Below are positions 1 to 64,000 of a DNA stretch of 64,000 nt, one piece after another; position 1 is the stretch's first letter, and each line of letters opens with the position of its first letter. Source of the DNA: Saccharothrix sp. S26 (lineage in GTDB: Bacteria; Actinomycetota; Actinomycetes; Mycobacteriales; Pseudonocardiaceae); NCBI RefSeq assembly GCF_021390395.1, contig NZ_JAJUWT010000005.1, forward strand, positions 310,001 to 374,000, written 5' to 3'. The notes below the pieces were generated by a model. The model was not told the DNA's origin and did not search any database. It saw only the letters and a program-made list of their open reading frames with translations. The position numbers were made by a program, and so were the translations under genes.

Positions 1-2
1 CG

Positions 3-494
3 GCGATCGTGGTCGTCGGCCCGGACGGCGCGCCGCGCGCCGCCACCGCCGCCGCTCGGACCTGGCGCGACGAGCTGGACGCGATCGCGCCGGGCCGGTT
101 CGCGGTGGTGCTGCGGGCCGTGGTGACGGGTGCGCGGGCGTCGGCGTCCGGCACGTTCCGGGCACGGGTGCGCGACGCGGCGGGCGGCTGGGTCCTGGTG
201 CGGGCCAGCCGGTTGATCGCGGAGGACGACCGCGAGACGGTGGTGACCGTCGAACGCGCGTCCGGGGCCGAGCTGCTGGGCCTGCTGTCCGCCGCCTACG
301 GCCTCACCGCCCGTGAGCGCGAGGTGTGCGACGAGGTGATGGCCGGTCGGTCCACGTCCGACATCGCGGCCCGGCTCGCCATCTCCGCGCACACCGTGCA
401 GGACCACCTGAAGTCGGTGTTCGGCAAGGTCGACGTGCGCAGCCGGGGCGAGCTGGTCGCCAAGCTGCGGCCGGAGGACCACGGCTCCCGGTAA
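3..494 (+). CDS. LuxR-family regulator, C-terminal part (5' end outside window)
   Basis: The frame is open from the first bases, so the true start lies upstream. The last ~70 residues form a LuxR/GerE helix-turn-helix: 'GLTAREREVCDEVMAGRSTS' begins it, followed by 'DIAARLAISAHTVQDHLKSV', the typical recognition helix and linker. It binds DNA as a transcription regulator. The visible N-terminal part (about 90 residues, ending 'LIAEDDRETVVTVERA') resembles the end of a GAF- or PAS-like sensor domain but is too short to assign. It is followed by a divergently unrelated marR unit after 89 bases. The family call is secure; the signal is unknown. Confidence 0.85.
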   Translation, partial: AIVVVGPDGAPRAATAAARTWRDELDAIAPGRFAVVLRAVVTGARASASGTFRARVRDAAGGWVLVRASRLIAEDDRETVVTVERASGAELLGLLSAAYGLTAREREVCDEVMAGRSTSDIAARLAISAHTVQDHLKSVFGKVDVRSRGELVAKLRPEDHGSR

Positions 495-521
495 GCCGAC
501 CCGGGTGACGCGGCAGATAAT

Positions 522-563
522 GTGGCCGGCCACGGATCGTGTTACGTTCAGGTGGTCGGCCAC
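522..563. promoter_or_regulatory. two palindromic operator candidates upstream of marR
   Basis: GTGGCCGGCCAC at 522-533 is a perfect 12-bp palindrome. GTGGTCGGCCAC at 552-563 is the same site with one change. Their centres are 30 bp apart, about three helical turns, and they lie just upstream of the marR start at 584. MarR proteins usually repress their own operon from such paired palindromes, so autoregulation is likely (inference). Confidence 0.6.
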
Positions 564-583
564 ATGTTTCGAGGAGGCGGCCC

Positions 584-1042
584 GTGGGACAGCCGAGCAC
601 CGCGGACGGCGGCAGGCTGAGCTACGCGATCTTCACCCTGGCCCGCGCGCACCGGGGGTTCGCCGCCGCGCTGCTGCGCGACCTGGGCCTGCACCCCGGC
701 CAGGAGCTGCTGCTGATGCAACTGCTCGACCGCGACGGGCAGACCCAGTCCGAACTGCTCGACCGCGTCGGCCTGGACCACTCGACGGTGTCGAAGTCGT
801 TGCGGCGCATGCAGGAGGCCGGGCTGGTGACCCGCGTGCCGAGCGAGCGCGACCGGCGGGTGCTGCACGTGTGGCTCACCGGGAAGGGCCGGGCGATGCG
901 GGAACCGCTGACCGCCTTGTGGTCCACGCTCGAACGCGCCTCCACCCGGGGCCTGGGCCCCGACGAGATCGACGCCTTCATCCGCCTCGCCGGTGCGGTC
1001 GAACACGCGATCGCCCACCGCGCGTCCCTTGAGGAGACCTGA
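584..1042 (+). CDS. MarR-family transcriptional regulator
   Basis: A 152-aa winged-helix regulator. 'TQSELLDRVGLDHSTVSKSL' (middle of the protein) is the recognition helix, followed by the wing 'PSERDRRVLHVWLTGKG' with the family's DxR motif. The GTG at 584 is chosen over an in-frame start at 539 because GAGGAGG (571-577) sits 6 bases before it and because the operator palindromes would otherwise lie inside the gene. Its TGA overlaps the ATG of the downstream oxidoreductase by one base, so the two are co-transcribed. MarR-oxidoreductase pairs commonly respond to quinones or electrophiles; the ligand here is unknown. Confidence 0.9.
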   Translation: MGQPSTADGGRLSYAIFTLARAHRGFAAALLRDLGLHPGQELLLMQLLDRDGQTQSELLDRVGLDHSTVSKSLRRMQEAGLVTRVPSERDRRVLHVWLTGKGRAMREPLTALWSTLERASTRGLGPDEIDAFIRLAGAVEHAIAHRASLEET

Positions 1043-1950
1043 TGAAAGCCGTTGTGCTGAACCGTTTCGGCGGACCGGAGGAGCTGCGCCCGGCCGAGGT
1101 CGAACGACCCGAGCCCGGTCCCGGCCAGGTGCGGCTGCGGGTGCGCGCGGCCGGTGTGAACCCGTTCGACGCGAAGGTCCGCTCGGGCGCGATGGAAGCC
1201 GTCTTCACCACGCCGCTGCCGACGATCCTCGGCCTGGAGGCGGCGGGCGTGGTCGACGCGGTCGGCCCGGACGTCACCGGCTGGTCCGTCGGCGACGAGG
1301 TGCTCGGCTGGACCGACACGGGCGCGTACGCCGAGTACGCGTTGGCCACCGCGGTCGCGCGCAAGCCCGAAGGGCTGTCGTGGGAGCGCGCCGTGACGCT
1401 GCCCGTGGCCGCCGAGACCGCCGGCCGGGTGTTCCGGCTGCTCGGGATCGAGCCGGGCGAGACGCTGCTCGTCCACGGCGCGGCGGGCGGCGTGGGCTCG
1501 CTGGCCGTCCAGCTCGCCGTGGCGGCCGGGCTGCGGGTCATCGGCACCGCGGGCCCGGCCAACCAGGAGCACGTCGCCGCGCTCGGCGCCACGCCGACGA
1601 CGTACGGCGAGGGCCTGGTCGAACGCGTGCGCGCGTTGGCACCCGAGGGGGTCGACGCGGTGTTCGACGTGGCGGGCAGGGGCGCTCTGCCGGCGTCGAT
1701 CGAGCTGCGCGGCGGCACGGACCGCATCGTCACGATCGCCGACGCCCCGGCCGCCGCCGAACTGGGCGTGGTGTTCTCCGGCGGCCCGCCGGAGCGGTCG
1801 CCCGACCGCCTGGCCGAACTGGCGGACCTGGCCGCGCAGGGCGACCTCGTCACCCCGGTCGGCGGCACGTTCCCCTTGGCCGACGCCGCCGAAGCCCACC
1901 GCGTGAGCGCCTCGGGCCACGCGCGGGGCAAGCTCGTGCTGATCGCGTAG
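1042..1950 (+). CDS. zinc-type (MDR) NADPH:quinone oxidoreductase-like protein
   Basis: A 302-aa medium-chain dehydrogenase/reductase of the quinone oxidoreductase branch. The N-terminal GroES-like domain starts 'MKAVVLNRFGGPEELRPAEV' and contains 'GVNPFDAKVRSG'. The nucleotide-binding Rossmann fold carries 'LLVHGAAGGVGSLAVQLA' (about residues 147-164). The zinc-ligand cysteines of alcohol dehydrogenases are absent, as expected for quinone reductases. It probably reduces quinones or enones with NADPH in the cytoplasm. The start overlaps the marR stop (TGATG), so it is the target of the MarR repressor (inference). The exact substrate cannot be read from sequence. Confidence 0.88.
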   Translation: MKAVVLNRFGGPEELRPAEVERPEPGPGQVRLRVRAAGVNPFDAKVRSGAMEAVFTTPLPTILGLEAAGVVDAVGPDVTGWSVGDEVLGWTDTGAYAEYALATAVARKPEGLSWERAVTLPVAAETAGRVFRLLGIEPGETLLVHGAAGGVGSLAVQLAVAAGLRVIGTAGPANQEHVAALGATPTTYGEGLVERVRALAPEGVDAVFDVAGRGALPASIELRGGTDRIVTIADAPAAAELGVVFSGGPPERSPDRLAELADLAAQGDLVTPVGGTFPLADAAEAHRVSASGHARGKLVLIA

Positions 1951-2826
1951 CACGGCGGCGTCGAGCGGTCGCGCGGTTCGGGGGCGGCGCAGCCGGTCGA
2001 CATCCGGCGCGTTGAACCGGCCCAGCGCGTGTGCGGTGCCTCCATTCCGCGACACGAACCGCGGCACGACTCGGATCGCCATTCCGGCCCGATCGCACCC
2101 GATCGCCGGACGCTCGGGTTCGACCCGTTCGTGACGACAACGTTCCAATCGCAGGCCGTAAAGCGATGCCGATCCACCGCGCCGGCCCGACCCACCGAAC
2201 CGACGACCATATGTCGAGTAACCCTTTCGGCGTCACCCGACAGCACCAACCAGCCGCCCTCACGTGGAATTCCGAGCGATCGCAAAAAATCGACCCTCCT
2301 GCACGCACAAGCGATTGACCTGCGGAAACAGGCAGTCAGAGGCGACGGCGAAGGTATTGCCCGGACGACCTTCGCCAAGATCACATAGAATATCCCGAAG
2401 TCGCTCACCGCAGGTCGGAAAGCGGCAAGCGGTTGCCTGTCGCGTGTAACGTCGTGTTAAATGCGATGGATCACGACATTCGAGATACACCTCGCGGCCG
2501 GCCTTCACATCGACCCGCAGCGCCCGCGCGTTGCCCGTCGAACTCGGGGGATAACCATGAGCAGAAGAGTGATCGGGACTTGTCCCGCGGCCGCCGCTCG
2601 CCCGGTACCGCACCCGGGCCCGACTCGCTGACCGCCGACCCACCGCTCCTGCCGCACCTGGCGTCGTCCGTCGCGTCAGGACAGGCGAACGGGATCGGTC
2701 GCGCCGGCTGGCGGGGTCCCGCCGGCCGATCGCGGGACACCGGTCGAAGGCACGCGCCGCACCGCGGCGCGATCGCGGCACCACGGAGAGACACCCTGAT
2801 CGAACCTGCCGAACGGAGGCTTGCTC
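1951..2826. other. 876-nt intergenic region upstream of the WD40-ribA operon
   Basis: No convincing gene is seen in any frame: open frames here lack recognisable domains and actinobacterial codon bias, and the stretch from about 2040 to 2480 is visibly richer in A/T than its surroundings. A possible promoter, TTGCCT (2433-2438), 18 bases, TTAAAT (2457-2462), points toward the WD40 gene. The last 350 bases look like a long untranslated leader. No tRNA, repeat or clear terminator was found. Confidence 0.4.
2433..2462 (+). promoter_or_regulatory. possible sigma-70-like promoter
   Basis: TTGCCT at 2433 and TTAAAT at 2457 are separated by 18 bases, close to the -35/-10 layout, within the only A/T-rich part of the gap. 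It would leave a leader of about 350 bases before the WD40 gene. This is a pattern match only. Confidence 0.25.
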
Positions 2827-4698
2827 GTGCGAGCTGTTCACCTCAGTTCCGATCGCCTTCAGCACGCCGCCCCCATCACCCACATCGCGTTCCGGGCCGA
2901 CGGCCGACGGCTCGCGTCCTCGTCCTACGACGGCACGGTCCTGGTGTGGGATGTGGAGGACCGACGCAGGCCGACGCCCGTCGCACGGCTGCACCACCGC
3001 AGACTCGTCAACGCCTCGGCGTGGAACCCGCGCGACCCGGAGGTCCTCGCGACCGCCTCGGCGGACAAGACGGTCGCCGTCTGGCGGATCGGCGCGGACG
3101 GCGCGGTGGCGGCGATCTCGACGCTCGCCAGGCACACCGACGACATCAACTCGGTGGGGTGGCTGCCCGACGGGGAGCGGCTCATCTGCGTCTCCGAGGA
3201 CGGCCGGGCGACGATGTGGGACGGCTTGACGGGTCGCTTCCTGGCATCGGTGGCATCGCACGCGGCCCACTGCATGATGGTGTCGGTCAACAACAAAGGG
3301 CTGGTGGCGACCGTCGGCGAGGACGGCATGGTCGCCGTCTTCTCGCCCGACGACGACACGCGGCGCGCGACGAAGCTGTACGAGTCGTCGGTGGAGGGCT
3401 GCGAGTGGTCCCCTGACGGCGACACCCTCGCCATCGCCCGGGACGACGGGCGCGTGGACCTGCTGACCGCCGCCCTGGACGTCGTCGTGTCGGCCGAGGT
3501 GTCCGGCTCGGCGGTGCGCAGCGTCGCGTGGATCGACGAGGAGGTCTTCGTCGCCGGCGCCTACGACGGCGCTCTGCACTTCATCGACCGGTCCGGCGCC
3601 GTGATCGGCAGGCACTCCGACGACCGCGCGTGGCCGCGCTCGGTGGGGGCCGCGCGGGGCGTCGTCGCGGTCGGCAGCTTCTGGTCCACCCCGCACCTGC
3701 TCGACGCGCGGACCCGCGAGCTGGTGCACCCGCCCGCCGAGCCGACGCACGGCCCGAACGCGATCGCGGTGCACGGCCAGGACGTCTTCGTCGGCTGCGA
3801 CTCCGGACTCGTGGTGCGGTTACCCGTGGCCGTGATCCGCCGCGGGGTCGACGTCGACCCGGGTTCGGTCGACGTCCTCTCCACCGGTGGCGGTCCGGTC
3901 CTCTCACTGGCGCACCGCGACACCGGCCTGTTCGCCGGCACCTACTCGGGAGAGGTGCTCCACCTCGCCGACGGCGACTGGCGCAGGACCGGCGTCGGGG
4001 CTCCCGTCCCCTCACTCGTGGCCCACGGGACCGGTGTCCTGGCGGGCACCTACAACGGCGAGCTGGTCCACGTCGGCGGGCCGCGGCTCGCCGAGCTGTC
4101 GCGGGTGCGGGGCCACGACGGGTCGGTCAAGTCGCTGGCGGCCTTCGCCGACGGCGACATCGTCTCCGGTGCCACCGACCGCACCGTGGCGATCGGGGAC
4201 CACCGGCGGCGCACACCGTTGTGGGAGCACGGCAACCTGGTCAACTCGGTGGCGACGCTGGGGCACTGGGTCGCGAGCGCGTCCCGCGACCACACCGTCA
4301 AGGTGGGCCGGGTGGCCCGCGACCCGCGGGGTGACTGGGCCGCTTCCGACATCCGGACGTTCCTCGGGCCCGACGAGTCCGTCAAGGCGGTCGCGCTGAT
4401 CGGCGACCCGGCCGCGCCCGTGGTGCTCGGCGGCTCCTACGACTTCAAGGTCTACGCCTGGCACGTGGCCGCCACCGGCGCCGCGGAGGACCGCCTGGCG
4501 GGTCGAGTGGTGTTCGACTTCGACCAGGCCGTCTCGTGCATGGTGCGCGTGGACGAGCGGAGAGCGCTCGTGGCCGGGTGGGACGGCCGCCTCGTCCTGG
4601 TCGAGGCCGCGCCGGACGGTCGGGTCGCGGTGGTCGGGGAGCTCTCGTTGCCGGACCTGGTCGCCGCCGCCGCACCCGGTGCGGTGGTGCGGTCGTGA
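2827..4698 (+). CDS. WD40 beta-propeller repeat protein
   Basis: A 623-aa protein built of WD40-like blades throughout. The clearest are near the N-terminus: 'ITHIAFRADGRRLASSSYDG...VWDV', 'NASAWNPRDPEVLATASADK...VWRI' and 'DINSVGWLPDGERLICVSED...MWDG'. Another lies near residue 430 ('RVRGHDGSVKSLAAF...SGATDRTVAIGD'). Two propellers would fit the length. No signal peptide or kinase domain is seen. GTG 2827 is preferred to TTG 2821 because GGAGG (2815-2819) lies only 1 base from the latter but 7 from the former. The stop overlaps the ribA start (GTGA). Propellers are scaffolds. A WD-repeat protein (ToxC) sits beside a GTP cyclohydrolase II in toxoflavin loci as I recall, so a role in a GTP-derived pathway is plausible but inferred. 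Confidence 0.85.
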   Translation: MRAVHLSSDRLQHAAPITHIAFRADGRRLASSSYDGTVLVWDVEDRRRPTPVARLHHRRLVNASAWNPRDPEVLATASADKTVAVWRIGADGAVAAISTLARHTDDINSVGWLPDGERLICVSEDGRATMWDGLTGRFLASVASHAAHCMMVSVNNKGLVATVGEDGMVAVFSPDDDTRRATKLYESSVEGCEWSPDGDTLAIARDDGRVDLLTAALDVVVSAEVSGSAVRSVAWIDEEVFVAGAYDGALHFIDRSGAVIGRHSDDRAWPRSVGAARGVVAVGSFWSTPHLLDARTRELVHPPAEPTHGPNAIAVHGQDVFVGCDSGLVVRLPVAVIRRGVDVDPGSVDVLSTGGGPVLSLAHRDTGLFAGTYSGEVLHLADGDWRRTGVGAPVPSLVAHGTGVLAGTYNGELVHVGGPRLAELSRVRGHDGSVKSLAAFADGDIVSGATDRTVAIGDHRRRTPLWEHGNLVNSVATLGHWVASASRDHTVKVGRVARDPRGDWAASDIRTFLGPDESVKAVALIGDPAAPVVLGGSYDFKVYAWHVAATGAAEDRLAGRVVFDFDQAVSCMVRVDERRALVAGWDGRLVLVEAAPDGRVAVVGELSLPDLVAAAAPGAVVRS

Positions 4699-5330
4699 CC
4701 GCCCCTCGACGGGTGACCGTCCGCAGCCGCGTGCCCGTGCCGCTGGCCCGCATGAGCGACCGGTCCACCGAGCTGATCAGCTTCCACGAGCTCGGTGACG
4801 GTGCCGAGCACCTGGCGCTGCTGGTCGACCCCCATCCGCAGGTGCCGCTCGTCCGGCTGCACAGCGAGTGCCTGACCGGGGACGTCTTCGGTTCGCTGCG
4901 CTGCGACTGCGGGCCGCAGCTGGACGAGGCCCTCGACCGGCTCGGCTTCGAAGGGGGCCTGCTGCTCTACCTGCGCCAGGAAGGACGCGGGATCGGCCTG
5001 TACAACAAGCTCGACGCCTACCTGATCCAGGACCAGGACATCGACACCTTCACGGCGAACGAACTCCTCGGCCACGGTGCCGACGAGCGCCGGTACGACG
5101 TCGCCGCGGAGATGCTGGAGGCGCTGGGCATCCGCCGCATCCGGCTGTTGACCAACAACCCGGACAAGATCGAGCAGCTGCGCCGCGCGGGCATCGACGT
5201 GGTCGCCGTCGAGCCGACCGGCACCTACGTCAACCCGCACAACGAAGACTACCTCGGGGCGAAGCGCGCCATCGCCGGACACGAGTTCGACGCGGTGCGG
5301 TCGCCGCAACGGCAGCCGCCCCACCCGTGA
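4695..5330 (+). CDS. ribA: GTP cyclohydrolase II
   Basis: A 211-aa stand-alone GTP cyclohydrolase II. It opens the imidazole ring of GTP to give 2,5-diamino-6-ribosylamino-4(3H)-pyrimidinone phosphate, formate and pyrophosphate. Zinc-ligand cysteines are C59, C70 and C72 in 'ECLTGDVFGSLRCDCG'. 'RQEGRGIGLYNK' (94-105), the following 'DAYLIQD' tyrosine and 'LLTNNPDKIEQLRRAGI' are family signatures. Actinobacterial riboflavin operons usually carry a RibB-RibA fusion; a RibA-only gene next to a WD40 gene and an exporter, with no ribDCH nearby, suggests a specialised metabolite (toxoflavin-like 7-azapteridine) rather than vitamin supply. The GTG start overlaps the WD40 stop by 4 bases. Confidence 0.93.
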   Translation: MTAPRRVTVRSRVPVPLARMSDRSTELISFHELGDGAEHLALLVDPHPQVPLVRLHSECLTGDVFGSLRCDCGPQLDEALDRLGFEGGLLLYLRQEGRGIGLYNKLDAYLIQDQDIDTFTANELLGHGADERRYDVAAEMLEALGIRRIRLLTNNPDKIEQLRRAGIDVVAVEPTGTYVNPHNEDYLGAKRAIAGHEFDAVRSPQRQPPHP

Positions 5331-5419
5331 TCGACCCCCGGGCCCCGGCCGTGTCGGCGACACCGGCCGACCTGCCGGGGCCCGGCGCCGTCACCCGTCT
5401 CACCAGGAGGTCGTCACCC

Positions 5420-6160
5420 ATGGTTCCGGTGCTCGTCGCCCGCGGGCTGGTCAAGAGCTATCGCCGACGGCGGATAGTCGACCGGGTCGACCTCGCGGTG
5501 GAACCGGGCGAGCGGGTCGCCGTCCTCGGGCCCAACGGCGCGGGCAAGACGACCACGCTGCTGATGTGCCTCGGCGTGGTCCGGCCGGACGCCGGCACGG
5601 TCGCCATCGCCGGGCACCACCTGCCGCGCGAGCGCGCGGCGGCCCGCGCGCGCGTCGGGTTCGCCGCGGGCTACCTGCCGATGCCCGACCGGATCCGGGT
5701 GCGCGAGTACCTCGCCGTCTACGGCCGCCTGCACGGTCTGGACGACGTGGGCGAGCGGGCGACGGCCGCCCTCCGGCGCTTCGGCATCGAACACCTGGCC
5801 TCCGCGATGGCCGCGGAGCTGTCGTCCGGGCAGAAGACGCTCGTCGGCATCGTCAAGGCGACGCTGCACGAGCCGCCCTTGCTGGTGCTGGACGAGCCGA
5901 CCGCGTCGCTGGACCCCGACGTGGCGAACCGGGTCCGGGCCGGTCTGACCGACCTGTGCGGCCCTGGCCGCGCGGCGTTGTTGTTGACCAGCCACAACAC
6001 CACCGAGGTCGAGCGGCTCGCGGACCGGGTCGTCTTCCTCTCCGACGGGCGCGTCGTGGCCAACGACGCACCGGCCCGGGTGGCGGCCCAGTTCGGCGGC
6101 AAGGACCTGGAGGACGTCTTCCTGCGGCTCGCCGGATCCCCCGTCGGGACCGAGCGGTGA
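5420..6160 (+). CDS. ABC-2 type exporter ATP-binding subunit
   Basis: A 246-aa cytoplasmic ATPase. Walker A is 'LGPNGAGKTT' (36-45), the signature is 'ELSSGQ' (LSSGQ instead of LSGGQ) and Walker B is '[14 protein letters not shown]'; the H-loop is in 'LLLTSHNTTEVE'. AGGAGG (5405-5410) lies 9 bases before the ATG. Its TGA overlaps the GTG of the permease gene, so the two form one transporter. The position after ribA and before a glycosyltransferase suggests export of, or self-resistance to, the product of this operon. Confidence 0.93.
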   Translation: MVPVLVARGLVKSYRRRRIVDRVDLAVEPGERVAVLGPNGAGKTTTLLMCLGVVRPDAGTVAIAGHHLPRERAAARARVGFAAGYLPMPDRIRVREYLAVYGRLHGLDDVGERATAALRRFGIEHLASAMAAELSSGQKTLVGIVKATLHEPPLLVLDEPTASLDPDVANRVRAGLTDLCGPGRAALLLTSHNTTEVERLADRVVFLSDGRVVANDAPARVAAQFGGKDLEDVFLRLAGSPVGTER

Positions 6161-6978
6161 CGGCCGCGAAGCCGACGACCGGGGTGCGGTCGCGCCTGGT
6201 CCGGGTCGCCGCGGTGAGCCACCGGCACTTCCTCGTCCTGCGGCGCAGCCCGCACCGGTTCTTCGACATCACCGTGCTGCCGTTCGTCGACTCGTTGCTG
6301 TTCGGGTCGCTCGGGACGTTCATCGCCCGGGAAGGCGGCTCCGGCCGGACCACCGCCGCGTACCTGCTGGCCGGGATCGTGCTGTGGCACATCCTCTACC
6401 AAGCGCAGATCGCCGTGTCGACCGGCTTCCTCGACGAGATCTCCTCCCGGAACCTGCTGAGCATGATGGTCACCCCCATCCGGGAAGCGGAGTACCTCGC
6501 CGGCCTCGCGCTCGTCGGCCTGGCCAAGCTCGTCCTGGCCGTGGCCGGGGTCTCCGCGGCCGCTTTCCTGCTCTACGCGTTCGACGTGACGACGCTCGGC
6601 GTCGGTCTGGTGCCGATCGCGGCGGTGCTCGTGGTCGCGGGCTGGGCCCTGGGCCTGTTCGTCATCGGGCTGGTCCTGCGCTTCGGCGCGGGCGCGGAGG
6701 CGTTCGCGTGGGGGATCATGTTCTTGATCATGCCGCTGTCCGGCGTGTTCTACTCCAGGCAGTCGCTGCCGGCGTTCCTGCAGCCGGTCAGCGCCGCGTT
6801 GCCGACCACGCACGCGTTCGCCGCGGGGCGGAGCCTGCTGTCCGACGACGCCTTCCCCTGGCACGACTTCCGACTCGCGGCGATCACGACCGCTCTCCTC
6901 GCCGCGCTCGCCGTCGCGTTCGTGGTGAGGGCGTTCACCGTCTTCCTCCGGCGCGGTCACATCACGCGCCACATGTGA
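6157..6978 (+). CDS. ABC-2 type exporter permease
   Basis: A 273-aa integral membrane protein with about six hydrophobic segments, including 'YLLAGIVLWHILYQAQIAVS', 'LVLAVAGVSAAAFLLYAF', 'IAAVLVVAGWALGLFVIGLV' and a final 'ALLAALAVAFVVRAF'. The ABC-2 family hallmark 'IMFLIMPLSGVFYSRQSLPA' lies near residue 188. The GTG start at 6157 overlaps the ATPase stop (GTGA). It forms the membrane channel for the preceding ATPase. Confidence 0.88.
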   Translation: MTAAKPTTGVRSRLVRVAAVSHRHFLVLRRSPHRFFDITVLPFVDSLLFGSLGTFIAREGGSGRTTAAYLLAGIVLWHILYQAQIAVSTGFLDEISSRNLLSMMVTPIREAEYLAGLALVGLAKLVLAVAGVSAAAFLLYAFDVTTLGVGLVPIAAVLVVAGWALGLFVIGLVLRFGAGAEAFAWGIMFLIMPLSGVFYSRQSLPAFLQPVSAALPTTHAFAAGRSLLSDDAFPWHDFRLAAITTALLAALAVAFVVRAFTVFLRRGHITRHM

Positions 6979-7015
6979 GTGCCGGTGTCCCACGCGACCG
7001 AAAGGAGCATCACGG

Positions 7016-9094
7016 GTGAGTGACAGGGTGGCGGAGCACCTCCCCTACGACGACCACACCGCCGCGGTGAGCCGGGAGGACGGGCCGGTGCCGCCCCGCC
7101 CGAAGGTTTCCGTGCTCATGCCGACGTACCGCCAGGCGCACTTCCTGCCCCGCGCGGTCGGCAGCCTGCTCGACCAGACCTTCCGGGACTGGGAGCTGAT
7201 CGTGGTCGACGACGGCTCGCCCGACGACACCGCGGACGTGGTCGCGCGGTGGGACGACCCGCGCATCAAGTACCACCGCCTGGACCGCAACGAAGGGCTC
7301 GGGTTCGCGCTCGGGTTCGCGCTGCGGGCCGCCGTCGGCACGTACGTGGCCTACCTGCCCTCGGACGACCACTACGACCCGCGCCACCTGGCGAACGCCG
7401 TCGCGGTACTGGACGGCGAGCCGGACTGCTACGCCTGCTACGGCGGCCTGAGGTGGTGGACCACCACCGACGCCAGCAAGCCGTTCCGGGTGCGCGTCAC
7501 GTCCGCGACGCTGCGCGGCGACGACGTCGTCGGCGCGGAGTCGCGGGCGTTGCTCGACCGCACCGAGCCGCTGCCGTCCGACGACGTCCGCAACGGCAAC
7601 GTGCTGGCGCTCGTCCAGGTCGTCCACCGGCGGGACCACGAAGCGGAGGTCACCTGGCCGACCAGGTCCGAGATCGTCTCCGACGGGCTCGAACGGGACT
7701 ACTGGCGCGAGCTCGCCCGGCGCGGCGCCCGGTTCCGGTACACCGGCGAGGTCTCGTGCGAGTGGGGTGACCACCCCGACCAGCGCCACAAGATCATCGG
7801 TGGTCGTGGCGCCGTGCACCCGACGGACCCGACCGGCCGGGGCTACGGGCTGTCCCGGTACCGGCAGTTCTACGGGATCGAGACCGGCTCGGCGCTCAAC
7901 TGGCGAGCCGGCTTCTGGGGCCTGCCCCACGACCAGAGGGAGCGCTACGGTCCGCTGCACGCCACCGGGACGCCCGGCGCGGCGGTGGCGCCGGACGAAC
8001 CGCTGCGGATCCTCGTCGTGGGCGAGCTCGGGTTCAACCCGGAGCGGATCCTCGCCCTGGTGGAAGCCGGGCACTCGGTGCGCGGCTCGTGGATGACCGG
8101 CACCCAGGCGTGGCAGACCGTGGGGCCGCTGCCCTTCCCCGGCGTCGAGGACATCCCGTTCGACGGCGATTGGACCCGCCGGGTCCGCGAGTACGCGCCG
8201 CACTTCGTCTACGCGCTGCTGAACTGGCAGGCCCTGCCCACCATCGGTCGCGTGCTCGACGAGGTGCCCGACATCCCGATGGTCTTCCACTTCAAGGAGG
8301 GGCCCCACCTCGCGGCGGAGATGGGGTTGTGGCCGGTGCTGGTGAAGGTGCTGCGGCACAGCGCGGGGGTGGTCTTCATCAACCCGGAGTGCCGCGAGTT
8401 CTTCGAACGCAGCACGACGGGGTGCGTCGACCCGGACCGCGTGCTGATCCTCGACGGCGACCTGCCCAAGGCGAACTGGATGACCGACGACTGGTCACCG
8501 AAGCTGTCGGCCCAGGACGGCGAGCCGCACACCGTGTGCGTCGGGCGGATCCGGGTGGAGAGCAGGAGCTTCCTGGAGCCCATGCCGGTGTTGGAGAAGG
8601 CCGGTGTGCACGTGCACGTGTACGGCGAGACCTACCAGAAGTGGAGCCGCGACTGGATCGAGACCGGCCGGGGCAGCCGGTTCCTGCACCTGCACCCCGC
8701 CGTGGAACCGGCGGACTGGGTCCGGGAGCTGTCCCGGTACGACGCCGCCTGGCCCCACGTCCACGAGAGCTCCAACGAGGGCGACCTCCGGCGCGCGCAC
8801 TGGGACGACCTCAACCTGCCGGCCAGGCTGGGCACGTACGGGGTCGCCGGTCTCCCGTGGATCGTGCGGAACAACAGCGGGCACCGGGTGGCCGTGCAGA
8901 GCCTCGCGGAGCGCCACGGGCTGGGCGTCGTGTTCGACGACATCGACGACCTGGCGCAGCGCCTGCGGGACACCTCGGCGATGGCGGGCGTGACCGCCCG
9001 CGCTCGCGCCGCCCGACCCCACTTCAGCTTCGACGACCAGCTGCCCGTGCTGCTCGACTTCTGCCGGAGGGTGGTAGAAATGGGCCCGAGATGA
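7016..9094 (+). CDS. bifunctional GT2/GT4-like glycosyltransferase
   Basis: A 692-aa fusion of two sugar-transfer folds. Residues ~28-290 are a GT-A (GT2) domain: 'KVSVLMPTYRQAHFLPRAVG' at the start, 'VDDGSPDD' (64-71) and the acidic 'LPSDDHYD' (114-121) that holds metal and nucleotide sugar. Residues ~325-690 look like a GT-B/GT4 domain: 'RILVVGELGFNPERIL' opens it, 'VCVGRIRVESRSFLEPM' starts its C-terminal half, and a late 'YDAAWPHVHESSNEGD' segment sits where GT4 proteins bind the donor. AAAGGAG (7001-7007) supports the GTG at 7016. It may decorate the product of the ribA pathway, or could make a surface glycan; acceptor and sugars are unknown. Confidence 0.85.
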   Translation: MSDRVAEHLPYDDHTAAVSREDGPVPPRPKVSVLMPTYRQAHFLPRAVGSLLDQTFRDWELIVVDDGSPDDTADVVARWDDPRIKYHRLDRNEGLGFALGFALRAAVGTYVAYLPSDDHYDPRHLANAVAVLDGEPDCYACYGGLRWWTTTDASKPFRVRVTSATLRGDDVVGAESRALLDRTEPLPSDDVRNGNVLALVQVVHRRDHEAEVTWPTRSEIVSDGLERDYWRELARRGARFRYTGEVSCEWGDHPDQRHKIIGGRGAVHPTDPTGRGYGLSRYRQFYGIETGSALNWRAGFWGLPHDQRERYGPLHATGTPGAAVAPDEPLRILVVGELGFNPERILALVEAGHSVRGSWMTGTQAWQTVGPLPFPGVEDIPFDGDWTRRVREYAPHFVYALLNWQALPTIGRVLDEVPDIPMVFHFKEGPHLAAEMGLWPVLVKVLRHSAGVVFINPECREFFERSTTGCVDPDRVLILDGDLPKANWMTDDWSPKLSAQDGEPHTVCVGRIRVESRSFLEPMPVLEKAGVHVHVYGETYQKWSRDWIETGRGSRFLHLHPAVEPADWVRELSRYDAAWPHVHESSNEGDLRRAHWDDLNLPARLGTYGVAGLPWIVRNNSGHRVAVQSLAERHGLGVVFDDIDDLAQRLRDTSAMAGVTARARAARPHFSFDDQLPVLLDFCRRVVEMGPR

Positions 9095-9141
9095 TCGCCT
9101 GGCGGCGGCGCCTCGCCGTGCGCGGGGCGTCGCGCCGGTGA
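9091..9141 (+). CDS. 16-codon mini-ORF bridging two genes (possible coupling peptide)
   Basis: An ATG at 9091 overlaps the glycosyltransferase TGA (ATGA). It opens a 16-aa basic peptide, MIAWRRRLAVRGASRR, whose own TGA overlaps a GTG (9138) in frame with the VOC gene. Two successive 4-base overlaps could pass ribosomes from the glycosyltransferase to the VOC gene. Whether the peptide is made is not knowable here; a chance ORF is equally possible. Confidence 0.3.
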   Translation: MIAWRRRLAVRGASRR

Positions 9142-9167
9142 CCGCCGCGCCACGGGGAGACAGCCGC

Positions 9168-9569
9168 ATGCCGATGACCCTGCGTTTCGAGGTCTTCCCG
9201 CAGGACCTGGACACGACGGTGGAGTTCTACACCTCGGTGCTCGGCTTCACCGCGGTGCGGTACGAGCCGGAAGGCTCGCACCCCTACGCCTCCCTCGTCC
9301 GCGACGAGGTGTGCGTCGGCGTGTCCCCGCGCCCCCAGGCCGTCCCGGCGGAGCACCGCCGTCCGCCGGTGGGGGTGGAACTCGTGTTCGAGGTCGACGA
9401 CGTCGAGGCCGAGGCCCGCCGCGTCGAGACCTCCGGGTGGCCGATCGAGGAGGAGTTGCAGCACCGGCCCTGGGGGCTGCGTGACTTCCGGATCTGCGAC
9501 CCCAACGGGTACTACGTCCGGATCACGGAACGGACGCCGGACGGTGAGGCCGAACCTTCGGCGGGGTGA
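9168..9569 (+). CDS. VOC-superfamily (glyoxalase/bleomycin-resistance-like) protein
   Basis: A 133-aa protein with the paired beta-alpha-beta-beta-beta repeats of vicinal oxygen chelate proteins. It opens 'LRFEVFPQDLDTTVEFYTSV', has 'VGVELVFEVDDVEAEARRVE' at the second module, and closes with 'DFRICDPNGYYVRITE', where the final Glu is a usual metal ligand. The ATG at 9168 has GGGGAGA (9154-9160) before it; an in-frame GTG at 9138 is possible. It follows the glycosyltransferase closely and could be a resistance (ligand-sequestering) or tailoring protein of the ribA operon; an unrelated lyase is also possible. Confidence 0.8.
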   Translation: MPMTLRFEVFPQDLDTTVEFYTSVLGFTAVRYEPEGSHPYASLVRDEVCVGVSPRPQAVPAEHRRPPVGVELVFEVDDVEAEARRVETSGWPIEEELQHRPWGLRDFRICDPNGYYVRITERTPDGEAEPSAG

Positions 9570-9669
9570 GCGCGCCGAAGCCGGTGACGGCGGCTCGGTC
9601 CGCGACGCGGACCTGCTCGGGGCCGGCCGGCTCCCGGTGTCGCCGTCCGGCGTTTGGGATGCTCGTGCG

Positions 9670-10542
9670 GTGACGAACCACATCGACGAAGCGCTGCGGG
9701 CGCTGGCGGACGGCGACACCGGCACGGCCAGGGAGGCGGTGCGCGGCGGGGGCACGCCGTTGGCGGCGGCGTTGGCGGAGCACTTGGCGGCGACGCGCGA
9801 CGGGTCGGTGTACGACCAGCCCGCGGCGTTCGAGGCGTTCATCGGCGGCGGCGGCAACGTGGGGCTCTACCGGGCCGTCAGCGAGGCGTTGGGCCGGCTC
9901 TACGCCGAGGTGGAACCGGCCGGCCTGCTGGACATCGGCTGCGGTGACGGGCGGGCGCTGCGGCCCGCGTTGGCCTCGCACGCGCCCGCCTCGGTCACGT
10001 TGGTCGAGCCTTCCGCGGCCTTGTTGGACGCGGCGGTGCGCGCGTTGGACGGCTACGACGTCGACGCCCGGCGGACGAGGGTGGAGCCGTTCGCGGCGGG
10101 GTTGGCCGAGGACGTCGTGTTCGACGTGGCGCAGTCGACGTTCGCGCTGCACACGCTGCCGCACGAGGTGCGCGACCGCGTGCTGGCCGACCTGGTGGGG
10201 CACGTCGGCGTGCTCGCCGTGGTCGAGTTCGACGTGCCGGACCTGGCGCACGGCAGCCCCGAGCACCGCCGGTTCCTGGCCGAGGCCTACGAGCGCGGGC
10301 TGGCCGAGTACGACGACGACCGGGACCTGGTGGCGCAGGGGTTCCTGATGCCGGTGCTGACCGGCCAGCTCGTGCCGGGCGCGACGCGGGCCACCTGGGA
10401 GCAGCCCGCGTCGCGGTGGGCGGAGCAGGTCGAGCGGGCGGGGTTCACCGGAGTGCGGGTGACCCGGCTGCACGACTACTGGTGGTCTCCGGCGTTCCTG
10501 CTGACCGCTTCCGGGTCTCCCACAGCAGCGACGCGGCCGTGA
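9670..10542 (+). CDS. SAM-dependent class I methyltransferase
   Basis: A 290-aa protein. Motif I, 'LLDIGCGDGRALRPAL' (about 86-101), binds S-adenosylmethionine. An acidic strand-2 end ('VTLVEPSAALLDAAVRAL') and 'VFDVAQSTFALHTLP' (motif IV region) follow. About 80 residues precede the fold. The GTG at 9670 was chosen because the frame upstream loses coding character. It lies 100 bases after the VOC gene on the same strand, so it could belong to the ribA operon (toxoflavin-type pathways need an N-methyltransferase), but the gap and lack of overlap leave this open. Its 3' end overlaps the convergent DUF4267 gene by 98 bases. Confidence 0.82.
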   Translation: MTNHIDEALRALADGDTGTAREAVRGGGTPLAAALAEHLAATRDGSVYDQPAAFEAFIGGGGNVGLYRAVSEALGRLYAEVEPAGLLDIGCGDGRALRPALASHAPASVTLVEPSAALLDAAVRALDGYDVDARRTRVEPFAAGLAEDVVFDVAQSTFALHTLPHEVRDRVLADLVGHVGVLAVVEFDVPDLAHGSPEHRRFLAEAYERGLAEYDDDRDLVAQGFLMPVLTGQLVPGATRATWEQPASRWAEQVERAGFTGVRVTRLHDYWWSPAFLLTASGSPTAATRP

Positions 10543-10885
10543 GCAGCACCAGCACGGCCGCCGAGCCGTGCACGGCCAGCGCGTAGGCCACCGTGCCGCC
10601 GTTGGTGAACACCGCGACGCAGTCGCCGATGGGGATGATCGCGTCGGCCAGCACCACCCAGCCGAGGGCACGGCGGTGCCCCAGCAGCAACAGGACCAGC
10701 GCGGTCAGCGCGTAGGCGAGGTCGCGGACGCCCTTGACCACGAAGTAGCCGTTGCCCTCGGGCCACGGGTCGATGCCGAACCCCGCCGCCGAGCCCTGCC
10801 CGTCGAGCAGGAAGCCGAGGCCGAACCAGAAGCCGGCGAGGACGACGAGCGCGGCGAGGACGGTGTTGATCCGCTGGTGGGACAT
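10445..10885 (-). CDS. DUF4267-family small membrane protein
   Basis: A 146-aa protein with four hydrophobic segments: 'INTVLAALVVLAGFWFGLGF', 'LAYALTALVLLLLGHRRALG', 'WVVLADAIIPIGDCVAVF' and 'AYALAVHGSAAVLVLLTAAS'. The conserved core 'YFVVKGVRDLAYALTALV' and 'GDCVAVFTNGG' match DUF4267 as I know it; the function is unknown. It starts at MSHQR. It is divergent from a TetR gene with the palindromic operators between them, so the TetR protein very probably represses it. The C-terminal ~30 residues overlap the end of the methyltransferase gene on the other strand. Confidence 0.75.
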   Translation of the reverse strand: MSHQRINTVLAALVVLAGFWFGLGFLLDGQGSAAGFGIDPWPEGNGYFVVKGVRDLAYALTALVLLLLGHRRALGWVVLADAIIPIGDCVAVFTNGGTVAYALAVHGSAAVLVLLTAASLLWETRKRSAGTPETTSSRAAGSPALR

Positions 10886-10902
10886 GTCCCGACTCCAAGG
10901 TG

Positions 10903-10966
10903 CTAGCAGTGCTAGATACACGAGCGACACTAGCGTTAGTCGCGCTCGGATGTCTAGCACTGCTAG
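10903..10966. promoter_or_regulatory. TetR operator cluster (three palindromes)
   Basis: CTAGCAGTGCTAG at 10903-10915 and CTAGCACTGCTAG at 10954-10966 are each perfect 13-bp palindromes around one central base, 51 bp apart. An imperfect related site, ACTAGCGTTAGT, lies between them at 10929-10940. They fill the 87-bp divergent promoter region of the DUF4267 and TetR genes, a standard layout for a TetR protein controlling itself and its neighbour. Confidence 0.7.
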
Positions 10967-10972
10967 CATCGA

Positions 10973-11545
10973 GTGGTGCCCATCCAAGAGCGCCGCGAGC
11001 GCGAACGCGCCGAACGCCACCGGCTGATCGTCGACGCGGCCCGGGAACTCGCCGAGGCCGAGGGGTGGGACGCGGTCACGACCCGTCGCCTGGCCGAGCG
11101 GGTCGAGTACAGCCAGCCGGTGCTCTACAGCCACTTCAAGAACAAGGACGCGATCGTGCGCGCGGTGGCGTTGCAGGCGATCGGCGACCTGGCCGAACGG
11201 ATGCGCGCCGCCCGCACGGCCCACCGCTCCCCCGCCAAGGCGCTCCGCGCGCTCGCCGACGCCTACCTCGACTTCGCCGCCACCCGGCCCGCGCTCTACG
11301 ACGCCATGTTCGTGCGGGAGGTCGACCTGTCGTTCGGCACGGCCGAGTCGCCGCCCGAGCTGCGGGCCGCGTTCGGCGAACTGGTGGCGGTGGTCGAGCC
11401 CTTCGCCGGCGACGACGACGTGGAGACGCTCACGGAAGTGCTGTGGAGCGCGCTGCACGGCCAGGCCACCCTCAACCAGGGCCGCCGCCTGCGCCCCGAC
11501 CACCACCGGGCCCGCGTCGAGGTGCTGCTGAGCAGGTTCTGCTGA
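10973..11545 (+). CDS. TetR-family transcriptional regulator
   Basis: A 190-aa regulator. The N-terminal helix-turn-helix spans 'RHRLIVDAARELAEAEGWDA' to 'TRRLAERVEYSQPVLYSHFK' (the latter holds the recognition helix with 'YSHFKNKD'). The C-terminal half is the helical ligand-binding domain. Start is one of two adjacent GTG codons, 10973 or 10976. The outer operator ends only 6 bases before the start. It is divergent from DUF4267, its likely target. Ligand unknown. Confidence 0.9.
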   Translation: MVPIQERRERERAERHRLIVDAARELAEAEGWDAVTTRRLAERVEYSQPVLYSHFKNKDAIVRAVALQAIGDLAERMRAARTAHRSPAKALRALADAYLDFAATRPALYDAMFVREVDLSFGTAESPPELRAAFGELVAVVEPFAGDDDVETLTEVLWSALHGQATLNQGRRLRPDHHRARVEVLLSRFC

Positions 11546-11591
11546 CGAATCGCCGCCGGGCTGTCACAGCCGACCACGGTCGCGTCGTCCC

Positions 11592-12365
11592 ATGGGCATG
11601 AGTGAGCACACCGCACATCGCAGGGTCGCGTTGGTCACCGGCGCGAACAAGGGCATCGGCCGGGGCGTCGCCGAGCAGCTCGCCGCGCTCGGCATGACGG
11701 TCCTGGTCGGCGCGAGGGATCCACGGCGCGGCGAGGAGGCCGCCGCCGCGTTGCGCGCGACGGGCGGTGACGTGCACGCGATCACGCTGGACGTCACCGA
11801 CCACGCCACCGCCCGGGCGGCCGCCGAGCAGGTCGAGGAGCGCTTCGGCCACCTCGACGTGCTGGTCAACAACGCGGGCATCACCGGTTCCGGTCAGGTC
11901 TCGCCCTCCGAGGCCGTCGACCAGGTGCCCAGCACGGTCGACCTGGCCATGGTCCGACGGGTGTTCGAGACCAACGTCTTCGGGGTGATCGCGGTGACCA
12001 ACGCCGTGCTGCCGCTGCTGCGGCGGTCACCGGCGCCGCGCATCGTCAACGTCAGCAGCCACGCCGCGTCGCTGGGCCTGATCAGCGACCCGGACGGCCC
12101 GTTCGCCGGGCTGCCGCCGTCGGCGGCGTACTCGCCGTCCAAGTCGGCGCTGAACGCGCTGACCGTGCACTACGCCAACGAGCTGCGCGCGGACGGCGTC
12201 CTGGTCAACGCGGCCGCACCCGGCTACGTCGACACCGACAGCAACAACCACACGGGGTTTCTCACGGTCGCGCAGGGTGCCGCGGTCGTGGTGCGCCTGG
12301 CCACGCTGGACGCGGACGGGCCGACCGGCGGGTTCTTCGGCGCGGACGGCCCGCTGCCCTGGTGA
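11592..12365 (+). CDS. short-chain dehydrogenase/reductase (classical SDR)
   Basis: A 257-aa NAD(P)-dependent oxidoreductase. 'VALVTGANKGIGRGVAEQLA' near the N-terminus is the nucleotide-binding TGxxxGIG motif. 'LVNNAGI', 'RIVNVSSHAAS' with the catalytic serine, and 'AAYSPSKSALNALTVHYANE' with the YxxxK pair complete the active site. An ~18-residue insertion before the serine ('SPSEAVDQVPSTVDLAM') is typical of carbonyl-reductase-like SDRs with NNAG-SP loops. ATG 11592 and ATG 11598 are both possible; neither has a clear ribosome site. Substrate unknown. Confidence 0.88.
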   Translation: MGMSEHTAHRRVALVTGANKGIGRGVAEQLAALGMTVLVGARDPRRGEEAAAALRATGGDVHAITLDVTDHATARAAAEQVEERFGHLDVLVNNAGITGSGQVSPSEAVDQVPSTVDLAMVRRVFETNVFGVIAVTNAVLPLLRRSPAPRIVNVSSHAASLGLISDPDGPFAGLPPSAAYSPSKSALNALTVHYANELRADGVLVNAAAPGYVDTDSNNHTGFLTVAQGAAVVVRLATLDADGPTGGFFGADGPLPW

Positions 12366-12521
12366 CCGCGGCCGCCGTGCCGGAACGACGAACTTGGCAC
12401 GGTCCTGCGCCACCGCGACCGCGACCAGACCGCCACCCTCGCGACCGCAGCCACCGTGCCGGAACGGCGAACTTGGCACGGTCCTGCGCCACCGCGACCA
12501 GACCGCCGCCCTCGTGGCCGC
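12364..12521 (+). repeat. 79-bp imperfect tandem duplication with hairpins between convergent genes
   Basis: The segment starting GACCGCGGCCGCCGTGCC at 12364 recurs from 12443 with a 79-bp period, including the shared block GTGCCGGAACGRCGAACTTGG. Each copy can fold a CCGTGCC/GGCACGG stem (7 bp, for example 12375-12381 with 12396-12402). A third, decayed unit may follow to about 12560. It lies between the SDR and the convergent FAD monooxygenase, so it may act as a bidirectional terminator. Confidence 0.6.
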
Positions 12522-12602
12522 GGCCGCGTTCCCGAACCGGGCGCGACCGGGACCAGGCCGTCGAGGCACCTCCGCCCCGGCGGCTCGCCGTCGGGCCACC
12601 GC

Positions 12603-13778
12603 CTACGCGTGGCTGAGCGTGTCGTCCCACTCGATGCGGTGGTCGAACTGCCAGGTGAACCTGGCCGGGTCGGCGAACTTGAACGCCAGGGGCATCAGGG
12701 CGTCGCGCAGGAGGCGGCCCACGGGACCGGCGGCCTTATCGCGGTTCGTGCGCGCGGCCTGGGCGATGATCCGCTCGACCCGGTCGCGGCGCATCGCCTC
12801 GTAAGCCCGGAACGCCTCGTCGTGCGGCAGGTCGCGCAGGCAGCGGGCCAGTTGCACGGCGCTCTCGAACGCCAGCGACGCGCCCTGGCCGGAGCTGGGT
12901 GAGGTCGCGTGCGCCGCGTCCCCGACCAGGACCAGTCGGCCCCGGCTCCACCTCGGCACGCTCGGCACGTCCTCCAACGCGCCCGTGACGACCAGGTCGG
13001 CGGGGTCGGTGGCGTCGATCAGGCGCACGGCGGGGGTGCGGTCGGGCGCGAACGTCCCGCGCAGCACGTCCAGCCACCGCCGCGGGCTCGTGGCGCGGGC
13101 CTCGGCCGTGGTCAGGGGCGTCTTGCGGGGCAGGTTGGCGAACCAGCCGCCGGAGCCGTCGTCGTGGACCTGGTAGCCGAAGAACGCGCGCTTGCCCGAG
13201 ACCAGCCGCAGCGCGCCGCCGGTCGACGGCTCACCGGTCCGGGCGAGCCGCGCGCCGAAGCCGATCAGGCGGGCGTGCCGCGGGCCCGGCGCGTCGGGGT
13301 CGATGATCCGCCGCACGGTCGACCGGATGCCGTCCGCGCCGACGAGCACGTCGGCGTCCGCCTCCGAGCCGTCGGCGAAGCGCGCCGTGACGTGCGTGCC
13401 GCGGTCGACGGCGTCGACGAGCTCCTTGCCGTGCTCGACGGCGATGCCCTGCCGGGCCGCCTCCTCGCGCAGCACGCGGTACAGGTCGTAGCGCCACACC
13501 AGCAGTTGCGGCGGTTCGCTGCCGAACCGGCCCAGCGTCCGGCCCGTCCAGCTCTGCAGCTCCATGGCGGTGATCGGCGTGCCGATCTCCCGCACCGCGT
13601 CGGCCAGGCCGACGACCTCCAGGGCCTGCATGCCGTTGGGCGCGATGCTCAACGCGCCGCCCGAGCCGTCGGCCGTGCGGTCGTAGCGCTCGTGGACGCT
13701 CGCCTCGATCCCGGCCTTGCGCAGGGCGATCGCGGCGACGGGCCCGCCGATGCCGCCGCCGATGACGGTCGCTCTCAT
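12603..13778 (-). CDS. FAD-dependent monooxygenase (PHBH-fold aromatic hydroxylase type)
   Basis: A 391-aa flavoprotein. The N-terminal 'ATVIGGGIGGPVAAIALRKA' is the GxGxxG FAD motif, 'DVLVGADGIRSTVRRI' is the DG motif and 'GRLVLVGDAAHATSPSSGQG' is the GD motif that closes the FAD site. It should hydroxylate an aromatic or polyketide-like substrate with NAD(P)H and O2. The ATG at 13778 overlaps the PadR stop (ATGA) and follows CGAGGAGGAAC, so translation is coupled to the regulator. It is a likely detoxification or antibiotic-modifying enzyme under PadR control; the substrate is not known. Confidence 0.9.
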   Translation of the reverse strand: MRATVIGGGIGGPVAAIALRKAGIEASVHERYDRTADGSGGALSIAPNGMQALEVVGLADAVREIGTPITAMELQSWTGRTLGRFGSEPPQLLVWRYDLYRVLREEAARQGIAVEHGKELVDAVDRGTHVTARFADGSEADADVLVGADGIRSTVRRIIDPDAPGPRHARLIGFGARLARTGEPSTGGALRLVSGKRAFFGYQVHDDGSGGWFANLPRKTPLTTAEARATSPRRWLDVLRGTFAPDRTPAVRLIDATDPADLVVTGALEDVPSVPRWSRGRLVLVGDAAHATSPSSGQGASLAFESAVQLARCLRDLPHDEAFRAYEAMRRDRVERIIAQAARTNRDKAAGPVGRLLRDALMPLAFKFADPARFTWQFDHRIEWDDTLSHA

Positions 13779-14362
13779 CGTTCCTCCTCGTGGAAGCCCG
13801 CCCACAGCGGGCGCCAGTCCTCGATGCGCTCCAGGAAGTGCCGGACGAACGCGACCTCGGCGGTCAGCAGCGCGATGCGGTACTCCTCCTCGACCAGGAA
13901 CAGCGGGTGCGCGTCGGTGCCCGCCATGACCGACTCGGCCTCCTCCACCTGCCGGCGCAGGCCGTCGAGCCGGTCGCGCAGGAGGGCGACGACCTCGTCG
14001 GGGTGCAGCGCCGCGATCATGGACAGGGCCGCGACGAACTGCGGGTACTCGTGCCGGGGTTCGGCGACGAGCTCCCGCATCCAGTCCTTCAGCTCGGCCC
14101 GCCCGGCATCGGTCAACGCGTAGACCGTCCGCTCCGGCCGCTGCCCCTCGCGCGTCGTCTCGTGCGCCAAGATGAAGCCGGCCTTCTCGAGCTGCCCGAA
14201 CACCATGTACAGCGAGCCGTGGGTGAACTTGATGCTGCGGTCGTCACCGTGCGCCCGCATGAGCCGGCTCAGCTCGTAGGGGTGCATGGGCTCGCGGACG
14301 AGGTACCCGAGCACCGCCAACCCGAGCAGGTTGCCGACCTTTCGCTTGGCCTTCACCGACAC
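13775..14362 (-). CDS. PadR-family transcriptional regulator
   Basis: A 195-aa regulator. The winged helix is 'LGLAVLGYLVREPMHPYELS' followed by 'GSLYMVFGQLEKAGFILAHE' and the wing 'PERTVYALTDAGRAELKDWM', all PadR hallmarks. The C-terminal ~100 residues are the helical dimerisation domain. AGGAGGT precedes the ATG. A near-perfect palindrome lies just upstream (14368-14383). The stop overlaps the FAD monooxygenase start, so the regulator heads a two-gene operon and probably represses it. Confidence 0.92.
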   Translation of the reverse strand: MSVKAKRKVGNLLGLAVLGYLVREPMHPYELSRLMRAHGDDRSIKFTHGSLYMVFGQLEKAGFILAHETTREGQRPERTVYALTDAGRAELKDWMRELVAEPRHEYPQFVAALSMIAALHPDEVVALLRDRLDGLRRQVEEAESVMAGTDAHPLFLVEEEYRIALLTAEVAFVRHFLERIEDWRPLWAGFHEEER

Positions 14363-14367
14363 CTCCT

Positions 14368-14383
14368 AGTCAACTTTGACTAT
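14368..14383. promoter_or_regulatory. PadR operator candidate
   Basis: TAGTCAACTTTGACTA has perfect 7-bp arms (TAGTCAA/TTGACTA) around two bases. Further half-sites occur at GACTAGTC (14392-14399) and TCAACTA (14404-14410). It covers the region just upstream of padR, overlapping the expected promoter, so autorepression is likely. Confidence 0.6.
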
Positions 14384-14393
14384 CCATGAGCGA

Positions 14394-14882
14394 CTAGTCA
14401 GCGTCAACTATTTCTCGTCGCATGCACACCAGGCCGGGCCGGTCGTCCCAGGAGTCGACGACGGTGAAGCCGAGGCGTTCGTAGAGCCCGATGGCGTCCC
14501 GCCGCCAATGCCACACCGACAGCCGCACGGCCACCGCACCCGTGTCGGCGGCGTGCTCGAGCACCGCGCCGACCAGCGCCTTCGCCGCTCCCCTGCCCCG
14601 GCAGGCCGGGTCCACCCACAGCCGCTTGACCTCCAGCGAGGCGTCGGCCGACGCGGAGGCCGCGACGCAGCCCACCGGATTCCCACCGGTCTCGGCCACC
14701 CACACGGCGTCGGCGGCGAACGCGGTCCGCGGGTCGAGCACCTCGGCGCGGTAGCGCGGCGGCAGGTCCTCGACGGCGGTCACCGCGACGCCCTTCTCCG
14801 CCTCGGTCCGCAGGTGGTAGGCGAGCAGGAGGGGCGCGAGCGCCTGGTCACGCCACCGCGCGACAGTGATCTCGGCTGTCAT
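14394..14882 (-). CDS. GNAT-family N-acetyltransferase
   Basis: A 162-aa GCN5-related acetyltransferase. The acetyl-CoA pyrophosphate loop is 'VDPACRGRGAAKALVGAVLE' (Q/RxxGxG/A type), preceded by the strand 'ASLEVKRLWV'. 'LYERLGFTVVDSW' is the usual C-terminal strand. ATG at 14882 is preferred; the frame stays open upstream for 38 codons without coding character. It lies 31 bases upstream of padR on the same strand but probably has its own promoter, since the PadR palindrome lies between. Substrate unknown. Confidence 0.82.
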   Translation of the reverse strand: MTAEITVARWRDQALAPLLLAYHLRTEAEKGVAVTAVEDLPPRYRAEVLDPRTAFAADAVWVAETGGNPVGCVAASASADASLEVKRLWVDPACRGRGAAKALVGAVLEHAADTGAVAVRLSVWHWRRDAIGLYERLGFTVVDSWDDRPGLVCMRREIVDAD

Positions 14883-15031
14883 CGCCGCAGCTTCACACGG
14901 CCGGCGGGTCCGATCACACCCGCACAACCCTACGTATGGGGCTGGTGACGATGGGCTCACGGCTGGTTCGTTGGGTGACGGGAGCCTCCCTGTCACACGG
15001 CTCCCTTTCCCTGTACCCCAAGGAGACCACC

Positions 15032-15604
15032 ATGCTCGTACGAAAGGCCGTTGGCGTCCTCGTCGGCGTGCTGGGCCTGATGCTGCCGCTGGTCGCGGTG
15101 TCCGCGCCCGCCGCGTCGGCGCAGTCCCAGGCCCTGGTGCGCACCCTGTACTACGACGTGAGCCAGGCCCAGGAGTTCACCGCGGACTGGGATCGCGCCG
15201 CGACGAACTGGAACAACTCGGTGTCCAACGTCAAGCTGGCCCGCCGGACCTCGACCTCCGGCGTCAACATCCGCATCCTCGCGGACGACGGCTGGCCCCG
15301 GGCCTACGTGACGTCGCTGGGCAACGGCACCGTCTACATGGGACGCCAGGCCGTGCAGCAGGGCTACTTCCGGCCGCGGATCTCGACCCACGAGATCGGG
15401 CACATCCTCGGCCTGCCGGACCGGCGGACCGGCCTGTGCACCGACCTGATGTCGGGTTCCAGCGCGCCCGTGTCGTGCCGCAACGAGCTGCCGAACGCCG
15501 CCGAGCGCGCCGAGGTCGACCGCCGCTTCGCCGGTTCCCTGGCCGTGGCGGACGTGCGCGCGGCCGGTTACACCGGCAGCAGCACGGAGTGCTACGTCTA
15601 CTGA
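15032..15604 (+). CDS. secreted snapalysin-like zinc metalloprotease (M7)
   Basis: A 190-aa pre-protein with a signal peptide of about 30 residues (LVRK, a hydrophobic core, cleavage after 'APAASA'). The active-site motif 'HEIGHILGLPD' (120-130) gives the snapalysin HExxHxxGxxD zinc ligands. The mature part 'VRTLYYDVSQAQEFTADWDR' and 'ATNWNNSVSNVKL' is typical of small neutral proteases. Cysteines in 'GLCTDLMS', 'VSCRNELP' and 'TECYVY' may form disulfides. AAGGAGA (15020-15026) precedes the ATG. The LysR regulator commonly divergent from snapalysin genes is missing here. It degrades external protein for nutrition. Confidence 0.9.
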   Translation: MLVRKAVGVLVGVLGLMLPLVAVSAPAASAQSQALVRTLYYDVSQAQEFTADWDRAATNWNNSVSNVKLARRTSTSGVNIRILADDGWPRAYVTSLGNGTVYMGRQAVQQGYFRPRISTHEIGHILGLPDRRTGLCTDLMSGSSAPVSCRNELPNAAERAEVDRRFAGSLAVADVRAAGYTGSSTECYVY

Positions 15605-15612
15605 CGCGCGTG

Positions 15613-15650
15613 CCGGTGCCTCGTGGGGCCCGCCCTCCACGAGGCACCGG
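15613..15650 (+). terminator. hairpin terminator after the snapalysin gene
   Basis: CCGGTGCCTCGTGG (15613-15626) and CCACGAGGCACCGG (15637-15650) form a perfect 14-bp stem with a 10-base loop, 9 bases after the stop codon. No U-tract follows, as is common for actinobacterial terminators. Confidence 0.8.
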
Positions 15651-15682
15651 AACTCCGCCGCTCCCCCACCCGTTGCGGTGAC

Positions 15683-16081
15683 GTGGACGCGGTGGAGACG
15701 GTGTTGGCGTGGAGCATCCCCGGCGGGACGCTGTCGGTGGTCGGTGTCGCGGTGTACGAACTGCTGCGCCAACGCCGCCGAAAGCGCAAGGGCACCCCGC
15801 TGGCCACCACGACGGTCAACGAGATCACCGCGATGTTCTACGGCTCCAAGCGCAGGGAGCTGGACTACCGCGACTCGGTGGCCGTCATGCGCGAGGAGGA
15901 CACCCAAAGCGCCCCACCGCTGCGCTTGGACCTGGACGAGGGCGTGGTGCGGCTACCCCGGTCCGATGATGCCCGCCTGGACCACGCCACCCGCGGTCCC
16001 GGCCACGACGTTCACGGTGACCGGCGGCGCGGCCGTGCGCAGGGCGCGCCACAGCAGGACGAGCAGGACCGCCTGCCCTGA
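15683..16081 (+). CDS. DUF6191-like small protein with an N-terminal membrane segment
   Basis: The first ~95 residues look like DUF6191 proteins: a hydrophobic segment 'TVLAWSIPGGTLSVVGVAVY', a basic run 'RQRRRKRKG', then 'NEITAMFYGSKRRELDYRDS' and 'LRLDLDEGVVRLPR', where family members normally end. The frame then runs on for ~38 residues of low coding quality, through the opposite-strand gene, to a stop at 16081. This suggests a lost stop or a read-through tail. Start is GTG 15683 or 15692; no strong ribosome site. Function unknown. Confidence 0.5.
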   Translation: MDAVETVLAWSIPGGTLSVVGVAVYELLRQRRRKRKGTPLATTTVNEITAMFYGSKRRELDYRDSVAVMREEDTQSAPPLRLDLDEGVVRLPRSDDARLDHATRGPGHDVHGDRRRGRAQGAPQQDEQDRLP

Positions 16082-16138
16082 GAGGATGGCGCACCCGGCG
16101 AACCCCAGGATTGCGGTGATCGACAGCGCGTTCGTCAC
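15953..16138 (-). CDS. 61-aa single-pass membrane protein with Gly-rich 'VVQAG' tail
   Basis: A short protein: one transmembrane helix ('ITAILGFAGCAILSGQAVLL' region), a basic turn 'WRALR', then 'VNVVAGTAGGVVQAGIIGPG'. Tails with GG..VVQAG repeats recur in actinobacterial proteins that neighbour NTPase/conflict genes, as far as I recall; their role is not established. The GTG at 16138 is preceded by GGAAAGGGGACGAC, a good ribosome site. It is divergent from the NACHT gene across 121 bp, so a shared control region and a joint function are plausible. It overlaps the 3' part of the DUF6191-like frame by 129 bases. Confidence 0.6.
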   Translation of the reverse strand: MTNALSITAILGFAGCAILSGQAVLLVLLWRALRTAAPPVTVNVVAGTAGGVVQAGIIGPG

Positions 16139-16259
16139 GTCGTCCCCTTTCCACCCGTCCGGTGATCTCGGTTGCCGCTAGCGTGGGGCGACCGGCGGGC
16201 GTCCCGACAGCGGAGGGACGTTTCCGGGACACCGCAGGGGACACGCCGAGGGGTGACGA

Positions 16260-19200
16260 GTGGAGCCGTCAGCGCCGGAACGCGCCTTCGCCGCGGAGGT
16301 CGAGCGACACCGAGCCGCCGCCCGCGTCACGCAGGACTGGGTCGCGCAGCGCGTGGGCTTGTCCCGCGCCAAGGTCTCCGAGGTGTGCGGCGGTCGTTAC
16401 CTGCCGAGCCGACAGGTCCTGGACGCGCTGGTCGTCGCGCTGGCCATGGACCGCGAACGGGCGGTGCGGCTGTGGAAGGCCGCGTGGGAGGCACGCGAGC
16501 GGCGGCGCAGGGCCGAGAGGGCGAACCGCCAGGACGCTCCCGACGACTGGTCCTCGTTGCCGGTCCTGCCCGACGAGGTGCGGTCGCTGCTCCGCGCGCA
16601 GGAAGTGGCGGCCCGCGACCTGCCGTACCGGTTGCCCGGCGCGCGGACGCCGTCGTTGGACACCGTGTACGTGCGGCAAGAGCTGGGGACCGGCACCGAG
16701 GACGCGCACGACGAGCAGCCCCGCACGGAACCGGAGCTGGACGAACGCGGCCTGCTGCGCGAACGGGCGGCGCCCAAGCCGCGCCTGACCGTCCGGCCGC
16801 CCGCGCGCACGGTGCGGCAGGCGTTGGACGACGACGAGCACGTCCTCGTCACCGGCGGCCCGGGACAGGGCAAGTCGACGCTGTCGCTGCGCCTGGCGGG
16901 CGAGATCGCCGCGCGGTGGTCCGGCCGCGACGGGTCGCCGCCGCTGGCCGAGCCGGTGGTGCCGTTGCGGCTGACGGCCCGCGAACTGGCCAAGCGCCTC
17001 GACCTGCCGTTCCCGAAGGCGCTGGTGGAGAGCATCGCCGCGGACTACGGCTCGCTGCTGTGGTCCGAGGTCGATCCGACGCGGGTGGCCGAACGCGTGG
17101 CCGGCTGTCGGTGGCTGCTGTTGGTCGACGGCTTGGACGAGGTGGCCGACCCGGTCGGGCAGAGCCGTCTGCTGCACGTGCTGGAGGGGTGCGCGGCGCC
17201 GGGTTCGCCGTACCGCGTCGTGGTGACCACCCGGCCGATCGAAGGCTCGATCCTCGCCCCGCTCCAGCGCGCGTCCGCCGCGCGGTACGAGCTGCAACCG
17301 TTCGACGAGAGGGCGCTGCGCCGCTTCGCGGACAACTGGTTCGACGGCAGCCCCGGGCGGGCCGATCGGTTCCTCCGCCAACTCCGGGCAGCGCACCTGG
17401 ACGAACTGGCCCGCGTCCCCCTGCTGGTGACCATCGCCGCGATCATCTTCGAGCGGTTCGGCGACCGCCCGTTGCCGGACAACCAGTACGAGCTCTACGA
17501 GGCATACCTGGGCTACCTGCTCACGGCCCACCCGACCGCCCCCGGCCCGTTCGACCACCTGCGCGACGACCTGCTGCAACACCTGGGCCGGGTCCGCCTC
17601 GAGAGTGACACCTCCCTCGTCACGGCCGCCCGCACGTGGGTCGCCGAGCGCCTGCCCGTGCGGGTCGGGTGGACCGAGGAGTTGACGACGTTCCTCACCG
17701 CGGTGGGCCCGCTGGTCCAGCGCGGCGACGACCTGCGCTTCCTGCACCACAGCTTCGCCGAGCACCTGGCCGCCACCGCCAGGGCCCGCGAACTGCCCGC
17801 CTCCTTCACCGCCGGGCACCACGACTTCACGTCCTTGCTGCACACCGCGTCACAGGGCGAGCCGGGCCGTCATGCGCGCGCGGTGCTGCTCCACTACACG
17901 CGTCTTCGCCCTGACCAGGCCGACCACGTGCTGCGGTCGTTGCACGGGGGCGGCGCGAGCCACCACGTCCTGGCCGCGAAGCTCCTCGCCCAGCACCTGC
18001 CGGCCGGCCCCGAGGTCGTCGACGACTTCCTGGCCACCGCCCGGGCGTGGGCGATGACCACGGACTACCTGGGCGCGGAGGTGCTGCGCCACGCGAGCCG
18101 TGCCGCCCACCACCCGGCGCTCGTGTCGTGGCTGCTCGACCTGATGCGCGACGACCGCGCGCCGTGGGAGTCCCGGGTCGAGGCGGCGACCGCTCTGGCC
18201 ACCCGCCTGCGCACCGCCCACACGCCGGAAGCGGTCGCGCTCCTCTGCGCGGTCGCCGACGACCCGTCCACCGCGGTCCCCGACCGCCTCGCCGCCGCCG
18301 AGGCGCTGTCGCAGTGCGGGGCCTCCGAACGTAACGCGGCCGAACGCGGCTTGCGGGCCGTGCTCGCCGACCCCCATGCCGAGATGTCGGACTGCCGCAC
18401 CGCCGCCGTGGTGCTCGCGAGCCTCAGCGTCGAGGGACGCGAAGGCGCCACGAAGGCATTGCTGGACCTCCTCGACGACCCGCTCATGCCGAACGACGAC
18501 CTGGTCGAGATAGCGACCGGCTTGGTGGAGATCGGCGTCGAGTTCCACGACAGGTGCGCCGAGGTCTTCCTGTCGGTGTTGCGCGATCCGGTCGGCTCGA
18601 TGACCGGCCGCCGTGACGCCGCAATCGCCCTCGCCTCACTGGGAGCCCACCACCTGGACCAGGCCGCCACCGCACTGGTGGAACTGGTCGGGCAGCGGTG
18701 GCGCCACCGCGTCGAGCGTGCCAACGCGGCGAAGACCCTCGCCGAGTTGGGGCCGGAACACCGGGCCACTGCCGCAGCTCACTTGCAGGACATGATGGCG
18801 GAGCACCAGCCGGAGCACTCCGATCGGCGCACCATCCTGGAGGCGTTGATCGATCTCGGCGGATGCAGCCCGCACGCGGCGGCGGTCCACCTGCGCAAGA
18901 CGATCGACGATCACCAGGCGGATGTGAACGCGGTCTACTGGGCCGTTCGAACGCTCGCCGACTTCGGACCGGAGTACCACGACGAGGCGGCACGTCACTT
19001 GCTGCGTATCGCCGACGACCCGTTGGTGACCGGATTCGAGCGAGAAGCAGCTCTCGGTCGGTTGGGCGAGTTCGGCGAACCGCATCGGACCAACGCCATC
19101 AACCGGTTGCGCCATGATCTCACCGATCCGGGCACTGATCCGGGTCGGCGGTGCGACGCAGGTCGCGAATTGAGCCGCCTTGGGCCGGAGTTCCACGGCG

Positions 19201-21593
19201 AGGTGGTGGAGAACCTCCTCGACATCCTCTCGCACGTGCTCCGTCCCTATGATGCCTCCAGGGCTTGGCAATTACTCGCTTCTCTTGACACCCGGTACAA
19301 GGAGGCCGCGGCCCGAGCACAATTCGAGCTGCTCACCCCCGCGACTGAAGAAGACGCCTACCTGAGTTCTTACTTCAGTCCCGTGCCGATCAAGGCTGAG
19401 GACTCCGACCAAGCCGCTGAGACGCTGTTGCGCGCCCTCTCCGACACGACACTCTCTTGGATGGTCAGACACCAGGCGTGTACCAGCCTCATCAGGCTGC
19501 ATCGCAGATTCCACCAGCCCTTGTTGGGGGTCTTCTTAGAGCTGTGGGAAACGGACAGGCTGTTGTCAAGCGCGCGCTACTTCACACGAACGGCCCCGCA
19601 GGTGCGGGCCCGGTTGGCGAAGCACATCCAGGAAGTCATCGGAGCAACCACTGACGCAGAGGTCGTCATCTCGGGAGCGGAGGCGCTGGCCGCACTCGGC
19701 CACCACGACGACTCGACGGCGTCGCTCGTGCGCGGTGTCGTGCTCGACCACGTCGTCGCACCGACCACGCGCTTCAAAGCTGCGACCTCGCTGGCCCTCC
19801 TCGACCCCCACCGCATCGCCGAGATGATCGACTTCGCCGCCGACACCATGCTTCACCCGTCGCCGTGGAGCTGGAAGTTCACGATGTCCCAACTCGCGCG
19901 CCTGGGCGGCGACATCACCGCACACGTGGCCACGCAGGTGGACCGGGATGTCGACTGCGACATGAAGCGGGAAGCCGCGGCGCTGGTGATGGAATTGCGC
20001 GGGGAGCCCGACCACGAGGCGGTGTCCGCGCTCCGGCAACTGGCGGACGATGCGCACCTGGCTTCCGACAAGCGCGGTGATGCCTTCATGACCTTGGCGC
20101 GGTTCGAGCCGACCGCAACGGACGCCGTCAACCACCTCGAGTCGGTGGTGAACGACGAGGACGCCTCCACGGACGAACGTGGCGGAGCCGCCTACGACTT
20201 GGTCCGACTCGATCGGTCCCACTGGCACAGGTGCGTCGTGGTGCTGCAGCGGATGCTCGTCGATCCGATGGTCACGCTGGAGGAGCATGTCGGGCTGGTC
20301 CAGCGGCTCAGCCGCCTCAACGCCCTCCGCCAAGCTGAGATCAACAAGCTCAACTTCGCGGTCGTCCACCACCCGAGCGCCTCCACGACCACCCGGCGTG
20401 ACGCCCTCAACCGTGTCGCCGACCGGACGAGAGATGCCATTTTCGAGGAACTGGTGACGGACAGGGCGACACCGGTCGGGGTGCGCCTGCCGCGCTACCC
20501 GAGTCCGGCGTTGACCGATGTGGTGACCACGGCCGCGCGTGACGTGATGACCGCGATCGAGTCGACACGCGCCGACCGGGTCGATGCGGCGGTCGCACTG
20601 GTCGACGCATCGCACCAGGTCGTACCGGAAGCCCTCGGCACGTTGACCCACCTGGCGTCGGACTCCAGCCTCCGGTTCCGCGCCTGGCGGGCCTTGGCCG
20701 ACTGCGGCACGCCCTACCGACGTGAAGCGGTGGCCAGGGCCCTCGACGTGGTCGGGGACGAGGCGGAATCCCTGCACGCCCGGTTCAGGGCCGCAAACCT
20801 GATCATCGGTCTGCTGCGGCTCCCGCCTGCCGGGGTAGTGGACTTCCTGCGCCGGGTGGCCTCCGACGAACGGACCTCGTCGTGGCGGCGGCTCGAGTCG
20901 CTGTTCCGGCTGCGCCACGTGGACGGGTTGGACGGTGTCCGGGCGATGCGCGACGACGAGCGCGTGTCCCCTGTCGTCCGACGGCTCGCCGCGACGAAGC
21001 TGGTGGACTACCGGCCGGAAGACCGCGCCACGGGAGCCGAACTGCTCCGGAAGATCGCGGCCGACACTTCGCAACGACCGGCGTTGCGGTGTGCGGCGGC
21101 ATCGGACCTGGTGCGGTTCGGCGCACCAGGTCGTGCTCACGCGGCCGAGATCGCCCACGCGATGGCCGTGGACACCGCGCTGTCGCCGACCTGCCGAGTT
21201 CGAGCGGCCGAGATCCTGGAGAAGGCGGCTCGGAGCAGGCGACGAGAAGCGTTGGCGATCCTCGGTGAGCTGAGCGCCGCGGCGGACCCGCGGCACCGGC
21301 TGCGTGCGTTGGAGGCCGTCGCGGCCATCACGCCGTTGACGGCCACCCACCCGCTCCGCGCGATGACGCGGGATCGCGACCTCCCGCCGGTCGTGCGCCT
21401 GCGCAGTGCCGAGGCACTGGTGGCCAACCACCGGGAGCACCGCGAACCCGCCGTCATCGCGGCACGTGAGGTGGCGTTCGACGAGCGCCTGCCGAAGCAC
21501 GTCCGCGTGCGCGCCGCGCGGAACCTCGCCCGGTGGAGCGAGGTGTTCCGCGACGTCGCCCGACAGCTGCTGCACGCCCTGCTCGAACGTTGA
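16260..21593 (+). CDS. HTH-NACHT NTPase with very long HEAT-like repeat region
   Basis: A 1,777-aa STAND-type protein. Residues ~10-72 are an XRE-like helix-turn-helix ('VTQDWVAQRVGLSRAKVSEV'). Residues ~185-480 are a NACHT NTPase: Walker A 'VTGGPGQGKSTLSLRL' (197-212), Walker B 'LLLVDGLDEV' (286-295), sensor-like 'VVVTTRP' (319-325), then the winged-helix part with 'PLLVTIAAIIFERFG' and 'FLHHSFAEHLAA'. From ~560 to the end are some 25-30 HEAT-like helical repeats ('AATALATRLRTAHTPEAVAL', 'EAAARHLLRIADDPLVTGF' and so on), likely a sensor scaffold. Such proteins act as NTP-driven switches, and many bacterial NACHT proteins are anti-phage; no toxic effector domain is visible. The middle third (about 18.9-20.4 kb) is less GC-biased than its flanks. 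Confidence 0.85.
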   Translation: MEPSAPERAFAAEVERHRAAARVTQDWVAQRVGLSRAKVSEVCGGRYLPSRQVLDALVVALAMDRERAVRLWKAAWEARERRRRAERANRQDAPDDWSSLPVLPDEVRSLLRAQEVAARDLPYRLPGARTPSLDTVYVRQELGTGTEDAHDEQPRTEPELDERGLLRERAAPKPRLTVRPPARTVRQALDDDEHVLVTGGPGQGKSTLSLRLAGEIAARWSGRDGSPPLAEPVVPLRLTARELAKRLDLPFPKALVESIAADYGSLLWSEVDPTRVAERVAGCRWLLLVDGLDEVADPVGQSRLLHVLEGCAAPGSPYRVVVTTRPIEGSILAPLQRASAARYELQPFDERALRRFADNWFDGSPGRADRFLRQLRAAHLDELARVPLLVTIAAIIFERFGDRPLPDNQYELYEAYLGYLLTAHPTAPGPFDHLRDDLLQHLGRVRLESDTSLVTAARTWVAERLPVRVGWTEELTTFLTAVGPLVQRGDDLRFLHHSFAEHLAATARARELPASFTAGHHDFTSLLHTASQGEPGRHARAVLLHYTRLRPDQADHVLRSLHGGGASHHVLAAKLLAQHLPAGPEVVDDFLATARAWAMTTDYLGAEVLRHASRAAHHPALVSWLLDLMRDDRAPWESRVEAATALATRLRTAHTPEAVALLCAVADDPSTAVPDRLAAAEALSQCGASERNAAERGLRAVLADPHAEMSDCRTAAVVLASLSVEGREGATKALLDLLDDPLMPNDDLVEIATGLVEIGVEFHDRCAEVFLSVLRDPVGSMTGRRDAAIALASLGAHHLDQAATALVELVGQRWRHRVERANAAKTLAELGPEHRATAAAHLQDMMAEHQPEHSDRRTILEALIDLGGCSPHAAAVHLRKTIDDHQADVNAVYWAVRTLADFGPEYHDEAARHLLRIADDPLVTGFEREAALGRLGEFGEPHRTNAINRLRHDLTDPGTDPGRRCDAGRELSRLGPEFHGEVVENLLDILSHVLRPYDASRAWQLLASLDTRYKEAAARAQFELLTPATEEDAYLSSYFSPVPIKAEDSDQAAETLLRALSDTTLSWMVRHQACTSLIRLHRRFHQPLLGVFLELWETDRLLSSARYFTRTAPQVRARLAKHIQEVIGATTDAEVVISGAEALAALGHHDDSTASLVRGVVLDHVVAPTTRFKAATSLALLDPHRIAEMIDFAADTMLHPSPWSWKFTMSQLARLGGDITAHVATQVDRDVDCDMKREAAALVMELRGEPDHEAVSALRQLADDAHLASDKRGDAFMTLARFEPTATDAVNHLESVVNDEDASTDERGGAAYDLVRLDRSHWHRCVVVLQRMLVDPMVTLEEHVGLVQRLSRLNALRQAEINKLNFAVVHHPSASTTTRRDALNRVADRTRDAIFEELVTDRATPVGVRLPRYPSPALTDVVTTAARDVMTAIESTRADRVDAAVALVDASHQVVPEALGTLTHLASDSSLRFRAWRALADCGTPYRREAVARALDVVGDEAESLHARFRAANLIIGLLRLPPAGVVDFLRRVASDERTSSWRRLESLFRLRHVDGLDGVRAMRDDERVSPVVRRLAATKLVDYRPEDRATGAELLRKIAADTSQRPALRCAAASDLVRFGAPGRAHAAEIAHAMAVDTALSPTCRVRAAEILEKAARSRRREALAILGELSAAADPRHRLRALEAVAAITPLTATHPLRAMTRDRDLPPVVRLRSAEALVANHREHREPAVIAAREVAFDERLPKHVRVRAARNLARWSEVFRDVARQLLHALLER

Positions 21594-21597
21594 GCGG

Positions 21598-21788
21598 TCA
21601 GCGCAGGGACAGCGGGCGCAGGTCGGTCCAGTGCTCCTCGACGTAGGCGACGCAGGCGTCGCGGGTGTCCGGGCCGAAGCGGGAGGTCCAGCCGGCCGGG
21701 ATGTCGGCGAACGACGGCCACAGCGAGTGCTGGCCCTCGTCGTTGACCAGGACGTGGAAGCGGCCTTCGGGGTCTTCGAACGGGTTGG

Positions 21789-21792
<4 letters not shown>
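21598..21792 (-). CDS. MbtH-like protein
   Basis: A 64-aa NRPS partner. It begins '[20 protein letters not shown]' and carries '[13 protein letters not shown]' and '[11 protein letters not shown]', with the conserved tryptophans of the family. MbtH proteins bind adenylation domains and support their folding and activity. The GTG at 21792 overlaps the NRPS stop by 4 bases (GTGA), so it is translated as the last gene of the siderophore operon. Its stop is only 4 bases from the convergent NACHT stop, with no terminator between. Confidence 0.96.
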
Positions 21793-35207
<13,415 letters not shown>

Positions 35208-35247
35208 GGTCAACCTTCCCGTTCCTTCCCGACTTCCCCGCACACAC

Positions 35248-35287
35248 ACCGCGGGTGGGGATGCGCGACGGCACCCCCACCCGCGGT
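35248..35287 (-). terminator. hairpin between receptor gene and NRPS (attenuator or partial terminator)
   Basis: ACCGCGGGTGGGG (35248-35260) and CCCCACCCGCGGT (35275-35287) form a perfect 13-bp stem with a 14-base loop. It sits 11 bases after the lipoprotein stop and 41 bases before the NRPS start. With no separate promoter evident, it may reduce read-through into the 13-kb NRPS gene. Confidence 0.7.
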
Positions 35288-35297
35288 GGACCGCCGA

Positions 35298-36308
35298 CTA
35301 GTTCTTGATCGCCTCGAGCAGCGGCACGACCTGCTCGATGCCGTAGGGCACGCTCAGGACCGTGTTGAACGACATGGCCGCGCCGATCGGCGGGTCCATG
35401 TAGGTGAGGAACAGGTCGCGCTTCTCGGTGACGACCTTCAGCCGCTGGTAGGCGGGCACGGACTTGACCCGCTCCCACGCGCTCTGGTCGAACATGAGCC
35501 ACACCAGGCGGTCGGCGTCGAGCAGGTCGAAGCGCTCCTCGCTGAACTCGGCCACGTTCATCTGGCCGGCGAGCTTGCCGATCTCGTCGACGAGGGTGAA
35601 GCCCAGCTCCTTCATGAAGATGGCCTTCGGGTCGGTCGGCGCGAACGCGGAGTACTGGCCGGGCTTGAAGCTGTCGGCCACCACCATCGTCTTGCCGGAC
35701 CACTCGGGGTGCGCGGCCTTGGCGTCGGCGAACCGCTTGGCCACGCCGTCGATCAGCGCCTGCGCCTCCTTCTCCTTGCCCAGCGCCTTGCCGATGTGCA
35801 GGGTCTGGTCCTGCCAGGGCGCGGCGTAGTCGGGGAACGCCTTGGGCTGCGCGACCACGGGCGCGATCTTGGACAGCGTGTCGTACTGCTCCTGCTTCAT
35901 GCCGGAGTAGACCGCGAGGATCAGGTCGGGCTTGAGCGCGGCGACCTTCTCCAGGTTGTACTCGTCGCGCTCGCCGACGATCTCCGGCTGGGTGTCGCCC
36001 CAGAGTTCCTTGGTCCACGGCCAGTTGCCGAACGGCCGCTCCTTGAACCAGTCCACGACGCCGACCGGCTTGACGCCCAGGGCCAGCACCGGCTCCTGGT
36101 CGGACAGGCCGAGCGTGACGACCTTCTTCGGCTCGCTCTTGATCTCGGTGGTGCCGTACTTGTGCTCGACCGAGACGGGGAACGCGCCGGTGGAGGCCGG
36201 GTTGGTCGGGCTCGTCCCGCCGGAGCCGGCGTTGCCGCCGCCCCCGCAGGCGGCCAGCGCCAGCGCCGCGGCCGAGACGACCGCGACCAGCTTGAACTTC
36301 GTGGACAT
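35298..36308 (-). CDS. ferri-siderophore ABC transporter substrate-binding lipoprotein
   Basis: A 336-aa periplasmic-binding-protein-fold lipoprotein (FepB/FhuD type). The signal peptide ends in the lipobox 'LALAAC', so Cys20 is lipidated and the protein is anchored outside the membrane. 'KKVVTLGLSDQEPVLALGVK' and 'EYNLEKVAALKPDLILAVYS' are typical of the family. GAAAGGG precedes the ATG, and an iron box lies 49-67 bases upstream, so it is induced by iron starvation. It is the first gene of the receptor-NRPS-mbtH transcript. No FepD/FepG-type permease is in the window, so its membrane partner is either elsewhere or the neighbouring ABC pair. Confidence 0.92.
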   Translation of the reverse strand: MSTKFKLVAVVSAAALALAACGGGGNAGSGGTSPTNPASTGAFPVSVEHKYGTTEIKSEPKKVVTLGLSDQEPVLALGVKPVGVVDWFKERPFGNWPWTKELWGDTQPEIVGERDEYNLEKVAALKPDLILAVYSGMKQEQYDTLSKIAPVVAQPKAFPDYAAPWQDQTLHIGKALGKEKEAQALIDGVAKRFADAKAAHPEWSGKTMVVADSFKPGQYSAFAPTDPKAIFMKELGFTLVDEIGKLAGQMNVAEFSEERFDLLDADRLVWLMFDQSAWERVKSVPAYQRLKVVTEKRDLFLTYMDPPIGAAMSFNTVLSVPYGIEQVVPLLEAIKN

Positions 36309-36356
36309 CAGGGTTTCCCTTTCAGCAGGCGCGGCGGCGCGCGCCGTGACACCAGG

Positions 36357-36375
36357 TTAGGTTTGCATAACCTAA
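36357..36375 (-). promoter_or_regulatory. iron box (DmdR/IdeR site) for receptor-NRPS-mbtH operon
   Basis: TTAGGTTTGCATAACCTAA matches the actinobacterial consensus TTAGGTTAGGCTAACCTAA at 16 of 19 positions and has symmetric TTAGGTT/AACCTAA arms apart from one base. It lies in the 83-bp gap upstream of the lipoprotein gene. DmdR/IdeR with iron would repress from here. Confidence 0.85.
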
Positions 36376-36391
36376 CAAACTGCGAGGAGTT

Positions 36392-37720
36392 TCAGCTCAC
36401 CCGTGAGACGCTGATCGCGTACTCGGGCTGCGAGGGCACCACCGAGGTGCGGCGGTCGAGCACGGACTGGAGGATCTCCCCCACCCGCACGGAGGTGTTG
36501 GACAGCAACGACGACGAGATGCCGTGCGTGTGCTCGGTGCCGCCCTGGAGGTACAGGCCGGCCAGCAGGTCGTCGTCGGTGTGCAGGCGGTAGTCGCGGC
36601 CGACGCTGAGCCTGCCGTGCGCGTCACGGGCGCAGCGCCCGGCCAGCTCGCCGAGCACCGCGGTCGGGTCGGCCTCCCGGTACCCCGTGGCGTAGACGAT
36701 CGCGTCGGCGTCGAGCACCTCGTGCAGGCCGGTGGCCAGCGACTCGACGGTGACCGTCACGCCGTCCCCGCGGTCGTCCAGCTCGGCCACGCGGGAGAGG
36801 TTGAGCAGCCGCAACCGCTGCCGCCCCACCACCTTCTCCCGGTACACCCGCCGGTACAGCTCGGCGATCAGCTCGTTGTCGACCACCGCGTAGTTGGTGT
36901 TGCCGTGGTAGTCCATGAGCTTGCGCTTGACCGGCTCGGGCGCGGCGAAGTAGTCGTCCACGGCGGCGGGGTCGAAGATCCGGTTGGCGAACGAGCTGTC
37001 GTCGGCGGGGCTGTAGCCGTAGCGGGCGAACACCGCGCACACCTCGGCGGACGGGAACCGCTCGTGCAGGAACGCGGTGACCTCCGCGCCGCTCTGCCCG
37101 GCCCCGATCACGACGAGCCGGCGCGGGTCGGTCAGCGACTCGACGCGGTGCAGGAAGTCCCGGTTGTGCCAGACCCGCTCGGACGGCCGCACGCCGTCGG
37201 GCAGCGCCGGGCGCAGGCCGGTGGCCAGCACCAGGTTGCGGGCGCGACGCACCTCGACCTCACCCGCCGACGTGCGCGAGACGACGTCGAAGTGCGTGAT
37301 CACGCCGTCCTCGGCCACCGGGCGGACGTCCACCACGTCCTGGTCGTAGGACACCAGGTCGTCCACGCGGTCGGCGGCCCACTCGAAGTAGTCGTGGAAC
37401 TCGACCCGCAGCGGGAACAGGTTCTTGTGGTTGATGAAGTCGACCAGCCGGCCCTTGCCGTGCAGGTAGCTCAGGAAGGTGAAGGTGCTGTTGGGGTTGC
37501 GCAGCGTCACCAGGTCCTTGAGGAACGACACCTGCATGGTGGCGTCCTCGATCAGCATCCCGCGGTGCCAGCCGAACCGCGGCTGCCGTTCCAGGAAGTG
37601 GGCGGTCACCACGTCTTCGGCGCGCGCGGCGGCGTTGTGCTCGGTCACGGCGATCGCGAGGGCCAGGTTGGACGGCCCGAACCCGACGCCGAGGACGTCG
37701 AAGACCGGTGGCTGTGGCAT
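36392..37720 (-). CDS. L-ornithine N5-monooxygenase
   Basis: A 442-aa flavin N-hydroxylase of the SidA/PvdA/IucD family. 'DVLGVGFGPSNLALAIAVTE' near residue 8 is the FAD site with the family's GxGPxNL, 'RLVVIGAGQSGAEVTAFL' is the NADPH site and 'DAIVYATGYREADP' is the C-terminal ATGY motif. Substrate-region motifs such as 'LKDLVTLRNPNSTFTFLSYL' and 'HGNTNYAVVDNELIAELYRR' favour ornithine. It makes N5-hydroxyornithine, the residue read from A3 of the NRPS. The ATG is at 37720, and an iron box lies 36-54 bases upstream. Confidence 0.94.
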   Translation of the reverse strand: MPQPPVFDVLGVGFGPSNLALAIAVTEHNAAARAEDVVTAHFLERQPRFGWHRGMLIEDATMQVSFLKDLVTLRNPNSTFTFLSYLHGKGRLVDFINHKNLFPLRVEFHDYFEWAADRVDDLVSYDQDVVDVRPVAEDGVITHFDVVSRTSAGEVEVRRARNLVLATGLRPALPDGVRPSERVWHNRDFLHRVESLTDPRRLVVIGAGQSGAEVTAFLHERFPSAEVCAVFARYGYSPADDSSFANRIFDPAAVDDYFAAPEPVKRKLMDYHGNTNYAVVDNELIAELYRRVYREKVVGRQRLRLLNLSRVAELDDRGDGVTVTVESLATGLHEVLDADAIVYATGYREADPTAVLGELAGRCARDAHGRLSVGRDYRLHTDDDLLAGLYLQGGTEHTHGISSSLLSNTSVRVGEILQSVLDRRTSVVPSQPEYAISVSRVS

Positions 37721-37755
37721 GGCTGTCCCATCGATGCGACTGAGGATGATCGAAC

Positions 37756-37774
37756 TTTGGTTACCCTAACCTAA
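37756..37774 (-). promoter_or_regulatory. iron box upstream of the ornithine monooxygenase
   Basis: TTTGGTTACCCTAACCTAA matches TTAGGTTAGGCTAACCTAA at 16 of 19 positions. It lies 36-54 bases upstream of the monooxygenase start and on the far side of the divergent ABC genes' own box. Confidence 0.8.
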
Positions 37775-37813
37775 GTCGATCGTTCGCGGGAGTGATCCAG
37801 CCCTCTTCTGTGA

Positions 37814-37832
37814 TTAGGCTAGCCTCACCTAG
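37814..37832 (+). promoter_or_regulatory. iron box upstream of the ABC transporter pair
   Basis: TTAGGCTAGCCTCACCTAG matches TTAGGTTAGGCTCACCTAA at 16 of 19 positions. It lies just before the ribosome site of the first ABC gene, so both transporter genes should be iron-repressed. Confidence 0.78.
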
Positions 37833-37857
37833 CAATCAGGGGAAGGTGGGCACCGGG

Positions 37858-39513
37858 GTGAGAACCGTCCTCAAGGCGGCAGTGACCGGGCAGTGGAGGT
37901 CCGTGACCGTCGCCTCGGCGCTCGGCGCGGCCCACCAGGCGGGTGAGGCGGCCGTGCCGCTGCTCATCGGCGTGGTGATCGACGAGGCGGTGCGCACCGG
38001 CGCGAGCGGTCGGCTGGCGCTGTGGATCGGCGTGCTGGCCGCGGTGTTCGTGACGCTGTCGTTGAGCTTCCGCTTCTCCTTGCGCAGCGGGGAGAAGGCC
38101 TCCCACCAGGCCGCGCACGAGGTGCGGTCGCGGTTGGCCGCGCGGGTGCTGTCGGCCGACGGCGCGGCGCACGGCCGGTTGTCCGGCGAGCTCGCGAGCA
38201 TCGCCACCAGCGACGCGCAACGGGTCGGGCAGGTGAACCTGGCGTTGCCGATCGCGTTCTCCGCGGTGATCGGCGTGCTGGTGGGCGCGGTGGCGCTGCT
38301 GCGGGTGTCCTGGGTGCTCGGGCTGCTGGTGCTGGTGGCCGCGCCCGTGCTGCTCGGCCTGGCGCACGTGCTGGGCAAACCACTCGAACGGCGCAGCGAC
38401 GCGGAGCAGGAGCGGGCGGCGCTGGCGTCCGGCGTGGCGGCCGACCTGGTGTCCGGGCTGCGCGCGCTGAAGGGGATCGGGGCGGAGGCCACGGCGGCCC
38501 GCCGGTACCGGGCGACCAGCCGGTCGTCCATGGAGGCGGCGATCCGGGCCGCCCGGGCGCGGGCCTGGCTGGACGGCTCGATGCTGACCCTGACCGGTGT
38601 GTTCCTGGCGGTCGTGGCGCTGGTCGGCGGAGGGCTGGCCGCGGCCGGCGAGATCACCGTCGGCGAGCTGGTCGCCGCGGTCGGGTTGGCGCAGTTCCTG
38701 CTGTGGCCGTTGTCGATCTTCTCCTGGGTCAACGGGCTGCTGGCGCAGGGCCGGGCGTCGGCCGCGCGGGTGGCCGAGGTGCTGGCCGCCGCCCCGGCCG
38801 TGCCGCCGGGCACGACGCCGTTGCCCGCGGTCGCCGGGCGCGTGGAGCTGGACGGCGTGGTGTCCGGGTCGTTGCGCGGTGTGTCGTTGACCGCGTCACC
38901 CGGCGAGCTGCTCGGCGTGGTGGCCCGCGACCCGGCGGACGCGGTGTCCTTGCTGGCCGTGCTGGCGCGCGAAGTCGACCCCTCGGCGGGCACGGTGGCG
39001 CTGGACGGCGTGCCGCTGTCCACTGTGGAGGGTTCGGTGCTGCGGTCGGCGGTGCTGGTGGCGGCGCACGACGCGGACCTGTTCGAGGGCTCGGTGCTGG
39101 ACAACGTCGCCGCCGGCGGGCCGCACGTGGACGCGGCGATGGCCGCGGCGCGGGTGGACGACGTGGCGGGGGCCCTGCCCGACGGCCTGGAGACGGTGAT
39201 CTCCGCCCGCGGCCGGTCGTTGTCGGGCGGGCAGCGGCAGCGGGTGGCGCTGGCCCGTGCCCTGGCCGCCGCTCCCCCGGTGCTGGTCGTGCACGACCCC
39301 ACGACGGCGGTGGACGCGGTGACGGAGGTGTCGCTGGCCGCCGGGATCAAGCGCGTGCGGGCCGGGCTGACCACCATCGTGGTCGCCACGAGCCCCGCGC
39401 TGCTGGCCGCGGCGGACCGGGTGGTGTTCCTGGCTTCCGGTGTCGTGGTCGCGGCGGGCGCGCACGCGGACCTCGTGGCCGACGACGACTACCGACTGGC
39501 GGTGCTGAGCTGA
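37858..39513 (+). CDS. ABC exporter-fold half-transporter with degenerate ATPase site
   Basis: A 551-aa half-transporter: six-helix membrane domain (~1-300) and nucleotide-binding domain (~325-551). The NBD is unusual. The Walker A loop is 'GVVARDPADAVSLLAV', with no GK(S/T). Walker B ends 'VLVVHDPTTAVD', so the catalytic Glu is missing. The H-loop His is replaced ('VVATSPALLAAA'). The signature 'SLSGGQRQRVALARALA' is perfect. It can only serve as the signature half of a heterodimer. GTG 37858 is chosen because GGGGAAGG (37839-37846) lies 11 bases upstream; GTG 37846 would overlap it. The stop overlaps the partner's ATG. It is likely for siderophore export, or import in the manner of IrtAB/YbtPQ. 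Confidence 0.85.
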   Translation: MRTVLKAAVTGQWRSVTVASALGAAHQAGEAAVPLLIGVVIDEAVRTGASGRLALWIGVLAAVFVTLSLSFRFSLRSGEKASHQAAHEVRSRLAARVLSADGAAHGRLSGELASIATSDAQRVGQVNLALPIAFSAVIGVLVGAVALLRVSWVLGLLVLVAAPVLLGLAHVLGKPLERRSDAEQERAALASGVAADLVSGLRALKGIGAEATAARRYRATSRSSMEAAIRAARARAWLDGSMLTLTGVFLAVVALVGGGLAAAGEITVGELVAAVGLAQFLLWPLSIFSWVNGLLAQGRASAARVAEVLAAAPAVPPGTTPLPAVAGRVELDGVVSGSLRGVSLTASPGELLGVVARDPADAVSLLAVLAREVDPSAGTVALDGVPLSTVEGSVLRSAVLVAAHDADLFEGSVLDNVAAGGPHVDAAMAAARVDDVAGALPDGLETVISARGRSLSGGQRQRVALARALAAAPPVLVVHDPTTAVDAVTEVSLAAGIKRVRAGLTTIVVATSPALLAAADRVVFLASGVVVAAGAHADLVADDDYRLAVLS

Positions 39514-41294
39514 TGCGCGAGTTGTTGGCCACCGCGTCCGGCACGCGGACGTGGGCGGCGGTCGGGGAGTTGCTGCGGCCGCGCCGGGCCCTGGCTTGGG
39601 GTGCGCTGCTGGTGCTGCTGGCCGGCACGGCGGTCGGGCTGCTCACCGCGCCGGTGCTGGGCCGCATCGTGGACCTGGTCGGCGCGGGGTCGTCCGCCAT
39701 CGCCTGGCCCGTGGTCGTGCTGGTCCTGGTCGCCGTCACGCAAGGCGTGTCGACGGCGTTCGGCACGGCCCTCGTGGCACGGCTGGGCGAGGGGATGCTC
39801 GCCGACCTGCGCGAGAAGTTCGTGGAACGCGCGCTGCACCTGCCCCTCGACCGGGTGGAGGAGGCGGGCGCGGGCGACCTGACCTCCCGCGTCACGCGGG
39901 ACGTGCAGGTGATCGCCGACGCGGTGCGCAACGCGTTGCCGGTGATGGCCCGCTCGGCGTTGACCATCGCGCTGACCGTGGTCGGCATCGCGGTCCTCGA
40001 CTGGCGGTTCCTCGTGCCGGTGCTGCTGGCGCTGCCGATCCACGTGCACACCGTGCGCTGGTACGGCGGTCGTGCCGTGAAGCTGTACGCGGCGCAGCGC
40101 GTGGCCGTGGGCGTGCAGCAGCAGCAGTTGCTGGACTCGATCGGCGGCGCGGCGACCGTGCGCGCGTTCGGGTTGGCCGACTCGCACGTGGCGCGGGTCC
40201 GGTCGCGCTCGCAGGAGGCGGTGGACCTGGCGCTGCGCGGCATCCGGCTGCTCACCCGGTTCTACGGCCGGCTCAACGCGGCCGAGTTCATCGGGCTCGC
40301 GGGCGTGCTGGTGACCGGGTTCTGGCTGGTCGGCGCGGGCACGGCGTCGGTGGGCACGGCGACCGCCGCCGCCCTGTACCTGCACAGCCTGTTCAACCCG
40401 GTCAACGCCGCCCTGGCGCTGGCCGACGACGCGCAGGCCGCCACCGCGTCGCTGTCGCGCCTGGTCGGCGTGGCCGACGAGCCGATGCCCTCGACCGCAG
40501 GCCGGGTGCGGCCGGACGACACGACGATCAAGCTGGCCGGCGTCTCGTACTCCTACGTGGACGGTCACCCGGTGCTGCGGGACGTCGACCTGGAGCTGGC
40601 CGCGGGCGAACGGGTCGCACTGGTCGGCGCGTCCGGCGCGGGCAAGACCACGCTGGCGAAGCTGATCGCGGGCGTGCACGAGCCGACCAGCGGCTCCATC
40701 AGCCTCGGCGGGGTCGACCTCGCGTCGGCGGTGCGGTCGGTCGCGATGATCACCCAGGAGGTGCACGTCTTCGCCGGTCCGCTGGCCGACGACCTGCGCC
40801 TGGCCCGCCCGGACGCCACGGACGACGAGATCACCGCCGCGCTGGACCGCGTCGGCGCGCTGGGCTGGGCCGAGGCGCTGCCCTCGGGCCTGGACACCGT
40901 CGTCGGCGAGGGTGGCCACCGGTTGACCGTGGCGCAGGCGCAACAGTTGGCGCTGGCACGGCTCGTGCTGGCCGACCCGCCGATCGCGATCCTCGACGAG
41001 GCGACCGCGGACGCGGGCAGCGCGGGCGCGCGGGAGCTGGAAGAGGCGGCGGCGCGGGCGTTGGACGGCCGGACCGGGCTGCTGGTGGCGCACCGGCTCA
41101 CCCAGGCCGTCACGGCGGACCGCGTGGTGGTGCTGGAAGCCGGCCGGGTGGTGGAGAGCGGCACGCACGAGGAGCTGCTCGCCGCCGGCGGCCGTTACGC
41201 CGAGCTGTGGGCGGCCTGGTCGGGCACCCGGTCCGAACCGACGCCGCCGCAGGGCAGGAGCAGCGGCGTCAGAACAGCACGATCAGCAGGATGA
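39513..41294 (+). CDS. ABC exporter-fold half-transporter, catalytic partner
   Basis: A 593-aa half-transporter with a six-helix domain (~15-315) and an NBD (~335-580). Walker A 'LVGASGAGKTTLAKLI', Walker B 'IAILDEATAD' and H-loop 'LLVAHRLTQAV' are intact, but the signature is 'RLTVAQAQQLALARLV', LTVAQ in place of LSGGQ. It therefore complements its neighbour exactly: the only working ATP site would use this protein's Walker motifs and the neighbour's LSGGQ. The ATG overlaps the first gene's TGA (TGATG). It is iron-regulated through the box at 37814, and its substrate is probably the siderophore made by the adjacent NRPS. Confidence 0.88.
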   Translation: MRELLATASGTRTWAAVGELLRPRRALAWGALLVLLAGTAVGLLTAPVLGRIVDLVGAGSSAIAWPVVVLVLVAVTQGVSTAFGTALVARLGEGMLADLREKFVERALHLPLDRVEEAGAGDLTSRVTRDVQVIADAVRNALPVMARSALTIALTVVGIAVLDWRFLVPVLLALPIHVHTVRWYGGRAVKLYAAQRVAVGVQQQQLLDSIGGAATVRAFGLADSHVARVRSRSQEAVDLALRGIRLLTRFYGRLNAAEFIGLAGVLVTGFWLVGAGTASVGTATAAALYLHSLFNPVNAALALADDAQAATASLSRLVGVADEPMPSTAGRVRPDDTTIKLAGVSYSYVDGHPVLRDVDLELAAGERVALVGASGAGKTTLAKLIAGVHEPTSGSISLGGVDLASAVRSVAMITQEVHVFAGPLADDLRLARPDATDDEITAALDRVGALGWAEALPSGLDTVVGEGGHRLTVAQAQQLALARLVLADPPIAILDEATADAGSAGARELEEAAARALDGRTGLLVAHRLTQAVTADRVVVLEAGRVVESGTHEELLAAGGRYAELWAAWSGTRSEPTPPQGRSSGVRTARSAG

Positions 41295-41430
41295 TCCCCA
41301 GCACGATGGCGATGATGGTCGGGATGGTGGCGGGCGACCTGCGGTAGTGGCTGTGCACGGTCGTGGTGCGGAACCAGCTGTACGGCACGCGGCGACGGTG
41401 TCGCTGGACCCAAGGCATTTCGGCTCCCAT
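41269..41430 (-). CDS. 53-aa single-pass membrane peptide
   Basis: A small open frame on the minus strand starting at ATG 41430 (or ATG 41418). The N-terminal half is basic and aromatic ('PWVQRHRRRVPYSWF', 'VHSHYRRSP'). The C-terminal half is a clean membrane helix, 'TIPTIIAIVLGIILLIVLF', ending at the stop. GGGGACGAG lies upstream of the first ATG. It overlaps the last 26 bases of the ABC gene and is 72 bases downstream of the lacI stop on the same strand. The helix is far too regular for chance. Function unknown. Confidence 0.6.
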   Translation of the reverse strand: MGAEMPWVQRHRRRVPYSWFRTTTVHSHYRRSPATIPTIIAIVLGIILLIVLF

Positions 41431-41502
41431 CGTGGTCTCGTCCCCAGAACGATCACCCGGGAGGTACCCACGTGGGACGGCCGTTAAGCCACGATCGGGT
41501 GA

Positions 41503-42489
41503 TCACCCCGAACGGCGGACCACCAACGCGGTGGGCAGGACCACCGGCTCACGGCTCGGTGCCGCGCCTTCCAGCCGGGAGAGCAGCAGGCGCGCGGCGG
41601 CCTCGCCCATCTCCCTCATCGGCTGGCGCACGGTGGTGAGCTCGGCGTGCGCGGCGATGGGTATGTCGTCGAAGCCGACCACCGCGACGTCGTCGGGCAC
41701 CTTGCGCCCGGCGGCGGTGAGTGCCCGCATCACGCCCAGCGCGGACAGGTCGTTGTGGGCGAACACCGCGTCGAACCGCAGCCCGGTCGCCATCAGCTTC
41801 TCCGTCGCCACCGCGCCCCGGTCGGTGCCGAAGTCGCCCTCCACCACCAACCGCGGGTCCACGTGCACGCCCGCGTCGCCCAACGCGTCGAGGAAACCGT
41901 CCAGCCGCTCCCGCACGCACCCGAAGTTCGCCGGCCCCGTCACCACCGCGAAACCCCGACGGCCCGCGGCCACGAGGTGCTGCGCCGCCGCTTGCGCGCC
42001 TTCCCGGTTGGTCGTGGACACCGACGGGAACCCGGGCCGGCTGCCCCGGTCGTCGATCATGACCACCGGCAGGCCCTGGTCGTGCAGCGTCTCGATGTAG
42101 CTCAACGTGTCCGGTGGCTCGATCACCAGCAGCCCGTCGAACGCCTTCGCCGACACGTGGCTCGCGAACTGCGACAACGACTCCGTGCCCCGGTTCACGG
42201 TGTAGAGCAGCAGCCCGTACCCCTCGGCCTCCAGCTCGTCCACCGCGCCCTGCACCACCTCGCCGGTCCACGGCCAGGTCAACGAGGGCACCAGCATCCC
42301 GACCGTGCGCGCCCGCCCCCGCGCCAACCCGACCGCCCGGGCGCTGGGCACGTACCCGACGTCGGCGATCACCTGCCGCACCCGTGCCGCCGTGGCCGCG
42401 TCGACGTCCGGCTTGCCGTTGAGCACACGGGACACGGTCGCCTTGCTCACCTGGGCACGTTGCGCGACTTCGGCGATCGTGACTCGCAC
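41503..42489 (-). CDS. LacI-family transcriptional regulator
   Basis: A 328-aa repressor. The N-terminal HTH is 'TIAEVAQRAQVSKATVSRVL' (4-23), with the hinge helix near residue 50. A periplasmic-binding-protein-like sugar domain follows ('VGMLVPSLTWPWTGEVVQGA', 'VAVVGFDDIPIAAHAELTTV', 'VRQPMREMGEAAARLLL'). The GTG start has GAGGAG upstream. It is divergent from the GT8 gene across 176 bp containing three tandem GGTACC units, its likely operator. It probably senses a sugar and controls the nearby GT8/GH130/GT4 genes (inference). Confidence 0.92.
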   Translation of the reverse strand: MRVTIAEVAQRAQVSKATVSRVLNGKPDVDAATAARVRQVIADVGYVPSARAVGLARGRARTVGMLVPSLTWPWTGEVVQGAVDELEAEGYGLLLYTVNRGTESLSQFASHVSAKAFDGLLVIEPPDTLSYIETLHDQGLPVVMIDDRGSRPGFPSVSTTNREGAQAAAQHLVAAGRRGFAVVTGPANFGCVRERLDGFLDALGDAGVHVDPRLVVEGDFGTDRGAVATEKLMATGLRFDAVFAHNDLSALGVMRALTAAGRKVPDDVAVVGFDDIPIAAHAELTTVRQPMREMGEAAARLLLSRLEGAAPSREPVVLPTALVVRRSG

Positions 42490-42512
42490 GGCTCACTCCT
42501 CGGCAGTGCTGC

Positions 42513-42533
42513 GGTACCGGTACCGGTACCGGT
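42513..42533. promoter_or_regulatory. LacI operator candidate, triple GGTACC
   Basis: GGTACCGGTACCGGTACCGGT is a run of overlapping palindromes (GGTACC, ACCGGT) spanning 21 bp, just upstream of the lacI start and in the shared promoter region with GT8. LacI proteins bind CG-centred palindromes of this kind. Confidence 0.6.
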
Positions 42534-42665
42534 TACGGAGGCAGTCAACCGCTCACGGCGGGTAGCCGTCAACCCCTCGTCACCACATGAACGGCCTGGG
42601 CGGTCAGCCCCGGCGCGGATAGCATCCCGTTCGTACTCGTCCTCATCGAGGAAGCGACTTCGTTG

Positions 42666-43616
42666 ATGAGTATTCGCATCGCCCTTTCGTCCGACGACAA
42701 CTACGTGGTGCCACTGGCCGCCTGCGTGCGGTCCATCCTCGACAACGCGCATCCCACGGGCGACGTGGAGATCGCCGTGCTCTCATGCGGCATCACCGCG
42801 GATTCCCGGCGGAAGCTGGTGGCGTCGTGGGGACCGGCCGCCGCCCGCGTCACGTGGATCGACATCGACCTGTCCAGGCTGGCCGGGTTGCCGACGAAAT
42901 CCCGGGCCACCGGGCACCTGAACGCCACCACCTACGCCCGGCTGCTGCTGCCCGACGTGCTGCCCGAGACCTGGGACCGGGTGCTCTTCCTCGACACCGA
43001 CCTCCTCGTACTCGGCTCATTGGCCGAGTTGTGGACGACGCCTCTCGGCGAGTTCCCGTTCGCCGCCGCGCGGGATCCCTACACGCCGCTGATCTCGTCC
43101 GAGCACGGCGTGCCCGGGTGGCAGGCGTTGAGACTCGACCCGAACGCGCCCTACTTCAACGCCGGCGTGCTGCTGATCGACCTGCCGCGCTGGCGGCGCG
43201 ACCGGATCAGCAAGCGCGCCTTCGACTACATCCGGGACCATCGCGACGAGATCCTGCTGGCCGATCAGGAGGCGATGAACGCCGTCGCCAACGGCGGCTT
43301 CCGGGTGCTGGACCCGGTGTGGAACGTCATGAACTACTGGTACTGGCCGGAGGACGACGTCTTCGTCCAAGAGCACGTGGTCGACCACGCCCGGATCCGC
43401 CACTACAACGGGGACAACAAGCCCTGGGTGTCGTGGAAGTACCACAAGCTCGAGCGCCTCCGGCAGCGGAGCCTGCGCGGGGAGGAGCGGCCCTGGTCGC
43501 AGCTGCGGCACGAGCACTGCGACTACGACGTCTTCTTCGACTACCTCGACCGGACCGCGTGGCGTGGCTGGCGACCGGCACCCGAGCCCGCCGGCGACGG
43601 CGTCCCCGTGGCCTGA
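42666..43616 (+). CDS. family 8 glycosyltransferase
   Basis: A 316-aa retaining GT-A enzyme. 'IRIALSSDDNYVVPLAACVR' begins the fold. The metal/nucleotide-sugar motif is 'RVLFLDTDLLVLGSLAELW' (DTD), followed by 'APYFNAGVLLIDLPRWR' and 'LLADQEAMNAV', all GT8 hallmarks; 'HYNGDNKPW' is the C-terminal His/donor motif. GT8 members transfer galactose, glucose or similar sugars from UDP- or GDP-donors. ATG 42666 follows a weak GAGGA 15 bases upstream. It is divergent from lacI and convergent with GH130. Confidence 0.9.
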   Translation: MSIRIALSSDDNYVVPLAACVRSILDNAHPTGDVEIAVLSCGITADSRRKLVASWGPAAARVTWIDIDLSRLAGLPTKSRATGHLNATTYARLLLPDVLPETWDRVLFLDTDLLVLGSLAELWTTPLGEFPFAAARDPYTPLISSEHGVPGWQALRLDPNAPYFNAGVLLIDLPRWRRDRISKRAFDYIRDHRDEILLADQEAMNAVANGGFRVLDPVWNVMNYWYWPEDDVFVQEHVVDHARIRHYNGDNKPWVSWKYHKLERLRQRSLRGEERPWSQLRHEHCDYDVFFDYLDRTAWRGWRPAPEPAGDGVPVA

Positions 43617-43640
43617 CCGGCGGCCGCCGGGAGCACGGGT

Positions 43641-43688
43641 CGGTCGGCGTCGTGCGGCCCGGGGCACCGGCCCGCACGACGCCGACCG
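43641..43688. terminator. strong bidirectional hairpin terminator
   Basis: CGGTCGGCGTCGTGCGG (43641-43657) and CCGCACGACGCCGACCG (43672-43688) form a perfect 17-bp stem with a 14-base loop, placed between the convergent GT8 stop (43616) and the GH130 stop (43692). Confidence 0.9.
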
Positions 43689-43691
43689 GTG

Positions 43692-44711
43692 TCAGCGCAC
43701 GACCTCGCCGTCCCCGTCCACCAGCTCCGAGTTCGCCTTGATGTGCGCCACCAGATCGTCGATCTGGGCGTACGCGACGGCGACGTACGTGTCCGCCGCG
43801 CCGTAGTAGATGGCCAGCCGACCGGTCTCGGGATCCTGCAACGAGGCGCACGGGAACACGACGTTCGGCACGAAACCCGTGGTCTCGTAGGGCTCCTGCG
43901 GCGTGAGCAGGTAGTCGCGGGTGCGGTAGAGCACCTTGGCCGGGTTCTCCAGGTCGAGCAGTGCCGCGCCCATGCTGTAGACCAGGCCGTTGCACGGCTC
44001 GTTGACCCCGTGGTACAGCACCAACCAGCCTTCGGACGTCTCGATCGGCGCCGCGCCCGCGCCGATCTTCACGCACTGCCACCACCGCGGGTCGTTGACC
44101 GACATCACCTTGCGGTGCCTGCCCCAGTGCACCAGGTCCGGGCTCTGGGACAGGTAGATGTCGCCGAACCGCGTGTGGGTGTTGTCGCTCGGCCGGGTGA
44201 GCACGACGTACCGGCCGTTGATCCGGCGCGGGAACAGCACACCGTTGCGGTTGTACGGCGTGGTGATGTTCTCCAGGCGCACGAACGTGCGGAAGTCGTG
44301 CGTCCGCCCCAGGGCCAGCGAAGCCCCGCCGAAGTCCGTGCACCAGATGATGTAGTACGCGTCCTCGACGAACACGACACGCGGGTCGTACGCGTACGTG
44401 GGCTTGTACGGCCGGCCGTCCTCGTCGACCCAGCGGATCGGTTCGTCCTCCAGTTCCCAGCTCAGCCCGTCCGCGCTGCGGCCCACGTGCAGGGCGGGTC
44501 GGCCGTCGCGGTGGTCGGCGCGGAACACGCCGGCGAACGCGCCGTCGTGGGCCACCACCGCGCTGTTGAACACACGTGCCGTCGAGGGCGTCGGGTTCCA
44601 ACCGATCAGCGGACCGGCGCGGTGGCGCCAGACGGGGCTGTCACCGCCCTCCGGCGCGGGCTGCCACGGGATGTTCGGCAGCGGATCCCCGACGATCTTC
44701 ACAGCGGGCAT
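43692..44711 (-). CDS. GH130-family glycoside phosphorylase/hydrolase
   Basis: A 339-aa five-bladed beta-propeller enzyme. Features include 'RADHRDGRPALHVGRSADGL', 'YAYDPRVVFVEDAYYIIWCT' with the conserved DPR, 'NRNGVLFPRRINGRYVVLTR' and 'GWLVLYHGV' with the YHG motif. GH130 enzymes phosphorolyse beta-1,4- or beta-1,2-mannosides such as mannosylglucose, or hydrolyse beta-1,2-mannobiose; subfamily cannot be fixed by eye. GGAAGGG precedes the ATG. It is followed upstream on the same strand by a GT4 gene (43 bases apart), so the two may be an operon for a mannose-containing glycan. Confidence 0.88.
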   Translation of the reverse strand: MPAVKIVGDPLPNIPWQPAPEGGDSPVWRHRAGPLIGWNPTPSTARVFNSAVVAHDGAFAGVFRADHRDGRPALHVGRSADGLSWELEDEPIRWVDEDGRPYKPTYAYDPRVVFVEDAYYIIWCTDFGGASLALGRTHDFRTFVRLENITTPYNRNGVLFPRRINGRYVVLTRPSDNTHTRFGDIYLSQSPDLVHWGRHRKVMSVNDPRWWQCVKIGAGAAPIETSEGWLVLYHGVNEPCNGLVYSMGAALLDLENPAKVLYRTRDYLLTPQEPYETTGFVPNVVFPCASLQDPETGRLAIYYGAADTYVAVAYAQIDDLVAHIKANSELVDGDGEVVR

Positions 44712-44754
44712 GGAAACCCTTCCGTTCCTGACGGCGTCGCCGATCTCGAGCCGG

Positions 44755-46002
44755 CTAACGCTCCACAGCGGACAGTTCAGCGGTCGAGACCACCAGGTCG
44801 GCCAGCGCGTCCCGGGAATACCGCGACCGGACCAGATCCCACGCGGCCTGCCTGCGGCGCAAGTCGGAGGCGGGATCGGCGAGCACCGCGGCGACCGCGG
44901 CCGCGAACTCGCCCGATGTCTCGGCGGCCAGGTAGTGCACGCCGTCCAGCGCGTCGATGCCCTCCATGCCCTTGGCCGTGGACACCACCGGGCAGCCGGC
45001 CGCGAAGGCCTGGAGGATCTTCAACCTGGTGCCGCCGCCGTTGCGCAGCGGCACGATGAGCAGCGATCCGGTGAAGAACGGCTCGGCGTCCGGCGGGTCG
45101 GCGACCAGGTCTACGACGCCCCCGGCGGCGGCCTCGGCGAGCACGGGGACGGGACGGCGGCCGGCGACCACGACCGGCAGCCCCGGCGCGGCCGCGGCGA
45201 TGGCCGGGCCGATGCCGGTGACGATCTCGAGCGCCGCCAGCGTGTTGGGGAAGTAGTCCAGCGCACCCAGGAAGAAGCAGCTCACGGGGCGACGCGCCAC
45301 CACGGGCCGCGAGCCCGCGGCCACCGGCACGGCGTTCGGCAGGACGACGATCGGCGCCGTGGGCGCGTACCGACGGCGCAGCCGCTCCCGGTCCGCCTCC
45401 GACGGCACGGTCACGACGTCCGCCGCGGCGACCATCCCGGCCTCCACGAACCGCACGCCGACCTGCTCGGGCACCTCCGGGTCGCGCAACCGCGGCCACC
45501 ACGGGTGCGCCGACAACTCGTCCTGCAGGTCCGCCTCGGCGTTGTGCAGGTCCACCACCAGCCGCGCGGTCCCCGCGGCCCGGATCGCGGGCAGGTACTG
45601 GCTCAGCCAGATGTGGCTGGTCACGACCACCGGGTACGGGTGGGCGTCGAGGAACTGCCGGACCTGGTCGGCGGTGCGCCGGCAGTAGTACCAGTTGTGC
45701 GGCACCGGGAGGGTGCCTTCCGGCGTGGTCATGAGCATCGCCGCGCACGGCGGGCAGCGCCGGGCGCAGCTCACCGCCGCGCGCAACGCGTTGATCGACA
45801 GCACGTCCACCGGGCCGGTCCGGCGCAAGGCGTCGACGAGTGCGGACTGGCGCATCTCAGCGCCGGTCTGGACGGCCGTGCCCTCGCTGTGGCGCGAGAG
45901 CACCGCCAGTGTGCGGCGATCACCGGCACGCGGGTCGCGGGTCAGGAACACGTCCGGCTCGACGGGATCGGCGAACCGGGCGCTCACCACGGGAGAGTTC
46001 AC
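44755..46002 (-). CDS. GT4-like glycosyltransferase with a cysteine cluster
   Basis: A 415-aa GT-B protein. The N-terminal half contains 'VVDLHNAEADLQDEL' and a middle 'VTVPSEADRERLRRRYAP' linker. The C-terminal half has 'FFLGALDYFPNTLAALEIV', 'FFTGSLLIVPLRNGGGTRLK' and 'ILQAFAAGCPVVSTAKGMEG', the donor-binding E/GxGxR-K region of GT4. Unusual for the family is a Cys-rich stretch near residues 78-107 ('SCARRCPPC' and 'WYYCRR'), CX3CX2C plus one, which could bind zinc. The GTG start follows GAGGGGTT. It lies between GH130 and the ParB-like regulator on the same strand. Confidence 0.82.
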   Translation of the reverse strand: MNSPVVSARFADPVEPDVFLTRDPRAGDRRTLAVLSRHSEGTAVQTGAEMRQSALVDALRRTGPVDVLSINALRAAVSCARRCPPCAAMLMTTPEGTLPVPHNWYYCRRTADQVRQFLDAHPYPVVVTSHIWLSQYLPAIRAAGTARLVVDLHNAEADLQDELSAHPWWPRLRDPEVPEQVGVRFVEAGMVAAADVVTVPSEADRERLRRRYAPTAPIVVLPNAVPVAAGSRPVVARRPVSCFFLGALDYFPNTLAALEIVTGIGPAIAAAAPGLPVVVAGRRPVPVLAEAAAGGVVDLVADPPDAEPFFTGSLLIVPLRNGGGTRLKILQAFAAGCPVVSTAKGMEGIDALDGVHYLAAETSGEFAAAVAAVLADPASDLRRRQAAWDLVRSRYSRDALADLVVSTAELSAVER

Positions 46003-46072
46003 GACAACCCCTCAGTCGGTCGGGTGGCTCGACGGCGTCGGGCCGGCCGGAACGGGTGGGTGCGCAGGCCGC

Positions 46073-47149
46073 TCAGTGCTGTCTGACCCGGGTGTCCGCG
46101 GTGCGCGGTCCCGGCACTTCCACGGTCGACGCCGCGGCGGACCGCCGCTCCACCTCCTCGGCGAAGCGACTCCACCCGGCCGCGTGCAGCCGGGCCACGT
46201 CCGCCACCATGCGCACGGTGTGGGACGGCACCGCGTCGAGCAGGTCCGCCCAGTCCTCCTCGCAGATCGACCGCGTCACCAGCAGCCGCAGCAACGCCCG
46301 ACCGCTGTCGGTGAAGCGCAGCGAGGGGTCTTTGCGCAACGCGGCGAGCGTCGCCTCGCGGTCGGCGGTCGACCCGTCCGCCGCGGCGTCCTCCCCGACC
46401 GGCGTCGCGGTCGGTCCGGCGGGTGTCGTCGCCGGACCCGGCCGGTGCTCGTGCCCGGGCAGCACCGGGCTGTCCCCGCGCCGCACGCGGTCGCGCACAT
46501 CCTTGGCGGTGCCGACGGACACCCCCGCCACGCGGGCGATCTCCCGCAGCGACGCGTCCGGCCTTTCCGCGATCAGCCGACCGGCGCGCAACCGGCCGTC
46601 CACCGCGCTCAACGGGCGCATCCGGCCGTCCGCGCCGATCCTGCGGTTGCTCAGCACCCGGTGGTCCGGGTCGCTCGCCCGCCGGATCATGCCCGCGGTC
46701 TTCACCGACAGCCCGGTCGCCGCCGCGATCGCGCGGTCGGCCCAGTGCGGGTACGAGGCGATGATCCGGCGAGCTGCGGCCTTGCGCTCCGCCAGCGTCA
46801 GCGGCAGTCCGTGCGCGATGTTGGCCTCCACGGCCAGCCGGAACGCCGCCTCGGTGCTGCCGTCGAAGAACCGCACCCGGATCTCGTCGTCACCGCGCAG
46901 GAGCGCCGCGCGCAAGCGGTGCATGCCGTCGATCACGCGCATCGTCCGCCGGTGCACCAGGATCGGCGGCAGGTCGTCCAACACCTCCGCGAGCGCGTGG
47001 ACGTGGTCGACGTTCTCCCCCGCGTTGCGCGGCGAATCGGCGGGTTTCAGCAGGCGAGTCGGGACGACCTGGGGACGTCCATTCAGCGAGGCCGACGTCG
47101 AAGAATTGTTCAAGGCTTTCTTCTTCCTTGTGCTCACGGTTCTCGTCAA
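46073..47149 (-). CDS. ParB/StrR-type transcriptional regulator
   Basis: A 358-aa protein with a ParB-like N-domain: 'PPILVHRRTMRVIDGMHRLR' (61-80, the DGMHRxxA motif at 74-81) and 'RFFDGSTEAAFRLAVEANIA'. Two HTH segments follow, 'DRAIAAATGLSVKTAGMIRR' (~138-157) and 'SLREIARVAGVSVGTAKDVR' (~199). The same architecture occurs in the pathway activators StrR and NovG, so a cluster-specific activator is more likely than plasmid partition; there is no parA. It starts at TTG 47149 or GTG 47137, without a clear ribosome site. It is divergent from the aldo-keto reductase operon, with a StrR-like site between. Confidence 0.82.
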   Translation of the reverse strand: MTRTVSTRKKKALNNSSTSASLNGRPQVVPTRLLKPADSPRNAGENVDHVHALAEVLDDLPPILVHRRTMRVIDGMHRLRAALLRGDDEIRVRFFDGSTEAAFRLAVEANIAHGLPLTLAERKAAARRIIASYPHWADRAIAAATGLSVKTAGMIRRASDPDHRVLSNRRIGADGRMRPLSAVDGRLRAGRLIAERPDASLREIARVAGVSVGTAKDVRDRVRRGDSPVLPGHEHRPGPATTPAGPTATPVGEDAAADGSTADREATLAALRKDPSLRFTDSGRALLRLLVTRSICEEDWADLLDAVPSHTVRMVADVARLHAAGWSRFAEEVERRSAAASTVEVPGPRTADTRVRQH

Positions 47150-47577
47150 CAGTCGTGAACACCGCGCTGTCCGGCGCGTGAACCCGACCGCGTGATCTCC
47201 AACAAGAACGGCGCGCCCCCAAGCACGCGGCGATGACGAAGCGGTTCAGCGGCCCGCCCCGGCGTATGGCTCCCGCTATGCGGGATCAGCGCCCACCCCC
47301 TCGGACAGTTGTGGTCCCGACGGCGATTGTGGTCACGTGGACAAGGTGCGTCAACACCACGAACGCGGGTTCGCGCCCTGGTCGGGCGTCGAGTGGGCGG
47401 ATGACCAGGGCCGATAGTTGAACCGGTTCAGCGCGAATCGCGTGTGGCGGCCGGCGTCCATCCGTGTGGCCGGTCGTCCTCCGATCGCCGCAGTGACGCC
47501 GTTCAACCGCAGTCATTTCCACAGTCGAACAGTTTGTTTAATGCCGTCGCCAGGACGGCGCTAAGGAGCGCAACGCA
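47150..47577. promoter_or_regulatory. divergent promoter region between ParB-like regulator and AKR operon
   Basis: A 428-base gap with no supported gene and lower GC content than the flanks. It contains the perfect palindrome TGAACCGGTTCA at 47419-47430, a second GGTTCA half-site near 47245, and the StrR-like inverted repeat at 47501-47530. The spread of sites suggests cooperative binding of the adjacent regulator. Confidence 0.5.
47501..47530. promoter_or_regulatory. StrR-like binding site
   Basis: GTTCAACCG (47501-47509), 12 bases, CAGTCGAAC (47522-47530). It agrees with the StrR consensus GTTCRACYG-N11-CRGTYGAAC in both arms, with one extra spacer base. It lies 48 bases before the aldo-keto reductase start, fitting an activator site. 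Confidence 0.55.
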
Positions 47578-48660
47578 ATGCGGATGAGGGAACTGGCGCG
47601 CGGGTTTCCGGTCGGCGCGCTGGGCCTGGGTTGCAGTTCGATGTCACACGGGTACGGGTCGGCCGAGCGCGACGACGAGGAGTCCGTGCTGGTGGTGCGG
47701 CGAGCGGTCGAACTGGGCGTCACGCTGTTCGACACGGCCGACGTCTACGGCCCCCACACCAACGAGGAACTGCTCGGCCGGGCGCTGCGCCCGTACCGCC
47801 GGCAGGACGTGCGGATCGCGACCAAGTGCGGCTTGGTGGTCGGGTCGGATGGTCGGTTCAGCCGCGATGGCAGGCCCGACCACCTGCGGTCGGCGTGCGA
47901 GGCGTCCCTGCGGCGGCTCGGCACGGACACGATCGACCTCTACCAACTGCACCGGGTCGATCCGGCCGTGCCCCTGGCCGAGACGTGGGGAGCGCTGAGC
48001 GAGCTCGTCGCCGAGGGCAAAGTGCGCGCGCTCGGCGTCTCGCACGCGACGGTGGACGAACTGGCCCTGATGCACGGGATCCACCCGATCACCGCGGTGC
48101 AGTACGAGCTGTCGGTGTGGGCGCCGCAGCGCAAGCGGGACGTCCTGCCGTGGTGCCGCCGCAACGGTGTGGGTTTCCTGGCCTTCTCCCCTCTCGGCCG
48201 CGGTTTCCTCTCCGGCACGCTGACCCGGGACAGCCTGCCGGCCGGCGACTCGCGCCTGCGCGATCCCCGGTTCGGCCCGGCCGCCATGCGCACCAACGAG
48301 GCCATCGTCGCGGGCCTGCGCGCGGTGGGCGCCGATCACGGCGACGCGACCCCGTCCCAGGTCGCGATCGCGTGGGCGCTGGCGCAGGGACCGCACGTCG
48401 TGCCGATCCCGGGCACCCGGCGGCGGCGTTGGCTGGAGGAGAACGTGTCGGCGGCCGACCTGCGGCTGACGGAGGAGGACCTGCGCCGGCTGGACAACCT
48501 GCCACCGACCGTGGGCGAGATGTCCTGGGACGGCGCCCGCACCCAGCCACGCCTCGGCCTCGGCCACGGTCACGGCCGGGTGCCCGTGCAGCGACAGGCC
48601 CACGAAGTGCCGACCGCCACCGGAAGTGACTGCACGTGGCACACCGAACGCGGATTGTGA
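47578..48660 (+). CDS. aldo-keto reductase
   Basis: A 360-aa (beta/alpha)8 NADPH oxidoreductase. The catalytic tetrad is visible: Asp and Tyr in 'LFDTADVYGPHTNEELLGRA', Lys in 'RIATKCGLVVGSDG', His in 'DLYQLHRVDPAVPLAETWGA'. The cofactor site is 'HVVPIPGTRRRRWLEENV'. AAGGAG (47563-47568) precedes the ATG by 9 bases. The last ~30 residues ('GHGRVPVQRQAHEVPTATG' to the stop) extend past the usual family end. It is the first gene downstream of the StrR-like site and probably reduces an aldehyde/ketone in the pathway of the following genes. Confidence 0.9.
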   Translation: MRMRELARGFPVGALGLGCSSMSHGYGSAERDDEESVLVVRRAVELGVTLFDTADVYGPHTNEELLGRALRPYRRQDVRIATKCGLVVGSDGRFSRDGRPDHLRSACEASLRRLGTDTIDLYQLHRVDPAVPLAETWGALSELVAEGKVRALGVSHATVDELALMHGIHPITAVQYELSVWAPQRKRDVLPWCRRNGVGFLAFSPLGRGFLSGTLTRDSLPAGDSRLRDPRFGPAAMRTNEAIVAGLRAVGADHGDATPSQVAIAWALAQGPHVVPIPGTRRRRWLEENVSAADLRLTEEDLRRLDNLPPTVGEMSWDGARTQPRLGLGHGHGRVPVQRQAHEVPTATGSDCTWHTERGL

Positions 48661-48878
48661 ACACCCCGGCGGTGAAGTAGCGTCCGATCGAGGGCCGCCG
48701 GACCGGCCGGACGACGTTGCCCGCACGTCGGATCCCGCACTGCTACAGGGCTTCCGCCGCGCACGTCGAGTCGTGCCCGGCACGTTCACCCGGTCGGCGG
48801 CCCGGTCGCCGACCGGCACACCGCACATCGGCGGCCCGGTCGTCGACGACAGCCCGCACATCCGAAGCGGAGATGATG

Positions 48879-50504
48879 ATGCTCGACACGCGACTCGATT
48901 CCGCGATCCGAGCCCTGTCCCGGGCCGATCGAAGCGACACGCCGCCGGCGGAGTTGCGGGGTCACATGGACGTGGTCACGCAGCACGTGCGCAGGACTCT
49001 CGAGGAGTCGGGCTCGCTGGCCTCCCTGGGCGAGCTGGCCGACGACGTGAAGGTCCTGGTGCTCCAGCAGTACTTCCGACACACGCAGACCGGCAGCCAC
49101 AAGACGGAGTTCGACCGCGACACGGTCGGCCGGTTGCTGCACGAGTGGTTCGGCATCAGCCTGGACACCACCACGTCGGACACCGCCGCTGGGGGCGACC
49201 GGTTCACCCGGCTGCCGGGTCGCATCGGGGCCGAGGCGGTGTACCGGCTGGACTTCGGGCAGACCGAGGTCTTCCTGTTCATGACCCCGACCAAGCTCGA
49301 GGCGGCGCGGGCGTTGGTCCGGTCCCTCGCCGAGGACGCCGTGCTGACCACGGAGGCCACGTCGCCGCCGTGCGAGGTGGCCGAGTTCGTCCCGCTGTGG
49401 CTCAAGGACCGCCAGCGCGACCCGGGCGAGTTCTACATCGACCGCGACGACCACCCCATCGCCGACTACTACGCCTCGCAGGAACGCGTGCTGGCCGACG
49501 AGCTGGGTGTCCGGGTGCGCGAGAGTTCCGCGGAGCTGGCCCTCGTCGCGAACGGCGACGGCCTGCGCTACCACCGGGACCGCCTGGTCAACCAGTACGC
49601 GTTGCTCGAACGCGGCGAGGAGTGCGCGGAAGACCTGCGACTGGTCCAGGACCTGACGCTGATCGACTGGGACATGCAGGCGGGCACGATGTCCGGGACC
49701 ATCTTCGAGCACCCCGACGGAGACCGCTACCTGTTCGCGCTGCACCCCGGCGAGGTCGTCGGGATGTTCTTCAGCCAGCGGCCCGTGTTCCCGGGCCCGA
49801 TGATGATGCCCTACCACTGCGCCCTGCCGGTGCTGGACCGGGAGAGCGGCCGCTCGGTCGGCGCCGCCAAGGGCAAGCGGCTCAGCGCGCTCATCCGCGG
49901 GCTGGCCGCGGGCGACGAGGTCGATGCGCTCAGCGGACGAGCCGCCGGCGTCGCACTCAACGACGTCGCGGAGGAAACGGGTGGCGTCCGCCGTTACCGC
50001 GATGGGCTCGAAGTGGCCCGCGTCGCCGACCTGCCGGACACCGCGGTGCACCCGGTCGCCCACCTCGCGGGCGACGACCAAGGCGTCTCCGTCATCGAGT
50101 TGTCCACACAGGACAATCGACCGCTGCTGGACGCCCTCGGCGCGCCCAGGGGCGCCCGGCTGTTCCGGGTCGACAAGGTCGGCGAGGGCTTCGCCGACCT
50201 CGGCGCGGTGGTGCCCGGGTTCGCCGAGGCCGCGTCGGTGACCCTGGTCAACCGCACTCGCCGCAGCCCTCGGCAGACCTCCTACCCGGTGGCCTTCGAC
50301 CACACGCTGCTCGGCCTGTCCTGGTGGCAGCTCCACCGGCTGGCCGCCGCGGACGTCATGCGGGTGCCCCTGGCGACCCGGTCGTCGCTGCGGCTGTGCC
50401 CCACCGACGAGATCCTGCACCGGTCCGCGTTGCTGGACTCCTTCCACTCGACTGGATCCCTGCGGCCGCGCACGGTGATCTCGGTCGACGTCGTCGTCGC
50501 CTGA
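48879..50504 (+). CDS. unrecognised 541-aa protein
   Basis: I do not recognise this family. It is soluble, with no signal peptide, membrane helix, nucleotide-binding loop or metal-binding cluster that I can see. The N-terminal ~120 residues are helical ('ELADDVKVLVLQQYFRHTQT'); the rest alternates beta-rich stretches ('GRIGAEAVYRLDFGQTEVFL', 'AGTMSGTIFEHPDGDRYLFA') with loops. 'KGKRLSALIRGLAAGDEVDA' is the only motif-like run. ATG 48879 is chosen among three consecutive ATG codons because GGAG lies 6 bases before it. It is 48 bases upstream of the radical SAM gene and clearly co-transcribed, so it is probably an enzyme or partner of that pathway. Confidence 0.75.
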   Translation: MLDTRLDSAIRALSRADRSDTPPAELRGHMDVVTQHVRRTLEESGSLASLGELADDVKVLVLQQYFRHTQTGSHKTEFDRDTVGRLLHEWFGISLDTTTSDTAAGGDRFTRLPGRIGAEAVYRLDFGQTEVFLFMTPTKLEAARALVRSLAEDAVLTTEATSPPCEVAEFVPLWLKDRQRDPGEFYIDRDDHPIADYYASQERVLADELGVRVRESSAELALVANGDGLRYHRDRLVNQYALLERGEECAEDLRLVQDLTLIDWDMQAGTMSGTIFEHPDGDRYLFALHPGEVVGMFFSQRPVFPGPMMMPYHCALPVLDRESGRSVGAAKGKRLSALIRGLAAGDEVDALSGRAAGVALNDVAEETGGVRRYRDGLEVARVADLPDTAVHPVAHLAGDDQGVSVIELSTQDNRPLLDALGAPRGARLFRVDKVGEGFADLGAVVPGFAEAASVTLVNRTRRSPRQTSYPVAFDHTLLGLSWWQLHRLAAADVMRVPLATRSSLRLCPTDEILHRSALLDSFHSTGSLRPRTVISVDVVVA

Positions 50505-50552
50505 CGCGCCACTGCCCACGCCCACCGCACCGGACGGACGGATGAGGAATCC

Positions 50553-51521
50553 ATGGACGAGACCCGCTTCGCGGAGAAGACCACCACCTACCTGCGCGAT
50601 CTGGCAGAGCGCAGCGAAGCCATCCGCAAGATGTACTTCTTCGACCCGGAGTTCGAGGACGTGCCCGCCGACATCGGCCGAGACCTGCTCAACGAGAAGG
50701 TGAACTCGCCGCTGTTCGGCACGGTCCGCAAGTTCGACGGGCGGTTGCTGGTGCTGCTGTCGTACACGTGCGCGGCCAACTGCCGGTACTGCGAGCGGCA
50801 GGACCGGGTCGGCGTCGGTCTGGACCGGGTCGGCAGGCTGGCGCCCCGGCAGGTCGACGCGGTCGTGGACTACGTGGCGAACGACCCGTCGCTCTACGAG
50901 GTCATCGCCAGTGGCGGTGACCCGCTCATCAACCCCAAAGGGCTGGAGCGGCTGTTCACCTCCTTGAGCCGGGTGGAGCACGTCAAGGTCCTGCGCATCC
51001 ACACCCGCTTTCCGCTGCAGTCGCCCGAGCGCGTGGACATGGCGTTGATGGAGCGCCTCGCGGCCACCAAGTCGACGGTGTACTTCAGCCTGCACATCGA
51101 CCACCCGGACGAGCTGACGCCCCAGGTGCTGGCGGTGATCCGCGACCTGCGCCGCTGCGGTTTCATCCTGATCAGCCAGAGCGTGTTCCTCAAGGGCGTG
51201 AACGACGACATCGACACGCTGCAGCGAATGTTCACGGAGCTGTTCCAGCTCGGTGTCCGGCCGTACTACATCTACCACTGCCAGCGCATCCAGACGACCG
51301 AGCGGTTCGAAATGGACCTGGCCGAGGAGGTGCGGATCATGTCCGCGCTCCGCGAGCGGCTGAGCGGGCTCGCCTTCCCGCAACACGTCATCGACCTGCC
51401 ATCGGCCCGGGGCAAGGTGCTCGTGCCGTCGCATCACTGGGACTGGGATCCCGCCAAGGTCCGCGACTTCGACGACTCGTCGCTGAGCACGGCGACCTGG
51501 CAGATCCTGCCGACGAGCTGA
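50553..51521 (+). CDS. lysine-2,3-aminomutase-like radical SAM enzyme
   Basis: A 322-aa KamA-family protein. The 4Fe-4S/SAM motif is 'SYTCAANCRYCERQ' (C73, C77, C80; CX3CX2C). 'ASGGDPLI' binds SAM, 'LKGVNDDIDTLQRMFTELFQ' and 'VRPYYIYHCQ' match the aminomutase core, and the PLP lysine is in 'SARGKVLVP'. Of the two aspartates that hold lysine's side-chain amine in lysine aminomutase (D293 and D330), the first is Gln in 'YHCQ' and the second is kept in 'VIDLPS'. A different alpha-amino acid is thus likely converted to its beta isomer. It is shorter than KamA (~416 aa), closer to EpmB, but no EF-P-modification genes are nearby. GAGGA precedes the ATG. Confidence 0.88.
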   Translation: MDETRFAEKTTTYLRDLAERSEAIRKMYFFDPEFEDVPADIGRDLLNEKVNSPLFGTVRKFDGRLLVLLSYTCAANCRYCERQDRVGVGLDRVGRLAPRQVDAVVDYVANDPSLYEVIASGGDPLINPKGLERLFTSLSRVEHVKVLRIHTRFPLQSPERVDMALMERLAATKSTVYFSLHIDHPDELTPQVLAVIRDLRRCGFILISQSVFLKGVNDDIDTLQRMFTELFQLGVRPYYIYHCQRIQTTERFEMDLAEEVRIMSALRERLSGLAFPQHVIDLPSARGKVLVPSHHWDWDPAKVRDFDDSSLSTATWQILPTS

Positions 51522-51525
51522 GCCC

Positions 51526-52533
51526 GTGGTCGCGTTCCTCTATCACGTGCCGGAAGAGCCGGTCCGCGAGGCGGATCGGCTCACCGCGCAGGTGCACGCC
51601 AACTTCGAGGACGAGCGGACCATCGCCCGTCTGGTGGACCACGTCCGCGCGCACGGGACCGAGCTGACGCCGGTGAACGCCGCCCGGGACGACTGGCCGG
51701 CCCGGGTCACGGACCGGCGGGTGTTCAACTACACCTACGGGTTCGGCCTGCTCGCCGACAGCGTGCGGCCGACGCTGGTGCTGGAGGCTGCGGGCGCGGA
51801 CTACGTCGGCGCGCCGCCCGCCGGTCTGTACCTCAGCGCCAACAAGCCGCACGCGAGCGACCTGATGGGCGCGGCCGGGTTCGACGTCCCGCGGCAGCGC
51901 CTGGTCTGCGACCCGGTGGGGATCACCGAGTCGGCCGCGCTGTGCGCGTGGTTCGGCGGGTGCGACCACGTGGTGGTCAAGCCGGCGTACGAGGAGTCGA
52001 GCGTCGGGCTGGCGGTGGCCCCGGTCGAGCCGGAGGGGCTCCGCGCCGTCCTCGCCGACCTGTTCGACCTGCTGCCGGGCCCGTTCGTGGTGCAGGAATA
52101 CGTGGAGGGGGTGGACGTCACGGTGCCGGTGATCGGGCGGACGGCGCCGCACTGCCTGCCCGCCGTCGGCCTGGTCCTCGAGCGCCCGGCCGACGGCCCG
52201 TTCGTCTTCGACGCCGCGCGCAAGGCCACGAAGGCGGACGTGCATTACGCGCCGCTCACCGAGTGGTCCGACGACGTGCTGGACGCGGTGTACGCGATGG
52301 CGTTGCGCGCGTTCCGGATCACCGGGCAGCGCGACTACGCGCGGCTGGACTGCCGAGTGACGCCGACCGGCAGGTGCTACTTCCTGGAGGTCAACGCCAA
52401 CCCCCAGCTGGGACTCGGCAAGGCTTCGTTCGCCGTCTCGGCGAACGCGGCGGGCCTCGAGGTCGGCGAGGTGATCGGCGCGATCATCCGGGACCAACCG
52501 GCCGCGCCCGGCCTGCCCGGTGCCGTGCGGTGA
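51526..52533 (+). CDS. D-Ala-D-Ala ligase-like ATP-grasp enzyme
   Basis: A 335-aa ATP-grasp ligase. The ATP-binding lysine and loop are 'HVVVKPAYEESSVGLAVAPV', 'FVVQEYVEGVDVTVPVIGRT' is the central strand pair, and the metal site is 'YFLEVNANPQLGLGKASFAV' (EVNxNP). These enzymes activate a carboxylate as acyl phosphate and form an amide or peptide bond. The GTG start lies 4 bases after the radical SAM stop. Together with the aminomutase-like enzyme this suggests ligation of a beta-amino acid to another amino acid or amine. A vancomycin-type Ddl is unlikely, as no vanH/vanX is present. Confidence 0.88.
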   Translation: MVAFLYHVPEEPVREADRLTAQVHANFEDERTIARLVDHVRAHGTELTPVNAARDDWPARVTDRRVFNYTYGFGLLADSVRPTLVLEAAGADYVGAPPAGLYLSANKPHASDLMGAAGFDVPRQRLVCDPVGITESAALCAWFGGCDHVVVKPAYEESSVGLAVAPVEPEGLRAVLADLFDLLPGPFVVQEYVEGVDVTVPVIGRTAPHCLPAVGLVLERPADGPFVFDAARKATKADVHYAPLTEWSDDVLDAVYAMALRAFRITGQRDYARLDCRVTPTGRCYFLEVNANPQLGLGKASFAVSANAAGLEVGEVIGAIIRDQPAAPGLPGAVR

Positions 52534-52540
52534 GCTCCGG

Positions 52541-53473
52541 TCACGATGACCCCGACCGCCCGCGGTGTCGGTGCGGCGGCCGCCTCCTGCCCCCCGTGCG
52601 CCGCGGCGCCCCGTCGCCGGGTCGGAGGTCTCCGGGACGGATGTCGTCGGACAGGGCGTCGTCGGTCGCGTCGTCGTCCGGTACGTCCACTTGGGCGTCG
52701 TCTTCGCGCAGTCGGTGGTAGGTCCGGTCGAGCAGTTCGTCCGACGGCGGCGGCGTGACGGGTTGCCAGAAGTCCGGGCCGGGCGGGGCGAGCACCTCGA
52801 CGCGCGCCCCGCCCGCCCAGGCCGCGTCGAACGCCAACCGCCACGAGTGCAGGAACGTGCGCAGCCCCGCCGCCTCGGCGTTCTTGTCGAACAGCGGGTC
52901 GCCCAGGATGGGGTGGCCGATCCAGGCCAGGTGCACGCGGATCTGGTGACGCCGCCCGGTGTGCGGGACGACGACCAGCAGCGTGTGCCGGTCGTCGTGC
53001 CAGGCCCGCGCGAAGCCGGTGTCCGACGGGTAGGTCCGCACGTGGCCGAACTCGGTGCCCGGCGCGAGCGACCAGCGCGACCGCTGCGCGTCGAACCCGA
53101 TGTCGGACCGGTTGCCCGCCACCCGGACCCGGTTCTTGCGGCCGACGCTGAACGGCAGCGTGATCCGGCCGCGCTCGGGCAGCCCGGTGGACGCGGTCAC
53201 CGCCAGGTACGCCTTGTCGACCGTGCGCTTGTTGAACTGGCGGGTGAGGTCGCCGTGGAACTCCAGCCGCTTGGCGAACAGGATCGCCCCGGAGGTGTTC
53301 TTGTCGATGCGGTGCGCCGGGAACAGGGTCTCGCCCGCCTCCTCGGCGAGCCGGACGAGGTCGGTGCCGTGCCGCTCGCCCATGACGGCGATGCCCGGCG
53401 GCTTGGCCAGCACCAACGCCGCTTCGTCCTCGAACAGCACCGCGCCGCGGCGCAACTCGGACCAGGTCGTCAC
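52541..53473 (-). CDS. RluA-family RNA pseudouridine synthase
   Basis: A 310-aa protein. The catalytic motif is 'HRIDKNTSGAILFAKR' (54-69) with the active Asp57 (HRxDxxTSG), and 'TGRRHQIRVHLAWIGHPILG' is the second conserved block. The N-terminal 'FEDEAALVLAKPPGIAVMGE' is typical of RluA proteins. The C-terminal ~50 residues are an Asp/Arg-rich tail. The GTG start overlaps the stop of the upstream glycosyltransferase (GTGA), so it is translationally coupled to that gene. It probably modifies rRNA; a role in the surrounding cluster is not evident. Its end lies 8 bases from the convergent ATP-grasp stop. Confidence 0.88.
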   Translation of the reverse strand: MTTWSELRRGAVLFEDEAALVLAKPPGIAVMGERHGTDLVRLAEEAGETLFPAHRIDKNTSGAILFAKRLEFHGDLTRQFNKRTVDKAYLAVTASTGLPERGRITLPFSVGRKNRVRVAGNRSDIGFDAQRSRWSLAPGTEFGHVRTYPSDTGFARAWHDDRHTLLVVVPHTGRRHQIRVHLAWIGHPILGDPLFDKNAEAAGLRTFLHSWRLAFDAAWAGGARVEVLAPPGPDFWQPVTPPPSDELLDRTYHRLREDDAQVDVPDDDATDDALSDDIRPGDLRPGDGAPRRTGGRRRPPHRHRGRSGSS

Positions 53474-54963
53474 CGCGGCGCCGCTTCCACCACGCGCAGC
53501 ACCTCGCGGGCCCGCGCGGGCGCGCCATCCGCACCGTGGACCACCATGGCCAAGTCCGCGCCGACCCAGTCGGCGGGGACGGTGAAGGCGCAGTCCGTGC
53601 GCCGCCACGTCCCGCGTCGTTCACCGGGCGTGACGCGGTCGGCACCCACGACCTCGTCACCGCGGCGGAGGTGGCTGCCCGTCACCGGTGCCGGCGACCA
53701 CGTCGTGAGGGAGATCGCCACCCGGGAGCCGGCCGCAGGCGTCGCGGCACCGAACGAGGGCATCGGGGGAAAGTCGAGTGCGTCGGGCCGAGGCGTCGTC
53801 AGGTCGATGTCCTCGACCGCCCACGGGCCCCATAGCACGGTGTAACGACCAGCCGGCGGGTGCGCGGTGAGCGGGCCGGGTGCCGGGTCGAGGGCGGCGA
53901 CCAAGCGTTCGCCGACGAGGTCGAAGCGCACCTTCCCGGCCACGGCCGCCCGCAGCACGGGGCCGGGCCGAGGCTGTGTCAGCACGGCGTCCAACGCGTC
54001 GGCCAGGGCGTCCACCTCGCCGACCGGCACCAGCGTCGCCACGTCGCCGAGTGTTTCCCGCAGCACCGGCAAATCGTAACAGACCGACTCCGTGCCGAGA
54101 TAAGCCGCCTCGACCGGGGGATATCCGAAACCCTCGAACCAACTCGGGAACAACACCGCGCCGGCACGTGCCAACAATGCGAACTTGGTCGAGTCGGGGA
54201 TTCGGTTGTGCACCTCGACGGAAGCACCCGGCACGGTGGCGAATTTCGCCTCCAGCGCCGCGACGAATTCCACGTCGACCGGACCGCCGAAGACCAGCCG
54301 CAAGGTGCGTCCGGCGAACGCGGAGGCGGGCAGTGCCAGCACGTCGCCGCCGCCTTTGTGGTCGTGGAACGGCCGGGCGAAATACAGCACGCTGCCGTCC
54401 TTGTCGCCGTGCGGCACGCGGTCGGCCACCACGCTGTTGAGCGGCGGGTAGCACTGCTCGAACCGCAGCGCGCCCACGTCGGACCGGTAGTAGTCGCGGG
54501 CGTGGCGGTCCGCTTCCAGGGTGCTGGACAGGACGATGCCGCCCCGCACCACGACTCGACGCCAGTAGTCCCACACCTCCGGGTGGTCCGGGGTGGGCGC
54601 GTACTTGTTGAACCAGTTGGCGCTCTCGTAGTTCAGCACCGCGAGGGCGGCGCCGCACCGTGCGGCGACTTGCTCGGCGCAGGAGTAGAAGGGTGGGTGG
54701 AAGCCGCCGGTCGGCGCCACGACGACCACGTCGAAGTCGTCCGCCACCTCCGCCGGGTCGTACCCCGGGGTCGTGATGTAGCGCACCGGCGCGGAGACGT
54801 CGTCCAGGTCGGCGCGCGCCGCCGGGACCGTGTTGGTCACCACCGTCACGTCGGCGCCCGCGTGCGCCATGGCGTGGGCCATCAACAACGCGTGGTAACG
54901 GCCACCGGAGTACGCCACGCCGGAGGTTGAATAGTCGTACACGAAAATCGCCGCCGAAGTCAC
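53470..54963 (-). CDS. GT4-like glycosyltransferase with extra C-terminal domain
   Basis: A 497-aa protein. Residues ~1-375 are GT-B: 'SGVAYSGGRYHALLMAHAMA' in the N-lobe, 'SVLYFARPFHDHKGGGDVLA' in the linker region, then 'LLARAGAVLFPSWFEGFGYP' and 'PPVEAAYLGTESVCYDLPVL', the GT4 donor site with the EGFGxPxxEA motif. From ~385 to 497 is a separate beta-rich domain starting 'GRYTVLWGPWAVEDIDLTTP' that I do not recognise; GT4 enzymes normally end before it. The GTG start has AGGAGGA upstream. Divergent from the ABC exporters. It may glycosylate the cluster product. Confidence 0.82.
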   Translation of the reverse strand: MTSAAIFVYDYSTSGVAYSGGRYHALLMAHAMAHAGADVTVVTNTVPAARADLDDVSAPVRYITTPGYDPAEVADDFDVVVVAPTGGFHPPFYSCAEQVAARCGAALAVLNYESANWFNKYAPTPDHPEVWDYWRRVVVRGGIVLSSTLEADRHARDYYRSDVGALRFEQCYPPLNSVVADRVPHGDKDGSVLYFARPFHDHKGGGDVLALPASAFAGRTLRLVFGGPVDVEFVAALEAKFATVPGASVEVHNRIPDSTKFALLARAGAVLFPSWFEGFGYPPVEAAYLGTESVCYDLPVLRETLGDVATLVPVGEVDALADALDAVLTQPRPGPVLRAAVAGKVRFDLVGERLVAALDPAPGPLTAHPPAGRYTVLWGPWAVEDIDLTTPRPDALDFPPMPSFGAATPAAGSRVAISLTTWSPAPVTGSHLRRGDEVVGADRVTPGERRGTWRRTDCAFTVPADWVGADLAMVVHGADGAPARAREVLRVVEAAPR

Positions 54964-55121
54964 AACCCGTTCCTCCTGTTCGCGCCTGCACATTAGCAAG
55001 TACCAGTCCGGGCGAGCGGTGTTCAACCCGGCGGAAATCCTTCGGTGTCGGGCCTTGTCGGTGCGGAACAGGGCCGTGGATACTCGCCCGGTCATCGAGC
55101 CGAACGCGGGGAGCACGGCGC

Positions 55122-57011
55122 ATGCTGGTCTGGCACGAGTGGGTCGAACAAGCCATAAGACCCCGGAAACTCATCCTCCGGTACGTGCCGGCCGCCGGCG
55201 TCGGCCCGGTCGCGGCACTCCTCGCGGTGAACGTGGTGGCGGGTGTGCTGCCGGTGGCGTTCGTCATCGCGGTAAGCGCTCTCATCGGCCACGTGGGTCA
55301 CCTGGCGGGCGGCGGCGCGCCGGGTCCGGCCCTCTGGTGGTTGCTGGCGGCCTCGGCCGGCACGTTCTTCCTCCAGCACGTCGCGACGACGCTGCACACG
55401 CCGCTGGCCGAACTGGTCCAGCGCCGCGTGGACGGTCGGGTGCACGACAGGCTGATCGAGTCCGCCCTGCGCAGTCCGGGTATCGCGCCGATGGAGGACC
55501 GGGTGACGGTCGACCTGTTCAAGGAGGCGTCGCTGCGGCTGCGGGAGGACTGGGAAACCCCGGGCACCGCGCTCGTCGGCCAGTTGGCCCTGGCCGCCCG
55601 CTACACCCGTCTTGCGGGCTTCGTCGCGATCGTCGCCGCGGTGCTGTCCTGGTGGCAGGGGGCGGCGCTGCTCGCGGCCACCCTCGTCTTCCGCTACGGC
55701 CAGCGCGGCGGGCTGCGCCGGTACTCGCGGGTGTGGCAGGAGATCACCCCTCTCGTCACCCGCAGCGACTACCTGCGCGACCTGGCGACGGGCCGTGCGG
55801 CGGGCAAGGAGATCCGCGTTTTCGGCCTGGCCGGATGGCTGGCCGGGCGCCACGCCCGAGCGGTGCGCGACTGGCTGGACCGGGTGTGGCGGGAGCGTCG
55901 CCGGATCTACCTGTACCCGTACCTCGGATTCAGCGCGATCGGGCTGGTGATCGGCGCGTTGGTGCTCGTCTCGGTCGCGCACGCGGTCGGCACCGGCGGG
56001 CTGACGCTGACCGGGTTGAGCCTGGTGCTCCAGGCGACGGTGGCCGCCCTGCTGCTCGGCGACCACTACCCCGAGTCCGACGTGCCGAGCCAGTTCGGGA
56101 TGTGGGCGGCGACGAGCCAGGACAGCTTCGACCGCCGGATCACGGCCGCGACGCGGCAGTTGCCGGTGCGGCGTCCCGCGGCCGACCCGGTCGGGCTGCC
56201 GCGCACCGGGATCAGCCTCGACCGCGTGGACTTCCGGTACGCGGCGGGCTCGCCACCGGTGCTGCGCGGGTTGTCGCTGGAGCTGCCCGCGGGTCGGTGC
56301 ACCGCGCTCGTCGGCGTCAACGGCGCGGGGAAGACGACCTTGGTCAAGCTGCTGACCAGGCTCTACGAGCCAGAGGACGGCGCGGTGCTGGTGGACGGCA
56401 TCGACCTGCGCCGGTTCCCGGTGCAGGCGTGGCGGCGCCAGGTCAGCGTCATCTTCCAGGACTTCATCCGGTACGAGCTGTCGCTGGCGGAGAACGTGGC
56501 GCTCGGCGCGGCGCACGTGCCGCTCGACGTCGAGGCGGTGCGCGACGCGCTGCGCCAGGTCGGGTTGCTGGAGTTCGCCACGCGGCTGCCGCACGGACTC
56601 CACACCCCGGTGTCGGGCGGGTACGCGGGCGGCACCGACCTGTCCGGCGGCCAGTGGCAGCGCGTGGCCATCGCCCGCTCGCTGTACGCGGTGGGCGCCG
56701 GGGCGAAGCTGCTGGTGCTGGACGAGCCGACCGCGGCGCTGGACATCCGCGCCGAGGCGGCGTTCTTCCGACAGTTCGCCACCCTGACCCGGGGGGTGAC
56801 CTCGCTGCTGATCTCGCACCGGCTGTCCAGCGTCCGGCACGCCGACAGGATCGTCGTGCTCGACGGCGGGGCGCGGGCGGAGGTTGGAGGGCACGACGAG
56901 TTGATCGCCCGCGACGGCCTCTACGCGCGGATGTTCCGGTTGCAGGCGGACCGGTTCCTCGACCCCGCGCCCCGGGACGGCCAGGTCGGACGGACGGGGG
57001 TGTCCGGATGA
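55122..57011 (+). CDS. ABC exporter half-transporter (first of pair)
   Basis: A 629-aa fusion of a six-helix membrane domain (~30-330) and an NBD (~360-600). Walker A 'LVGVNGAGKTTLVKLL', Q-loop 'VIFQDFIRYELSLAENVALG', signature 'DLSGGQWQRVAIARSL', Walker B '[20 protein letters not shown]' and H-loop 'LLISHRLSSVRHA' are all intact. GGGGAGC lies upstream of the ATG. The stop overlaps the start of the second transporter (ATGA), so they form one complex. It probably exports or confers self-resistance to the product of the neighbouring genes. Confidence 0.9.
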   Translation: MLVWHEWVEQAIRPRKLILRYVPAAGVGPVAALLAVNVVAGVLPVAFVIAVSALIGHVGHLAGGGAPGPALWWLLAASAGTFFLQHVATTLHTPLAELVQRRVDGRVHDRLIESALRSPGIAPMEDRVTVDLFKEASLRLREDWETPGTALVGQLALAARYTRLAGFVAIVAAVLSWWQGAALLAATLVFRYGQRGGLRRYSRVWQEITPLVTRSDYLRDLATGRAAGKEIRVFGLAGWLAGRHARAVRDWLDRVWRERRRIYLYPYLGFSAIGLVIGALVLVSVAHAVGTGGLTLTGLSLVLQATVAALLLGDHYPESDVPSQFGMWAATSQDSFDRRITAATRQLPVRRPAADPVGLPRTGISLDRVDFRYAAGSPPVLRGLSLELPAGRCTALVGVNGAGKTTLVKLLTRLYEPEDGAVLVDGIDLRRFPVQAWRRQVSVIFQDFIRYELSLAENVALGAAHVPLDVEAVRDALRQVGLLEFATRLPHGLHTPVSGGYAGGTDLSGGQWQRVAIARSLYAVGAGAKLLVLDEPTAALDIRAEAAFFRQFATLTRGVTSLLISHRLSSVRHADRIVVLDGGARAEVGGHDELIARDGLYARMFRLQADRFLDPAPRDGQVGRTGVSG

Positions 57012-58813
57012 GCGGGATCCTGGGCGGGTGCGCGGACCTGCTGCACGTGGCCTGGCGGGAGGATCCGCGCCGGCTCCTGGTCGCCGCAGTGCTGATGATC
57101 GGCCAGGCGGTCGCCCTGCCGCTGGCGTCCGCGGTGCTGGCGGTGTTCACCGACGCCTCGGTCGCAGGCGACGTCGGGCGCGCCGTCGGTGCGGCGGCGG
57201 CCACGGCCGGGCTGGTCGTCGCCTCGCTGGTGCTGGGGAACTTCGCCCACCTGGCGTACGAGGAGCTGGGCGAGCTGACCCTGCTGCGGTTCGACCGGGC
57301 CCTCGTGGACGTGGCCAACGGGTCCGCCAGGCTCGACCACCACGAACGGCCCGAGTACGCCGACCGGCTCCACGTGCTGCGGCAGGAGTTGCAGCGCGTC
57401 GGCTGGAACGGCGTGCAGGCGCTGGTGCCGTCGCTCGGGCTGGTGGCGGGCATCGGGATGACCGCGGTGCTGCTCGGCTCGCTCGACCCGTGGCTGCTCC
57501 TGCTGCCGCTGGCGTCCGTGCCGCCGGTGGTCGCCGGGCGGCGGGCGGAGGCAGTGGTGGCGGCGGCCCGGGAGCGGGTGTCGGAGGTCAGGCGCCGCGC
57601 GTGGCACCTCTTCGCGATGGTGGCCGACCGTGGCCCGGCCATGGAGTTGCGGGTGTGCGAGCTCGGCGACGAGGTCCGCCGACGGCACGCGCAGCTGTGG
57701 CGCACCGCCTCGGACGAGCTGGTACGCGCCGAGACGCGGGCGGCGCTGCTGCGCCTCGCGGGCCAGGGCGTGTTCGCCGCCGTGTACGCCGCCGTGACGC
57801 TGACCGTCGTGCTGGACGCGGTGTCGGGCCGGCACAGCGCCGGTGACGTCGTGCTCGCCGTGACGCTCGCCGGGCAGGTCGCCGGGCAGGTCACCAGCGC
57901 GTCCGCCCTGCTGCGCGACCTCCAGCGGTCGGCCGCGGCGATGGCGTCGCTGCGGTGGGCGCGCGGCGTCACCGCGACCGGGACGCCGTCGGACGCCGTG
58001 CTGCCACCCGACCGCATCCGCGAGGGCATCCGGCTGCGCGGCGTAACGTTCGGCTACCCCGGCGCGAAGCGGCCGGTGGCCGACCGACTGGACGTGTTCC
58101 TGCCCGCGGGCGCGACCGTGGCGCTGGTCGGCGAGAACGGGGCCGGGAAGACCTCGCTGGTCAAGCTGCTGTGCCGGTTCCACGAACCGGACGCGGGCAC
58201 GATCGAGGTGGACGGCGTGGACCTGCGGCGGTTCGACCCGGCGGCCTGGCAGCGCCGCATCGCCGCGGGGTTCCAGGACTTCGTCCGGTTCGAGCTGTCC
58301 GTCCGCCACGTCGTGGGCGTCGGCGAACTGCCGCTGGCCGACTCCGACCCAGCGGTCCGCGCGGCACTGCGCCGGGCCGGGTCGGAGGACGTGCTCGACC
58401 GCTTCGACGGTGACCTGGACACCCTGCTCGGCAGCTCCTTCCCGGACGGCACGGAGCTGTCCGGCGGCCAGTGGCAGAAGCTCGCCGTCGGCCGCGCGAT
58501 GATGCGCGAGGACCCGCTCCTGCTGGTGCTCGACGAGCCGACCTCGGCGCTGGACCCTCAGACGGAGCACCTGCTGTTCGAGCGGTACGCCGCCACCGCG
58601 CGCCGCACGTCCAACAACGGGTCCATCACCCTGGTGGTGTCGCACCGGTTCTCTACCGTCCGCGACGCCGACCTCATCCTGGTGCTGGCCGAGGGCAGGC
58701 TCGTCCAGGCCGGCGACCACGACGCGTTGATGGCCGAGGGCGGGATCTACCGCGACCTGTACGAGCTGCAGGCCGGGTCCTACCGGTCGTCGTCGGAGGC
58801 GGCCGGCGGGTAG
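57008..58813 (+). CDS. ABC exporter half-transporter (second of pair)
   Basis: A 601-aa half-transporter with the same layout: membrane domain ~20-300, NBD ~335-585. Walker A '[16 protein letters not shown]', signature '[17 protein letters not shown]', Walker B '[20 protein letters not shown]' and H-loop '[13 protein letters not shown]' are intact, so unlike the siderophore pair both ATP sites should work. It shares the unusual 'QDFxRFELS' Q-loop with its partner, indicating gene duplication. Its last 34 bases overlap the convergent ectC gene. Confidence 0.9.
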
Positions 58814-59178
58814 CTGCCCTTGTCGTCGTGCACCTCGCGGCCGGTCAGCGCGGGCGTGAACACGCACACCATGCGCAACTGGGTCGTCGCGCGGACGGTG
58901 TGCCGCTCGTGGCCGTCCAGCAGGTACATCGTGCCGGGCCGCAACGGGTGCCGGTCGCCGCTCTCCCCGTCGACCAGCTCCCCCTCACCCTCAACGCACA
59001 GCACCGCCTCGACGTGGTTGGTGTACCACATCGCCGTCTCGGTGCCCGCGTACATCACCGTCTCGTGCAAGGAGAAGCCGACACCGTCACCGGCCAGGAC
59101 GAGCCGTCGGCTGCGCCAAGTGGCTGCGACGACATCCCGTTCGGTACCACTGATCTGGTCGAGCGTGCGGACGATCAT
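58780..59178 (-). CDS. ectC: L-ectoine synthase
   Basis: A 132-aa cupin. It cyclises N4-acetyl-L-2,4-diaminobutyrate to ectoine, a compatible solute. '[20 protein letters not shown]', '[20 protein letters not shown]', '[20 protein letters not shown]', '[20 protein letters not shown]' are the classic EctC blocks, including the metal-binding cupin residues. The ATG overlaps the ectB stop (ATGA), and a GGAAGGG site lies within ectB. It overlaps the end of the convergent ABC gene by 34 bases. Confidence 0.96.
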
Positions 59179-60458
59179 GCGAGCATCCCTTCCTGTTCCT
59201 GTCGTCGCGCCACCGGCGCGCCTGGCAGCGCGTCCACCGCGTCGGCGAGGATCCGCAAACCCCGGGCCAGTTCGTCGGCCGGGATGGTCAGCGCGGGCAT
59301 CAGCTTGACCACCTCGTCACGCGGCCCGGCCGTCTCCACCAGCAGACCCCGCCGGAACGCCTCGCGCGCGACGGCCGCCGCATCACCCGGGCGCCGCAAC
59401 GCCAGCCCCCACACCATGCCGCGCCCGCGCACGACCGGGTCCAGGTCCGGCCGTCGACCGGCGATGTCCGCGAGCGACCGCGCCAGCACGGCCGCGTTGA
59501 CCGCCGTCCGGTCGGCGAGGGCGTCGTCGGCCCAGAACAGCTCCAACGCCCGCGCGGCGGTGAGCAGGGCGGGCCCCACCCCCCGGAACGTCCCGCTGTG
59601 CTCGCCGGGCCGCCACCGGTCCAGCTCGCGGCGGAACAGGGTGAGGCCGAGCGGCAACCCGTACCCGCTCAAGGACTTGGACAGGCACACGATGTCGGGG
59701 CGCACGCCGGCGGCCTCGAAGCTGAAGAACGGGCCGGTCCGGCCACAGCCCATCTGCACGTCGTCGACGATGAGCAGCACCCCGTTGCGCCTGCAGGCCG
59801 CGGAGAGGGACCGCAGCCACTCCGCGCGCGCGACGTTCACACCGCCCTCGCCCTGGACGGTCTCGACCACCACCGCCGCGGGTGGGTCGGTGCCGTCCCC
59901 GTCGAGCACGGCCCAGCGGTCCGCTCCGGGAGCGCTCGGGGTGGTCCCGTCGTCGAACGGGATCAGCACGGTGTCGCGCGGTGGGACGCCGGTGTCGTGC
60001 CGGCGCGCCGACCCCGCCAAGGACTGCGCGCCGAGCGTCATCCCGTGGAACCCGTTGACGAAACCGACCACGCGGCGGCGGCCGGTGATCTTGCGCGCGA
60101 GCTTGAGGGCGGCTTCGACGGCGGTCGTGCCCGCGGGACCGGAGAACTGCACCTTGTAGTCCAGGCCCCGAGGTCGAAGCACCACCTCGTCGAGGGTGGA
60201 CAGCAGCAGGCGCCGGGGGCCGGTCCACATGTCCAACCCCTGCACCAGGCCGTCGCGTTCCAGGTGCGCCAACAGCGCCTTCTTCAGGTCCGGGTGGTTG
60301 TGGCCGTAGTTCAGCGCGCCGGCGCCGGTGAAGAAGTCCAGCCAGGCCCGTCCCGACTCGTCGTACAGGTGGCTGCCAACCGCCCGGTCGAAGACCACCG
60401 GCCACTGCCGGCAGTAGTTGCTGACGTTGGAGTCGAGGTGGTCGAACGCGTTCGGCAT
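59175..60458 (-). CDS. ectB: diaminobutyrate-2-oxoglutarate transaminase
   Basis: A 427-aa class III PLP aminotransferase. It converts aspartate semialdehyde to L-2,4-diaminobutyrate with glutamate as amino donor. '[20 protein letters not shown]' is the typical EctB N-terminus, '[19 protein letters not shown]' binds PLP phosphate and the Schiff-base lysine lies in '[20 protein letters not shown]'. ATG 60458 with GGAGAGC upstream is preferred over an in-frame GTG 12 codons earlier. Middle gene of ectABC. Confidence 0.96.
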
Positions 60459-60503
60459 CGCGCTGCTCTCCGTCCGGTCGTGGGTGACGGGCACGCGTGG
60501 CGC

Positions 60504-61025
60504 TCAGCGCGCCAGCGGTCCGATGCGGTGCAGCACCTCGTCCTCGTGGGACGCGGCGCTGGCGAAGTCGGGTGCGCCGAACAGGGGGCGGGTGCGAAGG
60601 TCGCAGCCACGCGCGGCGGCGAAGGACTCGAAGAGCCTGCGCGAGGCCGGGTTGCCGGGCGTCACGGTCGCCTCGACGAACGTCACCGGCCCCGATCGGG
60701 TCGCCTGTGCCACCAAGGCGTCGAGCAGTCCCAGGCCGACGCGGCGGCGGCGGTGCCCGCCTGCGACCGCCACCTGCCAGACGAACAGCGTGTCCGGTTC
60801 ATCGGGACGGCGGTACCCGGTCGCGAACGCGACCACCTCGCCGTCGAGACAACCCACCGCCGACGTGGCCGGGAAATCACGGCACCACAGCAGATAGCTG
60901 TACGGGGAATTGACGTCCAGCCCGCCGGAATCGCGGGCGATCCGCCACATCGCCGCGCCATCAGCGACTCGCGGACGCCGGAAAGTGATTTGCGACGACG
61001 TCGGACCGCCGCTCCCCTCGATCAT
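60504..61025 (-). CDS. ectA: L-2,4-diaminobutyrate N-acetyltransferase
   Basis: A 173-aa GNAT enzyme, the first gene of ectABC. It acetylates diaminobutyrate to the ectoine synthase substrate. 'GLDVNSPYSYLLWCRDFPAT' is a characteristic EctA block; acetyl-CoA binding is at 'VAVAGGHRRRRVGLGLLDAL', and 'VEATVTPGNPASRRLFESFA' follows. The ATG at 61025 is chosen; an in-frame start 12 codons upstream is less likely. The 245-base gap upstream carries the operon promoter, but no clear element was identified. No ectD (hydroxylase) follows, and no aspartokinase (ask_ect) is present. Confidence 0.95.
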   Translation of the reverse strand: MIEGSGGPTSSQITFRRPRVADGAAMWRIARDSGGLDVNSPYSYLLWCRDFPATSAVGCLDGEVVAFATGYRRPDEPDTLFVWQVAVAGGHRRRRVGLGLLDALVAQATRSGPVTFVEATVTPGNPASRRLFESFAAARGCDLRTRPLFGAPDFASAASHEDEVLHRIGPLAR

Positions 61026-61270
61026 GTGATCGACACTAGCGAGCAGGTGTGCCGTGCTCAAGACTGTGGGTTGAGCAGCGCGAACGCCGATTCACTGAAG
61101 TCGCGCGACACCGTTCATAGCGTTTTCCGGCATCCGGCCGTATGATGACTACGACGTTTCCCAATTTCCCTGACAAGCGTCGAGGCGAAGCCGCAAAAAG
61201 GCGTGCGGCCGGGATCGGTGGACAACCGGTGGCATCGCCCCTGGGGTGGAATGGTCCAGTGCGGCCGCGG

Positions 61271-61507
61271 TCAGGCCAGCACGGCGTGACCCGCCGGCGT
61301 CAGCTCGGCGGGCACCCACGAGCCCGAGTCACCCGGCACGGCGGGCCGGAGCAGCCCGGCGTGCGCCAGCTCGCGCGCGGCCGACTGGTCGCTGCACAGC
61401 AGCCCGTCCACCCTCAGGTCCGGCTCGACGCTGCGCGTCACCTCGGCCCGGCCGGCCGCGATGGCCCGCAGCAGGGCCCGCGCCCGGTGGTTCAACTCGT
61501 AGTTCAT
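61271..61507 (-). CDS. small winged-helix-like protein
   Basis: A 78-aa protein. 'NHRARALLRAIAAGRAEVTR' and 'DQSAARELAHAGLLRPAVPG' followed by 'WVPAELTPAGHAVLA' look like the helices and wing of a small winged helix, with the 'LTPAGHAVL' end seen in actinobacterial regulators. A GGGGGC run lies just before the ATG. Divergent from the MOSC gene. Function unknown; a DNA-binding role is a guess. Confidence 0.65.
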   Translation of the reverse strand: MNYELNHRARALLRAIAAGRAEVTRSVEPDLRVDGLLCSDQSAARELAHAGLLRPAVPGDSGSWVPAELTPAGHAVLA

Positions 61508-61584
61508 GATCGCCCCCGCGGAACGTGTGCACCTGTCATATCGCCGCGGCCCCGTGAAGTCTTACTTCGGTAGGGTCTCCGTTC

Positions 61585-62124
61585 ATGGGGATGGTCGCGG
61601 CCGTGAGCCGGAGCGGGGACTACACGTTCACCAAGCCCAACCAGGAGGCGATCACGCTCGTCGCGGGCCTCGGCGTCGAGGGCGACGTGCACCAGGGCGT
61701 CACGGTGAAGCACCGGTCACGCGTGCGCCGCGACCCGACCCAGCCCAATCTCCGCCAGGTGCACCTCATGCACGCCGAGCTGCACGACGAGCTGAACGCC
61801 TCGGGCTTCGAGGTCGGGCCGGGTCGGCTGGGCGAGAACGTGACCACTCGCGGGGTCGACCTGCTCGGGCTGCCCACGGGCACGCGGCTGCGCCTCGGCC
61901 CGGACGCCGTGGTCGAGGTGACGGGGTTGCGCAACCCGTGCCCGCAGATCGACGCGTTCCAGGACGGCCTGCTCAAGCAGGTCGTCGGCCGCGACGAGGA
62001 CGGCAACGTGGTGCGCCGGGCGGGCATCATGTCCGTCGTGCTGGTCGGCGGCGTGGTCCGGCCCGGCGACGAGATCCGCGTGGAGCTGCCCGCCGAACCG
62101 CACAGCGCGCTCGTGCCGGTGTGA
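61585..62124 (+). CDS. MOSC-domain protein
   Basis: A 179-aa protein. 'KPNQEAITLVAGLGVEGDVH', 'LMHAELHDELNASGFEVGPG' and 'RLGENVTTRGVDLLGLPTGT' are MOSC-domain blocks, and 'VTGLRNPCPQIDAF' holds the conserved cysteine that can bind a sulfurated molybdenum cofactor. MOSC proteins carry sulfur or act in N-hydroxylated-base reduction; here it stands alone. GTAGGG (61571-61576) precedes the ATG; a second ATG at 61591 is possible. The short palindrome GAAGTCTTACTTC (61556-61568) lies in its promoter region. Confidence 0.9.
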   Translation: MGMVAAVSRSGDYTFTKPNQEAITLVAGLGVEGDVHQGVTVKHRSRVRRDPTQPNLRQVHLMHAELHDELNASGFEVGPGRLGENVTTRGVDLLGLPTGTRLRLGPDAVVEVTGLRNPCPQIDAFQDGLLKQVVGRDEDGNVVRRAGIMSVVLVGGVVRPGDEIRVELPAEPHSALVPV

Positions 62125-62163
62125 TCGGGCCGCTGCGATGACGGGCACTCGGCGCTACGGTCC

Positions 62164-62919
62164 GTGTCCGTGACAGGACTTCTCGCGGGCACGGTCGCGC
62201 TCGTCACGGGAGCCGGCGGGCTCATCGGGCACGGGATCGCGGCCCGGTTCGCGCGAGCCGGGGCGGCGGTCGTGGCGCACACCCGGCACAGCGACGTGAC
62301 CGCGCTCGTCGCCGGGATCACGGCGTCGGGTGGGCGGGCGACCGGCCTGCGGGCCGACCTGACCGACCCCGACGACTGCCGCCGCCTGGTCCACGAGGCG
62401 GCCGAGTGGGGCGGCCGGTTGGACGCGGTGGTCAACAACGCGGGCGTGCAGCCGGTGCAGGACCTCGCGGGGATGACGGCGGCGCAGTGGCGCGAGGTGG
62501 TGGACGTGAACCTCACCAGCGCGTTCTGCTGCACGCAGGCCGCCGCGGAGGTGCTGCCCGCCGGCGGTTCGGTCACGCACATCGCCTCCGTCGAGGGCAC
62601 GCACCCCGCCGCCGGGCACGCGCACTACAGCGCCTCGAAGGCCGCCCTCATCATGCACGCCCGGTCGGCCGCGCTGGAGTACGGGCCGCGCGGCATCCGC
62701 GTCAACACCGTCTCCCCCGGGTTGATCGACCGGCCCGGCCTGGCCGACGACTGGCCCGAGGGCGTCGACCGGTGGACGCGCGCCGCGCCGCTGACCCGCC
62801 TCGGCCGGCCCGAGGACGTGGGTGACGCCTGCGTTTTCCTGGCCTCGCCGATGGCGTCGTGGATCACCGGAAACGACCTGGTGGTGGACGGTGGCGTGTC
62901 CGCCCGACCCACCTGGTGA
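62164..62919 (+). CDS. short-chain dehydrogenase/reductase
   Basis: A 251-aa classical SDR. 'VALVTGAGGLIGHGIAARFA' is the cofactor motif, 'VVNNAGVQ' follows, and the catalytic residues are in 'VTHIASVEG' and 'HYSASKAALIMHARSAALEY' (YxxxK). 'GNDLVVDGGVSARP' is the standard C-terminus. It starts at GTG 62164 or 62170, 39 bases after the MOSC stop on the same strand, so co-transcription is likely. Substrate unknown. Confidence 0.9.
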   Translation: MSVTGLLAGTVALVTGAGGLIGHGIAARFARAGAAVVAHTRHSDVTALVAGITASGGRATGLRADLTDPDDCRRLVHEAAEWGGRLDAVVNNAGVQPVQDLAGMTAAQWREVVDVNLTSAFCCTQAAAEVLPAGGSVTHIASVEGTHPAAGHAHYSASKAALIMHARSAALEYGPRGIRVNTVSPGLIDRPGLADDWPEGVDRWTRAAPLTRLGRPEDVGDACVFLASPMASWITGNDLVVDGGVSARPTW

Positions 62920-63022
62920 GCAATTCCGACCGAATTGGAAATCACCAGGAGCGGATTACGACATCCCGGTGAGATGCGAATTCTGCTGAATAGCGACCGG
63001 CACTCGTGGTCACCCCTGACCC

Positions 63023-63418
63023 ATGCGACGAACACGAACCCTCATGGCTTCCTTGTTCGCCTCCGGCCTGTTGGCCGCTCCGCTGATCGCCACCGGCACG
63101 GCGTCCGCCGCGCCACCGGAGACGGATCTCGTGCTGGCGGTCCACGAAGAGGGCACCGGGGTCGAGTCGACCCGGCTGACCTGCGATCCGGCGGCCGGTG
63201 AGCACCGGCTGGCGCGGGCCGCGTGCGGCGAGATCGAGGCCGCCGGCGGTGATTTCACGCGGTTGCCCGGCACCGATCCGCAGGTGTGCACGTTCGATTA
63301 CCGACCGGTGACCGCGGTCGCGTTCGGCTCGTGGCGCGGTGAGCCCGTGCGTTACGTGCAGGAATTCCCGAACCGGTGCGTGATGGAGCAGGAGACGGGC
63401 ACGGTTTTCTCCTTCTGA
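63023..63418 (+). CDS. secreted subtilisin-inhibitor-like (SSI) protein
   Basis: A 131-aa pre-protein: Arg-rich start, hydrophobic core and cleavage after 'TGTASA' (about residue 29). The mature part has SSI blocks 'TRLTCDPAAGEHRLARAACG', 'GGDFTRLP', 'YRPVTAVAFGSWRGEPVRYV' and 'FPNRCVMEQETGTVFSF', with four cysteines (54, 68, 89, 119) for two disulfides. By alignment to SSI (Cys-Pro-Met-Val), the reactive P1 residue is Phe91 in 'VCTFDYRP', suggesting chymotrypsin/subtilisin-type targets. It probably controls secreted proteases. Confidence 0.92.
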   Translation: MRRTRTLMASLFASGLLAAPLIATGTASAAPPETDLVLAVHEEGTGVESTRLTCDPAAGEHRLARAACGEIEAAGGDFTRLPGTDPQVCTFDYRPVTAVAFGSWRGEPVRYVQEFPNRCVMEQETGTVFSF

Positions 63419-63437
63419 CCTCTTCCCGACCAGCCCT

Positions 63438-63474
63438 GACGACCTCGTGGCCGAACACCGGCCGCGGGGTCGTC
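63438..63474 (+). terminator. hairpin terminator after the SSI gene
   Basis: GACGACC (63438-63444) pairs with GGTCGTC (63468-63474), and the inner GGCCG/CGGCC bases extend the stem around a short loop. It lies 20 bases after the stop codon. Confidence 0.65.
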
Positions 63475-63612
63475 CCCATTTCCGGCCGGTTCCGCGTAGT
63501 CGTGCGGTCACCGTGCGCGTGCGGCGAATGGTTGTTGTTGCGAAGGAGGTTAGCCGCTCGCCACGGGGGTAGGTCGGTAGGCGAGAGCACGCCGACCTTG
63601 AGGAGTCAGTCG

Positions 63613-64000
63613 TGGACGAGAACCAGGTGGGTGCGGTCCGCGAGACCGCCGGGCAGGAGGGCACCGCCGTGGCGCAGCACGCCAGGCAGGCCGCCGGAGA
63701 GGTGGGTTCGACGGCGCGTGACCAGGTCGGACAGGTGGCCCACGAGGCGACGGGTCAGGCCAAGCACGTGGTGCGCGACATGCGGGAACGGGTCGCGACC
63801 GAGGCCGAGGAGCAGGCGCGGCGGGTGTCGCGGCAGATCGACCGCATCGCCGACGAGCTGGGCACGATGGCCGACGGCTCCGGCCCCGACTCGCTGACCG
63901 CCGGCGCGTTGCGCCAGGTCTCCGACGCCGGCCGGCAGGCGGCCCGCTACCTCGACGAACGGGGTGCGCGCGGGCTGCTGGACTCGGCGCAGGACTTCGC
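63613..64000 (+). CDS. Ala/Gln-rich coiled-coil protein, N-terminal part (cut by window end)
   Basis: A frame open from GTG 63613 to the last base, 129 codons seen. It is rich in Ala, Gln, Glu and Arg with heptad-like stretches such as 'GQEGTAVAQHARQAAGEVGS', 'ARDQVGQVAHEATGQAKHVV' and 'RERVATEAEEQARRVSRQID', as in actinobacterial proteins that precede DUF3618/phage-shock-like membrane proteins. GAGGA lies 8 bases before the GTG. Probably an amphipathic or envelope-stress protein; the missing C-terminus may contain membrane helices. Confidence 0.7.

Follow-up and report, generated by a model that had tools for sequence, protein, structure and literature searches.

Three adjacent genes, which encode an orphan protein (P541), a KamA-like radical SAM/PLP enzyme and a Ddl-like ATP-grasp ligase, are a real, rare and selected unit. 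They lie side by side in this order in all four loci in which P541 was detected, i.e., in the window (the whole 64,000-nucleotide stretch of DNA analysed here), in Streptomyces sp. CNH099 (G435) and in two other genomes of the CNH099 genus (G540 and G619). The best reading of this trio is that of a horizontally moving cassette for specialised metabolism, and we regard it as a promising, unproven natural-product lead: a compact and testable entry to a small-molecule class, consisting of three genes, rare (3/392 genomes), mobile, and including a protein family not represented in the copies of Pfam and NCBIfam that were searched. We would give about an even chance to the more specific account in which this mobile core oxidises and 2,3-isomerises an amino acid other than lysine, and then ligates it, in the making of an as yet unnamed small molecule.

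A conserved trio in a wider block

The block in the window comprises nine genes (Table 1) and not the eight of the original prediction, which drew it too wide, the conserved unit being the trio, and which overlooked the minus-strand gene for an RluA-family pseudouridine synthase (RluA). Several of the assignments that had been made from the letters alone are borne out by the Pfam matches given in Table 1, namely those of the aldo-keto reductase (AKR), the KamA-like radical SAM enzyme (best NCBIfam model TIGR03822), the Ddl-like ATP-grasp enzyme and the two ABC exporter-like proteins. The StrR-type regulator is less secure, with weak HTH and other matches (E up to 5), no ParB model among them and no Pfam or NCBIfam match at 0.001; it may be StrR-type or ParB-like. 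The tight order that had been claimed for five genes applies to the three of the trio, where the gaps are 48 and 4 bp, because the AKR gene ends 212 bp before the start of P541 and has no match in the other loci. The GT4-like glycosyltransferase (GT4), for which an extra domain had been noted, has a C-terminal extension, and it is on the minus strand with RluA between it and the trio. Since it overlaps the start of RluA by 4 bp (GTGA) on that same strand, the two genes probably form an operon of their own that faces the trio.

Table 1. Position and assignment of the genes of the block, and of the two that follow it, in window coordinates
Feature	Position	Strand	Basis and remarks
ParB/StrR-like regulator, possible	46073-47149	-	weak HTH only; assignment presumed
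Aldo-keto reductase (AKR)	47578-48660	+	PF00248, E 1.4e-74; possible window-specific tailoring gene
Trio (P541, KamA-like, ATP-grasp)	48873-52533	+	
P541	start 48873 or 48879, end 50504	+	orphan protein, 541-543 aa
KamA-like radical SAM/PLP enzyme	50553-51521	+	PF04055; 2,3-aminomutase-like, own clade
Ddl-like ATP-grasp ligase	51526-52533	+	PF07478, 61 bits, cut-off 24
RluA-family pseudouridine synthase	52541-53473	-	PF00849, 92 bits; associated gene, unmatched at one trio locus
GT4-like glycosyltransferase	53470-54963	-	PF00534/PF13692; C-terminal extension, window-specific
ABC exporter-like protein 1	55122-57011	+	PF00005
ABC exporter-like protein 2	57008-58813	+	PF00005; 4-bp overlap with protein 1
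ectC	58780-59178	-	ectoine-type, after block
Aminotransferase, read as ectB	59175-60494	-	ectoine-type, after block

Conserved synteny of the genes for the 541-residue protein, the KamA-like enzyme and the ATP-grasp enzyme had been proposed as a check on the locus, and it holds at each of the four. By tblastn at 1e-5, on the other hand, the AKR, the regulator and GT4 are unmatched at the three remaining loci, and the partners found at those loci are missing beside the window trio, apart from its own two ABC proteins; we therefore take the trio as the core and the remaining genes as local. P541 was found in 3 of 392 genomes of the CNH099 genus (a sample drawn from a larger group), and the same three carry a KamA of the cluster type (676-696 bits), while three further genomes that pass 1e-50 for KamA do so at 174-179 bits, with another type of the enzyme. 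Co-occurrence in the same three genomes would have a probability of ~1e-7 if the two genes were independent, a figure that counts genomes, of which there are more than events because two of the three share one insertion. As G435 and G540 share the insertion site, the independent trio loci number three rather than four.

P541 was also searched for more widely. A single-protein search of 149 relatives, a two-row profile search of 25 genomes of the window's genus and a four-row profile search of 397 genomes of the window's order, which are overlapping sets, each returned one match, in the window's own genome, and 72,556 plasmid records held no match at 1e-5. A pattern scan of an 84,980-species collection, which under-counts because it required short exact peptide matches, found one locus, that of Streptomyces sp. 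CNH099 (49% identical). The window proteins are 48-51% (P541, over the aligned part), 69-77% (KamA) and 55-57% (ATP-grasp) identical to those of the other three loci, and the dN/dS ratios between G435 and G540 are 0.34, 0.21 and 0.46, respectively. As judged from these sequence comparisons, the trio genes move as a set, and purifying selection acts on them. The earlier suggestion of an undescribed locus agrees with what was found in Pfam, NCBIfam, the PDB sequences and the open-licence literature, which yielded no named cluster with P541; in the last of these, titles and abstract openings on clusters with a KamA or radical SAM aminomutase and an ATP-grasp enzyme did not describe this trio.

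The proteins of the trio

No sequence relative of P541 was found in Pfam, in NCBIfam or in the PDB (the last searched with two-row and four-row alignments), and when the four sequences were scanned against Pfam and NCBIfam, three gave no match to a model of 2-oxoglutarate (2OG) enzymes at E values up to 5. To this extent its description as unrecognised stands, but it is not wholly unreadable, since a structural model and a set of invariant residues point to a possible divergent oxygenase of the Fe(II)/2OG type. The structure prediction that had been called for places a double-stranded beta-helix (DSBH), the fold of the Fe(II)/2OG oxygenases, in the C-terminal third (~363-541), albeit in a low-confidence model, made from the two-row alignment, with a mean pLDDT of 44.6. 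The fold comparison is informative for this third and barely covers other regions, and Foldseek returned no match at E <= 0.001. Residues 461-541 are of mixed pLDDT (29-80), and residues 201-360 average 21-34 per block of ten, with 218-244 drawn partly as helix. It is in this unmodelled central region, before the DSBH, that H232-x-D234...H313...R334 is invariant in all four sequences; the better-predicted C-terminal DSBH domain holds no invariant HxD...H set.

With the AlkB and P4H types of Fe(II)/2OG oxygenases P541 may have in common a C-terminal DSBH, as predicted in the low-confidence model, and the HxD...H...R pattern before it, a putative metal site, but P541 has no detectable sequence relation to them and has an extra N-terminal part of ~200 residues. 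We take the tandem-DSBH proteins OGFOD1/Tpa1 as a comparison, P541 being presumably similar in size to OGFOD1. Against five YbiX-type 2OG proteins, hhalign scored P541 no better than 30 column shuffles. A simple profile alignment paired H313 with the His and R334 with the Arg of the YbiX proteins under the softest of three gap settings only, where 6 of 100 shuffles reach the score of region 200-345 and 0 of 40 that of the whole protein (maximum 35.1 against 35.5), and the two stricter settings gave nothing. A minor though appreciable part of our confidence accordingly lies with a variant that keeps the rest of the preferred account but gives P541 a structural or binding role, or that of a transferase, its beta-helix domain being degenerate. 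This variant draws on the missing invariant metal triad in the better-modelled DSBH, the negative hhalign result and the borderline profile alignment, and it has to contend with the HxD...H...R residues that all four sequences keep before the DSBH and with the precedent of a 2OG enzyme in the same neighbourhood in the Pbo cluster (see below). A different candidate was set aside. Negamycin contains a beta-lysine unit, and on this ground the hydrazine-forming heme enzyme KinJ/FzmP was considered for P541; no ferredoxin is among the families recognised here, KinJ being compared by description only. According to the available part of one paper, a ferredoxin gene is present in 55% of KinJ neighbourhoods (PMC12154649). 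The open-licence literature yielded no negamycin biosynthetic gene cluster with an aminomutase.

The KamA-like enzyme was compared with lysine 2,3-aminomutase (LAM, 2a5h), two EpmB, two TIGR03822-type proteins, a Deinococcus KamA and four other actinobacterial KamA. All four cluster copies keep the C73xxxC77xxC80 cluster motif, K288 and R82 (at the positions of K337 and R134 of LAM) and D281 (at that of D330), the last of which is Glu in both EpmB. In LAM we take K337 to be the PLP lysine, R134 the carboxylate arginine and D293 the residue that binds the side chain of lysine. The position of Asp293 is occupied by Gln244 in all four cluster copies and by Asp in LAM and the nine others. Because the residue that would recognise lysine has been replaced in every copy, lysine is unlikely to be the substrate, and our reading is of an aminomutase for a substrate that would lack the lysine side chain. 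Among the literature matches listed, "Asp293" of LAM did not appear.

In a FastTree phylogeny of 13 proteins the four cluster KamA form one clade (support 1.0) on a long branch. We label the enzyme KamA-like, outside any named subfamily, because it misses the cut-off of TIGR00238, the subfamily model of the KamA family (189.6 bits against 199.2). It misses by more those of its best NCBIfam match, TIGR03822 (231.5 against 396.25), of the LAM/EpmB equivalogs TIGR03820 (167.8 against 525.4) and TIGR03821 (189.8 against 369.3), and of the glutamate and arginine 2,3-aminomutases TIGR04368 (172.8 against 650) and TIGR04468 (157.6 against 600). The radical SAM motif, the PLP lysine, the carboxylate arginine and the second Asp are thus shared with the LAM, EpmB and TIGR03822 families, from which the cluster enzymes differ by the Gln, the missed cut-offs, the long separate branch and the lack of a recognised EF-P gene nearby. 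These points bear on whether the KamA-like enzyme and its partners would modify protein or RNA, by EpmB-like beta-lysylation of EF-P or similar, and not a small molecule. Its nearest named families are TIGR03822 and EpmB, a TIGR03822-type gene of Rhizobium adjoins efp and epmA, and an RluA-type RNA enzyme adjoins the trio in three of the four loci. Yet neither efp nor epmA was recognised among the neighbours examined (in the other loci, part of the flanking genes), the EpmB and LAM cut-offs are missed widely and the Asp293 position is Gln, and the loci are mobile and have exporter-like genes, three of them with a carrier-adenylation protein and a condensation domain as well. We consider such a role very improbable. 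A non-lysine KamA that acts on a small molecule, as we prefer, would widen the set of radical aminomutases with known substrates, which to our knowledge is a small one.

In the ATP-grasp ligase the motifs E-x-N and K-P-x-x-E-x-S-S-x-G look intact when read by eye, and the Ddl C-terminal domain (PF07478) is matched above the gathering score. The enzyme thus shares with D-Ala-D-Ala ligases a C-terminal ATP-grasp domain with catalytic motifs. It differs from them in identity (26-30% in the 15 plasmid matches listed out of 18), in its N-terminal ~85 residues, which have no family match, and in missing the NCBIfam Ddl cut-offs (TIGR01205, 65.6 against 245.65, and nine other models listed). Membership of this family suggests that it would ligate one amino acid to another.

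Surroundings of the trio and the proposed pathway

The trio of G619 sits in DNA of 0.61-0.68 GC, against 0.69-0.80 in the rest of the 33-kb region. G482 is closely related to G435 and G540 and lacks the cluster, its glpK, glpF, RluA and SpoU being direct neighbours, and in G435 and G540 a condensation gene is found between glpF and RluA, and the trio and its partners between RluA and SpoU (glpF and glpK were named by eye from sequence; SpoU was assigned by Pfam in L002 and elsewhere by identity). Beside the window cluster, ectB is matched in 7 of the 25 genomes of the genus, the window's own included, and because the best matches in the other six are just 58-60% identical, no clean empty site can be drawn there.

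After the trio, Pfam recognises in G619 a sulfotransferase (PF19798), a carrier-adenylation protein, a condensation protein and an MFS protein. Condensation and carrier-adenylation proteins are likewise recognised in G435, and their G540 counterparts are 80% and 87% identical. In both G435 and G540, the translations, as judged by eye, show a sulfotransferase-like start and, downstream, an ABC ATPase and two permease-like proteins, and these ABC ATPases are 30-31% identical to ABC protein 1 of the window. Exporter-like genes are therefore near each trio locus. Of the sister-type partners the window trio has only its own two ABC proteins, and beside it are AKR, GT4 and RluA; the best match of the G619 carrier-adenylation protein in the window's genome is 37% identical over residues 108-608. 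The lack of NRPS parts is not supported as a defining trait, since the other three loci have a carrier-adenylation protein and a condensation domain. The window does contain a hydroxamate-siderophore-like NRPS with four adenylation stretches (21789-37720), for which the trio might be a supply line. Against this, the two are separated by a sugar locus that includes a LacI-type regulator, and at the other three loci different adenylation and condensation proteins accompany the trio; such a supply role seems to us a slim prospect.

In the pathway that we prefer, P541 would be a divergent DSBH oxygenase, probably Fe(II)/2OG-dependent, that hydroxylates an amino acid; the KamA-like enzyme would use PLP/5'-deoxyadenosyl-radical chemistry to shift its amino group from the alpha to the beta carbon; and the ATP-grasp enzyme would couple the beta-amino acid to a second amino acid via an acyl phosphate. 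At the other three loci, the carrier-adenylation protein and the condensation domain that stands alone would probably then acylate the product, with sulfation as a possible further step; in the window, tailoring may instead fall to AKR and/or GT4. The product would then be exported. The scheme of the original prediction, in which a beta-amino acid is made, ligated, glycosylated and exported, still fits in its making, ligation and export, given the KamA residues that are kept, the ATP-grasp motifs read by eye and the exporter-like genes nearby. Glycosylation as part of the system is not supported, since GT4 lies on the strand opposite to the trio, is coupled to RluA and is unmatched in the other three loci.

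The nearest likeness, drawn from gene content alone, is the Pbo cluster of Pseudomonas syringae pv. phaseolicola. As given in the available part of its description, this is an NRPS/PKS-type cluster of ~20 kb and 16 genes with an orphan product, located on a genomic island, in which pboF (KamA-like), pboG (ATP-grasp) and pboH (2OG dioxygenase) are consecutive, and which also holds adenylation and condensation genes and MFS transporters (PMC8473136). The logic of a KamA-like enzyme, an ATP-grasp enzyme and a 2OG dioxygenase or P541 is thus similar in the two, and the Pbo cluster too has adenylation/condensation genes and transporters, but it is larger and of NRPS/PKS type, and the same part of the source names no P541 for it (PMC8473136). 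Given the row of Pbo genes, the logic of the trio varies one for which there is a precedent, and what is new in it is P541; this logic may in turn bear on the orphan Pbo cluster.

RluA beside the trio

RluA adjoins the trio in the window, G435 and G540, i.e., in three of the four loci, and together with SpoU it encloses the trio in the latter two. The motif HR[IV]DxxTSG is present in the ten copies looked at, as HRIDKNTSG in that of the window. This type of RluA is uncommon: it was found in 7 of 121 genomes of the CNH099 genus, two of which have the trio and five of which lack P541, and it lies beside a SpoU methylase in three of those five (G482, G485 and G548). Among 99 relatives of the window four have it, the window's own genome included (the G108 copy has an internal stop), and at E <= 1e-40 there is none in the other 24 genomes of the window's genus. 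The window RluA is 59-60% identical to the cluster-borne copies and 60-61% to those of G482 and G485, its best match being G092 (65%). RluA was considered as a conserved core gene and rejected: the 33-kb region that surrounds the trio in G619 holds no match to it, 5/121 genomes have it without P541, and the copy in the window shows no greater identity to those borne by the clusters than to those of G482 and G485.

RluA-type enzymes act on RNA. In the available part of a Psi-footprinting paper (PMC9290621) the word "pseudouridine" was not found. A pseudouridine synthase gene in a biosynthetic locus brings to mind the clusters for pseudouridimycin and other C-nucleosides, with which such synthases are linked in the parts of the literature available, in a role that we presume, and RluA might here supply a pseudouridine building block for a peptidyl C-nucleoside. 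Its adjacency to the trio in three of four loci and its overlap with GT4 in the window are compatible with this. Such a role is nevertheless improbable: the enzyme is of the RluA type, whose substrate is RNA, the type recurs apart from the trio in the five P541-less genomes (three times beside SpoU), it is unmatched near the G619 trio, and no other C-nucleoside gene was recognised.

We read RluA instead as probably modifying an RNA target for self-protection, outside the core steps. Because the copy in the window shows no special closeness to those borne by the other clusters, the RluA neighbourhood has probably been reached twice, and two arrivals beside the trio argue for a functional tie, e.g., protection of an RNA target, although chance is possible. 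If functional, the link would tie pseudouridylation to antibiotic self-protection. A bolder version, which we hold to be unlikely, would have P541 as a new tandem-DSBH oxygenase family that acts with a KamA of a new substrate type and the ATP-grasp enzyme in the synthesis of hydroxylated beta-amino-acid dipeptides, a new class directed against the translation machinery, with RluA recruited independently in the window and in G435/G540 for self-protection by RNA pseudouridylation. At the DNA level, RluA of G540 is nearer to that of G435 (88.7%) than to that of G482 (83.8%), which favours a link between RluA and the trio; glpF shows the reverse (91.6 versus 95.4%), and SpoU shows no difference (90.9 versus 90.5%).

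RluA-type and SpoU genes around the trio

In three genomes without P541 (the 541-aa protein of the trio with a KamA-like radical SAM enzyme and a Ddl-like ATP-grasp ligase), the gene for an RluA-type pseudouridine synthase adjoins that for a SpoU methylase, and in G435 (Streptomyces sp. CNH099) and G540, which carry the trio, the cluster of the trio and its partners sits between genes of these two types.

The ectoine-type flank

In the window, genes for ectC and an ectB-like aminotransferase adjoin the ABC exporters. In six further genomes belonging to the window's genus, the best match to the aminotransferase shares only 58-60% identity with it, so this side of the trio region may also have been acquired.

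Other loci

A sugar locus separates the trio from a 4486-aa NRPS (four adenylation and six condensation stretches), which, with the accompanying periplasmic binding protein and Lys/Orn N-monooxygenase, appears to form a hydroxamate-siderophore-like cluster. The window also encodes a 1777-aa protein with HTH_31, NACHT and HEAT repeats. A Rhizobium plasmid carries efp, epmA and a KamA gene of the TIGR03822 type; after these come genes for an acyl carrier protein, an acyl-CoA dehydrogenase and an amino acid-[ACP] ligase.

Coordinates of the features discussed
Feature	Sequence	Position	Strand	
NACHT protein	window	16260-21593	+	
NRPS-bearing hydroxamate-siderophore-like cluster	window	21789-37720	-	
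sugar locus (LacI regulator, GT8, GH130 phosphorylase, GT4-like gene)	window	41503-46002		
ectC, ectB-like aminotransferase	window	58780-60494		
RluA-type/SpoU neighbours	L020	9461-10783		
RluA-type/SpoU neighbours	L024	1054-2344		
RluA-type/SpoU neighbours	L023	650-3224		
efp, epmA, TIGR03822-type KamA gene and the genes that follow	L033 (Rhizobium plasmid)	4101-9535
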